Source: Fasciolopsis buskii
Taxonomy: Eukaryota; Platyhelminthes; Trematoda; Plagiorchiida; Fasciolidae
Assembly (NCBI GenBank): GCA_008360955.1
Contig: LUCM01004817.1
Location: 224,953-288,952, forward strand
Direction of reading: 5' to 3'
Length of the DNA stretch: 64,000 nucleotides
The position numbers and the translations under genes were made by a program. Shown in pieces: positions 1-64,000 of the stretch (its first letter is position 1; every line of letters begins with the position of its first letter). The notes below the pieces were generated by a model. The model did not search any database, was not told the DNA's origin, and saw only the letters and a program-made list of their open reading frames with translations.

Positions 1-107
1 ACGCGCTCTTGCTCTTCAATAGATGGACTGTCTGTCACAATCACTTTTGAGCCACCATCGGTCTTAGACGGCATGGCATCATCTCCAGGATGAGTCTTTT
101 CACCCAT
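1..107 (-). CDS. Candidate 5' coding exon, truncated by the left edge
   Basis: On the minus strand an ATG at 107-105 opens a frame that stays open to the window edge: 35 codons plus two bases. The peptide starts MGEKTHPGDDAMPSK and continues through VIVTDSPSIEEQER. It is hydrophilic, rich in Asp, Glu, Lys and Ser, has no Cys or Trp, and shows no signal peptide or membrane segment, so a cytosolic or nuclear N-terminus is the simplest reading. A second in-frame ATG lies at codon 12. An in-frame stop lies upstream of the first ATG, which supports this start. No domain is recognisable. The rest of the gene lies outside the window. The coding call is inferred from composition and an uninterrupted frame only; it could be chance at this length. 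Confidence 0.4.
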   Translation of the reverse strand, partial: MGEKTHPGDDAMPSKTDGGSKVIVTDSPSIEEQER

Positions 108-2279
108 AAATGAAAAACTAGAATGATTTAATTAAACAGGAGATGGATGGAATATCGTTTCAGTTCAATTTAGCAGCCCAACTATCGGCTTTCATACAGT
201 TTTGAACGGGCTCGGAAGAAGTCCTGCACTTGGTCATCGGAATGCATAGAAAACGTAAGATTACTCCCGTATAAAGTGTGAACTCAAAGTTGTGTCGCAC
301 ACATCCAGCAAACAGAAGCTGCAATTTGGTGATTAAATGACCCTAGATTCACTTGCCACATTTTGACCATAAAAATTGCAACCACCTGTCGATTATGCTT
401 GCTCAGTTAGGTGTCTTCCGTTATTTCACCAACCGATCGGAAGTCGAGCAGATAGGAAAATCTTCCGATCCATTCGGGAGCTACCGATCTACTTGCGCAT
501 GTACGACATCGCGAAGCATGAAAAACTTAACTGATGGTTTGACCTGGTTATTTGCACACCGTCTATTTTCACTAGTCTCGTCCAAGAGCACGCGTTGTTT
601 CAGGTTTTTGAAACAAAAACTGAGCAGTATCAGTAAGAGACTAGTGTTTTTGTTTAAAGTAGGCTAAACTGAACTGAGCACTGTTCTGATTGGTTCTTAT
701 GTTTGATTTAAGTCGATCGATAGATGCAGTTTGCCGCACGTGGTTGGTCCGCATGCCTATGGATGGTCGGGTAGGCTTTTAAGGTCAGGTGACTAAGTAA
801 GAAGTCACGCATCCCAAGCCGTCCCGCGATGTGGCCGACATGCACGTTTGAACAGCTGGCACTATGACGTCGTGCACAGCGTAGCCAAGGTTACGGAAAA
901 CGAAAAAAAGCGTTTTGTCTAGAGTGTAGGTGAATCGACTGCGCTACCCAGTGACTTCACTGCGGCTGTTTGATCACACATGCGTTCAGACAAGTGGCTA
1001 TATGCGTGTTAGTGAATGTGACTTTAAAAAAGTAAGTGAAAAGACGCCGCAAAACTGACTATTTCATCTTGGGACCACAAAAACCGAGCACTAACAGAAG
1101 TCGGAACCTAATTGTGCAGAGTGCTTTGCCGAAGAGGGCTGATAGCTTATTTTCGTGTGACAAAATAATGAACAAAGAGAAAGAGAGAAAACAAAATATG
1201 AGCAATAAATTACTATACATTTTTGATGGTCTTAATATCTGGGATTTAACGATGGTGGTCAGCAAATATTTTTTTCACATATAGAGCACTCGCGTCCAAG
1301 ATTTCAGAGTTCGTTTTTATCTCATAAAGAAACCACAAATTTTGGATTATCCAAACTAATCATTACCGGAGTGTATGGCGATTTATTCAACAAACAAATC
1401 CAACCCGTAGTGACTGAAAATGAACTGTTATTCCGTGATCAAGTTCAACTAGCCTATTGCAATCACGCACCATCAGCGTGTAGACTTAAACCTGGTTATA
1501 TTCACCTGCAGTTGGGTTGCCTGTGATGTGAATTGCACCCTCAAATCTATTCCAGCTTTTGATAGAATTGCTTTGCAGAGCCAATACGGGATCAATAAAG
1601 ATTGCCGCTGTGTATAGGGATTTGGTTTGCAGTCCATGCATAGTACGAATGATATGGCTCGTCCGTGAACCATATAAACGGAAGACCGTCGAGTGACTGC
1701 GCCCAATCGGAATCTCCGATGTGCCCCCATGTGATTTGGCGTGAATGCGTCATAAATCTGATCGCAGAGTGAGCGTGCCTTGAAGAAACAGCAGACAGCA
1801 GCAAAACAGGACTCGGTCACAGTAAATTACATCTCGAAAATAAACCAACATACCGTGCGAACAATGAATCACAGGTATACACACACACATACACAAACGT
1901 ACAGGTACACCTATTTGTGTTTCAGTCGGCCGAAATTCAAGTGGCTGTGCATATCGATTTACGCCATCCGCGAGTCGCGTGATGCCGCGGTAGGCCGGAG
2001 CACAAACAAAGCGATACAACGTGGAGAACGACAATGTTCGTTCAAAATCCAGGTGGCTGAGCGGATGGAGATGTAGTCCAAACACGTTTGTGCACATGGG
2101 GAAACACACCCACCCACACACTCACGTGGTCACAATGGTTTACAAAATGCGCACATAACTGTAGAAGCTGCTGCAATGTACCCCGGAACCAATCATAATC
2201 GATATGGCTAATTGAACTCCACCATCATGGATGTTCAGTGAGGAATTGACTACGTTTTGGTGCTGTAATGGTTGATCCG
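108..2279. other. No gene recognised; likely upstream or intronic DNA
   Basis: Open frames here are short, overlap on both strands and lack convincing splice context. The part at 720-900 has more CpG than its surroundings and carries a CRE-like TGACGTC at about 865. It could belong to the control region of the minus-strand exon at 1-107, but nothing proves it. A short CA/TA-rich run lies near 1876-1910. Confidence 0.4.
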
Positions 2280-2280
2280 A

Positions 2281-2316
<36 letters not shown>

Positions 2317-2317
2317 A
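2280..2317 (+). repeat. (AC)n microsatellite
   Basis: Uninterrupted AC dinucleotides with one G substitution near the 3' end (ACGCACACA). Confidence 0.95.
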
Positions 2318-2855
2318 ACCGATAAGCACGCTTATCGTCCTGGGCGCGTGCACGGATCCCGAAACAGCCCCCAACCGCATTTATATATCCTTCCCCCAAA
2401 CTGTGGTCAGGAGCCGCCCTCACCCCAGATGTAAACACGCAATTTCTTGCGCAACCATCCCAGAAAGAAGCCATTTTCCCGCAAATGGATCATCCTCATT
2501 GTGTTTGTTATTCCCACAGTACCTGTAAGTATCTATATATAGGTATGTACACATTTAAATTACTGTGAAAACGGTTAAAAATTGGAGAAAATTTCTTACC
2601 GAAGCCATTAATTCCAATCATTACGTGTTTCCATATTTTCTTGTGTAGGTAACCTGAATCAGACGGTTGGACAGAAATATTATTAGAATGAAAATGGAAT
2701 GGCTTAGGTGGCTTTACTTAAGAACATCCATACATACACAGGTCCTTGCAACAGCGGGCATCTGGTGGACAAGTCGGGATATGGTGGATACGGTTTTTAG
2801 TACTGAATCTTTTACCCTGAACGCGCCGCGAAATACCGCCCGTCTCAAATAGTCT

Positions 2856-3372
2856 CTACCGTGGAAGTCCTACGCACTGCCTTCTCATCGCAAGGACGAA
2901 GGCGAATGTCCGGTACACTTTACCAGGCCCACAGCAATCAGTCTGGGCATGTTGGCTAAACTCTGATTCCCAACCCAGCAGAGTTAGCGAACAAAGTATA
3001 TGGTTGTATGCTCAGCGGCGTTTTTGGCAAAAGATGTGTATCGGGAACACAGGAAGTCTAGCTCCATCCAAGGATCGTATGAAGTGAGCTATCGAAATTG
3101 CCGGTTCCCAATGAGTTACGTGACACTCAGATTGTCCTGTCTCCCCGTGGGTTAAACCATTCGGTCAAAAATTAGAGATAGAGCCCCATGATTTTGGTCA
3201 ACCGGGCATCGTGGATCCCGATGGATAGTCGATTACTTGGAAGAAGGATAGCGAAACTACCACACACATTGTTTTCTTTCCTTTCCATTGATTTTTCTTC
3301 TCGCTGACTGTTTTCGTCCTTTGCCATGATTCCGATAGCACATGATCTGTACTCAGGTTTGGGCAGTATACA
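2856..3372 (+). repeat. Dispersed repeat family D, copy 1
   Basis: This stretch resembles 62710-63215 in the same order and orientation. Shared landmarks are GAAGTCCTAYGCACT near the start, GCAAGGACRAAGGC, TGGATCCCGATGGAT in the middle, a pyrimidine-rich tract, and CCATGATTCCGATRGCA followed by ATCTGTA at the end. The copies are diverged, so the element is old. No protein frame survives, so the family type (LINE 3' end, SINE or other) is undetermined. It ends just before the hammerhead remnant at 3387. Confidence 0.6.
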
Positions 3373-3386
3373 TATATATATATATA

Positions 3387-3447
3387 ACCGCGAAACTGGT
3401 CGTGTGCTCCCGGGCTAATTTTGTTTACGCATCCAGATACTACTTCC

Positions 3448-3450
<3 letters not shown>
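3387..3450 (+). ncRNA. 3' half of a hammerhead-ribozyme repeat
   Basis: The segment reads ACCGCGAAACTGGTCGTGTG then CTCC. In hammerhead terms it holds the 3' strand of stem II (CCGC), the invariant GAAA, the short helix III (AC-TG-GT), the GTC cleavage triplet and the 3' strand of stem I (GTGTGC). The 5' core CTGANGA and the stem I 5' strand are missing, replaced by a TA run at 3374-3386. The downstream flank (TAATTTTGTTTACGCATCCAG, ending in a TA run) matches the flank of the full ribozyme at 35651-35693, which proves common origin. Cannot self-cleave as it stands. Confidence 0.75.

Positions 3451-3484
<34 letters not shown>
3451..3484 (+). repeat. (AT)n microsatellite at the 3' end of the ribozyme repeat
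   Basis: Perfect AT dinucleotides, 34 bases. The homologous repeat at 35.6 kb also turns into a short ATATATAT run at this point, so the microsatellite probably grew from the element's own end. Confidence 0.95.
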
Positions 3485-3486
<2 letters not shown>

Positions 3487-4504
3487 CCAATATTGTTTTA
3501 ACCACTGAGGTTTCAACAAACACTCATTCACGGATTTGGTAATCCAACATTCAACCAGTCAAACTGGCCAGGTTCAAATTCATCAGCTAGTCCCACTTTG
3601 CCATTTCTTACGCAGCAAATGAGATCTACATATTTAAAGACTTGATTGATAAGAGATGGTCCCAAAACAGCCCAGGTTTTCATTCGAATGAGACACTATT
3701 TTAAAAAAGATATCCGATTTCAAATTTCGAGTCGAATTTGCCCATAACTCCGAGAGAGAATGCGGATGGGAACGAGAATCAAGATGTCAACGATGTGTGA
3801 GTCTGGTGATGATCGACCACAACTTGCAGTGAACAGGGATGGAATCGATAGTTCCCCATAGTCCTGGATCATGAATCTTTGGGATATCACTATTTATTGC
3901 AGTAAAATAAGTCGTGAAGACCATGATAATGGTCATGATTAAGGAATTGATTAAAATTGTTATCATCGGTCTTTTCCCCTAATGATTTACAAGTCATAAT
4001 TATGCATATGATGGTCATAAAGAGCGATATTAGTATCATTATTTTTAATACTTTCATTAACATAACATCATTATTGTCGTTGCTATTATGTCGGTCGTGG
4101 CAATGGCACGGATGACATGTTTAGTGCATCTATCATATTTTTCCTTCATTTATACCAGAATTGGAAGAAGCATTACGGCAACCCCTGAGGGATGGATTAG
4201 GTACTCTCGGTTGCAGTTTCAGAGCCCAGAAACATTGGTTCGATTAGTTCGTTTTAAATCTATTTTGCATAAAGACTTTGACGAGAAACAACGGTCACAC
4301 TTATGATCCTAATAGTGGAAGTGTAAGAGTAGGTACAATATATTGGTGAAACCAAATTCCCGCAAAAGGCTTGGTCTTATGACAACTTGTTCGTTTATTT
4401 GTAGATAGAGTAAGACAGAGCTCGTGACTAGCAAGCTCTAGGAGAGAATAACGAAAGGCGTATCTAAAAGATACTCCGTAGATCTCAGGCTCGACAGAAT
4501 CTGT

Positions 4505-4508
<4 letters not shown>
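3485..4508. other. No gene recognised
   Basis: AT-rich non-coding DNA. Between 3890 and 4090 there are many ATCAT/ATGAT words on both strands, an impure low-complexity tract. An open stretch at 4088-4306 (plus) has no splice support or family. Confidence 0.4.
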
Positions 4509-4553
<45 letters not shown>

Positions 4554-4565
4554 TGTGTGTGCGTG
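4509..4565 (+). repeat. (GT)n microsatellite
   Basis: About 50 bases of GT with a single ATGT interruption near the 3' end, followed by GCGTGTG. Confidence 0.95.
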
Positions 4566-5900
4566 TGGATGAGAGAGTTTGATGATCTACATTGTCAGGT
4601 ACTATGATCGAACAGTCAGCTGGCAGACATATTCGTACGCTTTTTTTCAAACCACAAATTCGTCACTTACACCTTTCCGTCAATGCAGACAGGCAATGAA
4701 CTAATACCTTGCATTGCTACAACTTTTGGAAACACAACCTCGCTAGACCAGGCGTAGCAACTGACCACGGTGGCTCCCTACGGCTCGGTTAACTGGGAAC
4801 TGAAAAATTCAGGCAAACTTGTCAGTAGTGTGGGCTAATTTGTAACAAAACTTTAGCTGTGTTCTGATGGAATGCAATTCCTCAAGTCTTTACTGGATAT
4901 GGTCTGTCTCAGACACATGCAGGACCGAGACAAAACTATTTTCACGGGCATCCAAGCCAATCAGATAGAGGAAATATTTTTAGTGAACATTACAAAGAAG
5001 AATGCTTTTGTTACACATTCACAATAGTGTCACAGAGGAAAGGCACCACGAAGTTTGATGAGGTGCTGAGTACATTTGGGACACGTCAGAAATCGAAGTG
5101 GGTTTGCTTAGACATTCTGAAGACATTTAATCTGCTGGTGGATCGGTAACTACTCTGTATTCAGTTGTGTGCTCGAATAATTCCGGTGAATATGCTTTCA
5201 TTTTCTACCCCCTCTGAACACGTCCGCGAGCGTCGTAGACAAAGTGATCAATATTTCTTTCCAGACAGATTCTGTCTCTCGCTCGTTTTCTCTCGGTCTG
5301 TCTCCGTTTGTCCCATACGATTCGGCCGAGTGACACAAGCGGACAAATTGACGCAAATACAGATTAAGAAAAACCGGATTAATTTAGTTCAAATTATTTA
5401 TCGTTCCGAATCGGATTCGCTGGCACATGCGAGTGTGCTCCCAAAGCGAACGACTGGCTGATGAGTACGATCGCAGTCAGATCAATTGCCGTGAGGAATG
5501 TTGGTATACCCTGCACAGTCCCCACGCAATCTCCCTAATCTTTTCCATTTTATGCCCTTATCCCAGTTTTTCTTAGCAAAAAAGGCATCCAGTATTAACC
5601 CTCAGCATATCAATAAAACAGCAACTCAAATTTATTTCACCAGGCCCATCGACAATCCCCAGGAGTGTATTTCCGCAAAAGCCCTTATGGGACTTCTGAA
5701 CGGGGATGGAAGATTGTACGTTCGTCTGGAAACCGCGAGCAGAGAGAATTCCAAGCAGAATGAGGAATCAAGGGTAAAAAGGAGATTTAAATATCAGTCT
5801 TTCTATTGTTTGACAGCGGCTGAGTCGTACAGCCGTGAAATTGGCGCATTGCAATTATTAGTCTCAGTCATACCGGGTCAAGTTACTCTGAGTAAAAATC

Positions 5901-5902
<2 letters not shown>
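4566..5902. other. No gene recognised
   Basis: No convincing exon. A CTGATGAG word at 5459 was tested as a hammerhead core but has no GAAA partner. The frame open across 5498-6130 runs through the AT microsatellite and is not credible as protein. Confidence 0.4.

Positions 5903-5960
<58 letters not shown>
5903..5960 (+). repeat. (TA)n microsatellite, 58 bases
   Basis: A perfect TA run, the longest in the window and self-complementary, so able to extrude as a cruciform. Length may be misassembled. Confidence 0.95.
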
Positions 5961-5961
<1 letters not shown>

Positions 5962-6093
5962 GAACTCAAGCACTCTACTGACTGCGTGCCCCAAACATCT
6001 GGAAGTGGTCCTGTGGGTTCCACAATTATTATCCCAAGGTTTGCATAGGTTCAAGACCCGTCACTTCTGCTACTTGACTGACATACAACAAGC

Positions 6094-6110
6094 TGTTGTT
6101 GTTGTTGTTG
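6094..6110 (+). repeat. (TGT)n trinucleotide repeat
   Basis: Five to six tandem GTT units in otherwise unremarkable sequence. Confidence 0.9.
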
Positions 6111-6974
6111 CATTCATTTTCTTTAACTGAGTTATTTAAACCTTTTCCGGACTCATACCTCCTCGAATTTCCAGGGCCGGTTGTCGATGCTCCGTCGCAA
6201 ATGAGGAAACTCCAGCTTCCAAAAATCTAACAATGTATAGATAGAATCAAACCCGTATCATGTTCAATCGGCTTCCAGTAGTAGTAATCACTTTCAGTTT
6301 AAATTCGAAAACGAGAGAAAAATGTCATATATGAATGTAAACCAAAGGATAGAAATCCATTTAAAGGCAGCATAGTCTATTCATGAGGTTTTCAGTAGCG
6401 CCAGGAAGCTTGCGGCCACGGATTGCAGAAACAAGAACTTAACATTGCGTGCGAGTGCCTCAAAAATCTGGATGCTGTATGCAAGTCCCCACATCCCAAA
6501 ACAAATGTGGTTGCGATTTGGAAAGTATTATTTTGGATGAGATCATGTGAACGAAAGTTGAACACTTCATTATTATATTGCCTAAGTTGCACACTCGCCG
6601 GAAGTGAAGTTTTGTGCTATAGCAGTCGAATTTCTCGACGGATGAAAACTGCACGGAATTTGTCTTTCTCAATGCTTTTATTCACAACGGTTTCGTGAAC
6701 CCCTACTTGCGAACCCTGTTGAGTAGGCTGGATGGCCATAAACGCTCTCGCGCTCTCACTCTTCCCCCCTATGTTTCTTCCCTCCCCTCTCTCTTTCTCT
6801 ACTCCTCGATTCACTGGACCATTGGAAAACTGAAACAAACAGTTTCGGCATGCAAAACTCCGTCCACAGTTTCGGAACACCAACTAGACATCCTGGAGCC
6901 TTGGGCTGACCATCTTTGTAAAGCAGCGACGAAAGACAACCATGGATACTCATAATCTTCCAAATGGGGAATTA
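6111..6974. other. No gene recognised
   Basis: Several short frames overlap on both strands at 6390-6955 without good splice sites. A CT-rich tract at 6750-6805 (CTCTCTTTCTCT) is low complexity. Confidence 0.35.
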
Positions 6975-7056
6975 TCGGTAGGACAAAGACTCAAACTCTA
7001 CTTACCCACATTCAGACACCTCGATCTTAACCGCTAGACTACGATCGGTCAAATTC
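6975..7056 (-). repeat. tRNA-derived SINE or tRNA pseudogene remnant
   Basis: Read on the minus strand, the segment has an A-box-like TAGTCTAGCGGTTAAG at about 7049-7034. A decayed B-box (AGTTTGAGTC) follows some 45 nt later. Spacing fits a tRNA head, but paired arms are not conserved, so this is not a working tRNA. No tail was delimited. Confidence 0.5.
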
Positions 7057-10000
7057 TCCTAGGTGGGCAGACTCGAATCCAACCAATGACATCAGGTAGT
7101 GGAAGGCACGTCCCATATCGCAACTCTCCTTCATAATGGTACCGTCATTTACTTACTCAATACAGTTTTCTAGAGTTTTGCACGCCCGCTTATTCTGTTG
7201 ATGTTACCCCTCTTTGATTGTATGGAAGATAACATCCATACCGTCGTATTTGTGTGCACTTATTGAAAGCTCGGTCTCAACTTATCTACTTCAACATCGA
7301 GTATCGATTCGCGACGGAATAGCATTTTTTCCCTCCCGTTCTCACGGTCTCACCCTTTGTCTTTGTTCTCCATTTGTTCTCTGCCTCTCGAGCTCTGACG
7401 TCATGTGCAACATGTGACATGATTAACGTAGCTAGACAAATATGTGGCGGTAACATCGGTGATTGGGATGGTTTTTACGGAATCATATTAGTCACAGGTC
7501 ATTAATCAGAGGATGAGGAAACTTATGCCGTCAAATGTAAATGATTCATGTTAATGTTGCCGCTACTGATACCGCGCTCGTGAACTGGCAAAAATGAACT
7601 TGAAACAAGAAGTTTGAACTGCCGTTCACCTCCATTACTCAATTTTTCAGAATTTTTTTGTGATTTTCTATTCTACAGTACGCTGTTTCGATCCGTAGCT
7701 TTGTGTCACCTTTGAAAAGTTACTAGTCATCAGTCGGTAAATTGGAAATAAAAACTACAAAAAATATGTCGTTTTTCGTGTCAGAAGCTCAAACACGTAC
7801 GTCTCCGGTCGTTTCATACGTAAACTGTATACCAGTCACAGTGATATGCTCTTGATTTTCATCCAACTTGGACCACTTAAGGCGGAGTTGACGTGAGAAT
7901 CAACTCACTGGGGTGGAAACGAGAGTTGGACGTGAAAATCTGACGCACAATAACTTTGATTTGAGTTTGGCAAAATGGATGAGTCAAGCAGACGTCCTAA
8001 CATTACTTACTCGTCACGATGTCCACATATGAGCTTATATAAACAAGTTCTGTTTAAGTGTGCTTGGCTTTCGAGCTCTCAACATGGCAAGACATGCTGA
8101 TTGTGTTGACTTTTGTTACCATGTCACGTGGCATCCCAAGGCCCCAAAATGTAGAACGTGAGGTTCCTAAATTCTAATCTTAAATCAGAAGTAATGTCTT
8201 GATTAATATATATTCACTGGTATAGATCTTCCTATCTATCAGTCGGGCAACCTATCCAGTTCTGTCCATATCAAATTTCGCTACTGCCCATCAGGAATAA
8301 TATACGCGAATTACCTTCACATCGAAAGTGTAGCAGTTGATAAATTGCTTTTGAAAGATCTTCGTGTCATTTCGGCGGTCTACCGATAGAAACCACATTT
8401 GCCATTAACAAAACACCAGTTGGTGTGGGACTAATTAGAAACTGCTTATCTACAGTCCTCACATCAGGACTTCGTTTAGAGACGGGCACCAGAATTCTTC
8501 TGCATTTTCTTCCGGAAATTCTACTACAACCGGTGAGCGCACTCACATCTCCCAGATTTCTGCACTATCTCAACTCTGAACAAGGGTATGCAGCAGTCAA
8601 CTGTGACATTACATCAGTAGTCGGACAGAGGCAGAAAAATACTAGAGTTTCACGTGTTTTGCCGCCGTCAAAAGAAAATTATCAAGAGAATGATAATGGA
8701 ATGCAGGAATCATCATATCGGCTTTCGATTCCAATTTTCTTGTGATATACAGGACACATGAGTGTTGTTCACAAGGGATTCCCTATAGGCACTAGGGCCC
8801 AGCAGATGGGGGGTAGGAAGGAGGATCGCAAACCGTGACGCTGACACATGGAGTAGCATGGGACCACAATAAGGTCTCACCTGATCGGGTGTGATAAAGA
8901 ACCAAGTGGCAGCCAGTTAGCATTTACCGCCAAAGTAACCGGCGATTATGGGATTCGAACCTCTGACCATATCAATTTGTCCACCGCCGTCCAACGAATG
9001 GATCAAGTTACTGGCGACTGGAATGATCGTTCTGAATTTCGACTCGAATTTTGGCCTTGACCCACTATACAAGATCACGGAACATTTGCCACTTTCGATA
9101 GGGGGCTATTCCCAGTTGTGTAGTTCTTTATCTGAGCTCCGAACTGCGACGAGACTCAATGACTACCTAACGGGACGAAACGCCACGCGTAAACTGAACC
9201 AGTTTAAATTTAAATAACGCATTCCTAGTTTACTCTCTTTTATTCGATCAAAGGTTCACTAACATCCCAAGTAGACCCCAGATATGGTCTGTCAGAAAAA
9301 TTCTTCGAACTTAAAGGGAGATTTGGGGCTACTCTATTGATTCGAAGTCTCTTCTGAGTAAGACTGGCTGCGGGAACCAAATCGTTGACTTACTATCACC
9401 TGCACCGACCGCGGCATGCTATCGATGCATACATATTCCCATACCACATCACACGGTGCGTTGCTGTTTTTATCCATGTCGCAAGTTGTTCGAAACTGAT
9501 GCTACGGTGCACGAACTAGTCACCTCAAACAGCAAACGAACACTACCTGATGATTTCCATCTCTGGTTCCAAAAGCCGAACACATCTAACCGAATCAACC
9601 CGGCTAATAACATCCAGGGGAATGGTGCTTTTTCTTAGGATTACGCTCCAGTGCACAAGGCACGTCTGATTAATCGAGTATTTTTCCGTAACTCAGATGT
9701 GACAACTTGTGTTGGTCGCAGCTCAGATTGTTGGATTTCGTGGGGGGGGAGGTGATCGCTAAGCTTGGGGTTTAGATTGCGCAAGTTTAATCACCAGTCG
9801 AGGTGGCATCATCAGTACAAGTGTGCAGTTCTTAAGGTTGTTCTCTATTTATAGGGCCCCCCTTGGCTTTGATTTTGAACTTCTTTGGCAACGTTGACCT
9901 GGAAGCTATGCGTCTCTTTTCCACTTGATCTCTGTTGGTTTTACCCTTGACCAATTTGGGTCATTCCGACCCAGAAGTCATCTCAAGCTGTTACAATATG

Positions 10001-11713
10001 AGAATTCATGGATGAACAAATCATGCTGAACCAGAGTAGTTCCCTATGGGAAATCGCACCTTTTCCGGCGTCCCGTAGGGCTTAGGCCAGAGTTGTCGGC
10101 TAGGATTTCGAAACATCGGCAACCTGAATCATTCGTACAGAAACCAAGGGCGATATGACGCCTTTCAAATCACATTCCCTTATATTTCTCTTCACGATTT
10201 CGATTCAATAGAAGTTTTTATTCGGTCCTTCTGTACACAGCTACTGATTTGATATCGAAGATGAGTGTTGTATTCTACGCGCAGATGGAGAAGACAAAAC
10301 CCAGAGGGCGAAACTTTAGTCGCGAGTTGTCTTCCCCGGGCAGATGCACCTCCCCTCCCCTCGGCCGTCTCTAGGACTTAGTTCAACGCACCTAGTCTGT
10401 CATTCAACATCGTTTCCGTGGTCGCACCCACTTCCGGAAATTTTGTCTAATAAATTAGTGGGGTAAAAAGACTACGGTTGTTTTTATGCTTATTAACATT
10501 ATTACTACCTATTAGTGTTTTCATTCTCAGTCCCATTTCCTGAGTTTGGCGCGCTCAAGCACTTTGCCAGAGAACATTTCATTGTTTTCTTAGTCCATCC
10601 CACAAATACCACTACTGACCGCCTTTCTAGTGTGCTTTTTTTAAATTCTAAACGAACGCGGTATCCACTGTGTTATCTTTCAATTCCTGGTTTGATAATC
10701 GGGTGATCCAGACACCCCACACCTACCGACACTACGCCTTCTAGCCGCTAGTTTCACTTCCCCTGGTGGGGACAGACGAACACACGTCTATGTGCTCAGA
10801 TCGACAAAACTGATAGTCATATGGTACGACAAACTGTTGATAGTTAGATGATCAAGCGTATGCACTACCAAAGAACATGCACCTGTAATTTCCAGATCCA
10901 TTTGTGACTCGGTGATTGACGTATCCTACAGATTATGATAAGCTCTGGCGGGTCAAATTATTCGTCACGCGCTATTCACAATTCATAGCGTTGGGACAAC
11001 CGAATCTCATGATCTAGAAACGGCGCTCAGGTCCAAATCGCCCCGGGGACCAGAACTTTCATAATGGGAGTAGTGTTATTCTTTTCCCAAGTTTATCAAA
11101 TAGTATTTCAGGAAATGGAAGTTTGTTCTCAATTTCTCCACAATCGACCATCCCAGTTAAGCTTAATCCAAAATAGATTCTGTTAACTGGTACTTGCGTG
11201 ATCTTCCGTTATTTGGGACGTACATTTTCTAGCTAGACAGAACTGCGAAGAGGTCGCCTGACTTGCAGATTCTCGGCATTGCACACACAGGAAAGCAGTG
11301 AGCGGGAATTGAAAAACTTCTGAAATTTACGTACCCAAAGCGTTGCATGGCATTCAAGAAAAAACCTAGTTCCAATGCGATTTTCTGTATGGTTCAGAGT
11401 GAGCAGTTTCACTGGAACAAAATTTGACATTTCGAACACATTTTCGACCCGGAAGTGATAAACAATGGGAAACTCAAAATGTTTTTATTTTTTAAATTGG
11501 CAACAAAGTTGACGTCTCGAAAAATCTAGGATACTTGTGTTCTCTTGTATTTGAAGGTTTAAACTCGAAGGTTTTGATGAGACTTGCTATCGGTCATTAA
11601 GGTTCCATAAACTGATAGACTAAAGAAAAGTAAAAACAACAATTAAAAGGTAACGGTAACAAGAAAAACAAAAGCAACAAAGGTGAGAATCAAATAAGTA
11701 AGGTTTGACTCAC
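7057..11713. other. Long stretch without a supported gene
   Basis: No exon with both an open frame and good splice signals was found. At 8950-8962 the plus strand reads GGGATTCGAACC, the complement of a tRNA B-box, so a minus-strand SINE fragment may lie near 8880-8965, but no A-box is clear. A poly-G run is at 9741-9750. A minus-strand gene starting at 11917 would have its later exons here; none could be identified. Confidence 0.35.
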
Positions 11714-11917
11714 CGCATGCGATTCCATTTCGTCGGTCGCATTGGTCACATTCGGAGAGATTGTGATAGAGGTTTCAGATTTTCTACTCTCATTTTCCAA
11801 AGGTAATGCAAATACTCCCACTAGGATGAGTATCGCGCTGAGGACCCAGGCAATCACTGACCGCTTTCTCCGAGACATAGTCATAATGTTGATAATTGTG
11901 TTGGTAAAACGCTGCAT
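11714..11917 (-). CDS. Candidate first coding exon: N-terminal signal anchor or signal peptide
   Basis: An ATG at 11917 opens 68 codons ending in GCG, immediately followed by a consensus splice donor (GCATGCG|GTGAGTC), so the exon ends in phase 0. The peptide has a basic patch RRKR at residues 16-19, then a hydrophobic segment at about 21-38 (VIAWVLSAILILVGVFAL). A polar tail follows with three N-glycosylation sequons (N42-E-S, N56-V-T, N59-A-T). This layout fits a type II membrane protein or a secreted precursor, with the sequons on the lumenal side. The second and third Met (12, 14) are alternative starts just before the basic patch. A TATA box and CCAAT boxes lie about 280-320 nt upstream in the right orientation. 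Later exons, expected below 11714, were not found. The family is unknown. Confidence 0.5.
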
Positions 11918-12196
11918 TGTCCGTAAAAATTGTGCTAAACAAATTGTGCTAGACGTAACACGTGGAAATCAGCTGATCGGTTATACTTGTTCCCATATGA
12001 ACACGCGTGAGGAACGTGAGCAGTTTTTGTTCTGTATTTATCTCTAACACAGCGGCAGTACACTCAAAGGGTTTGTAAGATCAAAGGAATATTCGCGCAC
12101 GTGCACATACACACATGCATACGCTTACGCGTACACACGAACCGTCGGCACCAGAACGCGTGAATTCAAAGGCGGCAATCGCACATTTGAACTGGG

Positions 12197-12286
12197 TTTT
12201 ATAGTGCCGACAAAATGACCGTAGCCAGCCGCATGTTTATTGGTTGATTCAGATGATTTGTGAGCCAATCAAAATGCGGAGCCAAT
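12197..12286 (-). promoter_or_regulatory. Candidate core promoter: TATA box with CCAAT boxes
   Basis: On the minus strand CTATAAAA occupies 12204-12197. Upstream of it are an AACCAAT at about 12245-12239 and two ATTGG (reverse CCAAT) at 12268-12264 and 12286-12282. TATA to nearest CCAAT is about 35 bp, close to the usual arrangement. Transcription starting about 30 bp past TATA would begin near 12170. That leaves a leader of roughly 250 nt before the ATG at 11917, though upstream ATGs exist in this leader or it contains an intron. The assignment to that exon is inference. Confidence 0.4.
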
Positions 12287-12586
12287 TGTTCCATTCCGAA
12301 TCAGCTCACCTTATTTGAATCGCCGACAAAACACCTCAGAGGATAAGAATTTGCACGTTTGTGTACAGGTCTGTGTACAAACTGATTATGATTACTATAG
12401 AGTGGTGCTCGGGCTCTACGTTGGCGTTAAAGTGTTTTCGTTGTTTTAGAACGCGACACACATGCCAGTGGAATTCGCATGGGAAGACTGTAACACCCTG
12501 TTGTCCGTGAATAAATCAACTTGACGGAAATGGGCAGAACCGTCAAGGATTCGACACTACCAACAACATGTGCATATTCAGGACGG

Positions 12587-12607
12587 TATATATATATATA
12601 TATATAT
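12587..12607 (+). repeat. (TA)n microsatellite
   Basis: A perfect TA run of 21 bases. Open frames crossing it on both strands are artefacts of the repeat. Confidence 0.95.
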
Positions 12608-13589
12608 GCGAACAAGCCTACTGGTATACGGAATACACACACGAGAAGGTGCGGCGGCATAAATATCAGAAGTTGGTATACCATTGCGACAGATTTTTCT
12701 CTTTGTTGCCTGCTCGCTCGTTCGTTTGCCTGTAATCGAATTCCAATAATTTGGGATTACTGACTTATTAATTGAGTGGGAAGGAAGGAGAGCAAATTAG
12801 ACACAAGCGGATACAAATAAAGACACAGAGACATTAATCAAACTTCTTGCGGACGACACTCATTTCTTGTAACAGTGGTAATACACCAGAGCCTATCCTG
12901 GTCACATGTAACCAGACGGGGTTTTAAGAGAAACAATCCTTTTTGCGTGTAGCTAATAAGCCGAATGGATTTCGGTATTTCACTATCCGCAAGATCATTC
13001 AATTGGATTACTACCGGCAGGTACCCCTTACAGAGAGTGTTTCTGTGGAACAAATTAGCCAGTCTGCTTCTCAGATGTGGTTTGATACGGTCATCTTGCC
13101 AGATTGCTTGGATGCAGGCATTCGGACGATTCCGATAGTGTATCATACACAATACTGCAGCAGTTTTTTCGGAGTTATCACAAAATTATTCGGATTTGCG
13201 TCGAAAAAATTTCAAACAGATGCAATTGCATCTCATGCTCCTAAATGAACTGGCAAACTTATATCTGCCATTAAATTGTGCGCAATCAACTAACCGGATA
13301 TTAGGTAGACAAAAACGTGCCGTATAAAGCAAGTCACGTGTCAGACCTCCGTGAAAATGATCGAAATAAACTAATCGGAATACAGTTACGAATTGTTTTG
13401 ACAAAATTCATAAATACTGCGGGAAGCATTATAAAGTCGTGCCTAGTTTCCAAACGTGAATTCATATCATACCATGGAATCAAAAATATTGCCTAAATGA
13501 AAGGAATTTAACGAAGGATTGTTAATCACAGTGTAAAACTGATAAGCTTTATTAATCATTACTCTTCACCCATCACGAACGTCTGATAC
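12608..13589. other. No supported gene
   Basis: Plus-strand sequence at 12953-13248 stays open after a weak acceptor (TTTTTGCGTGTAG), and the minus strand is also open over 12838-13152. Neither has a donor or a recognisable family. No other structure was seen. Confidence 0.35.
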
Positions 13590-13690
13590 AGCATGGAAAC
13601 CCATGGAACCACGGCGCGCCCTTTCGTCCTTGTTAACAATCAACAGGAGCACATGCTTGTTGCGCCAGGATTGGAACATGAACCGAGAAT
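13590..13690 (-). repeat. Decayed SINE fragment (family of 17519-17706)
   Basis: Read on the minus strand it keeps landmarks of the SINE body and tail: TTGTTAACAAGGAC followed by TTCCATGGGTTTCCATG. The tRNA head is lost. A plus-strand fragment of the same kind lies at about 13925-14030. Confidence 0.4.
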
Positions 13691-13924
13691 GAAAGAATGT
13701 TAGTAGAATCCCTCAGAATCCCTTAGTTGATGCGGTTGATTCTCAGTAATTTATCAAACACCGACACTACACAATTCGCCACCCGTATACCTCACCGGAT
13801 TTCTTGGGCCGCTGTTCACCAGCGGTCAGCATTCAACGGATGGCCGCTTCTTTGCAGAATGTGCACACAATACAAACAATCATATCGAGCTTTGCTACTT
13901 CATAGTTGTCAGTAGTGGATGGAT

Positions 13925-14030
13925 AACCGCAATCGACCCACAGTTGTTCGTCCCGGGGTTGTGTCCCAGTTCGATCCTGGTTGAACAGCTGTACTTCACT
14001 TCTAACGGTGAACTGGGCCTTAATGCTTTA
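13925..14030 (+). repeat. SINE fragment, B-box and start of body
   Basis: TTCGTCCCGGGGTTGTGTCC then CAGTTCGATCC matches the B-box region of the SINE at 45784 (TTCGTCCCGGGTTCGCGTCC, CAGTTCGG). The remaining body is diverged. Confidence 0.5.
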
Positions 14031-14813
14031 TGAAGAATCTGTTTAGAATCACAGTGTTTCCTTTAATAATGAATAAATGACCAGAATAAGGAAAAAACTC
14101 GACAGCATGTTTACTTAAAGAATGGGGATCGAGAATTTTCGGACGCCGGTCTTGATGACACAAGCTCTTGAAGCCTTAAACACTTCTTATCCCATTGAAA
14201 AGTTCACGTGAACGAACTCACCAGTTGAATTCCGTACAGCAGAGAATTAATGTCATCTCTATGGCGAACTCAGACTGTATGACGTCAGATTCTGTGCTCG
14301 GAGAATTGCTTTGCTTAGTCTAATCGGTTTAGCTGCATTGAATGGTAGCATCTTTATGTCACTATTGCTTAACAACCGTTTAAAAGATTAATTGCAGTCA
14401 ACTGTGTTTGTTTGCTAGCACATGTTGCGTAGTCGATGACACAGAATCACGATCAAGATCGATGTCCGTTATCTTATGACATCGATTTCGTCAGCCACCT
14501 GAAACTTTGAAATATTATGTATCCTCTTTGTCCGAATTGTTAATACAGACTGAAGACAGATGCTGCGTGATGTTGACGTTTCGTTTTACTCATGTCGTCT
14601 GGATACGTAAAACAATGACTTTTTTAGGACAATCATTGTGAGAAAAAACAGTCTCACGAAGGCACGTGTTTTAGGAAACAAAAAAGTTCAGACAATTCTA
14701 GTCACGAAATTGGGATCAACTTGACGGAACGTAAGTTTGATTGGATCGATGTAATTTTTCTTATGTAATAGTGGTTTGTATAGCCTGATAAACAACGCCT
14801 TTCTGAATTCCAG

Positions 14814-15071
14814 TTGTTTCGAGTTGTGGTTTATCAGGTCAAGCAAACCCCTCTTTTACGCGCAAACGATATCAGCCCAATCAACTCACATTCCAAGGAG
14901 TGGACTACCAACTTTCGAACTGGAATTTTCCAAATTTTTATGTTCTTGAAAAATGATCATTCATCAGTTTATGTTTTACTAACACTGTCCCGTCAAAGTC
15001 AAATTGTCTTTTTGTATACCTTTGATAAAAGTCGAGCGAATTCTGCTAACTACTTTTTTTCTTTGTCTTGA
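14814..15071 (+). CDS. Candidate terminal coding exon
   Basis: A good acceptor (GCCTTTCTGAATTCCAG|T) ends at 14813. From 14814 one frame is open for 85 codons to a TGA at 15069. The peptide begins LFRVVVYQVKQTPLLRAND and has a hydrophobic stretch FQIFMFL in the middle. It contains VYVLLTLSRQSQIVFLYTF in its second half and ends NYFFSLS. Composition is protein-like, with mixed charged and aromatic residues and no low complexity. No family is recognised and the upstream exons were not found. As 85 open codons can occur by chance in this AT-rich DNA, the acceptor is the main support. Confidence 0.3.
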   Translation: MFRVVVYQVKQTPLLRANDISPINSHSKEWTTNFRTGIFQIFMFLKNDHSSVYVLLTLSRQSQIVFLYTFDKSRANSANYFFSLS

Positions 15072-15439
15072 TCGACTTCGAAATTTGTTCTAATATCCTT
15101 CATGATAGTCTTCAGTTCGTTCTTCTCAGTCTAAGTGTCATCTGGAATAGAGAACAACGGATTTATCACACATGAAAAGAATTTTGATAGCCGAAAAAAT
15201 CTACCGTAGATAAGAATAATTCTTTGGATATTTGGCAGCCAGTGAAACTTTACAGCTCCGAATTTTTGGGGTGTAGAGGCCACTGGAGTTTGTGATGTCA
15301 TTAGGAATATGACATCTCTTGAAGGCCAGTCTGACGCAAACCGTTCTTTTCATTGATCTATGCATTGGATCATTCGTCAAGCTTTGCATATTTCTGACCA
15401 TTGAGCATCCCTGCCTGCGTTTTGGCCTACTCTCAAGGA

Positions 15440-15710
15440 TCGGCTACTCGCACCTTCGTCAGCCTTCCACTACCGAGAGTTCTCCCTCCAAAAATATTAC
15501 AAGTTTCCCAGCGGCACGGCGAATTGGCCAATGTGGCCCGACATCTACTCAAGGCCATCGCTTCTTGTCGTGTTCGCTTAAACTGGAAAGGTTTACTAGA
15601 GATGGTTCCTAGTTGCACAAAGGTTGTAGGTGTACCGTCGAATGAGTGGACCAATTTTGGATTGGGCGATCCAGCAGGGCCACGGAAGAACCCTGTACGA
15701 AGGCGGACAG
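15440..15710 (+). repeat. Dispersed repeat family R, copy 1
   Basis: Similar in order and orientation to 54900-55165. Shared landmarks are a GGCGAATTGGCCAATGTGGC-type block (copy 2: GCGAAGTGGCGAGTGTGGCG), AAGGCCATYKCTTCTTGTCG, and a block reading GTAGGTGTACCGTCGAATG (copy 2: AGAGGTACATCTTCGAATGG) followed by GGGCGAYC. The two are diverged. Frames through it are open on both strands for over 100 codons, but that is not evidence of a host gene. Confidence 0.55.
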
Positions 15711-16447
15711 TCGATAACATGGAGGAGGAGTCTGGTACGAGTGACGTGTGGTGAATTTCACACAGACATCTATCTTTCGTATACAACTTGCGTTTTTTCA
15801 TGATTTCCGTGGTACAGGTTCTTTACACGGATCAGTGGAAACATAAATAACCGTTAGATGTCAGTGCTGAGATCAGCAAGCTGGCTCCGGCATGATGATA
15901 AAGTCCAGTCACCAATCAGCTTGCATATGCCATTAATGTGAAGCTTTGATTACGATGTGCCATTGTTTCATTTGGTTGCCTGGTGGGTTTGATGCTTAAA
16001 AACTTAGAGCAATCGTCGAGTTCCTGTAATAATAAAATTTGATGCAATCATGATTTCACTGGACGAAACGATCACCGAAAAAGAGCGTGATCGCACCGAT
16101 GTCCAAACGGATGTTTATTTGCTTAAGTGTTCTAATAGTTCTTGACCAAAAGTACATAGGAAAGTGCGTCGCCAATTTAATTTTAACAGCCCCACCTGCA
16201 CAGTGATATCAGTCGCATCGCCAATGAACAATAATGCCAAATGCTAAACGATAAACGGTCAGACAGCGGTAAACCACTCACACTGGCCGCCCACATTGCG
16301 AATCAAAGGGGCTATTGAAGTCACACGGTGGCCGAACTAAGCCGTTCTACTGATTGTCTCGTTGCTAGTCCGGCTCCCTCTGACTTACCCTTATTTTCCT
16401 AGCGGTTCGTAACAATGTCGTACAATTTTTACTCGTTTTTTGTTGAC
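15711..16447. other. No gene recognised
   Basis: Unremarkable sequence; no open frame with splice support. Confidence 0.4.
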
Positions 16448-16552
16448 AGTAGAAGCATTTCGCATACGGATGGCTGAACAAAATTTCCGCTGATGCACAG
16501 GACCGGCTTCGCGATTACTATATCTCCTCGGATATTATCATCCATACACGGT
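16448..16552 (-). repeat. Decayed hammerhead-ribozyme repeat
   Basis: On the minus strand it reads CGCGAAGCCGGTCCTGTGC, then GGAAATTTTGTTCAGCCATC, then CATTTCGCATACGG in reverse. This aligns with the ribozyme repeat at 23.6 and 35.3 kb: GAAA is mutated to GAAG, the GTC cleavage triplet is kept, and the flank AAATTTT...CATCC is preserved. The CTGANGA core is not recognisable. An old, dead copy. Confidence 0.5.
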
Positions 16553-17518
16553 CCAAAAAATTTAATTGTGATTTGAGAGCCTATTTTCATCCGTTCTTAT
16601 AATCCACACTTGTGCACGGCTTCTTAAGCCGGCTTCATTTCTACATCGCTTTTCAGCATTGGACTAAATCATTCACGTACAAACCTCAGGTCATGCGATC
16701 AAACATCATACTCGAGTTTCACTTTCACTAGCCCTCTTCAGTGGTGCATGTTCTCCTTCATGATCGGGGTTTATTCCTGAGTTTTTCAACTGGAAGGCAT
16801 GTGTTTCACCAATAGATCATCGGCTCCCGTTCGAGTTATCATGCATTACTTAGCCAAGTTTGGTCAGACGTAGGCTATAATGATGACCATCATTGCCCGA
16901 TAGCTTCGAGTGAAGACACGGTAAACATCCCGCAATCTTTGATCTACTGCCTTCACCAAAGACAAGTTCTCTACAAGCGTCTCCTAGCTGAAAGATCCAG
17001 GTTCAAAACCCAAGGAAGGACATGTACTAAAGACAAACTCTAACGAGTGCGTAACTGCGATCTGGTACTTCTAGAGTCTAGGGTCTGGGGTTTGTGCTTG
17101 AAACGAGTAGTGAAAACGGCAGTCAGTCGAGCATAGTAGAAATCATCTGGCATATTACCTGCATGAAATGTAAATGAACACAAAATTCGTTGATAAATAA
17201 CGTTAACACATGACATATCCAGTACTACCAAACACTGATCTAGAGGCGGTGGCAAACGAACCACACTTTCGAGAGCCACAAGAGTCTGACTGTGTGGAAG
17301 TACGGTTCTTCATCAGTCAGTCAAAAAACTACATGAACTTTACCGAAACGCAACTTCTGTGTGTGTGATGTGGGATCATGGAAAGATTTTTGATGTGACA
17401 ATGTGCAAAACCCATATAGTAAAACGACCAGTAGTAGGCTGTGTCGTTAGCATTTTGAGAGGTGATTTAGGATCCTACACTCGGTAATGAGCTTCGCCGT
17501 TTTTATTTCATAGGCAAA
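16553..17518. other. No gene recognised
   Basis: A minus-strand frame at 17040-17279 is open but has no family or splice support. Confidence 0.4.
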
Positions 17519-17706
17519 GTGTCATCATGAACTAATTCATCATGTGATATCACCACTCAACTCACCATTAAGGAACCATGAAAGAACGGTATAGGTGTTT
17601 TATCCTTGTTAGGAATTGTCAGCAGTGCATACCCAGCGTCACCAAACTGGGACGCGAACTTGGGACGAACTACTTTGGGCCGAACGCCTTAAACATTATG
17701 CTACCA
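17519..17706 (-). repeat. tRNA-derived SINE, near full length
   Basis: On the minus strand: an A-box-like GGTAGCATAATGTTTAAGG at 17706-17688, a B-box-like AAGTTCGCGTCCCAGTTTGG, then the body TGCACTGCTGACAATTCC, TAACAAGGATAAAACACC, TTTCATGGTTCC, and the tail GATATCACATGATGAATT. The same modules in the same order occur at 45784-45985 and 46240-46395. Immediately upstream of the head is the leader GGTGGTGAAGTTCAACAAAC, also shared with the 45.7 kb copy. Confidence 0.75.
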
Positions 17707-17766
17707 TGAAGACTCCAAACGGTTTGTTGAACTTCACCACCTCGACTCATAGATGACTTCTCTGCA

Positions 17767-17990
17767 GGTAGCCGAAGTACAGCGAAGGCTTTGAACATGA
17801 CCTAGAGACCTTGGCCACTTGGTATTCGGTTTGCGTCCCAAATCCGGGTCGATGAATGCGCATTACCGATTATTCCCAGCAAGGATGAAGCAGTCTTTAA
17901 GTGCCTCCACGGTTTCCTAATGATGAACTGATAGTTGACATCACATGATGGATTATTTAATGGAAACGTGCAGTCTCCTACCTCTAATAC
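17767..17990 (+). repeat. tRNA-derived SINE, opposite orientation to its neighbour
   Basis: Head GGTAGCCGAAGTACAGCGAA, B-box region GTTTGCGTCCCAAATCCGGG, body CAGCAAGGATGAAGCA, CTCCACGGTTTCCTAATGAT, and tail GACATCACATGATGGATTA. Together with 17519-17706 it forms a head-to-head inverted pair about 60 bp apart. Confidence 0.7.
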
Positions 17991-18756
17991 CCACGAAGTT
18001 TCATCAGCCAAACCTACTTGAGTGGGCTCATCACAAATAAGCTATCAACCAAAACTGAGCCAATTGTTACTTTAACTTAAACCTCTTGCCAAATACTTCG
18101 ATAGATTTTAACCCCTGGTCTGCTTCCGTGTTGACTTCAGGAGAGACCAAACCCGTTTGAAATGCATCATTCGAAAAAAGCCATCAAAATGGGAACACCC
18201 TCACCAACGGATCGTTCTTATTACGGCTATCTATATACATTATACAAAAAGAATAAAAATAAATGCTATTCATGCAATGGGAAAAAGTGATCCAGAATCA
18301 ATAAAATGTGGGGTTGCTATGTAGAACAAATTTATCGCAAAAACCTTACAAATATATCAACACAAATAGTTTGGTGCCATCTGGTCATTTAAGAACGAGT
18401 CACAAACCAAAAAGCATGTCAACATAAGCGGGCATGAGCAATGGGATATAGATGATTCATATGATCAGACCAATGCAACGGAGGGTGAAACTCAGGTAGG
18501 CAACCAATGCAATGAGTCATTTCTTGGTTAATTAGCAGTGATTAAGGCTTGCCAATTAAAGAAATTAGGAAAAAGAAAAAAATATGACTAGGAAAAAAGG
18601 GAAAGTGAAGTGAAAATAAGGAACTCGCTGAGCATGATCCGTGTTTCAACCAATAGGAAAGTTAAGTGGATAACAACAACGGAAAAATTTCTCTCTCCCG
18701 ATTAGATAGAGCACTGACGTATAGCGGCTATGGCATGCTGACCTTAAACTGACGTA
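17991..18756. other. No gene recognised
   Basis: AT-rich sequence with purine-rich tracts at 18560-18640. No coding signal. Confidence 0.4.
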
Positions 18757-19335
18757 CACTTGAACCCGAGAAATGCTGCTCTCGATTTACATTGACTTGT
18801 AAGGTACCCTCAGACGTCGTTTTAACACCCACTGTCATATGGTTCAGGCAAACTGCTATCTGTGTTGCATGTACATGAGTCAGAAAACCCGGGTGGATCG
18901 ATTGTCTACCAATAACCAGTTAGTCGACAGCTAACTCAATCCAGCGTTGGTATTCAAATAACCTATGGTGTGTAGGTTGGATCGCTGTCACTCAGTTTGG
19001 CACACACACACACACACACACAAAAGGAGAGAGATTGATATTACACTCGAACCCGAGAAATGCTGCTCTGCTCGATTTACAGAATTGTAGAGTACCCGTC
19101 AGCACGTACGTTAACACCCCACTGTATAGCTGGTCAGTCGCAACTGCTCTTATCATGTGTGGTGCATGTACTACGTCTGCCAGATCACTCGAAACAGCCG
19201 GGTGGATGTCGATTGTACGCAAACTGATTACCATGTAGTAGTTTCGCTCACAGCTAGACTCAACTTCCCCACGTTTGGTATTGCAACATATACGCTACGT
19301 GGAGTGTGCAGTGACGGTGTCACTTCATTTTTCAC
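18757..19335 (+). repeat. Imperfect tandem duplication around a CA microsatellite
   Basis: 18757-19021 and 19042-19335 carry the same sequence. Both start with CTYGAACCCGAGAAATGCTG, pass CGATTTACA, GTTAACACCC, GCATGTAC and CCGGGTGGATC, and end at a CA-rich stretch. They differ by scattered one- or two-base insertions and deletions. The pattern resembles a noisy long-read extension that re-sequenced the contig end, not a biological tandem repeat. Confidence 0.7.
19001..19022 (+). repeat. (CA)n microsatellite
   Basis: Perfect CA run; the same run in the same flank recurs at 51222-51244. Confidence 0.95.
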
Positions 19336-21654
19336 ACGACAACACACACACATTTGCGTCTTCTATTGGGGTAAAAAGAGCTATCTGAACCCTGCCACAA
19401 TCAGGAACAGCCGCGCACTCCTGCCGCGCATGCTACATCATCCGTTGGCGTGTTCAAGGAGAGACAAAGAACTCATGCGCAACAAACGAAGGAGTGAACA
19501 ATGGGAATATTCATACACTCATTTCCCACGTACGGGATGAATTCGGGGAGTAGAAGTTAAGTAGGTGTAGTACCGGAGTGGTAAGAAGTTAGAAATCACA
19601 ACGGAAACATGGACGTATACGTGGCACGCCCGGGTACGACGCAACCCCGAAGAAATTCGAAATCGGCCGGTCTGAAGGTAAGCCGCTTTAGTATCAAAAA
19701 GCTTTGTTTATGATGCGCAAGAAATATGTTTACTCAAAATAGCATCATCAGCACCGAGGTTGGATGAGAGCTATAACTGCATGCCGCCACCGAATCAACA
19801 ATCGGCCAATAGTAAACACGTAAAAAGAAAATTGCTTCCAAATCTTAGGTCCACTGATTTCCACCCTTGACTGGTGTAGCCGTTTTGTTAAAAGAAGAAA
19901 TGACAAGTGGGAAACTTTCTCCTATTTTCTGGTTCCGCGAGTGTCATAGACCGGAGCTCTAATACCAAGTGACAGTAATATTTGTCAATTGAGTGGTGAT
20001 AGGTAGCGACGCACAACATCCTCGTGTTTATTGTCAGCCTGTCTGATGACGGAACACGAAGTACATTCAGTGAGCGATAAAGGTGCTATTTTCAAAGCGG
20101 ATCCATATGAATCTGGCACACTCTGAATGTTGTACGTACCAAACGACTTGCAAGAGGAATACAAACGGGATTCTCCCAGACAGCAAATGTTTTCTTAGTT
20201 TCGACACACAAGCAAGACAGGTGCCACCAAATCCCTCACACTTGCAGAACAAGCCAAGACGCCGAGTTAGACCCAATTGAATGGGCCTGGCCCACTAAAC
20301 TGGGGTGATATGAGCGGTCTAAGTACGAGTCAAGTGACAATCCTAATTGCCTAAGACTACGGTCGGCCAACAAGAACAGTGGTGATGTATGAATGTGAAG
20401 GGCGAACATTACTATCTAACCTTATTCCACCAGTTATGTTTCTTTCTGATTAATTTGTAAATAAGCTCTACCATAGTTTACAGCTTCCGAGGACTCCCTA
20501 TTCTCTTCAGTTGCCTAGTGTGGGATTGGATCCCAGTTCCAGATAAGTGCCTGTGACTGAATTGTACCTCACTTCAAATCACGACAGCTTCTTCATTGCA
20601 ATAAAATACATCCTCCCTCCGCATGTGTTGTATTGTGTAAATTTTTGCGTACAAAAATTCCGCATTTCAGTGAAAAACCGTGGAGGAACATAAGAAAATA
20701 GTTACACTCATCACCTTGTAAAAATGAAGTGAGTGATTAACATATTATGATAGGTTACCCTGGAAGTCCGATGAAACATGGATACGCGTTTGGTCGAAGA
20801 TCATGCTAAATATGGGATAGTGGAGTCCTAGTACGATATTATTCTATGAGGGTAGGGAACGAGATGGACCGTTTTGCAAATATGAACAGCGGCATGCACT
20901 TGAAAAATCGTTGGCAGAGGATGGTTGGACCTGACAAATATTTTGTTGAGCTAATTTCTCACATGCTGAATAAGTGCTTGATCATCGTATACTGATGGGC
21001 CCTCATTTAGTGGTAAATAGCCACGTCGCTAGATATTTGGGTAGTCCCTCGGAAGCGAATTCTTTTATCCTTTTGAAAAATACCTGTCATAAAATAGCTG
21101 GGAAGCTAAGAAGGATGGAAAAAAGATTGCATCACCATTCAGGGAAGATGGGGTGCCTTGTTTACCCTTGTAGCTGCCGAAGCTTTCTGATGTGAAATAA
21201 ACCCGGTCGGAAATGTTTAACACAGATGGAAATTTGAAAAGTATGTTCTTCCAGATTTTCCGTCATTATTATTTTATCTGCCCAGATGTTTCACAAATAC
21301 ATCTGGTGAGAGTGTTAAGTTGATGGCAAGACGTTGTTCGATCGGGGCTCTGCTGACCGATAGAGAGAGAGAGGGAGTAACAGACATTTGAACACATTTT
21401 AATATGTTGGAGATTTAAAGCCAGCTTGTGACGCAGGAATTGCATAATAAAATATAAGTTGAAAAACTGAAACGGTTTAGAGTAGACGCAACGATATCGA
21501 GTCAGTACGTAAGCCAGGTGTACGGAGAGCACAGGTTTAGTGGATTCAGTGATGTCGTAGGGAAACATACGATGCAGAACATTATCTAACCGCGGAAGTG
21601 CACGCAATGAGTTTGTTAATCAGGGTTTCGTAGTTTACTGCGCCCCCTCCAGTG

Positions 21655-21679
21655 NNNNNNNNNNNNNNNNNNNNNNNNN
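21655..21679. other. Assembly gap, 25 N
   Basis: Exactly 25 N between CCCCCTCCAGTG and a C run. The sister copy at 53250-53280 is contiguous here (ACTCCCCCCCCCATTCG), so little or nothing is missing. Confidence 0.98.
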
Positions 21680-21947
21680 CCCCCCCCATTCGTGTGCACT
21701 GGGTTCGGTTTGTAGAGTAATCAGAGAGCAGTGTTAGTAAAGGCCTGTGATTAGAACTCGAATTACTGGTTTACTTTTTACTGGATTTTCTCACAGCTCG
21801 TTTGTCACGTGTCCATTTTCACTACAGTTTGCATTTGAATCACCCATGCACATCACAATGGTTGGATTTGTCCTGTTGAATACGATTCATGCATACGGGA
21901 ATCTATTCCAAGTCAGGTTATTCTGCTCGATATCGTGGACTGAACGG

Positions 21948-22020
21948 GCGGTGTCCAAGGGGATACGGTCGTGTTATTTGGACGTGAGGATCGCGGGTTC
22001 GAATCCTCCCACCGTCAATC
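21948..22020 (+). repeat. tRNA-like segment (pseudogene or SINE head)
   Basis: A perfect B-box GGTTCGAATCC sits at about 22000. The 5' CGGTG can pair with the 3' CACCG at about 22012. The T-stem and anticodon stem do not pair cleanly, so a working tRNA is unlikely. An identical copy is at 53538-53610. Confidence 0.5.
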
Positions 22021-22067
22021 AGCTTCCCCACTTGGCAGCCCTTTGTTGGCCGCCTCCCCATTCCTGA

Positions 22068-23587
22068 AAAACCTGTAATTGTCATTTCATCACCCCGTAC
22101 AAATATGTGAGTTGTAAGTGGAAAGATGAGTGAAAGCTTGACTGATACTATCGACATTCACAGAACACTTTACATTTCTCTTTTTTCCAACACCACAGTC
22201 AAATACCTTTTCCATAGGAATCGAGTGTTGCCAAGATATATCTGAAGAAGACTAAGATTTTTGCGTGAGAAATTACGGGGCGAATTTGTATTTGATTTGT
22301 TTGTCTGAAGGAATGGAAGGCTGGCCTACGGTATATCTTGGGCCTTAACAAAAGCAGACAACGATCACTACTTGAAACTGGAGCAAGCAGTTACACGGAA
22401 AATAAATCATGGTGGTTAGTAATAACCCTATCTAAAATAGAGTCGTCTCTGGTCGGAAAAAAGCAAAGGTCTGTCAAGTTAAATACATTCAGTGGTAGGG
22501 TAGACGCTTGACTGAAACCACCTACAATGGTATGTAGACTATCCTCAAGAAAAGGAACAATGAATACTAAAAGGAGTCGAAAAAAGATGTGATATTGTGT
22601 TGCGAGCTAAAAGGGGCAATATATAGGTGCGTTATGATTGTGCTGGGATGGCGAGAAAACCTGGGGTGAAACCGTGTTACGAGACAGTCAGTTTCGTTTA
22701 GCGATTACGCATAAATAACTTCGGACTTGCTAGACGAGAAGGAGTTTATGCGTGTTGCCACACCACCTCCAGACTTTATCTTGTTCGAAAGTCTGTCCTG
22801 CCGGTGGAGAATGAAGCTGACTATCAGGAATATCCGGGTTCACTCACTACTCTTTCATACAAGTGACGCAGCTCTGAACATAAATCGGTGATTGAAGTGT
22901 GAGGGACAGACCCGACATTGCTGTAAATTGAGGACAGGTGTTTGGACTCAACAATGCCGGAATGGACATCTTGGCCAGAGGGCTGGATTTAGGAGCTGCT
23001 TACCAGCCAACAAAAATGCTTCTTCTGGATGTATTAGACCTTTAACGTGCGCGCTGCGTGATCCTAGTCCAGGGTGAAAACCAATAGGGTTTTTAAGCAG
23101 CAATCATTCCGGCTGATTGTAGCGGCGAACGCAGACCATGATGGAACCAAAAATCCCGCAAGAAACAACGAAGTAACGATGACACAGAATGGTAGCGCAA
23201 TCAGCTGAAATCAGTGGACTTCACACACTCTGATCCACACACGAGTCGTTCGTGCGTAATTGGAGCTGTTATCACAGTCGACTTCTACAACATTTTCAAA
23301 ATCATTTTGGAGTTATATCAGGATCAGTTCGAATTTCGCCAGAACCAAATAGCTTACTCGCATATGCGTACTTCTGACAGATCACCAAAGGCGGATGAGG
23401 ACACTTGGCCGTGTGCAGGGCAAAAAACACTGCATATCTACGAAATACCGTCGGAAAAGTAAAAAATTTCAGTTAATCCAACTTATTTTGATTGAAATTA
23501 GAAAGAATTTCAGGCGATTACAAAAAAAGCACATAAAAAACTTTATTGAGGGGGATTTCTTTCTCAGTAATGTTTCCCATGCGGATG
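22068..23587. other. No supported gene
   Basis: Unique DNA between blocks S1 and L1. A 37-codon plus-strand stretch near 22935-23045 reads like protein (VFGLNNAGMDILARGL) but has weak splice context. Nothing else was recognised. Confidence 0.35.
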
Positions 23588-23604
23588 GATGAGCAAAATT
23601 TCCC

Positions 23605-23645
23605 CGGACGCACACGACCACTTTCGCGGCTTTAGTCCACCGGTA
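23605..23645 (-). ncRNA. Core-mutated hammerhead-like repeat (copy in L1)
   Basis: The minus strand reads CCGCGAAAGTGGTCGTGTGC, keeping GAAA, GTC and GTGTGC. The CTGANGA core is not present. The same site in L2 (35347-35385) shows GTGACAA at the core position. Confidence 0.5.
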
Positions 23646-23918
23646 CTGGCTCTTGTTCAACATTCTTATAGCTCGTACACGCCGAATTGGTATGTCTCAA
23701 GCGAGAATCGAATTGTGCGTTCAGGATGTGCGATGGGAGCGTCCTTGTGACAGAGCGGAACAGAAGAAGCACAACTGTGACTATTTGATAACATGTTTGT
23801 CATTGGCTGAGTCAAGTCGCTTCCGGAAACGATGGCACGGTCGGAATAGTACCGCACGCTAAGATAATAGGAAACAGTAGGTAGGCATTGAAATGAGTGA
23901 ATATAAATTTACTCGGGA

Positions 23919-23961
23919 GCACGACACGCGTTTCGCGGTCACTGTCGCTCGTCAGGTATCT
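23919..23961 (-). ncRNA. Hammerhead ribozyme, indel-damaged copy in L1
   Basis: On the minus strand CTGACGA, the stem II segment GCGACAGTGACCGC and GAAA are intact. Helix III and stem I are disturbed by indels (GAAACGCGTGTCGTGCTCCC here, GAAACCGGTCGTGTGCTCC in L2). Since L1 and L2 are probably the same locus, the L2 version at 35651-35693, which folds, is likely the true sequence. Confidence 0.65.
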
Positions 23962-23975
23962 TACCCGGTATTCTT

Positions 23976-26900
23976 CTGTCAAATCCATCCGGCTTATTAC
24001 TAGCTACGTCGCTTCTTAGTGTTCTCACTAGAGCTCATTGATGTTAGCAGCAATGAATGCATGACAAGGTTCACTTAAGAATCGCATGCCGATTGATCGG
24101 AGAACTGGGCTCAAGAACCGGACCAAATTTCGAAGTACAATACGACCCTGATGATCCTGATTTCCAGACTCCCCATCTTCATAAGCACGCTCTCCCATCC
24201 GGTAAACCACCCGGCAGTTGCAACCAGCCATCCGGCCGCACAAAGCCGTCAGTTCACAGAGTTTCCTCCTGCTACTCAGTCATCATTCCAAGCTACATCA
24301 AGTCCTCCGTCAGTCGATCAAATTCACTCAATGAAACCACTCATTAAATCATATCTATGCTTGCGGTAATTAACTCATGTCATCTCATACCCAAACATTA
24401 GCCAATTAGCCTATCTATTCGAGAAAGTTTCTTCATAGATTAAACAATCGCTTGTGCTAATCAGATCAGAACAATTCCTCGTTAGTAAAAACCACTGATG
24501 CTAGTTGCAACATACATGCCAAACAGGCAATGCAGTCACCGATCAAAAATTATTTAAGCGCGAAAACAGTCGTTCAGTGTTGTTCACGCAGAAAAGATCT
24601 TCGCGAGTCCCTGTTAGTAAACCGCGATCGTCGCGGAAGTCGTCATGTCAGTCAAGCATTGGTTATTTCACTGGTCCATTTACTGCGTGATTTTCCGTTT
24701 CGGTAACAGTCGCCTGGTTCTTCGTCCTTTAATGCTTACGTTCTATCTAGCAAGCTTTGTGTAACTGATATTGTCTGTCGCGCGCAGATGTGTGTGTGTA
24801 TGCGTGTCCATATCTTTTATCATTCCGGTGCCACGCTGATGCCAGTTGTATTTGGTCAAATGACGAAACAGTTGTTCCCTCGTTGCCACCAGTGCCCACG
24901 TCATTGGTTTAGAATATCTGTTGTATAAGCAGTGACAAATAATATATATTATGCGTGCCTGCGTACTCGGTCGTGTGGTTTAACAACGGCGGTGGCAGTT
25001 CTCCGGGGCATGTTTGAGCGTTGATCGTCGTCTCAGGTCACCGTTACCGTCACTCATCTACCACCAACCCCTCCTCCCAAGCCGAAGAACAGCAATTGAA
25101 CCGAAGAGCACAACACCAAGAACAATGCAAACAGACATCAACATTGGCGTCAGGTGATAATCGGAAGACAGCAAACTCGTCTCCATCAAAGAACTCAGGA
25201 AAATATTGTGGAATACCGTCCAAGAAAAAAGTCCTATGTTGAAACAAGATGGCAAATTTTCCTCGATTTTTATCAGTTACTGATAAATAATCAATGTAAT
25301 CTAAATCACAATAAATCCCTTATCTACAGATTAAAGGTACCTTCCATAGACAACGAATGGGATACAGGAGTGCAGTGTGTCGTAAGCCTCTTTCCCCTAA
25401 CATACTAGAAATTGTATATAACACCATAATCATTCTTTATAATCTGAATACTAATTAAATGAAGATAAGTGAACATTAAATTGGTACGAATCGTTTTACT
25501 TAGATCAATTATTATTCTACATGGGATTGTAATGCTAGCTATAAAAAGGAGTTTCTACTCAAGCACGGGGATAGCAGGACAGTAGAGTTGCCGATAACAA
25601 CATTTACCTGACGTACGGGCAATGAAACCACACATGACCTGTAGTGTGCTGTGTCGCGCGAAACCTACGTCCGATTGATGTTGTTGTATAGATCACACGT
25701 GCTGACGAAAAAACCCATAATTCTTTCTGAATGTAAGCTTGCAATAAACGCGTATGAAAAACCTGTGATTATCACCGGTGCAACATTTTACATTTGCGCC
25801 ACCGATCCCGGCTCGCTCTAACGATTCAGATGAGCTCAGGTGCTAAATCATACCCAGTGTTTAACATAGAAATAGGCGAATTCACAATTTTTATCGAGAT
25901 CAGCCCCGCTAGATCTGCTTGAACTCTGTGCATTTATGCTTAATTTAGTACAGCTCCTATGGAACTCCATGTACCCTACGCAAGTTTCCACGTACCAACG
26001 ATCAGTAACTCCATCTAATCGTACCCTAAAGTGGTCGTTGAGTCAACAGGCCTGGCACTGACTTTGAAGAGTGGGGCAGCGCTCAAAGTGAATCAATCAA
26101 TTCCTTATCATCGATTAGTGTGCTCAAAGATGTTTTCCAATAGTAGAAACTAGAGATCAACTCAGTTTACAAGGTGCAATGGAGCACTGTGTCTAAGTAG
26201 TACGATATTAGATAATTACGCTTTTTCTTGAGCGAAACAGTGAAATTAGGGGAAGAGAGGCTGGGCAATAGTAAAAAGCCTTCGGGGAACAGCACGGAGC
26301 ATGAATCGTAACCATCGTTGAATGGCCTAATGAGAATGAAAAAAGATGCATCTATTCCGGCACTCGCAACTCAGTGTACGGAATTCGGTATTCATCACGT
26401 AACGAACGATATGAATTAACCAATGATCCTACTCGAGAGCTGGCCCCGAATTGACAACCGCGAATGATGTCTAAATAAGCAAACACACAACAAAAGGAAA
26501 CAAGTTTGAAATTGTCATTTACAAACTCACGGACTTTATATACAAGGTTGGAAATACTTCCGATGGCGGAATTGCATTTCGTCCAGTCGCCTTCGCGGAA
26601 TGTTTGACTTTCACGATCGCTTGTCGTTACAACTCCATTGGCCTCCTTGTCTACGCAGCCGGCTTGAAGCCTGTTACTGGACCTGTACACGGACTTGCAC
26701 GTAAAACTCACCACACTACCCTCGGTGAGAGAATTGGCTTTGCATCAACAAAGGGGTACAGTGAAATGACTCCCGTTGAAGTTACACGCGCTGAACTGCG
26801 TAAACCAAATGTAAAAACGAGAAACTCTTTTATCCACAATAGTGTTAAATTGGATAGAAACGGTATATTGGAAACGCCAGAAATGAATCGTTGTTCAAGT

Positions 26901-27490
26901 CGGTGCCCTGAACCGGAGTGCCTAAGCGTAATTGTGACAACAATTCACCCACCGATAATCTTCGACTGCCAGAATAATTGTTGTGAATTTTGTCAATACC
27001 AGAAATTTTAATTTGAGTATCATTTCGAAAACATTTTTTAATCAGGAACACTTTATGTTGCCTCGAATCCTCCGCGTGCCTGTTCATGACTACTTGCATT
27101 AAATTGGAAACAATAGAGAACTGTATGTAATTTTGGCCCATTCTAAATTGAGGAGTCCCTGTCAAGACGCGAGCCTTACCAATCCGGAAGTAGAAGTTAG
27201 TAGCATCGCTTGAATTCACAAAGTGGAAAAAATGGTCCAAACAGGTGATTCACAGTCTTAACAAAAAACATGCAACAATTGAAGTAATACTGTTGTGTTT
27301 CGTTTGAAAACAAAATAATCAACATATTAGCACCTGATGGGCTCAAACGGCAAGGACCTGAAGGCAACGGAGTAAAATCTGTGCGTTAGAAAATTTGTGA
27401 ATTTTCGTAGGCAATTTTAGGGAATTGATATGGAAATGCAAGTGCTTGGAATTTTCATTTGATTTTGTTTCGCTTCCCTATAATTTACAG
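23976..27490. other. No supported gene within L1
   Basis: Frames at 26352-26714 and 26845-27240 (minus) and 26604-27011 (plus) are open here but broken by indels in L2. None has a recognisable family. A GT-rich tract at 24788-24805 corresponds to a longer GT run in L2. Confidence 0.35.
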
Positions 27491-27622
27491 TGGTTAGCAC
27501 AGCAATACGACGAAAAACAATTGGCGAATTATACAGAATTCTTCCTAATATTATCGAGAGTGTGTAAACCCACCTCGGGGTGCTTTCAACTTATCGATGT
27601 TGAATCAACAGATGTACATTAA
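27491..27622 (+). CDS. Candidate terminal exon inside L1
   Basis: A very good acceptor, TTTCGCTTCCCTATAATTTACAG| (part of a longer pyrimidine tract), ends at 27490. It is followed by 43 open codons and a TAA. The peptide starts WLAQQYDEKQLANYTEFFL, contains RVCKPTSGCFQLIDV and ends STDVH. The acceptor is preserved in L2 (at about 39070), but the frame is broken there by several indels and a small divergent patch. The exact protein sequence is therefore uncertain. No family is recognised and no upstream exon was identified. Confidence 0.3.
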   Translation, partial: WLAQQYDEKQLANYTEFFLILSRVCKPTSGCFQLIDVESTDVH

Positions 27623-28159
27623 GTGATTTCTGTGTAAACTGCAATTTTCTTAATGAACAATGTTGGAATGCCACTTTCCTTCTTCCTCTACCCAGCCACA
27701 ACTACAGATCGTTGGTCGTAATTCCGTTTTCTTCTTACCTCACTTACAATGTTCTGAAATACTCAGGTGTGCTGCCAACGGTTTTTGTTTATTGCACAAA
27801 TCTCGCTTTGCTGACTGGTCCATTCCTGGACTGTTCATTGTCCTAACTAAACGAGTTTACTGTTGAATGTGCACGGGTTTTAATCATTGTTTATTGCGGT
27901 ACGTCGCACCCTACAACCCGAATCGCAGTCCCAAAAGGACTAACTCTTTCCAAGACTATCTCCGATGTTATTTGGTATTAGATTCATATATTGAACTTGT
28001 ATTGTCGTTTTATTAGTTTTCTACGTAACAGTCCAGTTTTTTGTGCACTTCCAAGTTTGCAAAGTTTTTCCCCTCCACTCGCCTCAGCGATCTTGTTCCC
28101 GATTTGCCCCCCTTTATTCAAGAAGTTACAGAACACATATTCTTCTGGAAGGGGACCGC

Positions 28160-28330
28160 CGGGGACGGCTGCGGGAGCCGGCGTGGAGTTGGGGGCTGGC
28201 GGGGGGGTGCGGAGATGTTTGCTGTTGGTGGTCGGGGCTGTTTGGGGGTGCTGGGGGGTGGTGGAGTCGGGTGGGGCGTTGGTGTTGTGTGAGGTGTTCG
28301 GGGTGGGGTTCTGGAGGGGCTGTGGGGGGG
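28160..28330 (+). repeat. G/T-rich insertion present only in L1
   Basis: About 170 nt almost devoid of A and poor in C, with many runs of three to eight G. It is inserted between GGGGACCGC and CTAATAGAGGCCT, which are directly joined in L2 at about 39734. It could form G-quadruplexes on the plus strand. It could also be low-quality read sequence or a haplotype difference. The proline-rich minus-strand frame across it is a by-product of composition. Confidence 0.7.
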
Positions 28331-28364
28331 GGCTAATAGAGGCCTAATCCCGGTGGAAAGTTGA

Positions 28365-28446
28365 CAGGGTGGCGGATTCGAACTCACATACCTTCATAGG
28401 TCTAAGAGAGCCACGGCCCGCTAGTTGTTTGGCCACTCAGCCGGAG
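28365..28446 (-). repeat. tRNA-derived SINE head (L1 copy)
   Basis: On the minus strand GGCTGAGTGGCCAA at 28442-28429 fits the A-box of Leu/Ser-type tRNAs, and GTTCGAATCC at 28383-28374 fits a B-box. The spacing between them leaves room for the long variable arm of those tRNAs. The L2 copy is at 39776-39840. Arms are imperfect, so it is SINE or pseudogene, not a tRNA. Confidence 0.6.
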
Positions 28447-28452
28447 TGACAT

Positions 28453-31269
28453 ACTTGCGTAGACATCCCGTGCTTACATTTCACTGCATGCGTGATCCGC
28501 ATATACAAAAATGGATAACGATATTGTTGCACACTAACACACCTAAATATTTTGCGTGTCGTCACAACAGATCCTGCTCAGTCTGCCTCTAGTCGTCTGT
28601 TCCTTAATTATGAGAGCGAAATATTGCCCTTTAGATCATTGAGGGGCAGGGGTTAAACTCTATAAAACTGTCGAAGAATTGCAGCAGTAGCATGGTAATG
28701 GTATATATAAAACCATTTTATGTTATAGTCGTATTGTAGTATAGATGACAAATCTTAGACACGATCAATAAGCTCACTGAATCTACGGGAAAAACTAAAC
28801 AGACGAGCAATGAAGATTGGAAAGTAAAAAAGTAAACAATTACAGAGTTAACATACGTTCTTTATCCCCCATGCCACGTAAGTCGGCTGCCTATCTGAGA
28901 CTTCATGTTTCTTTTTTATTCTTTCCTAATCTTTTACATTTATCTTAATAAAAACAGCGAAAGAACCGTTGTTTTCAGGAATGCCGAACAGAGCAAACTT
29001 CCAAGTGGAAAGCCGAACGCAGGTGCAGCACCGACCCGTTTGGAAATGCTGTGCATGCTTCTTATTGATCCCATTGTCCAAACGAAGTTAGAAGGTTGGT
29101 TTGGGGTGACCTATCACCCGAGCATTTTGACGCCAGTGGCTAACTTCACAAGGCAGCGGACAGTTCTGAGTTTTCACGTAATTCTACTGGGACTGGTAAC
29201 TGATTGCTCAGCCCATAACAGTCTCTTTGAACGAAACTAAATTATCCTGGATCCCTCGGTGGCAACTCTTGCCACCGCAGCTGGCGAAAGATAACAGCCC
29301 ATATGTTTTCTTACCCGCCGTGGTTTGTTCGGAATCAGATTTAGCCAACTTCCTATGCTGATTAGCAAATGCCAAGTAACAGAGGACGGCGTCGGTTTAT
29401 TCCGGCCTTCGTTCCTCGTACTTTTTGCGAAACAGTCGCCTCGGAGAAATCGGAGTTTGCGGACTTTCCATAAAGACTGTTTGAGACCGCCGTTCATTTC
29501 CGAGCACCTCAAAGGAGACATACTAGGTGAATGGCCGGTCGCTCAGTCTGGGATCTACACCGCCCCCCGAATCCGCTGACGACATTCTTGAGAGAAGACG
29601 GATAGTGGTAATAATGGTAAAGGCTAATAAGCAATCCAATAATTTGCCTTGCGGTTTTGTTCGTTCATAATCCGCTTAGTCTCCTCGGCTAACGATAAAT
29701 GAGTTCCACCATAGAACGATGATCTATAAGGGTAGCAGTAGGTGATCCCGCAAAACCTTCTACGTCGTGCAAAATTTGACATAAGTACACCTTGAGAATC
29801 ATTCCGAAGGAATCCTAGTGCGAAAAGCGTGCGCGTTTTCGCATCGTTTACACCCGATTTGGTGCAGAGGACAAATCTGAGGAATTGCACAGATGCCGAT
29901 TCCTAACAAGCTAAAGGAACCCTTTGTACCGTGTTTCTTTTCGCATTCCTTATCATGAAATGAGTAACCTTACACAGCTAAACCTAATGCCCGGCAAATC
30001 GATACAATAACAATTTTTTCCTCTTCTATCCAATGCACTAAGTGGAGGAAAGAAATCTAGGCTTAAATAATACGTGTACAGGTGCGCAAAGAATTCGAAC
30101 GCGAAATATTCACCTGTGCCAATGGGATTGACGCTGAATTACAAACGCAAACATGGGAGAGGTTGTCTCATATGGTCACGTGCGAGCACGCGAAGTGAGT
30201 TGGAAGGCTATACGACGGGTAGATAACCTTTCATTTGGATGGCATATGAACTGCGGGATGTAACAGCTTGGCCACAGTTCCGAGGTCCCTCTCGTCGATG
30301 TCGCAAGAAGCCGCGCCGCCTTTCCGTCACAATATATATTGGTAACAACATTTTGGTGGTTACGATGCGAAGATGGGGGCTTGTAGATCGATCGCACCGA
30401 TGATCATCTCCACTCGACACTCCGTCGCACTCATGTTCCCTATCGGAGCTAACGGAGACCTTAGCTACGTATCATTAGTGAGCGCTGGAATGCATTTCAC
30501 GATTCATTGCGGAAGCCTGTGGCAATTTGGGAAAGCATCCAGACAATTTCGTTTCTCCAAATACAAGAAAGGTAGAGTATGCCTCAAACAACTGAAAAAC
30601 CCGCCAATAAGCTCCTCGCATCCTGAAGAATGATGTTCTGCTTTTGTTGCCCGAAACGTAGCACAAAAAACAACTAAACAAAGCAACAGTAAGAGAACAA
30701 CTCAACGCTAATAATGCTACTGTGCACTGAGGACAAGGTCTAAGGGAGGGTAAAAGAGTCGTGGTATCATCAATCACTCACCGTCTTGTTGCGTAATTAA
30801 ATCACTCAGCTGCATCGGTTCCAGTACTGAAGTCGGGTCCCGGTAGCAAGTACATCTGAAGAGGAAAGTTTGGAAGGAAAAACATTGCGATGTGGATACA
30901 TGTTGTTAGTCAAGTTGTGGTTTACGTGCGCCCTGCCATTATACAACGCCAATTGGAAACGTGGCAATTTACCAGTAAAAAGGGTCATAACATTCGGTGA
31001 ATGCCACAAAGAGATTGTTAAAGTAAGTGTTTTCACGTGCTTTTTCAGTTGCTTGGATGATTTAACCATTCTATTGCTTGCTTGTGAGTCGGAAGCAGTT
31101 TCAACGCGGCTGCGCACAATGCGTCACATTTCAAAATAGATCGTGCCGTCGGCCTGCGTCATTAAACGACACTGCAAGTCGGTTACTAGCTCTGATGTGA
31201 CAGCAGAGAAAAGTTAGTAATTATGTAATCTACTTTGCTTCTTTATATGTAGTGTGCCAATTTGAATTC
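28453..31269. other. No supported gene within L1
   Basis: Short frames only, not preserved in L2. A plus-strand acceptor-like TTGTTTTCAG|GAATGCC at about 28979 is kept in L2, but no frame agrees between copies. Confidence 0.35.
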
Positions 31270-31304
31270 GAATGAAGCGGCGAATGAAGCGGCGAAATGA
31301 AGCC
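31270..31304 (+). repeat. 12-bp minisatellite, about three units
   Basis: GAATGAAGCGGC in tandem twice plus a third altered unit. The same array is in L2 at about 42523-42556, so it is real and not read noise. Confidence 0.8.
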
Positions 31305-34300
31305 ACGTTTGGATTTGTTGGCACAGAACGAATCAACGGCAGATGAAATCGCGCCATTTCAACAGTCAACGTCAGTAATTTAACTTCTTACTTAAAGCTG
31401 GTGAACAGAAAATACTGATGTCCAATTCGCCTAATAGAACTAATGCGTAGGAAGAAATATGAACGACATCATTCCATATTTATAATTTAAGACAACCTAG
31501 ATGAAGAGACTAGCTTACATTAGCTGAGATTGTGTGAAAGATTGCCCAAACCACAACGTCTCATTTCGCGACACTTCTCTCCACTATACACATTCGGTAA
31601 TGGGAAAACCGAGCGTTTCATAAAGAACAGTTTGCCTTATTTGCGTGGCATTAATGCAGACAAAAGTACAAAATGTTTTTTCTTAGTTATAAGAAACATG
31701 GCAGCAAGCGAGTATTTAATGAACGGTCTGGTATTTTTCGTTTAATCATTGCTCTGTATGGAGAGTGGAAGAGTTCGCTGTATGCAGTCCGACCGCTAGC
31801 AACAAATGGATGCCACGGTCGAGATTTCGACGATGGATGTTAATCGACTCAATTGAAAAATTCTGTTTGGGTTGCCAGCCGACGAAAAGTCATTAGACTA
31901 GATGATACGTGCTTCACTATTTGGAACGAATAAACATGATCGATAAAAGAAAGAACCCAAAAATCATTCAGTAAATGGTTTTTACAGCTATCGTCCGGTG
32001 AGCATGTGCGGTTCAATAAATGTATGGAAAGGATTAGGAATCGCCGCTCAAGATCGACTACTTTTCGCATTCGGAAAATTTTAAACTTTTCTATTAGTAA
32101 GAACAATCTATTTGTGATATTACATCTGTCATCGAAATATCGCCGTAACCAAGCCCGTTAAATAATGCTACGCTGAGAGTCGGGCATTTCGAACTCAGCT
32201 GCTCAGATGCTGTCAATCCATCAGCTCGGCAGACTGGAGTCGGTGCCATACGGCTTCGGTGAAATAAATACTGTCAATATTTATGAATTGGGTAACTGGA
32301 GAACGCAAAAATTTATTACAACAACCGTGCACCATTAATAATGTCATAGCGGCTGTGCTTCTGCACGTACAGGTGAGAATGGCAACCCAACAGTTCTTCC
32401 TTAATCACTTAAATTCCCGCACCAACGTCACTGGCGCATAGAAGTTTGGTGGTAATTTAAAGACAGGAAAAAACAAATCGGAAATATAATACAATTTTTA
32501 TAATATGCCCGCATTGTGTCATTTGTTTCCGAAAACAGTTTGCACGATTGGGAGCGGATTGCCTACGAGTTTTTCACTTTTTTGAAACGTGTTTACCTTA
32601 ATTGCTGTCAGCATACTGTGTCTACCGACCATTCTTATGTAAATATGCAGGCCCATTCAACATACCATGGCATTTTTTCTGCATCTGGATTGTTAGGCCT
32701 ACAGTTTCTCAAAATGTAACAATATAAAGAGAACAAAGTCAATAGTTGGGCCTGCGTAAGATGGCGACCTCACGCCAGTAAAAGTTCTTTCCTAGATAGT
32801 TCAATAATGTTATCAGTGTCTTTTGACCCGAATCAACCCGAAACTGAAGAAGCGGCAGTTTCTCATCCGATATATCCTCTCTAACCGCAATGCAGACTGG
32901 CATGTGTTGGGGGAAAAAAAAGGGAAAATAGATGAACGAATAACAAATAAACTAACGCTATCACCGTCAAAAGACATGATCTGTATCGACTGTCTGTAAC
33001 GTGAAGTGAATGTGCCAGATATGACTCGTATGCAACAATGGATCTTCGCCCATTGCGTCAATTATAATTAACGCTCTTTGTGTTGTTCGGTCCGAGCTTA
33101 TCGAACTTCCAATCTCGACTGGATGGCCTGTGGAATCACGTCATTGCCGCTTTGAATCCGTGAACGTATCTACTCCAGACATTTGCCTGGTTCCAAAGTG
33201 ATTCACAATGGTCGCACATGAGGAGGGCTTCCAAAAGAACACTATCTGGAGGTCATAGTTGCTATCTCTGACACTCCCAGCTGTGGCCCAACTAGCAAGC
33301 TTTTTAACATTTTCGAAATGTTCTTGCTTTTCATCTGTCATTCAAGTTTGCTCACTGATCGAAATCATAGGAATGCGCTTAAGCCCATCGATTGATACTC
33401 AAGGCGATAACATATCTGGCCGTTTCAGGTCGAATGGGGAAAAAATGTCATGCATTCCGATAACTGTTTGTGCATGAAAACAGACTGGAGCTGATGTTAT
33501 CTACGGACGCCGTCGCTCTGGCGTGTTTCCGTCCACTGATTGCAATTGCTCAGAGCCCGTTGACCGTGCTTGGAGCAATTATTCTCATCTTGCTATTTTA
33601 TTCATGACTTCGGAACATTTTCATTAACTGAAACTCCAATTCAACGGTGAAATTTTCTTACCATTCTAGAATGCAAGTGGATTAACAAAGAGGTTGCTAC
33701 TGAGGGCCAACTTTAAAGGCACAAATCACCCCCTTTTGGTACATCTCGTGGTTTATTATCGGTGACTCTAACCTGCGTCCAGACAGGTTCTGCTGTGTGA
33801 TTAGTTTAGCACATACTGAGTTCCACAAAAGTAATATCACATATCAAATCGCGGAATGTGCTATCTTCGAAATGCATAAAAAGTTTATGTTGAGCATCTT
33901 CTTGCAGTAGATGACTGGACTTAAAAAAAGGCCCGGTCATCAACCTTACATTCCTTCGGAAGAACGAGGTATCAATAAATGGATAAATAATAATAAGCAT
34001 CTACTACTACAATAGTATTGACGGAGTGTCAGTAGTAGTTGTTTTTATATTATTGTGCCGGCAGTCGATAAATTTAAATGTAGGTCATATTAATACTTGT
34101 TAATTGCGGCTCGTGTCAGTGGTGAAAATTCGCTATTCCCTCCGTAATTTATGCTCTGCTGTCCTACATGATATCGACTACTACGGCTGGAACAGTGTTT
34201 TTGATTTTGGTCTGTCGTCATTGCGTTTTGCATTCCGGGTTACCCTTGCTTTTTACGTTGTGCCGTTGTGCCTCTCTAATCGCTGAGGATTTATCTTTTA

Positions 34301-34624
34301 TTCTGATGTCGAACGCCTGTCACCATATGATGTTGCTATTATCCTTATCCTTCACTTGATGTAGCACGCTGGTACTGTCCGCCTAGCTTCACAGCGATCG
34401 ACCCCTCCTTCATATGTATACTCTCGCGGGTAGCCTCGAGTATCGGTACGAAGAAGACTTTGGATACGTGACGCTCACACAGTCTTGATAAACTTGGCAC
34501 ATTTCAGTAGGTATGTTGAGATTGATATTGTTGTTTCAGATGAAATAATAATTCACGCCATGTGATATGATCGCTCTAGGTGGATCGAATAAAGAATAGC
34601 ATGGTATTCAGCAGTACCCAGTCT
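31305..34624. other. No supported gene within L1
   Basis: AT-rich sequence. An imperfect inverted repeat of TAGTAG/CTACTA words at 34002-34042 is seen in both L copies. No coding signal. Confidence 0.35.
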
Positions 34625-34960
34625 GTTTGATCTTTTAGGAATCATTCTAGCATTTGCAATACCCACCGCGCGCGAACGGGGCCGCGATCATTTTGTGTGA
34701 AGTTGAAGCAAAATCCGTTCACAGCCTGTCGGTAAGCCGAATGGCAATTGCGTTCGACTCAAGACATCGTTCTGTGGCTCGCGGGTTTCGGCCGTCCCAC
34801 GTTCGTCGTGAAGCGATTCTCATTACTCTCCGCTGCTCGTTCCAGTTCTTAACAAGGATCACACACCGTGTTACTCGCTGTCCATGGTTCCATTCATTGC
34901 TCAGTGGTGTGATCTATATCACGATGGTAAGTTGTACATAAACATGTGAATTATTGTCAT
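34625..34960. repeat. Head-to-head inverted SINE pair (L1 copy)
   Basis: A minus-strand SINE arm lies at about 34625-34690 (TTAGGAATCATTC, CACCGCGCGCGAAC). It is followed by the leader GTGAAGTTGAAGCAAAATCC and a plus-strand SINE from about 34729 (GGTAAGCCGAATGGCAATTG, CGCGGGTTTCGGCCGTCCC). The L2 copy at 45655-45985 is clearer. Confidence 0.65.
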
Positions 34961-35304
34961 TCTAATAACATTTTCAATCTCTCTTCTACTACTCAAAATG
35001 AGATTACCTTATAGACACTTTGGTATATTCGTCATTCGGCCACCCTTATTTCAGACAGTTGTTTTATCAGGATCTAGTTTTATTGATCTCTCACGTGGTT
35101 ATCGATAGACCGTCGGCGTAGTATACTTTGACTTTTTAGCTAGCACGGCCCTGTAACTTTTTTTCTAGGTCTGATCATCACGTCAAGACAAAAGTTTGTT
35201 ATCTGCTGGACCACGTGATGGATACTTTCCTATCATTCGTCCGGGTCCGCGTTGTCACTTTGGACGCGGTGGATATCTGCACTGTTGATTGACTCCTAAC
35301 AAGG

Positions 35305-35329
35305 NNNNNNNNNNNNNNNNNNNNNNNNN
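35305..35329. other. Assembly gap, 25 N, between L1 and L2
   Basis: Exactly 25 N separate CCTAACAAGG (inside a SINE) from GAGCAAAATTTCC. The left flank continues without a break at 46315 and the right flank joins unique sequence at 23590, so the gap size is a placeholder. Confidence 0.98.
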
Positions 35330-35346
35330 GAGCAAAATTTCCCCGG

Positions 35347-35385
35347 ACGCACACGACCACTTTCGCGGTTATTGTCACCCGGTAC
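35347..35385 (-). ncRNA. Core-mutated hammerhead-like repeat
   Basis: The minus strand reads GTGACAA, TAACCGC, GAAA, GTG, GTC, GTGTGC. Compared with a working core (CTGANGA), C3 is G and G8 is A, and the stem II segment is 7 nt instead of 14, so activity is not expected. Its cleavage triplet lies 302 nt downstream (minus sense) of that of the intact ribozyme at 35651-35693. Confidence 0.6.
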
Positions 35386-35650
35386 TCTCTTGTTCAAACA
35401 TTCTTATACTCGTACACTCCGAATTGGTATGTCTCACGAGAATCGAATTTGTGGCGTCAGGATTGTGCATGGGAGATCTTGGTGGAAGAGCGGACAGAAG
35501 AAGCACAACTGTGATTAGTTGATAACTGTTTGTCAGTTGGGCTGAGTCAACGTTCGGAACGATGGCAGTCGGCTTCGGAATATACGCACGTTAAGATATA
35601 TATGGAAACAGTAGGTAGCATCTGGATGAGTGAATAAAATTTACTCTGGA

Positions 35651-35693
35651 GCACACGACCGGTTTCGCGGTCACTGTCGCTCGTCAGGTATGC
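35651..35693 (-). ncRNA. Type I hammerhead ribozyme, complete core
   Basis: On the minus strand the 43 nt parse exactly as stem I 5' strand GCATAC, core CTGACGA, stem II segment GCGACAGTGACCGC (GCG pairs with CGC), GAAA, helix III/cleavage segment CCGGTC, and stem I 3' strand GTGTGC. Stem I forms six pairs including one U-G, and a seventh A-U pair is available just outside (AGCATAC/GTGTGCT). All invariant residues (C3 U4 G5 A6, G8 A9, G12 A13 A14, C17) are present. Cleavage is predicted after GTC, between 35657 and 35656. Helix III is only about two pairs (AC/GT), as in the minimal ribozymes of Penelope-like elements and retrozymes, which tend to work as dimers. The TA-rich 3' flank is shared with the copy at 3387. 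Confidence 0.8.
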
Positions 35694-36635
35694 TTACCCG
35701 GTATTCTTCTGTCAAACCATCCCTATACTAGTACGCTCCTTTCTTAGGTTCTCACTAGAATCTCATTTGAATGGTTAGGAGCATGAATGGATGACAAGTT
35801 CACTTAAGAATCGCATGCCGATTTGTCGGAGGACTGGGCTCAAGAACCGGACCAAATTCGAAAACAATAACGACCCTGATATCTTTGATTTCAGACTCCC
35901 CATTCATGAAGCAGTCTCCCATCCGGTAAACCACCCGGCCAGTTGGCCATCCAGCCATCCGGCCACCAAAGTCCGTCAGTCACAGAGTTCCTCTGCTACT
36001 CAGTCATTCATTCAAGCACCATCAATCCCTCCGTCAGTCGATCACAATCACTCAATGAACCACTCATTTATCATATCTTATGCTTCGGTAATTAACTGTC
36101 ATGTCATCTCATCACCCAAACTATTAGCCAATTAGCTATCTATTCGAACAGTTCTTCATAGATTAAACAATCGGCTTTGTGCTAAATCAGATCAAACAAT
36201 TCCTCGTTAGTAAAAACCACTGATGCTAGTTGCACATACAGCCAAACAGGCAATCAGTCAGCCGATCAAACAATTAGTTAACCGAACAGTCGTTCAGTTG
36301 CACGCAGAAAAATCTTCGCAGTCTTAGTAACCCGATCGGTCCGGAAGTCGGTCATTCAGTCAAGCATTGGTTATTTCACTGTCCATTTACTGCGTGATTT
36401 TCCGTTTCGGTAACATCCCGTGTCTTCGTCCTTTAATGGCTTACGTTCTATTCTAGCCAATCTTTGTGTAACTGATATTGTCTGTCTGCGCGCGTGTGTG
36501 TGTGTATGCGTGTCCATATCTGTTTATCAGTCCGGTTGCACCTGTAGTGCCAGTTATTTGGGTCAAATGACGAAACAGTTGTCCCTGTTGCACAGTGCCC
36601 ACGTCATTGGTTTAGATATCTGTGTAAGCATACAA

Positions 36636-36680
36636 ATATATATATATATATATGTGCATGCGTATGTGTGTGTGTGTGTT
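36636..36680 (+). repeat. Compound (AT)n / (GT)n microsatellite in L2
   Basis: AAATATATATATATATATGT followed by a GT run. In L1 (24940-24985) the same place reads AATATATATTATGCGTGCC, and the GT run is mostly missing. This shows how strongly the two copies differ at simple repeats. Confidence 0.85.
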
Positions 36681-39600
36681 TAACAACGGCGGTGGGCAGG
36701 TGTCTCATCGGGGCAGTGGGTTGACTGATCGGTCTCAGTCACCGTTACCCACTCATCTACCACCAACCCCTCCTCCCAAAGCCGAATACAGTCAATGAAC
36801 CGAAGAGCACAACAACAAGAACAACGACGACATCAACATTGGCGTCATGTGAAATTCTGGAAGACAGCAAACTCGTCTCCATCAAAGAACTAGGAAAATA
36901 TTGTGGAAACCGTCAAGAAAAAGTCCTATTTTGAAACAGATGGCAAATTTTCCTCGATTTTTTATCAGTTACTGATAAAATACAATGTAATTATAACAAT
37001 AAATTCCTTATCACAATAAAGGTACCTTCCATAGACAACGAATGGGATACAGGAGTGCAGTGTGTCGTAAGCCTCTTTCCCCTAACATACTAGAAATTGT
37101 ATATAACACCATAATCATTCTTTATAATCTGAATACTAATTAAATGAAGATAAGTGAACATTAAATTGGTACGAATCGTTTTACTTAGATCAATTATTAT
37201 TCACATGACATTGTAATGGCTAGCATAACAAAGGAGTTTACAAGCACGGGGATAGCAGGACAGTAGAGTGCCCGATACACATACCTGACGAACGGCAATA
37301 ACCACACAACCTGTAGTGTGCTTTCGCGGAAACTACGTCCGATTATGTTGTGTATAACACACTGCTGACGAAAAAACCCATATTCTTTCTGAAGGTAAGC
37401 CTTGCATAAACCGATGAAAAACTTGTGATGAATCACCGTGCAAATTTTACATTTGCGCACCATCCAGGCACGCTGCTAACGATTCAGATGAGATTCTAGT
37501 GCTAAATCATACCCCATTTTAACATAAATATGGCGAAATTCAACAAATTTTATCGAGATAAGCCCTAGGATCTGCTTAAACTCTGTGCATTTATGCTTAT
37601 TTAGTATCAGTCCTATGGACTATGTACCTACGCAAGTTTCACGTACCAAACGATCAGTAACTCCATCTAATCGACCTAAAGTGGTCGTTTGATCACACCA
37701 CTGGCACTGACTTTGAAGTGGGGCAGGCTCCAAATGAATCAATCAGATTCCTTATCATCGATAGTGTGCTCAAAGATGTTTTCCAATGAGTAGAAACTAG
37801 AGATCAACTCAGTTTACAAGGTGCAATGGAGCACGTGTCAAGTAGTACCATATAGATAAATAACGCTTTTCTTTGAAGCGAAACAGTGAAATTAGGGGGA
37901 AGAGAGGCTGGGCATAGTAAAAAGCCTTCGGGGAAAGCAGGAGCATGATGCGTACATCGTTTGAATGGCCTAATGAGGATGAAAACAAGATGCACTATTC
38001 GGACTCGCAATCAGTGTACGGAATTCGGTCAGTCACGGTAACGAACGGATATGAATTACCAATAGCCACTGAACTGGCCCCGATTCGAGCAACGCGAATG
38101 ATGTCAATAAGAAAAACACAACAGAATGGAAACAAGTTTGAATTGTATTTACAACTCACGGATTTATATACAAGGTTGGAAGTACTCCGATTGGCGGAAT
38201 TCATTTCGTCCAGTCGCCTTCGCGGAATGTTTGGATTTCACGATCGCTTGTCGTTACGACTCTCATTGGCTCCTTGTCTACGCAGACCGGCGTGAAGCTG
38301 TACTGGACTGTATCACGGGACTTGCACGTAAACTCACCACACATACCCTCGGTTGAGAAATTTGGCTTGCATCACATAAGGGGTACAGTGAATGACTCCC
38401 GGTTGAAGTACACGCGCTGAAGCGTAAACCCAAATGAAAAACGAGAAATCTTATCCACAATAGTGTTAAATTGGATATGAACTGTATATTGGATACGCAG
38501 AAATGAGATCGTTGTTCAAGTCGGTGCCTGAACCGGAATGCCTAGGTAATGGACAAGCAATTGCACCAGACGATAATCTGCGACGTGCAGAAATGTGTTT
38601 GTGAATTTGGTCAATACCAGAAATTATATTGAGTAATCATTTGAAAACAGTTTTTTAATCAGACACTTATGTTTGCCCGAATCCCGCTTACTCACTCATT
38701 AAATTGGAACAATAGAGTGAACTGTATGTAATTTGGCCCATTCTAATTTGAAGAGTCTGTCAAGACGCCGAGCCTTACCATCCGGAAGTAGAAGTTAGTA
38801 GCATCTTGAATTACAAAGTGGAAAAAATGGTCCAAACAGTGATTCACAGTCTTACAAAAAACATGCACAAAGTATACATGTGTGTGTGTTCGTTCTGAAA
38901 CAAAATAATCAACATATTCAGCACCTGATGGGTTCAAACGCAAGGACTTGAAGGCAACGGAGTAAATCTGTTGCTTAGAAAATTGTGAATTTCAGGCAAT
39001 TTTAGGAATTATATGGAATGCAAGTGCTGGATTTTCCATTTGATTTTTGTTTCGCTTCCTATTAATTACAGTGGTAGCACACGCAATACGACGAAAAAAC
39101 AATTGGCGAACAGATATGCTAATATTATCGCAGAGTGTGTAAACCACCTCGGGGGTGCTTTTCAACCTTATCGATGTTGAATCACGATGTACATTAGTGA
39201 TTTCTGTGTAAACTGGCAATTTTCTTTAATGAACAATGTTGGGAATGCACTTTTTCCTTCTTCCCTATCCCAGCACACTACAGACGTTGTTGTCGGTAAT
39301 TCCGTTTCTCTACCTCCTGTACAATGTTTGAATTACTCAGGTGTGCTGCCCACGGTTTTGTTTTATTGCACCAAACTCGCTTGCTGACTGGTCCATTCTG
39401 GACTTTCAGTTAGTCCTAACTAAATCGAGTTATGTGAATGGTGCACGGGGTTTTATAGATCATTGTTTACTTGCGGTACGTCGCACCTACAACCCGAATG
39501 CAGTCCCAAAAGGACTAACTCTTTCCAACTATCTCCGATTGTATTTGTGTATTAGATTCATTATATTGAACTTCATTGTCGTTTTATTAAGTTTCTAACG

Positions 39601-39775
39601 TAACAGTCCAGTTTTGTGCACTTCCAAGTTTGCAAAAGTTTTTCCTCTCCACTCTGCCCAGCGATCTTGTTCCCGATGTTGCTCCCTTTATTAATGAAGT
39701 TACAGAACACATAATTTTCTGGAAGGGGACCGCGGCTAATAGAGGCCTACCCGGTGGAAAGTTGACAGGGGGTTG
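36681..39775. other. No supported gene within L2
   Basis: Copy of 24986-28364. The acceptor of the candidate exon at 27491 is present at about 39070, but the frame after it is broken. Confidence 0.4.
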
Positions 39776-39840
39776 GCGGATTCGAACTCACATCCTTCAT
39801 GTCTAAGAGCCACGGCCCTAGTTGTTTGGCCACCACCGGA
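39776..39840 (-). repeat. tRNA-derived SINE head (L2 copy)
   Basis: B-box GTTCGAATCC on the minus strand at 39787-39778 and a damaged A-box near 39835. Counterpart of 28365-28446. Confidence 0.55.
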
Positions 39841-42800
39841 GTGACATTGCGTAGACATCCCATGCTTACATTTCACTGCATGGGACCTAACAAAAATGGA
39901 TGACGATATTTGTGCACACTAAACACCTAATATTTTTGGTGTCGGTCACAAAAGATCCTGCTCAGTCTCCTTCTAGTCTTCTGTTTCCTTTAATTATGAA
40001 GCGAAAATGCACTTTAGATTCTATTGAGGGCAGGGGTTAAACTCTAAACTGTCGAAAGAATTGCAGCAGTAGCATTGTAATGGTAATATAAACCATTTTA
40101 ATGTTTATGCGTATATATTTATATATATAACAAATCTTAGTACAGATCATAAGCCACTGGAATCACGGTGAAGAACTAAAACAGCGAGCAATGAAGATGG
40201 AAGAAAAAGAAACAAGTTACAGAGTTAAACATACGGTCCTTTTATTCCCCATCACGTAATCGGCTGCCTATCGAGATTCATGGTTTCTTTTTTATTCTTT
40301 CCTATCTTTTATTTATCTTATTATTAAGACAGCAAAGAACGTTGTTTTCAGGAATGCCAACAGAGAACTTCCAAGTGGGAAAGCCGAACGCAGGTGCAGC
40401 ACTCGAACCCGTTTGGAATGCTGTGATGCTTCATATTATCCAGTTGTCCAAACCGAAGTAGAAGGTTGGTTTGGGGGACCCTATACCGAGCATTTAGCAA
40501 GTGGTCTAACTCACAAGGCAGCGGACAGTCTGAGTTTCACGTAATTCACTGGGGACTGGTAACTGATTGCTCAGCCCATAAGTTCTTTGAACGAAACTAA
40601 ATATCCTGGATCCTCGGTGCAACTCTTTGCCACCGATGCTGGCGAAGAAACAGCCATATGTTTCTTACGCCGCCTGTGGTTGGTTCGGAATCAGGATTTA
40701 GCCAACTTCCTATGCTGATTACCAAATGCCAGTCAACCAGATGGACGGCGTCGGTTATTCCCCTTCGTCCTCGTACTTTTTGCGGAAACATCGCCTCGAG
40801 AAATCAGTTTGCTGGACTTTCTCAGTAAAGACTGTTTGAGACGCCGTTCATTTCCGAGCACCTCAAAAGACATACTAGGTGAATGGCCGGTTCGCAGTCT
40901 GGGATTCTCACCCCCGAATCCCGCTGAGACATTCTGAGAAAAGACGGATAGTGGTAATAATAGGAAAGGCTAATAATAATCCAATAATTGACCTTTGCGG
41001 TTTGTTCTTCCAAACCGCTAGTCTCCTCGGATAACCGATAAATGATGTATCCACCATAGGAAGCGATGACTATAAGGGTAGCAGTAGGTGATCCCGCAAA
41101 AACCTACGTCGTGCAAATTTGACATAAGACGAACTTTTGAGAATCAGTTCCGAAGGAATCCTAGTGCGAAAGCTGCGTTTTCGCATTCGTTTACACCGAT
41201 TTGGTGCAGAGGACAAATCTGAGTGAATTTGCACAGATGCCGATTCCTAACAAGATAAATGGAACCCTTGTACCGTGTTTCTTTCGCATTCCTTATAACG
41301 AAATGAGTACCTACACAGCTTAAAACTAATTGCCCGGCAAATCGATACATAACTAATTTTTTTCCTTCTTCTATTCAATGCATAATGAGGAAGGATCAGG
41401 GCTTAAATAAGACGTGACAGGTGGCGCAAAGAATCGAACGCGAAATATTCACGTGCCAATGGGATGACCTGATTACAACGCAAACATGGGAGAGGGTGTC
41501 TCATATGGCACGTGCGAGCACGAATGACGTTGGAAACGGCTATACGACGGGTAGATAACCTTATTTGGATGGCATAAACTGCGGATGTAACAGCTTGGCA
41601 CAGTTCCGAGGCCCTCTCTCGATGTGAAGAAGCCGCGCCGACTTCCGTCACAATATATATAACAACATTTTGGTGTTACAGATTGCGAAGATGGGGGCTT
41701 AGATCGATCGCACCGGATATCATCTCCACTCGACACTCCGTCACTCATGTTCCTACGGAGCAACGGAGACCTTAGCACGATCAGTAGTGAGCGCGATGAA
41801 GTTCACGATTATGCGGAAGCTGTGCAATTTGGAAACATCCCAGACAATTTCGTTCTCCAATACAGAAAGGTAGAGTATGCCTAAACAATGAAAAACCCAG
41901 ATAAGCTACTCGCATCCTGACAGAAGTGATGTTCGTTTTGCAGAAACGAGCATCAAAAAACAACTGAAACAAGCAACAGTAGAGACAACCAACCTGAATA
42001 ATGCTACTGTGCACTGATGACAGGTCTAAGGAGGGTAAAAGTCTGGATCATCAATCACTCACCGTGCTTGTTGCGAAATATCACTCAGTGCATCGGGTTC
42101 CAGTACTGAAGTCGGTCCGGTTAGCAAGTACGACTGAAGAGGAAAGTTTGAAGGAAAAACATTGCATGGTGGATACATGTTGTAGCAAGTTGTGGTTTTA
42201 GTGCCGCCTGCATTTATACCAACCAGCCAATTGGAAACGTGGCAATCCAGTAAAAAAGGGTCAAATTCGGTGAATGCACAAATGAGTTGTAAGTAAGTGT
42301 TTCACGTGATTTTCAGTTGCTGATATCTAACCACTTCTGATTGCTTGCTTTGGAGTCGGAGCAGTTTCAACGCGTGCTGCTGCAGCATGCGTCACATTTC
42401 ACAGATCGTGCGTCGGCTGCGTCATTAACGACACTGCGAAATCGGTACTACTGATTGACAAGCAGAGAAAACGGTTAGTATTATTAATCTACTTTGCTTT
42501 CTTTATGTAGTGTGCATTGATCGAATGAAGCGGCGAATGAAGCGGCGAATGGAGGCCACGTTTTGGATTGTTGGGCACAGAACGAATCAACGGGAGATTT
42601 GAATCCGCGCCATTCACAGTCCAACGTCAGTAATTTAACTTCTTACTTAAAGCTGTGAACAGAAAATACTGATGTCAATTCGACCCTAATAGAACTAATG
42701 CGTAGGAAGAAATATGAACACCAATCATCACTATTTATAATTTAGACAACCTAGATAAAGAGACTAGCTTACATTAGCTGAGATTGTGTGAAACGATTGC

Positions 42801-45654
42801 ACAAACACAACGTCTCAGTTCGCGGAACTATCTCTCCACTATAACATCGGTATGGGAAAACAGCGTTTCATAAAGAACAGTTTGACTTATTTGCGGTGGC
42901 ATTAACTGCAGACTAAAAGTATCAAAATGTTTTTTCTTGTTATAAGAAACAGAAAGGATATTTTAATGAACGGTGATTTTTCCGTTTTAATCATTGCTCT
43001 GGTATTGGAGAGTGAGAGTTCGGTATGCCAGTCCGACGCTAGGCGAACAGATGGATGCCACGCTCGAGATTTCCGACTGATGGATGTTAATCGACTCATT
43101 GGAAAATTCTGTTTTGGTTGCCAAGCCACGAAAGTCCATTAAGATAGATGATACGTGCTTAACTAATTTGGACGGATAATCAGTGATCGATAAAAGAAAG
43201 ACCCAAAAATCATTCAGTATGGTTTTACAGCTATGTCGGTTGAGCATGTGCGGTTCATATGTATGGGAATGATTAGAATCCCGCCAAGATCGACTACTTT
43301 TCGCATTCGGAACAATTTTAAACTTTTCTATTAGTAATAACATCTATTTGTGATATTCATCTGTTCATGAAATTATCGGCGGTAACCAAGCCGTAAATAA
43401 TGCAACGCCTGATAGTGGGCATTTCGAACTCAGCTGCTACAGATGTCTGTCCACCACTCAGTCGGCAGACTTGATTCGGTGCCAGTAGGCTTCGTGAAAT
43501 AAAATACTGTAATATATTTATGAATTGGTAATGGAGAACGCAAAAATTTATTACAACAACCGTCACCATTAATAATGTCATAGCGCTGTGCTCTGCACGC
43601 AGGTGAGAATGGCAACTCCAACAGTTCTTCCTTATCAACTTAAATTACCCGACCACGTCACTGGCCATATGAAGTTTGGTGGTAATTTAAAGAACAGGAA
43701 AAAAACAAATCGGAAATAATACAATTTTATATATTCCCCATTTGTGTCATTTGTTCGAAAACAGTTTGCACGATTGGGAGCGATTGCCTACGATTTTTTT
43801 TCACTTTTTGAAACGTGTTACTTTAATTGCCGTCAGCATACTGTGTCTACCGACCATGTTTATGTAAATATGCAGGCCTCATTCCACACATATCCATGCA
43901 TTTTTCTGCATCTGGATCTGTTAGGCCTACATTTTCTCAAAATGAACAATATAAGAGAACAAAGTCAATAGTTTGGGCTGTGTGAAGATGGCGACCTCAC
44001 GCCAGTAAAGTATCTGTTCTAGATAGTTCATAATTTATAACAGTGTCTTCTTGACCCGAATCAACCAAACTGAAGAACGGCATTTATAATCCGATATAGT
44101 CCTCTCAACCGCAAATGCAGGACTGGCATGTTGGAAGGGAAAATATGACACGAATAACAAATAAATAACGCTATACCGTCAAAAGACGATGATTGTACGA
44201 CTGTCTGTAACGTGGAAGTGAATGTGCCAGATCATACCGTATGCAACACATGATCTTTCAGCCCATTGCCAATTAAAAAACGCTCTTTTGTGTTGTATCG
44301 GTCCGAGCTTATCGACCCCAATGACTCGATGCCTGTGAACACGCATTCCGCTTGATCCGTGAACGATCTACTTTCCAGACATTTGCTCTGGCTCTTCCAA
44401 AGGTGGATTCACAATGGTGCACATCGAGGAGGGTTCCAAAAGAACACTATCTGGAGGTCATATTGCTATCGTCTGACATCCCAGCTGTGGCCAACTAGCA
44501 AGTTTTACATTTCGAAATGTCTCTTTCATCTTGTCATTCAAGTTTGCTCACTGATTCGAATCATAGGATGCGCCTTAAGCCCAGTCGATTGATACTCAAG
44601 TCGAAATATACTGGCCGGTTCAGGTCGAATGGGGAAAAAATGTCATGCATCCGATGAACTGTTTGTGCATGAAAAAGACTGGAGGCTGATTGGTTATCTA
44701 AGGACGCCGTCGCTTTGGCGTGTTTCGTCCAGCTGATTGCAATGCCAGAGCCCGTGGACGTGCTTGGGAGCAATTATTCTCATCTTGCTATTTATTCATG
44801 ACTCGGAAATTTTCATTACTGAAAACTCCAACTTCACGTGAAATTTTCTTACCATTCTAGATGCAGTGGATTAACAAAGAGGTTGATACTGAGGGCCAAC
44901 TAAAGGCACAAACGACCCCCTTTTTGGTACTCTCGTGGTTTATTTATGTGACTTATACTGCGTCCAGCAGTTCTGCTGTTGATTAGTTAGCATACTGTCA
45001 CAAAAGTAATATTTCACATATGCAATCGCGGATGTGCTATATGCGAAATGATGAAAGTTTTATGTTGAGCATCTCTTGCAGTAGATGACTGGATTAAAAA
45101 AGCCCGGTCATACCTTACATTCTTCGAAGAACTAGGACAATAATGGATAAATAATAATAGCACTACTACTACTAATAGTAGTACGAGTGTCAGTAGTAGT
45201 GTTAGTATAGTCGGCGCGATAAATTTAATGTTAGTATAAATACTTGTAATGCGCAGGCAGGGTGAAAATTCCATTCCTCCTTAATTTATGCTCTGCTTAA
45301 CTGATATCGGACTACTACGGCTGAACATTGTTTTGGTCGTCGTTCATTTTGCATCCGGTACACTTGCTTTTTAGTTTTGTTGCCTGTGCCTTCTAATTGA
45401 GATTACTTTTCTGAGTCGAACGCCTTCACCACATGATGTTGCACCTATCCGTCACTGATTTACACGCTTACTGTCCGCTAGCTCACAGCGATCGACCCCT
45501 ACTCATAGATCACTTCTCGGCGGGTAGCCTGAGTACGACGAAGAAGACTTTGGATATGACCCACACAGCTTGATTACTTGGCACATTTCAGTAGTAGGAG
45601 ATTGAATGTTTTCATGAAATAATAATTCACCATGTGATATGATCGCTCAGTTGA
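39841..45654. other. No supported gene within L2
   Basis: Copy of L1 sequence with many indels; no frame can be trusted. The 12-bp minisatellite recurs at about 42523-42556. Confidence 0.4.
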
Positions 45655-45985
45655 CGATAAAGAAAGCATGGAAGCAGTACCCAGCTGTTTGATCCTTGTT
45701 AGGAATCATCAGCAGTGCATATCCACCGCGCCCGAACTGGGACGCGATCATGTGGTGAAGTTGAACAAACCGTTCACAGCCTGTCCGGTAGCGTAATGGC
45801 CAAGGCGTTCGACTCAGAATCGTTCGTCCCGGGTTCGCGTCCCAGTTCGGAAGCGATCCATATGCACTGCTCGTCATTCTTAACAAGGATCAAACACCTG
45901 TACACTGCTTCCATGGTTTCCACATGCTCAGTTGTGTGATCATATCACATGGTGAATTGTACATAAACATGGTGAATTATTTCAT
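45655..45985. repeat. Head-to-head inverted SINE pair (L2 copy)
   Basis: The left arm is minus strand: CCTTGTTAGGAATCATCAGC, AGTGCATATCCACC, GCCCGAACTGGGACGCGATC. The right arm is plus strand: leader GTGGTGAAGTTGAACAAACC, A-box-like GGTAGCGTAATGGCCAAGGC from 45788, B-box GGGTTCGCGTCC at about 45831. Its body continues CAGTTCGG, TTAACAAGGATCAAACACC and CCATGGTTTCC, with tail CACATGGTGAATT. The arms can pair over the B-box and body modules. The left arm lacks a tRNA head. Confidence 0.7.
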
Positions 45986-46239
45986 GAAAACATTCAATCT
46001 CCTACTACTAAAATGAGATTACTTTATAGACATTTGGTATAGTCATTGGCCACCCTTATTCAGGACAGTTTGTTTTATCAGGATCTAGTTTTATTTGATC
46101 TCTCACGTTGGTTGATCATAGACGTTCGGGTAGTATACTTTGACTTTTAGCTGCCACGCCCTGTAAATTTTTTCTGGGTCTGATCATTCACGTAGAAAGT
46201 TTTGTATCTGCTTGGACCACGTGATGGATACTTTCTATC

Positions 46240-46395
46240 ATTCGTCCCGGGTCCGCGTTTCACTTTGGACGCGGTGGATATCTGCACTGTTGATGACTCC
46301 TAACAAGGACGAAACAAATGTATATTTCTTCCACGGTTTCCAAATAATGAGTTAAGTCATGATATCATATGATGAATTATGTCACGATACTTTCT
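46240..46395 (+). repeat. SINE, 5' truncated
   Basis: TTCGTCCCGGGTCCGCGTTT, GGACGCGGTGGATATCTGCA, CTCCTAACAAGGACGAAACA, CTTCCACGGTTTCC, GATATCATATGATGAATT. Same body and tail modules as 17519-17706. The tRNA A-box part is missing. The L1 version of this SINE is cut off by the 25 N gap at 35305. Confidence 0.7.
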
Positions 46396-46661
46396 GTCTA
46401 TTCTTTTTTATAAACTGTTCATTTCACAATAATTTTTTTCCTGTTTTCTGACTAATTTTTGGCTGAGTACTGACTGAGGCCCACCGTTAGGAACATATTT
46501 TTAAACTCATGAACTGTGCCTTAAAATTCATGCATCAGTCTCATTAATATTTGATTTCTGCATCAGTTCATGTCACGCGTGAATTTTACCACTGGGTGAA
46601 TCGAGCTGTGAATTGTTGAGTGAACTTCACCCAGACCGAGACTCGTGAGTTTCGGTCGATA

Positions 46662-46762
46662 CAGTAGTAGTAGTGGTGGTAGCGGTATTGGTAGCACTAG
46701 CGGTAGTGGTAGTGGTAATAATAATAGTAGTAGTAGTAGTGATAGTAATGACAGTGGTAGTA
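46662..46762 (+). repeat. Imperfect trinucleotide array (AGT/GGT/AAT)
   Basis: About 100 bases of period three, mainly AGT and GGT with blocks of AAT and occasional substitutions. Not in a credible reading frame. Confidence 0.85.
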
Positions 46763-47371
46763 AGTGTCAGGGGTAAAATTGCATTATATCTGGCGCGTCT
46801 TCAGACCTAGGATATGGGGAAGCATATGAAATGTAGCGGTGGCTAGCGGTGATAAAATGGCCATGGATGGGTAGCAGCATTCTTCAGAATGCGGTGAGAT
46901 CTCGCATTTTAGTGTTTCTCGGACACACTAGTCCAAGTGGCTGAAGAATTTACCGTGATGCGGCTCTGGTGACTCAACACTGGAAACGAAGTTTCGAAAC
47001 TGGGCAAGTCAAACTTCTTAGATGTATGAACTTACTCTAGTCCATGTGACTGCACCAAGAAGACTGGCTGAGCCCGTTAACACGTTCTGGCTTATTGGAA
47101 AATTGCATAATCACTAGAGATCAGGTAAAGAAACCCGAACGAGAAATCACTTTTCGGCCATATCACTTGGTTGCTTGTGGGCCTGTTCATCTCTTTCTTG
47201 TACGTACTTTGATGAACTAGTTTCTTTGGCTGTATTTGCACACCTTGGGCCCCTTATATCATTTGAACTGTATGCTGATGCATCACGTAGGGACTCATTC
47301 ACAGAGAAAAAAATAAATTTTGGAGCCGGCTCTTTTGCCGGTCCTAGGATTACCATGTCTCTTGAGTGAAC
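46763..47371. other. Unique DNA; minus-strand frame at 47147-47371 is a possible last exon
   Basis: 46763-47146 shows nothing recognisable. From 47371 on the minus strand an open segment reads DMVILGPAKEPAPKFIFFSV and ends DEQAHKQPSDMAEK before a stop at 47147. It joins in phase to the donor at 47475 described in the next entry if the acceptor is TCACTCAAG at about 47373. This joining is speculative, since that acceptor has a weak pyrimidine tract. Confidence 0.25.
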
Positions 47372-47474
47372 TGATCAAAAAGCTTACACAATGGAATACC
47401 GGTCACCCTTTCCCAAACGGTCGTGGATGTTATACCTTTCTACATCTTCTGCCCCATAAACCTATCTTCTTACC

Positions 47475-47693
47475 GTAGACATGAGATGAGACCACGAACA
47501 GTACACCTTACCTCAATCATAGCAGCCAGTAACGACCCAATTGTGGGCAGTCTTCCAGATGGAGGCGGGGTGAATGTTAATCGCGTTTCCGTACCTTTCG
47601 CACTGTTTCCTTCTTCTGTTGGGATTTTGACTAGGTTTTCACAAAAGCTTCTCATTATGATGTTCCACTGTAGTTTTTTTGTCAAACCCTGTT
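47475..47693 (-). CDS. Candidate internal exon, family unknown
   Basis: On the minus strand a frame is open from a possible acceptor GAGAACAG| (about 47693) through KKLQWNIIMRSFCENLVK, then GNSAKGTETRLTFTPPPSGR and LPTIGSLLAAMIE. Two consensus donors follow: GAG|GTAAGG at about 47508 and CTACG|GTAAGA at about 47475; use of the second adds VRCTVRGLISCL. The plus strand is open over the same interval, so coding strand is not certain. The donor quality favours minus. No domain is recognised. The acceptor is weak. Confidence 0.3.
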
Positions 47694-48415
47694 CTCAACC
47701 GGTAATTCTTTGAACTTTGCCAAACTGAAGGCTACCATCTTTCTTAGACTTGCTAGACAGTTATCCGCCATTCGTCGTTTAGTTTTCATGTAACGTCTCA
47801 GGTACCGTTCGAACAGACACGTTCATTTCGCTCAGAACTAATGAACAAAAGTCAGTTGGACACGAACCGTACTATGTCCCAAATCATTTCGGAACTGTTA
47901 CAATAATTGGAACTGTCATCCTAATGATTCAGTCAGATGTTGTTTACATAGGCCTGAAACATGATCTGTCCCGCAAGGACTCTTTAAGTGTACGTGATGT
48001 AAAATGTACGGTATACCTGCATATTGCCGTGCGGTTTACAAGCAGATGTAAATTTGCAATATTTTGTAAAACAGAGACATTTTTTACAAAAACTCGGGAA
48101 TTTTCGATACAAAACGGACTCGGAATAATGCTGAAAATGACTCAATGAGAGTCAAGTGAAATCGTACGAAGGAAGGAATCTGAAAATCTCCACGAATAAA
48201 TCAATTTGATTTTCAGAATACGGTCCACTGGAAGAAAGAGAAAAAAAATTAAAGGGCCCACAAAAGCAAAATTTTCGATTAAATGCATCAAAATGCAGTC
48301 AATTAATTGCTTGCGCATATGCCAATATTCTGCTCGGTCGTTCCTTGATATTTCCGGGGTTGATTGACACTGACTCTCTTTTCCCTGTACAACTGCACAT
48401 TACTCTTGCTCTCGC
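47694..48415. other. No supported gene
   Basis: Unique AT-rich DNA. A frame preceding the acceptor at 48415 is also open (LIACAYANILLGRSLIFPGL), so the next exon candidate could be longer at its 5' end. Confidence 0.35.
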
Positions 48416-48557
48416 AGAGGCCAGTGCTGTCTTCCAAATAGTGATTGAGAAATTAAGCGTTTCTCAACACTCAACTTTTTACATCCCTCGGATACGTAAC
48501 GTGGTCTTTCTTGTACGCGATTTCCAAGTGATTCATGTTATTCCCCCTTCAAGATAG
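48416..48557 (+). CDS. Candidate terminal exon, family unknown
   Basis: A strong acceptor (ACTCTTGCTCTCGCAG|AGGCC) precedes an open frame reading ASAVFQIVIEKLSVSQHS, then FYIPRIRNVVFLVRDFQVIH and a stop at 48555-48557. Hydrophobic and charged residues alternate in a protein-like way. A possible internal donor GATAC|GTAACG at about 48499 would shorten it. The frame is also open upstream of the acceptor for some 40 codons, so the exon may be unspliced there. Unknown function. Confidence 0.25.
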
Positions 48558-50456
48558 AGTTTAGTAAAAGCAAGCTGAAGTAAGAAACAATAACGAGAAG
48601 CTTGGAAGTGTATAAATGTAGTTTTAGAAGCAGGCACTGCAACTGGCTGAAGTCGAATAGGATCCATTTGTCAAAACTACTAACTTTAACGATGACTAAC
48701 CATTGCTCGCTTTCATGATAATCAAATGAGAGGCAATGTAAAATAGGGAAAGGTTTGTCTTAGTTTCGCCTGTTTCCTACACCAGCTGTCTCCGAGGCAA
48801 ATGAGAGTGTCGTTCAGTCAACTTTGAGGTCAGTTGTCATGTAAGGAGATCTATATGACAACTAAACCGGCTGTAGACCACCTTCCTGAAATCAGGCCCA
48901 AAGTTTACAATCTCACCTTGCGGCTTCTCATTTTAATCCCCTTATTCATACCTCGGATTATTGCTTTTCGCCCAGGAAAGTGCTGGAGTCCAGCCGATCT
49001 CACAACACATGATCACAAGTAGTTTTCGCGCAACACGTCACGTGATTTGGGCGAGTCACCTCCAGCTCTACATGAGCGCTTCGATATTGTCCAATCGCCG
49101 ACTAGCTCGCGACCCCGATGGTTATACATTCACGTTGAGATATTGTGTTGCGGAAGTGAAAAGGCTGGAATTCAATTCAACGGTGTTCTTTTGACTAAGG
49201 ATTATCTCGACCCGTAAAAAGAATAGTCACAATTCAGAAGTAATCGGTTTAAAGAAAAAGACTTTTGACAGACCATCTGTTAAAGCTCAGACCTGTTAGG
49301 ACACAACAGTAACGGCGCCGGGAATGGATTAATCGAATACTGACAAGTTCAATTCAACTGCATGTCTGAATACACCGTGAGGAAATGTGGCTGGCCAGTT
49401 AAGGACCAATCAGATAGGATTACCGATTAATATCAACTGTTAGCCATAAGACCAATGGGAGACAATGTTAGCAGAAAACAATTAAATACTAGTTGTTAAA
49501 CGCTTCTCTGATTGTCCCAGTACTACCATGGTAATGCCGAAAAAGGACAATCCATGCGGTCCACCCCCGAACTAATATTAGACTACAAACGAAGTTTAAA
49601 GAAAAGGATCTATCTGTAGCAAGCACGGTGACCAGAAATTGGCTTCTTCGCGGTGATGGGGTGACGAAGAAGTTCAAGAAAGCGAAAATGAGATACGCGC
49701 TAAGAATCTCTTAACCAGACATCTGATATTCTACCAATCTAACTTATTTCCCTATTGAACGGAAATTGCTATCAGAAAGCGTGCCGCATAAAAATGCCTG
49801 CCTAGGCCTCCGGGACTTTAGCTACATGAAAAAATGCGATGCCATTTAAAAATATGGTTTATCTGGTGAGAAAATACTCAATCATCAAAGTTTGAAGATG
49901 ATCAGAATTACCAGTAACATCTACAGACCGACTGATAAGCTACTTCTTAGGAAGAATCATGACAGTTACAACAGTCAGTGATAGGAATGCTTGACACCAA
50001 TCTATGCAGTATTCATTACTTCACGATCATATAAATAACCTTGCTTCTCTTTTCTGGAATGTTCATAACTGTTACGAAAATGACTGAGCTCGAAGTTAAC
50101 ACAAGAATCAACCGTTTAAGACAAGATGCGTCCAAACTGGCGTTAGGTTGGAATCCGAGGTCAACGTTGAATTGGTTTAGGCCACTAATTTACGCAAATG
50201 AATTCGACAATCCAAATGTGACTTGACCATGTGTGATGTGGGTGCGCCAAAGTTATGTTCAGTCTATTCAAACTCAACTAGGTTTAACCTCAACTACCGG
50301 TGTTTGTTAATGGATCACCATGGTCATTAAGCATTCCTCGTAGACTAATTAATGATGAGAAAACTTAAGAATACCTAACTGGTGACGAAAATTGGCCCAT
50401 CCTCGAAAATTTTCAAGTATTTTCATAACCGTTTGCACAATTGAAGCATTTTTCAG
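48558..50456. other. Unique DNA, no supported gene
   Basis: A plus-strand frame at 50041-50226 (with TELEVNTRINRLRQDASK) looks protein-like but lacks good splice signals. Nothing else was recognised. Confidence 0.3.
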
Positions 50457-50662
50457 ATCCTCGCCCTTTGATACGTTTTAACGAGTTTAGTTCTTTAGTG
50501 AATCAACTGTCGGATCATTTTTTTCTCTCACCAACCAGAATTGACCTGACCAGGCTTCGTTTATACTTCAGTGGAACATGGGTGTTCCGCTATTTCCGCG
50601 TTCCCTACATACCAATGGCCACCTTCAGTGACTACTCAATTAGAAGTTTAACAAAAATTTGA
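50457..50662 (+). CDS. Candidate terminal exon, family unknown
   Basis: A good acceptor (TTGAAGCATTTTTCAG|AT) ends at 50456. The frame that follows is open for 67 codons to a TGA. The peptide starts PRPLIRFNEFSSLVNQLSDH, contains SPTRIDLTRLRLYFSGTW and VFRYFRVPYIPMATFSDYSI, and ends SLTKI. Aromatic and charged residues are balanced and there is no low complexity, which favours real coding. The exon starts with two bases completing a codon (phase 1 intron). Partner exons upstream are not identified; the open segment at 50041-50226 is a candidate. Confidence 0.35.
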
Positions 50663-50712
50663 TTATAGCAAGGAGAAAGTATAACGTTTCCTATATTATT
50701 TTGGAATGGTGA

Positions 50713-50943
50713 CAAAATTATTCGGATGTACACATAGTACCAAAAGAAATGCGCCCAGTCGTTCAAGTGCTGAGTTCTTGTGAATCTTGCCCGGTGGTAA
50801 ACAAATCAACTAGCCCTCTGCCGCCAAAACAACCGGAAGTTCGAACCCCAGACATTTTGGTCACAGTGAGGGCAAACGACAACAAGCGGGTCACCCAACT
50901 CGTTACCACAACCGACCTATTGAGACCTTGCGTGGCTCTTTGA
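50713..50943 (+). CDS. Open frame of unknown status
   Basis: After a TGA at about 50710 the plus strand is open for 76 codons to a TGA at 50941. An ATG lies at 50749. The segment reads QNYSDVHIVPKEMRPVVQV, then SSCESCPVVNKSTSPLPPK, TPDILVTVRANDNKRVTQLV and DLLRPCVAL. A CxxC pair is present but no second pair, so a zinc site is not supported. No donor or acceptor of quality was seen. It may be a small gene, an exon or chance. Confidence 0.2.
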   Translation, partial: QNYSDVHIVPKEMRPVVQVLSSCESCPVVNKSTSPLPPKQPEVRTPDILVTVRANDNKRVTQLVTTTDLLRPCVAL

Positions 50944-52570
50944 CACTCCTAATTTCAGGGTCCCGATTGCCGATGCAGTGGACTCGGCAATTATGGGGCG
51001 CGCCCTAGTTTCATACTCTCACAAAAAATTTGTTTGCACATTTATTGTGTTAAATGTCCTAAGACCCAGAAAACCTGCTATCTGTGTTGCATGTACATGA
51101 GTCAGAAAACCCGGGTGGATCGATTGTCTACCAATAACCAGTTAGTCGACAGCTAACTCAATCCAGCGTTGGTATTCAAATAACCTATGGTGTGTAGGTT
51201 GGATCGCTGTCACTCAGTTTGGCACACACACACACACACACACATGAAATAGTTCAAATGTAGACGTTGGAGACGATACGATGCGCACCAACAAGCATTA
51301 TATAAATTTTACTAAAAAGAAAAATTGCTTCCAAATCTTAAGGTCCTGATTTCCACCCTTGACTGGAGGTGTAGGCGTGTTTTTAAAGAAATATGACAGT
51401 GGGAAACTTTCTAGTTTTCTGGTCCGCGTAGTGTCTAGACGGTAGCTCATATCCAAGTGACAGTAATATTTGTCAATTGAGTGGTGATAGGTAGCGACGC
51501 ACAGACACGTCGTGTATTATTGTAGCTGTCTGTGACGGGAACACGAAGTCAACTTCAGTCGAGCGTAAAGTCTATTATCAATGCGGATCCATATGAATTT
51601 GCACCCGAATGTTTACGTACAAACGACTTGCAAGAGGAATACAAACGGGATTCTCCCAGACAGCAAATGTTTTCTTAGTTTCGACACACAAGCAAGACAG
51701 GTGCCACCAAATTCGCACACTTGCAGACAAGCCAAGACCCGAGTTAACCCACTTGAATGGGCCTGGCCCACTATACTGGGGTGATATGAGCGGTCTAAGT
51801 ACGAGTCAAGTGACAATCCTAATTGCCTAAGACTACGGTCGGCAACAATGCGTGGTGATGTTATGGAATGTAAGGCGAACAATTACTGTCTAACCTAATT
51901 CACAGTTATGTTTCTTTCTGATTAATTTGTAAATAAGCTCTACCATAGTTTACAGCTTCCGAGGACTCCCTATTCTCTTCAGTTGCCTAGTGTGGGATTG
52001 GATCCATTCCAGTATGTGCTGCTGATGAATTGTACCTCACATCACACGACGCTGTCTTCATGCAATAAAATACATCCTCCCTCCGCATGTGTTGTATTGT
52101 GTAAATTTTTGCGTACAAAAATTCCGCATTTCAGTGAAAAACCGTGGAGGAACATAAGAAATCTAGTTACACTATCACGTTGTGCAAAATATGAGTGAGT
52201 GATTACTATATGATAGGTTACCCTGGAAGTCCGATGAAACATGGTACCGGTTTGTCAAGATGCATGCTAAATATGGGATAGTGGAGTCCATACGATTTAT
52301 TCTAGAGGGTGTGACGAATGTGATCGTTTTGCAAATTGACAGGGCTGCACTTTGAAAAATCGTTGTGCAGAGGATGGGTTGGACCTGAAAATATTTTGTG
52401 AGCTAATTTCTCACATGCTGATAAGTGCTTGATCATCGTTAGACTGATGGGCCCTATTTAGTGTGTAAATAGGCACGGTTATATATTTGGTAGCTCGCGA
52501 AGAATTCTTTAGTCTTTGAAAAACCTGTCTAAATAGCTGGGAACTAAGAAGGATGGAAATTGACATCAAT

Positions 52571-52802
52571 NNNNNNNNNNNNNNNNNNNNNNNNNNNNNN
52601 NNNNNNNNNNNNNNNNNNNNNNNNNNNNNNNNNNNNNNNNNNNNNNNNNNNNNNNNNNNNNNNNNNNNNNNNNNNNNNNNNNNNNNNNNNNNNNNNNNNN
52701 NNNNNNNNNNNNNNNNNNNNNNNNNNNNNNNNNNNNNNNNNNNNNNNNNNNNNNNNNNNNNNNNNNNNNNNNNNNNNNNNNNNNNNNNNNNNNNNNNNNN
52801 NN
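52571..52802. other. Assembly gap, 232 N
   Basis: Within S2. The homologous place in S1 (about 21121-21145) shows only some 25 bases between the matching flanks, so the true gap is probably far smaller than 232. Confidence 0.95.
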
Positions 52803-53537
52803 AATCGGGAGATGGTGCCTTGTTTCACCTTGTAGTGCCGAAGCTTTCTGATTTGAAATAAAACCGTCGGAAATTCTTTACACAGATGGAAATTTGAAAA
52901 GTATGCTTCAGATTTCTGTCAAGAGTAGCTCCTAGATGTTTCACAGAATCAATCCTGGTAAGAGTTTTGAGTTGATGGAAGACGTTTCGGATGGGTCTGC
53001 TGACCGATAGAGAGAGAGAGGGAGTACAGACATTTGAAACATTTAGATATGTTGAGATTTAAACCAGCTTGTACGCAGGAATTGCATATAAAATATAAGT
53101 TGGAAAAACTGAAACGGTTTGAGAGAACGCAACATCATCAGCATACGTAAGCAGGTGACAGGAGGAGCAAGTTTATGAGTCAGTGATGTAGGTAGGGAAG
53201 ACATACGATGAAAGAACAACACCCTGAAGCACGCATGAGTTGTTAATCAAGGGTTTCGAGGTTTTACTCCCCCCCCCATTCGTGTGCACTGGGTTCGGTT
53301 TGTAAAGTAATCAGAGAGCAGTGTTAGTAAAGGCCTGTGATTAGAACTCGAATTACTGGTTTACTTTTTACTGGATTTTCTCACAGCTCGTTTGTCACGT
53401 GTCCATTTTCACTACAGTTTGCATTTGAATCACCCATGCACATCACAATGGTTGGATTTGTCCTGTTGAATACGATTCATGCATACGGGAATCTATTCCA
53501 AGTCAGGTTATTCTGCTCGATATCGTGGACTGAACGG

Positions 53538-53610
53538 GCGGTGTCCAAGGGGATACGGTCGTGTTATTTGGACGTGAGGATCGCGGGTTCGAATCCTCCC
53601 ACCGTCAATC
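53538..53610 (+). repeat. tRNA-like segment, second copy
   Basis: Identical to 21948-22020, with a perfect B-box GGTTCGAATCC and unpaired arms. Confidence 0.5.
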
Positions 53611-53719
53611 AGCTTCCCCACTTGGCAGCCCTTTGTTGGCCGCGGCCCCATTCCTGAAAAATGACGCACATCGTTGTTTCATTAACAAAGGAGGTAAAAG
53701 ATAGAAGACGGAATATCTA

Positions 53720-54001
53720 ATGGGTGTTCAAAACATGAAATTCGGTGAAATGTATCAACATCTGGCAACTTCTGTTTGTGTAGAAGAAAATTCCGTGAAA
53801 ATTTCTACTTTAACTTCCTTCTTTTTGGTCATCCTTGACGCCATGGAAAATGTTATTGAACACGCCCGAGGTTGTGGTAATACTACAAGAATTAAGAAGT
53901 CTGATTCTGCCGCTTTCTGCTATCTTATTCTAAGTCCATCATCTTATTGTCTGGTATCCTTGTTTCTACCAAACTCTGGGGCAGGGCGTTCGTCTGCACA
54001 G
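53720..54001 (+). CDS. Candidate first coding exon, family unknown
   Basis: An ATG at 53720 opens exactly 94 codons to a donor GCACAG|GTAATT, phase 0. The peptide starts MGVQNMKFGEMYQHLATS, contains the hydrophobic LTSFFLVILDAMENVIE and, later, AAFCYLILSPSSYCLVSLFL, and ends GAGRSSAQ. Two hydrophobic stretches could be membrane segments, but the first is short. The frame starts about 60 bp after the end of block S2. A second donor-bearing segment follows at 54513-54632. Unknown function; the donor is reasonable but not perfect. Confidence 0.3.
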
Positions 54002-54512
54002 GTAATTTGTGATGACTGATCGAAGCTAACTGATGACTTGAACGACAGTCGGCAATCAGACTTTGAATATCACTCCGTTTGGAAATGTTTGCTCTAGTTT
54101 CTAGCCTGGCTGCCGGCTGTCATTGTTCTACAAGGGATTTATTTTTTTGACGTAATTCTCCACAAGAAACATTTTGCACCTATTTTCTAGCGCAAATGAT
54201 ACTGAACGATCACTATAATTACGGTTATTAACAGTATAAGCTACATTACAAACAGAAGTACAGTTGTTGAGGAAACCACTTCACGAGGAGTGAAGTACTG
54301 GTTTGCAATCGCGCAAAGCTGAGTCATTTTGGAGTCTCTTTATTTGAATACCGATGCATTGAGTGAGAACGGCCGGAAATTCACGTATGTGGACACTAAA
54401 GAATTTTCTCTTCGTGAATTTGTCTTCAATTATTCTATCCTATTGTGATCACCTCCACTCACTGACTGCCCCGGTACGACTAAATTGTGGTCGCTGGTTA
54501 CGACCGGAACAG

Positions 54513-54632
54513 GCGGCGAAGTGATCTCATTATTTGGTGAATCCACGCGCAGTTCACATGGCACAAAAAGATACGAATTCGCGGCCAAAGAAAGCTGCGA
54601 ATGCAAGCCAGTCTGGAGTACGGATCACAAAA
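54513..54632 (+). CDS. Candidate internal exon, family unknown
   Basis: The frame is open from about 54452 to a strong donor CACAAAA|GTGAGTC at 54632 (phase 1). A possible acceptor is CGGAACAG| at 54512, though with a poor pyrimidine tract. The segment reads GEVISLFGESTRSSHGTKRY then EFAAKESCECKPVWSTDHK. It is hydrophilic, with a CEC pair and a basic-acidic mix. It does not join in phase with the donor at 54001 using the acceptor given, so either the acceptor is wrong or the two are not adjacent exons. Confidence 0.3.
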
Positions 54633-54899
54633 GTGAGTCAACCCAAAACCAGGCAACAGGACTGAACATCGGTAATCAACCAATCAGCGCGCAGCCTCCT
54701 ATCCGAAGTTATAGTTATATTTTGCATTAAATTCTGACTCATGGCTGAAATGCGTTACTGGGCGCGGATAAGGGAACGGCCGCTATCCAGGTAGTTAGCC
54801 GTGAATGTGGTAGGCTCAAGAGAACCGAATAACTGGCAGTGGATTAGCAGCGACACTGTGGAGGGCGTGATGGGTTTCTGCCTGGCAAGCGATCTCCCT

Positions 54900-55165
54900 A
54901 ACAAACGCCACAAAAGCCCGCCGGTGGCAATGCGAAGTGGCGAGTGTGGCGCGCCAACCAAATAAGGCCATTTCTTCTTGTCGTGTCCACGAGCACGGCA
55001 AGGTTTTCCAGAATAGATGTATGAAGCGATCAACTGGCCACTGATTCGTTTAGAATTATTCTGCTACCTCACAGAAAGCGCTTGGCTACGCAAGGGTTAG
55101 AGGTACATCTTCGAATGGAAAGACCTACTCTGAACTGGGCGACCGAGTAGTATGACATACCATTC
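54900..55165 (+). repeat. Dispersed repeat family R, copy 2
   Basis: Counterpart of 15440-15710 in the same orientation; landmarks are given there. Both strands have open frames across it, an effect of its composition. Confidence 0.55.
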
Positions 55166-55424
55166 TCCATTCGACCATGACTATAACTGTTCTTCATATA
55201 GCCGTTTCTTGTCTTTCTCTCAATTGCAAAACCGTCCCTCCATCGTACGTAACTGTTTGCCCCTACAAATCGGTGTTATTCTTCCTCTTCCCACCCTAAT
55301 TACTTACATTCTTCAGGAAATGTAGTCGGCCTTGCCATTGGCAGAGTCACTAGAATGAGTCCTGTTTCTCTTCTGTCGCGTTCTCTCTCAAGTAATATCT
55401 GAATCTCACCGAGCCCGTCTAGGT

Positions 55425-56115
55425 ACGGTATGCGCTTTGTATCTACAAGATGCAAGGCACTTGCAGCCTGTACCTGCACTCACCGTTTGTGGTGATCAGG
55501 TAGAAGATGCCAAAAGCTTCAAGTACTTCGGGAGTCTGATCACACTTGGTGGAGGTGATTGGGAGGAGATCACAACGCAAATTACGAAAATCAGAGCAGC
55601 ATTCGCGAACCTGCAACACTTCTGGCGCCGCCATCACACCCAATGTTTGTAGTGTTCTGTTCTACGGTGGCAAAACCTGACCTATTCTCGTTCAGGATGC
55701 CCGACGACCTTAAGGATTTCGACTAGCGATGTCTTCGAGTCTGGTGGGAAGATGGAGTGAGCAGTGACGGGATACATCTTCGTGTGTTGGGCGCAAATGG
55801 TTGTCCTCTCACTGAGATAATCGCTTTACATCACCTTCGGTGGCTTGGATACATATTGGATATAGGTGATCACTGTCCACTTTTCTGCGCTCTTTTTGCA
55901 CATGGTGGAAAAGACCGGAAGAAACGACTTGGCGGTTGGGCTATGATGTGGCGTAGGGATATGAAGAAGTTAGTTTCGCTCTGGCCTCGGCTGGTGCTTC
56001 CTGCCTTCGTGGTTGAGGCCCGATTGATGATGACTGCTGTTCGTTGGAGGTGCTGAGACATATGGTCCAGAATCGACGTCAGTGGAGCGAATGCTTTAGG
56101 GTTCATCCACTGAAC
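55425..56115 (+). pseudogene. Non-LTR retrotransposon, 3' fragment of the reverse-transcriptase ORF
   Basis: Three frames together give the C-terminal part of a LINE ORF2 downstream of the polymerase core. Frame one (55425-55652) has DQVEDAKSFKYFGSLITLGG and FANLQHFWRRH. Next comes a frameshift and in-frame stops around LFYGGKT and DDLKDFD/RCLRVWWEDGVSS. Then (55757-56000) HLRVLGANGCPLTEIIALHH, LRWLGYIL and GGKDRKKRLGGWAMMWRRDM. Lastly, another frame has SLEVLRHMVQNRRQWSECF. The order YLGS, AFANLRHLWRR, LLYGSETW, RCLRxIAR, RLRWLGHVLRM is familiar from LINEs of flukes and other invertebrates. The catalytic RT motifs and endonuclease are absent (5' truncated), so the copy is dead. Confidence 0.85.
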
Positions 56116-56281
56116 TTACCTCTTTTCAGAATAATGCAAAAACGATACAAAATCACAAAATGCGTACGGTGAAAGCACAAAAAACATTTGGTTTGTGCCG
56201 GCGTATTATCCCCCTACCCTTATTTTTCCACACTGCGTGAACTTCCATTTACATGTTGTTGCGTTGGCACCATGCCCGTTG

Positions 56282-56283
<2 letters not shown>

Positions 56284-56319
<36 letters not shown>
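56284..56319 (+). repeat. (TA)n microsatellite
   Basis: Perfect TA run of about 36 bases. Frames crossing it are spurious. Confidence 0.95.
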
Positions 56320-56321
<2 letters not shown>

Positions 56322-56980
56322 TCCTTCCTTTTCCGAAACACTGTATACCTGGGTCTTGTCTGCTACATCAAGTCAAGTCAAATAAATGCTTCACACGTCC
56401 CTTCCGAGCAGATATTCATCGGTAAACTTGTTCATTATCCGCGTATTATTTGTTACCGACACACTAATTTAGTACATCACGTGGGCAAATAAATTCTTTC
56501 AGTCGACTGACTTAACCCGTGAATTACGGAAATAATTCGATTGTATCTGGCTTCTCCTGAAATATCAATCACTCATTGCAAATTGTAGTTGAAAACGCAT
56601 TTGACAACGAGTATAACCGCGGTGATCATCCTAAACCATTTTACTACTCAAAAAGGTTAGACAGATCAGTGTGAGATAGTACAAAACGTCTAATTCGCAA
56701 CTACACTTCGTTTTTCAAAACAGTTTTTCATGCACCCGCCTTTCCCGAGTGACCTGCAGAACAAAACAGCCACCTTATTCATACCGTAAAGCCACAAAAT
56801 GTTGAGTGTTTTATTTGCCAATTTGCTTTTTGCACAGCACACCACAACGGATGAGTTGGGCGACGGGGGGGGCGTGAATCAGAAGTACGGTTCTTGAATA
56901 AACTCCAGGACAATGGTTGAGAGGGCTCTGCGTGGGTGGAGATGTGGAGTAGGTTGAGACGATGCAAACAACTGAAACCA
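56320..56980. other. No gene recognised
   Basis: Unremarkable unique DNA. A G run is at 56865-56872. Confidence 0.4.
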
Positions 56981-57027
56981 GACGACGACGGCGACGACGA
57001 CGATCACAACGAGGACGACGACGCCCC
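56981..57027 (+). repeat. (GAC)n trinucleotide array, imperfect
   Basis: GACGACGACGGCGACGACGA continues with one interruption (TCACAACGAG). If translated it would give Asp or Arg runs; two plus-strand frames stay open through it, without other support. Confidence 0.85.
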
Positions 57028-57229
57028 TCCCAGAAGTCGCAACTATTTGCTGGTTATGGCGGCGGCAGAGAACAAAGGAATGCTGGGTTTTTTGAAACCG
57101 ATTGCACGTTTTTCCGTACGTGTGAGAACACACGTGCACAAATCAACCCCGGTACGATTGCAATGAACGCACTCTGATATCGTGCGACTGTAAACGAATC
57201 ATCCTCATCGTAAACTACCACGCACACAG

Positions 57230-57406
57230 TCAAACCTGAATCGGTCATTCGGCGAAGCGATCCTTGTGCTTGATTCAACAGTGTTCGGCCCGTCATCATT
57301 AAATTCGACTGTTACGAATAACGAAAAATCAAAGACGTCTTCCCCAGTCATGAAGCATGGTACATCTCTAGTATCAGTTTTATGTAACCCCGTTCTATCA
57401 GTTGAT
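57230..57406 (+). CDS. Candidate internal exon with near-ideal donor
   Basis: Bounded by CGCACACAG| (57229) and GTTGAT|GTAAGTA, close to a perfect match to U1 snRNA. Length is 177 nt, 59 codons, phase 0 at both ends. It reads SNLNRSFGEAILVLDSTVFG, then PSSLNSTVTNNEKSKTSSP, then MKHGTSLVSVLCNPVLSVD. Ser, Asn and Thr rich, with an N-glycosylation sequon (N-S-T), so perhaps an extracellular or linker region. The minus strand is also open across 57205-57465 (DVPCFMTGEDVFDFSLF), and that frame is equally protein-like. The donor is the reason to prefer plus. Confidence 0.3.
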
Positions 57407-59476
57407 GTAAGTAAATAAGCAAAACGGTCCTTCTTTCCATTCCCACTTGCTTTTCCGATCACCAACTCTTTACTCCCTCCTTACATGATTACTCGAGCTT
57501 GCATGCATGCATGAGTGTGCATGACATATTGGCACGCAAACACAGCAAAGTACTGTCAACTCACTGTCATTGCCACACAAACGCAGATCATGTTCTAATA
57601 TCAATGTAGTTGAAACCAATATCCTGGTTATCCCTGCGTCTTGATTGTGCATCAATGTTTTCTCAACCGGTGGGGATCTTTTATTGCTCGCGTAACAGTT
57701 CTAGGTGGGATACTTACAAACACACTTACCAACACGGATGCAAGTACAGTTTCAAAATGAATTCGCTCCCGGACTCAGAGTATCCCGTTTATCTTTCCTC
57801 CTTTTCCCCTCTCTCTGTCTCTCGCTCGCTCGCCCGTGTTCCTTTATTAGGTGCTTTTGTACAGTAGAAAAACAGAAACTGTAATGTACTGTAGCATAAA
57901 CCCGTGCTTAAGACTACCGTCATGGATACCGCAGTTGACCGTCTGTCGTTCTCCCTTCCCCCCGTCACCAGTGCTCCAACCCTAAGCTATCGTGCAGGTC
58001 CACATCCCGGTTGCGAGTGCAGAGAGAGCGCTAAGTGGGGTGGCCTTGCACATATGCGTACTCGAGGATATCACTTACATTCGTGCACCCATTTGCGTGC
58101 TTGTGTTTCAGCTACAGAGTGCGCGCAAGATGGCGGTGTAAGATCAAAGGAATTGGCCTCGTCACAGGTCCCTCTTCGTGTCGTGTATTTTCCTTGCTTT
58201 CTTGCCCCCCTCTCTCACTCGGCTAAGTTAAAGAATAAGTGAAGGAAACCTAGTGGAAGACAAAGAAACGAGTCGGCGAAGGACAAAACCGACGAAGGAA
58301 GAGGAGGCAAAATCGTGGGCCAAAACAAATTAGAGCAACCCAAAAAAGATAAAACCAGGAGAGAATAAAGACGGTTCAACTATGTCCCATCATTTCGTCT
58401 TAGAAACGAAACGATGGAGGCGGCATTCTTGAATCAGGAGTTAATTACGGAGTGATTTCATGCACATGCACATATGCACATGTGAGATAGCACAAAAGCA
58501 CGCCACGGTCGTATATTTCACAAGATCACATGCATGCATCCGAAGAAACGCACGGAATCGTTGTGTGTGTGTGGAGGGGGTTGCAAACTGTGAGCTGACC
58601 CACATCAGATGAGAATTAGTGACCATCGATTGATTGGCAGAAGGTCTTCGAGTTCCGTGATCTGATTGGAAAATAACTAAGGTGGACTGAGAAGTTACCA
58701 AATGAATTTGAGAGGGAAACTGTTTGATCCTGTTTCAGCGCAGCTCACCTCATCAGTTAAATGACCACAGCGGTACGTGGCTAACCTCACTTCTGTCGCC
58801 CCATAGAATTAAAAGTGGGACAGGCCTGTGGGTGGTGCGTTGTTTGTGTAAAGAGATCAGTCCGGTGTCATAAATCTCACAGCAAAGTTTCCAACCCCCC
58901 TTCCCCCTCGTACATTTTTCCAATCTCGGCCACATGCACAGACAGACGTATCCCAGAGATCCCTGACTTCAACAGACAATGAAATAAGCGCTTTCAAACA
59001 GGTTCATCAAATTCCATAATTAAGTTTTATTATATCAACTTTGCATATCTGTTCACAAGTCTGACGTAGCTAGAGGTTAGGTACTGTCTCTGGTGCCCAA
59101 CGTTATCATATGTCCAACAAGTAGGCTTGATCGAAATCTAGCAGGAAATTTTGGGCATTTCTAAGCCTCCGAAAGCATCGAGTTGGAGAGAATATACAAG
59201 CATTCGAACTACTGTGTTGACATAAACGAGAATGGGTATAATTGCCTTCTTGTGACCTATGGTGAGAAGCTGTACCAGAGTCCCAAACACATGGTGACTT
59301 TAGCATATGATCACATGACTGGCTAACTGAACCATAATTTACGAAACCAGAAACTTTTGTAGTCATTCGATTGGATACTTGCTGTAACATTCCAACGTCA
59401 AAAACACCTTACAGAGTTTGGTACTCCAGCATGGAATCAGTCAACGGAATAGACGATAAATACTAAGATTGATGGG
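57407..59476. other. No supported gene
   Basis: Contains GCATGCATGCATG at 57500 and CT-rich runs near 57800-57835. A CTGATGAG on the minus strand at 58748 was tested as a hammerhead and rejected. Frames are short and unsupported. Confidence 0.35.
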
Positions 59477-59506
59477 GAAAGTAGCCGGTTTACTCCGGCT
59501 ACTTTC
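59477..59506 (+). other. Perfect 12-bp inverted repeat (hairpin)
   Basis: GAAAGTAGCCGG, loop TTTACT, CCGGCTACTTTC: 12 uninterrupted pairs with a 6-nt loop, extendable by a G-T pair. It lies about 50 nt upstream of the candidate acceptor at 59554. It could be a structured RNA element, a foldback remnant or a protein-binding palindrome. Confidence 0.8.
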
Positions 59507-59554
59507 TTTACGGTACAGTTCAGTGACGATCATTTCAATCCTTCTTTTTCCATA

Positions 59555-59811
59555 GTGAGAAGAGGAAATTCATGGTCTCGTATGTGTTCGGGCAGGTCCA
59601 CTCCAGTTCACAAATCACACTGCCTGATGGGTGCAACGCTGACGTCCCCAGTCACTGCCATAAGTGGGCCTGGGCGGAACTGTGTCCTTGGTGGAATCCG
59701 ATTGCGACTGTGCCCTTGCGCGATGCCCGATTTACACTGGAAATCCATCGGCATACCGACTTCGAAAGCGCAGCAAAGATTTGGTCTCACCATTCACGTC
59801 GACCAGTCTAA
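59555..59811 (+). CDS. Candidate terminal exon, family unknown
   Basis: A good acceptor (ATCCTTCTTTTTCCATAG|T) ends at 59554. One frame runs EKRKFMVSYVFGQVHSSSQI, TLPDGCNADVPSHCHKWAWA, ELCPWWNPIATVPLRDARFT, LEIHRHTDFESAAKIW, to a TAA at 59809. It is Trp and Cys rich, unusual for a chance frame. A second plus frame is also open from the same acceptor to 59962, so the reading frame is not settled. No domain is recognised. Confidence 0.3.
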
Positions 59812-61263
59812 GTACCTTAGTGTATTACGTGATGGTTCAGGAGCTGATTGGGCTGTGCTATGTTTACATAGGTGTCCTGTTTTTATCCGCTTGTTCTTCA
59901 CTCTTGTCAGTCCCAAATATTCCAGGAAGAAAATCTCCGTGGTTCAAACTAACCTGCGCTGATTTATTTAGAAACTTATTATAACATAGCTTTCCAGTTT
60001 GCCATAGGAAACAATTTTCCAAAACCTAACTTTTCACTCGTCTTACACGAAGGGTTTGTCTTCAGAAAAATCAGGTAGCTTGTGTACAATGTATCAACCG
60101 TATCAATTATACTATAGTATTGAGACGATTAGGATTGGATTTATCATTCCTGGGTTGCGTTGAAAAACTCATTTTTCTACTCATGCTATTTATAGTTGAC
60201 AAACGCGATCGATTCTTGCCACCATATGCTTCTAAACGTTGACCTACTGCCACAAACATATACACGTATGACTGAAAGGTTTAAGGCTTTGGTTGCCAAA
60301 TCTGGCACAATGCTACTGATTTTGGTATACATTTGTTTACCTTTCATCCAGTATGATGCATGCTATCATATTTATTTTCATTTTCTCTGTTGTAAGATAG
60401 CTGACATGCTTGCCAGATCTTTTCTAATTATGCTTCCTGTGCATTAAAGCTCAGATGTGCGCACCGCTTTAAGAAGGTCGCCCTCACCATAAGCCAGGCT
60501 ATCCAGGACCACCACAGGAGCATACCGATGACCACAGTATCAGATTTGGATAGGGAGACAGGAGTGAAGCAATTCTGAACGACCAGTTATTAGCTATCTT
60601 GAGGCAGGAAAGCCAAAATAGAGACAGTAGTAACCAAAAGATGGATTGTTCGAAGGCAAAGCAACCAATCATTGGCTGCTAACAATAAGGTCCATCGACT
60701 TAGAGAAATTAAGAGTTCTTCAATGCAACTAGAAACATTTAGCTATTCAGACTGGGTCACAGCTAAGCAAAACTGACCACTTACAAAATGCGATTCCGGA
60801 AAACCGTCAACTTATTGACACCAAATGAAGGAATTACATTTATGCAAGTCTTGTTCTTGAAAATATGCTAAGTCATTCTACCAATACACCTGTGCTCGGT
60901 ATCTTCTGCCCCGGTTCAGTGAAGGAAATTTTCACACTCTTCTTCTTTGCTTGCTAGCTTTTGCGTGATCACGAATTACTTTTTGAATAAATGTGACTGT
61001 AACCAATACAAACCGAACGAAAACCTGATTTCATGGTTATATTTTTCGAAGGGCTTGCTTGTACAAAAGTCCATCAGTAGTATTGAATTACCTTTATCAG
61101 TGCTCAGATTTCCATCCGCACAATCTGTAGGCCAAAAATGGTCACGGTGTTCGTTATCGATTTCATGGTCGTGGCGAACTTGATCTATCTTGGCGGAATG
61201 CATGTGTACGTTTTGTTGAATAACTGCATTTAGACGACGTTGGCTCCGTTCAGAACACCACGA
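59812..61263. other. No supported gene
   Basis: A plus-strand segment at 60196-60322 and a minus-strand segment at 60976-61272 are open but have no clear splice pair or family. Otherwise unremarkable. Confidence 0.3.
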
Positions 61264-61356
61264 ATGCCCCATGCTGTGAAATCTTTGGTTTTGTTAGTTT
61301 TTTTTTCGGCAATTATAGGCCATATGACGATCATATACGCTAACTGGTTCATTACG
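61264..61356 (+). CDS. Possible signal-peptide exon
   Basis: An ATG at 61264 opens 31 codons to a weak donor ATTACG|GTTAGT, phase 0. The peptide MPHAVKSLVLLVFFSAIIGH has a short positively charged start and a hydrophobic core, followed by MTIIYANWFIT. That is the shape of a signal peptide or anchor. The hydrophobic core comes partly from a poly-T tract, so chance is a serious alternative. The frame continues past the donor for about 50 more codons into GT-rich sequence. Confidence 0.15.
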
Positions 61357-61841
61357 GTTAGTTTGTATTCCGGTCGTCTCGACCGCTTGGACCATACCAA
61401 GACAGTGCGCCAAAGTTCAAAGACATTGCGGCTCAGCAACAATTGGTGCACATGTGCATGTTTATGTGTATGTGCGTCCGTGCGCGCGTGTGTGTCTGTG
61501 CGTTGTGTATATGATCCAGCTGTGATAGCTTATGACGATTCACGTACTGCAAGCCTCATTACAGTCTTTGTAATGACTCTTTCCACTTAACAGCACTCTT
61601 TTTTGCGGCCGGGCATACGGGTGAGGACATCCGATCGGAAAATACGATGTGAGGAGTGTGCGGGTGAGGATGGACATTAATTGTCATGACTTTGGATAAG
61701 ACTAGCGAATATCTGCAATTGCATACCCATACTATGGACCGAAACAAATACAACCACGTTTGTTCCTCACTATGGTCTCTGTCAGGCCATTATTCACCAA
61801 TTCTGTTTGTTGCTTGAACAACAAACTTTGTTTGCATGCTT

Positions 61842-61842
61842 G

Positions 61843-61873
<31 letters not shown>
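61842..61873 (+). repeat. Compound (TA)n(TG)n microsatellite
   Basis: TATATATATATATATA followed by TG dinucleotides. Confidence 0.95.
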
Positions 61874-62011
61874 ATTGGCACACATCGGTACACTATAAAA
61901 TGTGCTCGTGTTATGTCCTTCAATGATGGGAGGAGAGGGTAAATGACTTTAGAGAGCGCAGTGCCCTAGATTGTGTAACACTTTGATAGCAAGTTCCGGC
62001 CCGTTCTCACA

Positions 62012-62015
<4 letters not shown>

Positions 62016-62049
<34 letters not shown>

Positions 62050-62055
62050 CACACA
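62016..62055 (+). repeat. (CA)n microsatellite
   Basis: About 40 bases of CA with one G substitution. Complementary to the GT run at 62194-62230. Confidence 0.95.
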
Positions 62056-62188
62056 ATAATTGATACTTGTGTATGATACGTTTATGGGCTCCGTTGATGG
62101 TGGCCGGCACTAGGCTGGTTCACATTCCATTAAATTTGAGTGTTTGTGGATTCGTTTTGCACTTTTCCCTCTTTCTCTCTCGTGCTCT

Positions 62189-62193
<5 letters not shown>

Positions 62194-62229
<36 letters not shown>

Positions 62230-62230
62230 T
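62194..62230 (+). repeat. (GT)n microsatellite
   Basis: Perfect GT run followed by ATGTGTGTTC. Lies about 140 nt after the CA run and can pair with it. Confidence 0.95.
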
Positions 62231-62709
62231 TCGTTCACATAAATGAGATGTGATTTAAAATTATTTGGCCCCATACAGACTGCGCAAGCGCGATTGTAGG
62301 TTCTCCGACGCTGGATAGTCATTCAAGGGAGATGTGGACCGATAAACTATGCTAAAAGGCGCCGAATGGCATCTCGTTAGACCTACCCAACTCAAACAAT
62401 TCTCGTCTAGGGTGTGAGAGTTCGAAATTGTAAAGAATGTTACTATTCTACACCAACAACTTTGTTCGATATGCCATTTACAATATGTTTAAACTATGAT
62501 GTTCGATATTGCACATGGACCCTTTTAGGAGAAAACTTGTAAATAACCGTCTGCTTCTTGATTCAACTTTAACGGAACGAAAGAAACAGAAAGACAGGAA
62601 ACTGGTCAGGTCATCACTATCCGCCCAGCGTTATGAACTAGTTTACGATCATTGAACGCCTGTCGAAACGCACCCAAGTGACCGAAGTCGCAAATAGCCT
62701 CAGCTGAGG
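62231..62709. other. No gene recognised
   Basis: No coding or structural signal seen. Confidence 0.4.
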
Positions 62710-63215
62710 AAGTCCTATGCACTCTTCTCTTGGCGGAGGGAGTTCTTAGTAGAATGCAAGGACAAAGGCAAACACTCGGCGCCCTCCACCGGGTTGACCG
62801 ACCATTGATAATCAGCCTGAGAGAACATAAGAAACACACGGCTGTGTATTCCCTGGCGTTCTTGGTGAAGGGGTCTACTGGGCGCCAAGGATATTTCGCA
62901 TGATCTGAACAATCACTCACCTGTCCCCAGTGGTTTATGTGACCCTCACACCGTCCTGCTGCCTTTTGATCAAGGGCTCGGGTAGGATCTGCAAAGTTGA
63001 CCCTTTACTTCGGTTATGGCAACCGGATAGTGGCAAGCCCGCAGACGACCCATGGATCCCGATGGATGACCGGTGATGCGGAGATGGGGACTAGAAGAAC
63101 TAACATATGCTGTGAACTGTACAGATTGTTTCCTTTTCTTTCTTCTTTTTCATTTATTGTTCTCCTCCCTCACCATGATTCCGATGGCATACTATCTGTA
63201 TTAAAATTTGTGCAA
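62710..63215 (+). repeat. Dispersed repeat family D, copy 2
   Basis: Counterpart of 2856-3372, same orientation, with the shared landmarks listed there, including TGGATCCCGATGGAT at 63051-63068 and CCATGATTCCGATGGCA near 63173. No hammerhead follows this copy. Confidence 0.6.
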
Positions 63216-63883
63216 TAGATATAATACGGAATAATGGACTAAAGTCCAGTGGCTTTACAGTTCAGGGAGACCGACCGAGAGGATAAAAGCCAGAAACTCG
63301 AATTCTGTGAATATAAACGTAACAAGGGTGGCTGACCCCTGGTTATATAGAGCTGAAACCAAAATAACATCCATAGAAAAGAGATAACCAAGGAAGTGCC
63401 CCACGATGACAAACTGTTGACCGGCCGAAATAACTTACGCTAAAATGGTACAACAATAATTTCAAATCTAAATGTGACTGCATCATTCAAATGTGACTTG
63501 GGTGGGAGTAAAAATTGTGTCTAACATCTTCCTAGAGTGCCGGGGGCTGCTTTAGCCAAGACAGGAATACAAAACAATATCCCGACGGGCATCCTTATTT
63601 CTGCTTGTTACACCGCAGTATGGTTGATACATTCACATTCGATTTTGACTCCCCATTCCTGATGTTCAAAGAATTTAAATTCGATCAAGAAGTTAAAAAT
63701 ATTGTTCTCTTGATGTGAACCTTTGACAGTGAGAACAGAATCTAACCGTATCTATGATCGCTCATTAGTATGAAATATCAATCATTGGACTGCGCTAAAT
63801 AATCAAACAAAAATCACTAGATATCCCCTGGCTTGGAGGAAGTAAGATTTGAATACGTATATGCGTACATGTATCCAGGCCTG
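63216..63883. other. No gene recognised
   Basis: Unremarkable AT-rich DNA up to the tetranucleotide array. Confidence 0.4.
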
Positions 63884-63983
63884 AATACATACATTCATAC
63901 ATACATACATACATACATACATACATACATACATACATACATACATACATACATACATACATACATACATACATACATACATA
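63884..63983 (+). repeat. (ACAT)n tetranucleotide microsatellite
   Basis: About 25 units, perfect except for one ATTC near the start; runs straight into adapter sequence at 63984. Confidence 0.95.
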
Positions 63984-64000
63984 AGATGTGTATAAGAGAC
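63984..64000 (+). other. Tn5/Nextera mosaic-end sequence (adapter contamination)
   Basis: AGATGTGTATAAGAGAC is identical to the first 17 of the 19 bases of the Tn5 mosaic end used in transposase-based libraries; the window ends before the last two (AG). Directly abuts the ACAT microsatellite. It is a library artefact, not genomic DNA. Confidence 0.9.

Follow-up and report, generated by a model that had tools for sequence, protein, structure and literature searches.

Metazoan non-LTR retrozymes are described, in the available part of the principal account, as tandem non-coding repeats of 150-450 bp that carry type I hammerhead ribozymes, have a GC content below 50% and occur in many copies (PMC7229834). 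In the same paper Cervera and de la Pena put forward the idea that Penelope-like elements (PLEs) move these animal repeats, naming them a strong candidate, and a review states that the repeats hold no conserved motif from which an autonomous partner could be deduced (PMC7761336). Purified Anolis PLE cuts and extends both strands of AT-rich targets, starts inside its RNA at a site that is non-homologous to the target and lies, by the positions published, 85-92 nt beyond the cut of the hammerhead (111-118 minus 26), and can dispense with the hammerhead for insertion in vitro (PMC11167929). In Adineta, Penelope copies frequently stand head-to-head, and a preference for simple AT-rich targets is ascribed to the element (PMC3846280).

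The window considered here, meaning the whole 64,000-nt stretch of Fasciolopsis buskii DNA that was analysed, contains a repeat that, judging from its sequence, is a metazoan non-LTR retrozyme, a kind already known. What is new is its insertion anatomy, comprising two preferred internal 3' ends, variable 5' ends, (TA)n flanks and head-to-head copies; for animal retrozymes, the titles and opening lines of abstracts consulted among open-access papers report neither (TA)n targets nor internal starts at fixed sites nor a tandem lineage with a mutant core.

The window hammerhead and its repeat family

The interval 35651..35693, exactly that of the original prediction, which had left the strand unstated, holds a type I hammerhead core that is complete and reads on the minus strand, with the predicted cut between 35657 and 35656. 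In the sense reading, stem I joins GCAUAC (35693-35688) to GUGUGC (35656-35651) over 6 bp including one U-G, where six to seven positions had been anticipated. It is followed on the minus strand by the CUGACGA box at 35687-35681, stem II with the expected GCG/CGC pairing (35680-35678 with 35669-35667), GAA at 35666-35664, ACCGGU at 35663-35658 and C17 at 35657; for the residue numbers (C17, A15.1, U16.1, G12) we follow what we take to be the usual convention. Helix III is very short, as had been proposed, and the two pairs granted to it were generous because the monomer retains a loop of the usual size only if it keeps the single pair A15.1-U16.1, closing CCGG. Since ACCGGU is perfectly palindromic, however, a pair of copies can form 6 bp with each other, at -8.3 kcal/mol in a cofold versus +5.3 for the one-pair hairpin.

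A lone 60-nt piece with the window hammerhead has a different structure as its best fold, and over the 701 bases around the motif the Rfam HH9 model scores 19.1 bits (E 0.063) with a cut-off of 52; a scan of the whole window with Rfam returned no hammerhead at E ≤ 1. The sub-threshold score and the alternative fold are what a chance or dead look-alike without function would show, a reading we consider barely credible given that the motif is homologous to a large family with an identical core. A 34-place core pattern derived from the family matches the host genome (703 Mb, 6,974 contigs searched) exactly at 1,465 places and its reverse at none, and we therefore regard the window motif as real and as a member of that family. 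Searched in the window alone, a looser core pattern matched once against 0.09 expected, the match being a second copy at 23923-23955. On sequence grounds the motif by itself is no proof, and it is the family that is decisive.

An initial DNA search of the host genome gave at least 102 matches, many of them in arrays stepping 313-330 bp. The unit is ~317 nt and occurs singly or arrayed, with single loci accounting for 86 of the 90 intact loci among 100 matches listed of 961. Fresh units at L016 have a GC content of 46.1%, below 50% as for metazoan non-LTR retrozymes, and an HH9 score of 31.1 bits (E 2.4e-4 in 18.7 kb), which is under the curated 52. The longest stop-free stretch in a tripled unit is 109 aa; the unit contains no long frame and hence does not code for the reverse transcriptase (RT) or GIY-YIG endonuclease of a PLE. 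The unit length and the number of exact core matches bear out the suggestion that the element is of retrozyme type and that its helix III is very short.

An older class B (L044, L046, L052, L059, L060 and L068), mostly with CUGAAGAGCGG, has a fixed 3' end ~57 nt past the cut, beyond which five of the six copies diverge by eye; its second end motif is similar by eye, and TA flanks are absent. Covariation was also considered as support and set aside. Stems I and II gave no signal over 91 distinct cores, and helix III pair 38-41, with three double changes and its observed pairing reached in 2/1,000 shuffles, was discarded because the double changes are too few and come in part from poorly aligned old copies.

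Within the window, the copy with the complete hammerhead spans 35330..35791 on the minus strand (1.5 to 2 units), bounded on its 5' side by the loss of similarity to the L016 unit and on its 3' side by an N gap at 35305-35329. Its unit end (35791-35657) is 74% identical to the L016 unit and the next body (35656-35377) 80%. A second hammerhead on the same strand, at about 35330..35382, lacks the CUGANGA box and is 302 nt away from the first, in keeping with the original placement of the motif in a repeat, as is the genome-wide family. Sequence comparison places this copy as an old family member, ~80% identical to a fresh unit, and it is possibly inactive nowadays. The claim of an active or recently active element is borne out for the family, as one that was recently active, with 99% alike units in the L009 array and tandem and head-to-head insertions; the window copy itself is old and decayed. 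A younger 5'-truncated copy at 3384..3472 (plus strand, 90% to the unit) comprises the last part of the hammerhead and unit 1-71 and is flanked by TA tracts on either side. Decayed hammerhead relics of the family were recognised by sequence comparison at 16475..16535 (minus) and 37233..37338 (plus).

Comparison with the family also identifies a sister copy at 23591..23990 (minus), which differs in the part from GAAA to stem I (23904-23959) and has a second hammerhead half at 23590-23639. It is situated in a consecutive duplication of 11-12 kb (23591-35304 versus 35330-46308, 84-86% identical) with a 25-N gap between the halves. The two main blocks differ by 624 mismatches and by 834 gap openings, of which 619 are single-base; gaps this numerous point to long reads left uncorrected and to a duplication that is false, probably noisy gap filling or an uncollapsed haplotype. 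The sister copy would then stem from false duplication in the assembly, as is probable, and not from old divergence. A second pair of stretches, 19821-22071 and 51313-53661, is 85-88% identical with many one-base gaps and lies beside N runs.

Insertion anatomy

Ends were read in two sets of loci and are counted from the predicted cut. The first set, 40 regions in contig order from 100 matches listed of 1,465 (some listed matches skipped, array loci fetched earlier excluded), comprises 48 insertions: 17 '+', 13 '-', 15 head-to-head '-+', two '+-' and one '+-+'. Outer 3' ends fall mainly at unit 59-73 (33/61) and at 205-224 (13/61); eight more read 317, at least six of them belonging to old class B copies whose unit similarity stops there. 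Outer 5' ends (n = 35) show no departure from an even distribution (KS p 0.75). Tracts of (TA)4+ occur no more than 40 nt from the outer 5' end in 10 of the 33 insertions that possess one, and at the same distance from 22/61 outer 3' ends, compared with 9 of 1,140 stretches of far flank used as a control; the 3' figure is inflated because the element has a TA stretch of its own, which leaves the 5' figure unaffected. In the flanks inspected, these tracts make target site duplications unreadable.

Both outer ends of the head-to-head '-+' copies are 3' ends. One end of each preferred site is paired in 9 of these 15 insertions and two ends of the same site in none (shuffles p 0.001 and 0.008). 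The second set, 20 further loci from 961 intact same-context copies (100 listed), gave 21 insertions, with one end at a locus edge dropped. Here 14/23 outer 3' ends are at unit 59-73 and 3/23 at 195-224, (TA)4+ accompanies 10/18 5' ends and 13/23 3' ends, and three '-+' insertions stand against no '+-'. A count of cores alone does not reveal the head-to-head bias, since close opposite-strand pairs in the 100 intact matches listed of 961 consist of three '-+' and two '+-'.

Core mutants and the template

In 10 of 106 per-locus cores G12 is replaced by C, all of these loci having been picked for long matches, and array loci with such cores are L009, L012, L014, L017, L018 and L028. The host genome holds 184 G12C copies (100 listed, by contig order) and 961 intact same-context copies (100 listed). 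Defining tandem as same strand and 290-350 bp apart, 17/60 G12C loci are tandem among the matches listed versus 4/90 intact loci (Fisher p 6e-5), and the intact same-context matches (n = 67) of the 1,465-match pattern list give 3/61 loci (p 5e-4 versus G12C). Intact arrays also occur, for example at L011. According to PMC8490949, cleavage is reported to be abolished or slowed when the CUGANGA or GAAA motif is changed, and G12C cores are presumably unable to cut. The tandem excess is an association, of which the insertion of uncut multimers as arrays would be the simplest reading; arrays may instead have grown at the DNA level, and a single amplified lineage may be the common source of the G12C loci. 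All eight G12C loci inspected end at unit 64-75 or 209-224, as intact ones do, suggesting that G12C copies moved as RNA too. This lineage provides a natural mutant series for the role of self-cleavage in such elements.

A self-cleaved linear template would predict copies starting at unit 1. Among 100 listed of 756 copies with an intact unit start, none begins at the cut, and the bases that precede it are those of the hammerhead or at minimum its last few. Because no listed copy begins there, the template was apparently not the self-cleaved linear unit, and a circle or an uncut multimer would fit. In the first set, 7/20 single-orientation copies measure 300-320 nt (after dropping two short rows that are artefacts of the linear query), hinting at a single turn around a circle. 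A pile-up at one unit length was predicted for the second set but did not recur there, where 1/18 copies measure 300-325 nt, and we make no claim for a circle for that reason. Copies longer than 390 nt number 0/20 in the first set and 2/18 in the second, arrays being omitted or under-sampled in both.

Candidate movers and comparison with known systems

The host genome contains a plausible partner. Scoring 150 candidates gave 142 GIY-YIG matches at E ≤ 1, and one locus (L077, 434-2941, minus strand) encodes an intact autonomous PLE frame of 835 aa with matches to RT and GIY-YIG domains. In a protein scan RVT_1 scores 44.5 bits, above the Pfam cut-off, and GIY-YIG 17.8 bits (E 0.004), below its cut-off of 22.6. 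Relatives of this PLE carry PF00078, PF28514 and PF26215, the closest named ones being from Schistosoma, along with Heterobilharzia and Opisthorchis, at 37-44% identity, which makes a digenean fluke the likely host; an ORF of the window, searched to the same end, had no relative. PLE matches no more than 3 kb apart comprise nine '-+', no '+-' and three same-strand pairs, a head-to-head bias like that of the retrozyme insertions, and on the 5' side of the 835-aa frame lies a head-to-head palindrome of 252 nt. The 3' end common to two further loci (L081 and L082) lies ~40 nt beyond a GAAACGTT half-hammerhead, in an AT-rich stretch. Beside the PLE no full hammerhead was found, only a hairpin and the GAAACGTT half near the 3' end, which have no Rfam hammerhead match, and sequence matches between PLE and retrozyme are at chance level. 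The agreement is one of architecture and not of sequence, and for this reason we infer mobilisation by PLEs rather than assert it.

We consider it probable that the repeat is a non-autonomous retrozyme of ~317 nt inserted from preferred internal starts, most likely by a PLE of the same genome. The hammerhead would be the processing ribozyme of this metazoan retrozyme, and its sequence suggests that two-unit transcripts would self-cleave, most likely through two hammerheads that pair with each other and have the palindromic helix III in common. The RNA, as a circle or uncut multimer and not as the self-cleaved linear unit, would be copied to new places from internal starts, chiefly 59-73 nt beyond the cut and secondarily at unit 205-224. 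Insertion would often be into (TA)n tracts and often from both target sides, yielding head-to-head copies, and the observed anatomy points to target-primed reverse transcription. G12C cores, presumably uncut, would more often end up in tandem. The insertion anatomy favours the PLEs that the original prediction had named; counting against them, the main retrozyme start site is itself TA-rich, unlike the non-homology of start and target in the Anolis PLE. A more far-reaching version, possible but tentative, makes retrozymes parasites of PLEs, whose protein would start at two RNA sites and prime both (TA)n strands. The ribozyme would limit the number of units, and a lineage that lost G12 would escape cutting, insert multimers and seed satellite arrays. 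If this is true, a working ribozyme keeps insertions near one unit.

Other movers have to be weighed against a PLE. An RTE- or CR1-type LINE could move the retrozyme by ordinary target-primed reverse transcription, with head-to-head copies arising by L1-like twin priming and (TA)n being the LINE target or tail. LINEs, too, combine a fixed 3' end with scattered 5' ends, the '-+' order likewise results from twin priming in L1, and the window has a frame at about 55359-56056 that we take to be LINE-like, followed by (AT)18 at 56284-56319. However, twin priming would be expected to put the second end anywhere, yet 9/15 head-to-head copies pair both preferred sites, and TA tracts occur on the 5' side as well; we judge a LINE the less likely mover, though still a candidate. 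Still less probable is a satellite DNA spreading by unequal exchange or other DNA-level copying with the hammerhead as a passenger, as might be proposed from the near-identical units of the L009 array and the frequent arraying of G12C copies. Most intact loci listed are single, with common end sites and differing flanks, and the G12C loci read share the end sites in eight of eight cases, both of which speak against it. Even so, part of the array growth probably took place by copying of DNA.

The type I hammerhead, repeat size range, GC content and copy abundance are the same as in metazoan non-LTR retrozymes, whose unit sequence differs from that found here as far as the accessible part of the account allows a judgement; the same source describes a likewise weak helix III under a palindromic tetraloop in axolotl HHR_Amex1 and notes that metazoan retrozyme genomes also hold PLEs, as the host genome does (PMC7229834). 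Nothing on two preferred internal end sites, on (TA)n flanks or on head-to-head copies of metazoan retrozymes appears in the available text of that article, from whose main text the words 'microsatellite' and 'inverted' are absent. The SMalpha or W-elements of Schistosoma mansoni, as described in the portion available of PMC8490949, are also fluke repeats with a type I hammerhead and with broken and intact copies; they are called SINE-like there, and our comparison with them is by description only. PLEs code for RT and a GIY-YIG endonuclease, whereas the present retrozyme is geneless and has a fuller hammerhead. Its insertion ends offer a clue to the enzyme behind the movement of animal retrozymes, and open the idea of PLE involvement to a single in vitro assay. 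PLEs with minimal hammerheads similarly occur in tandem and head-to-head at AT-rich targets primed on both strands (PMC11167929, PMC3846280), and reverse transcription by the Anolis PLE likewise starts shortly past the hammerhead cut (PMC11167929).
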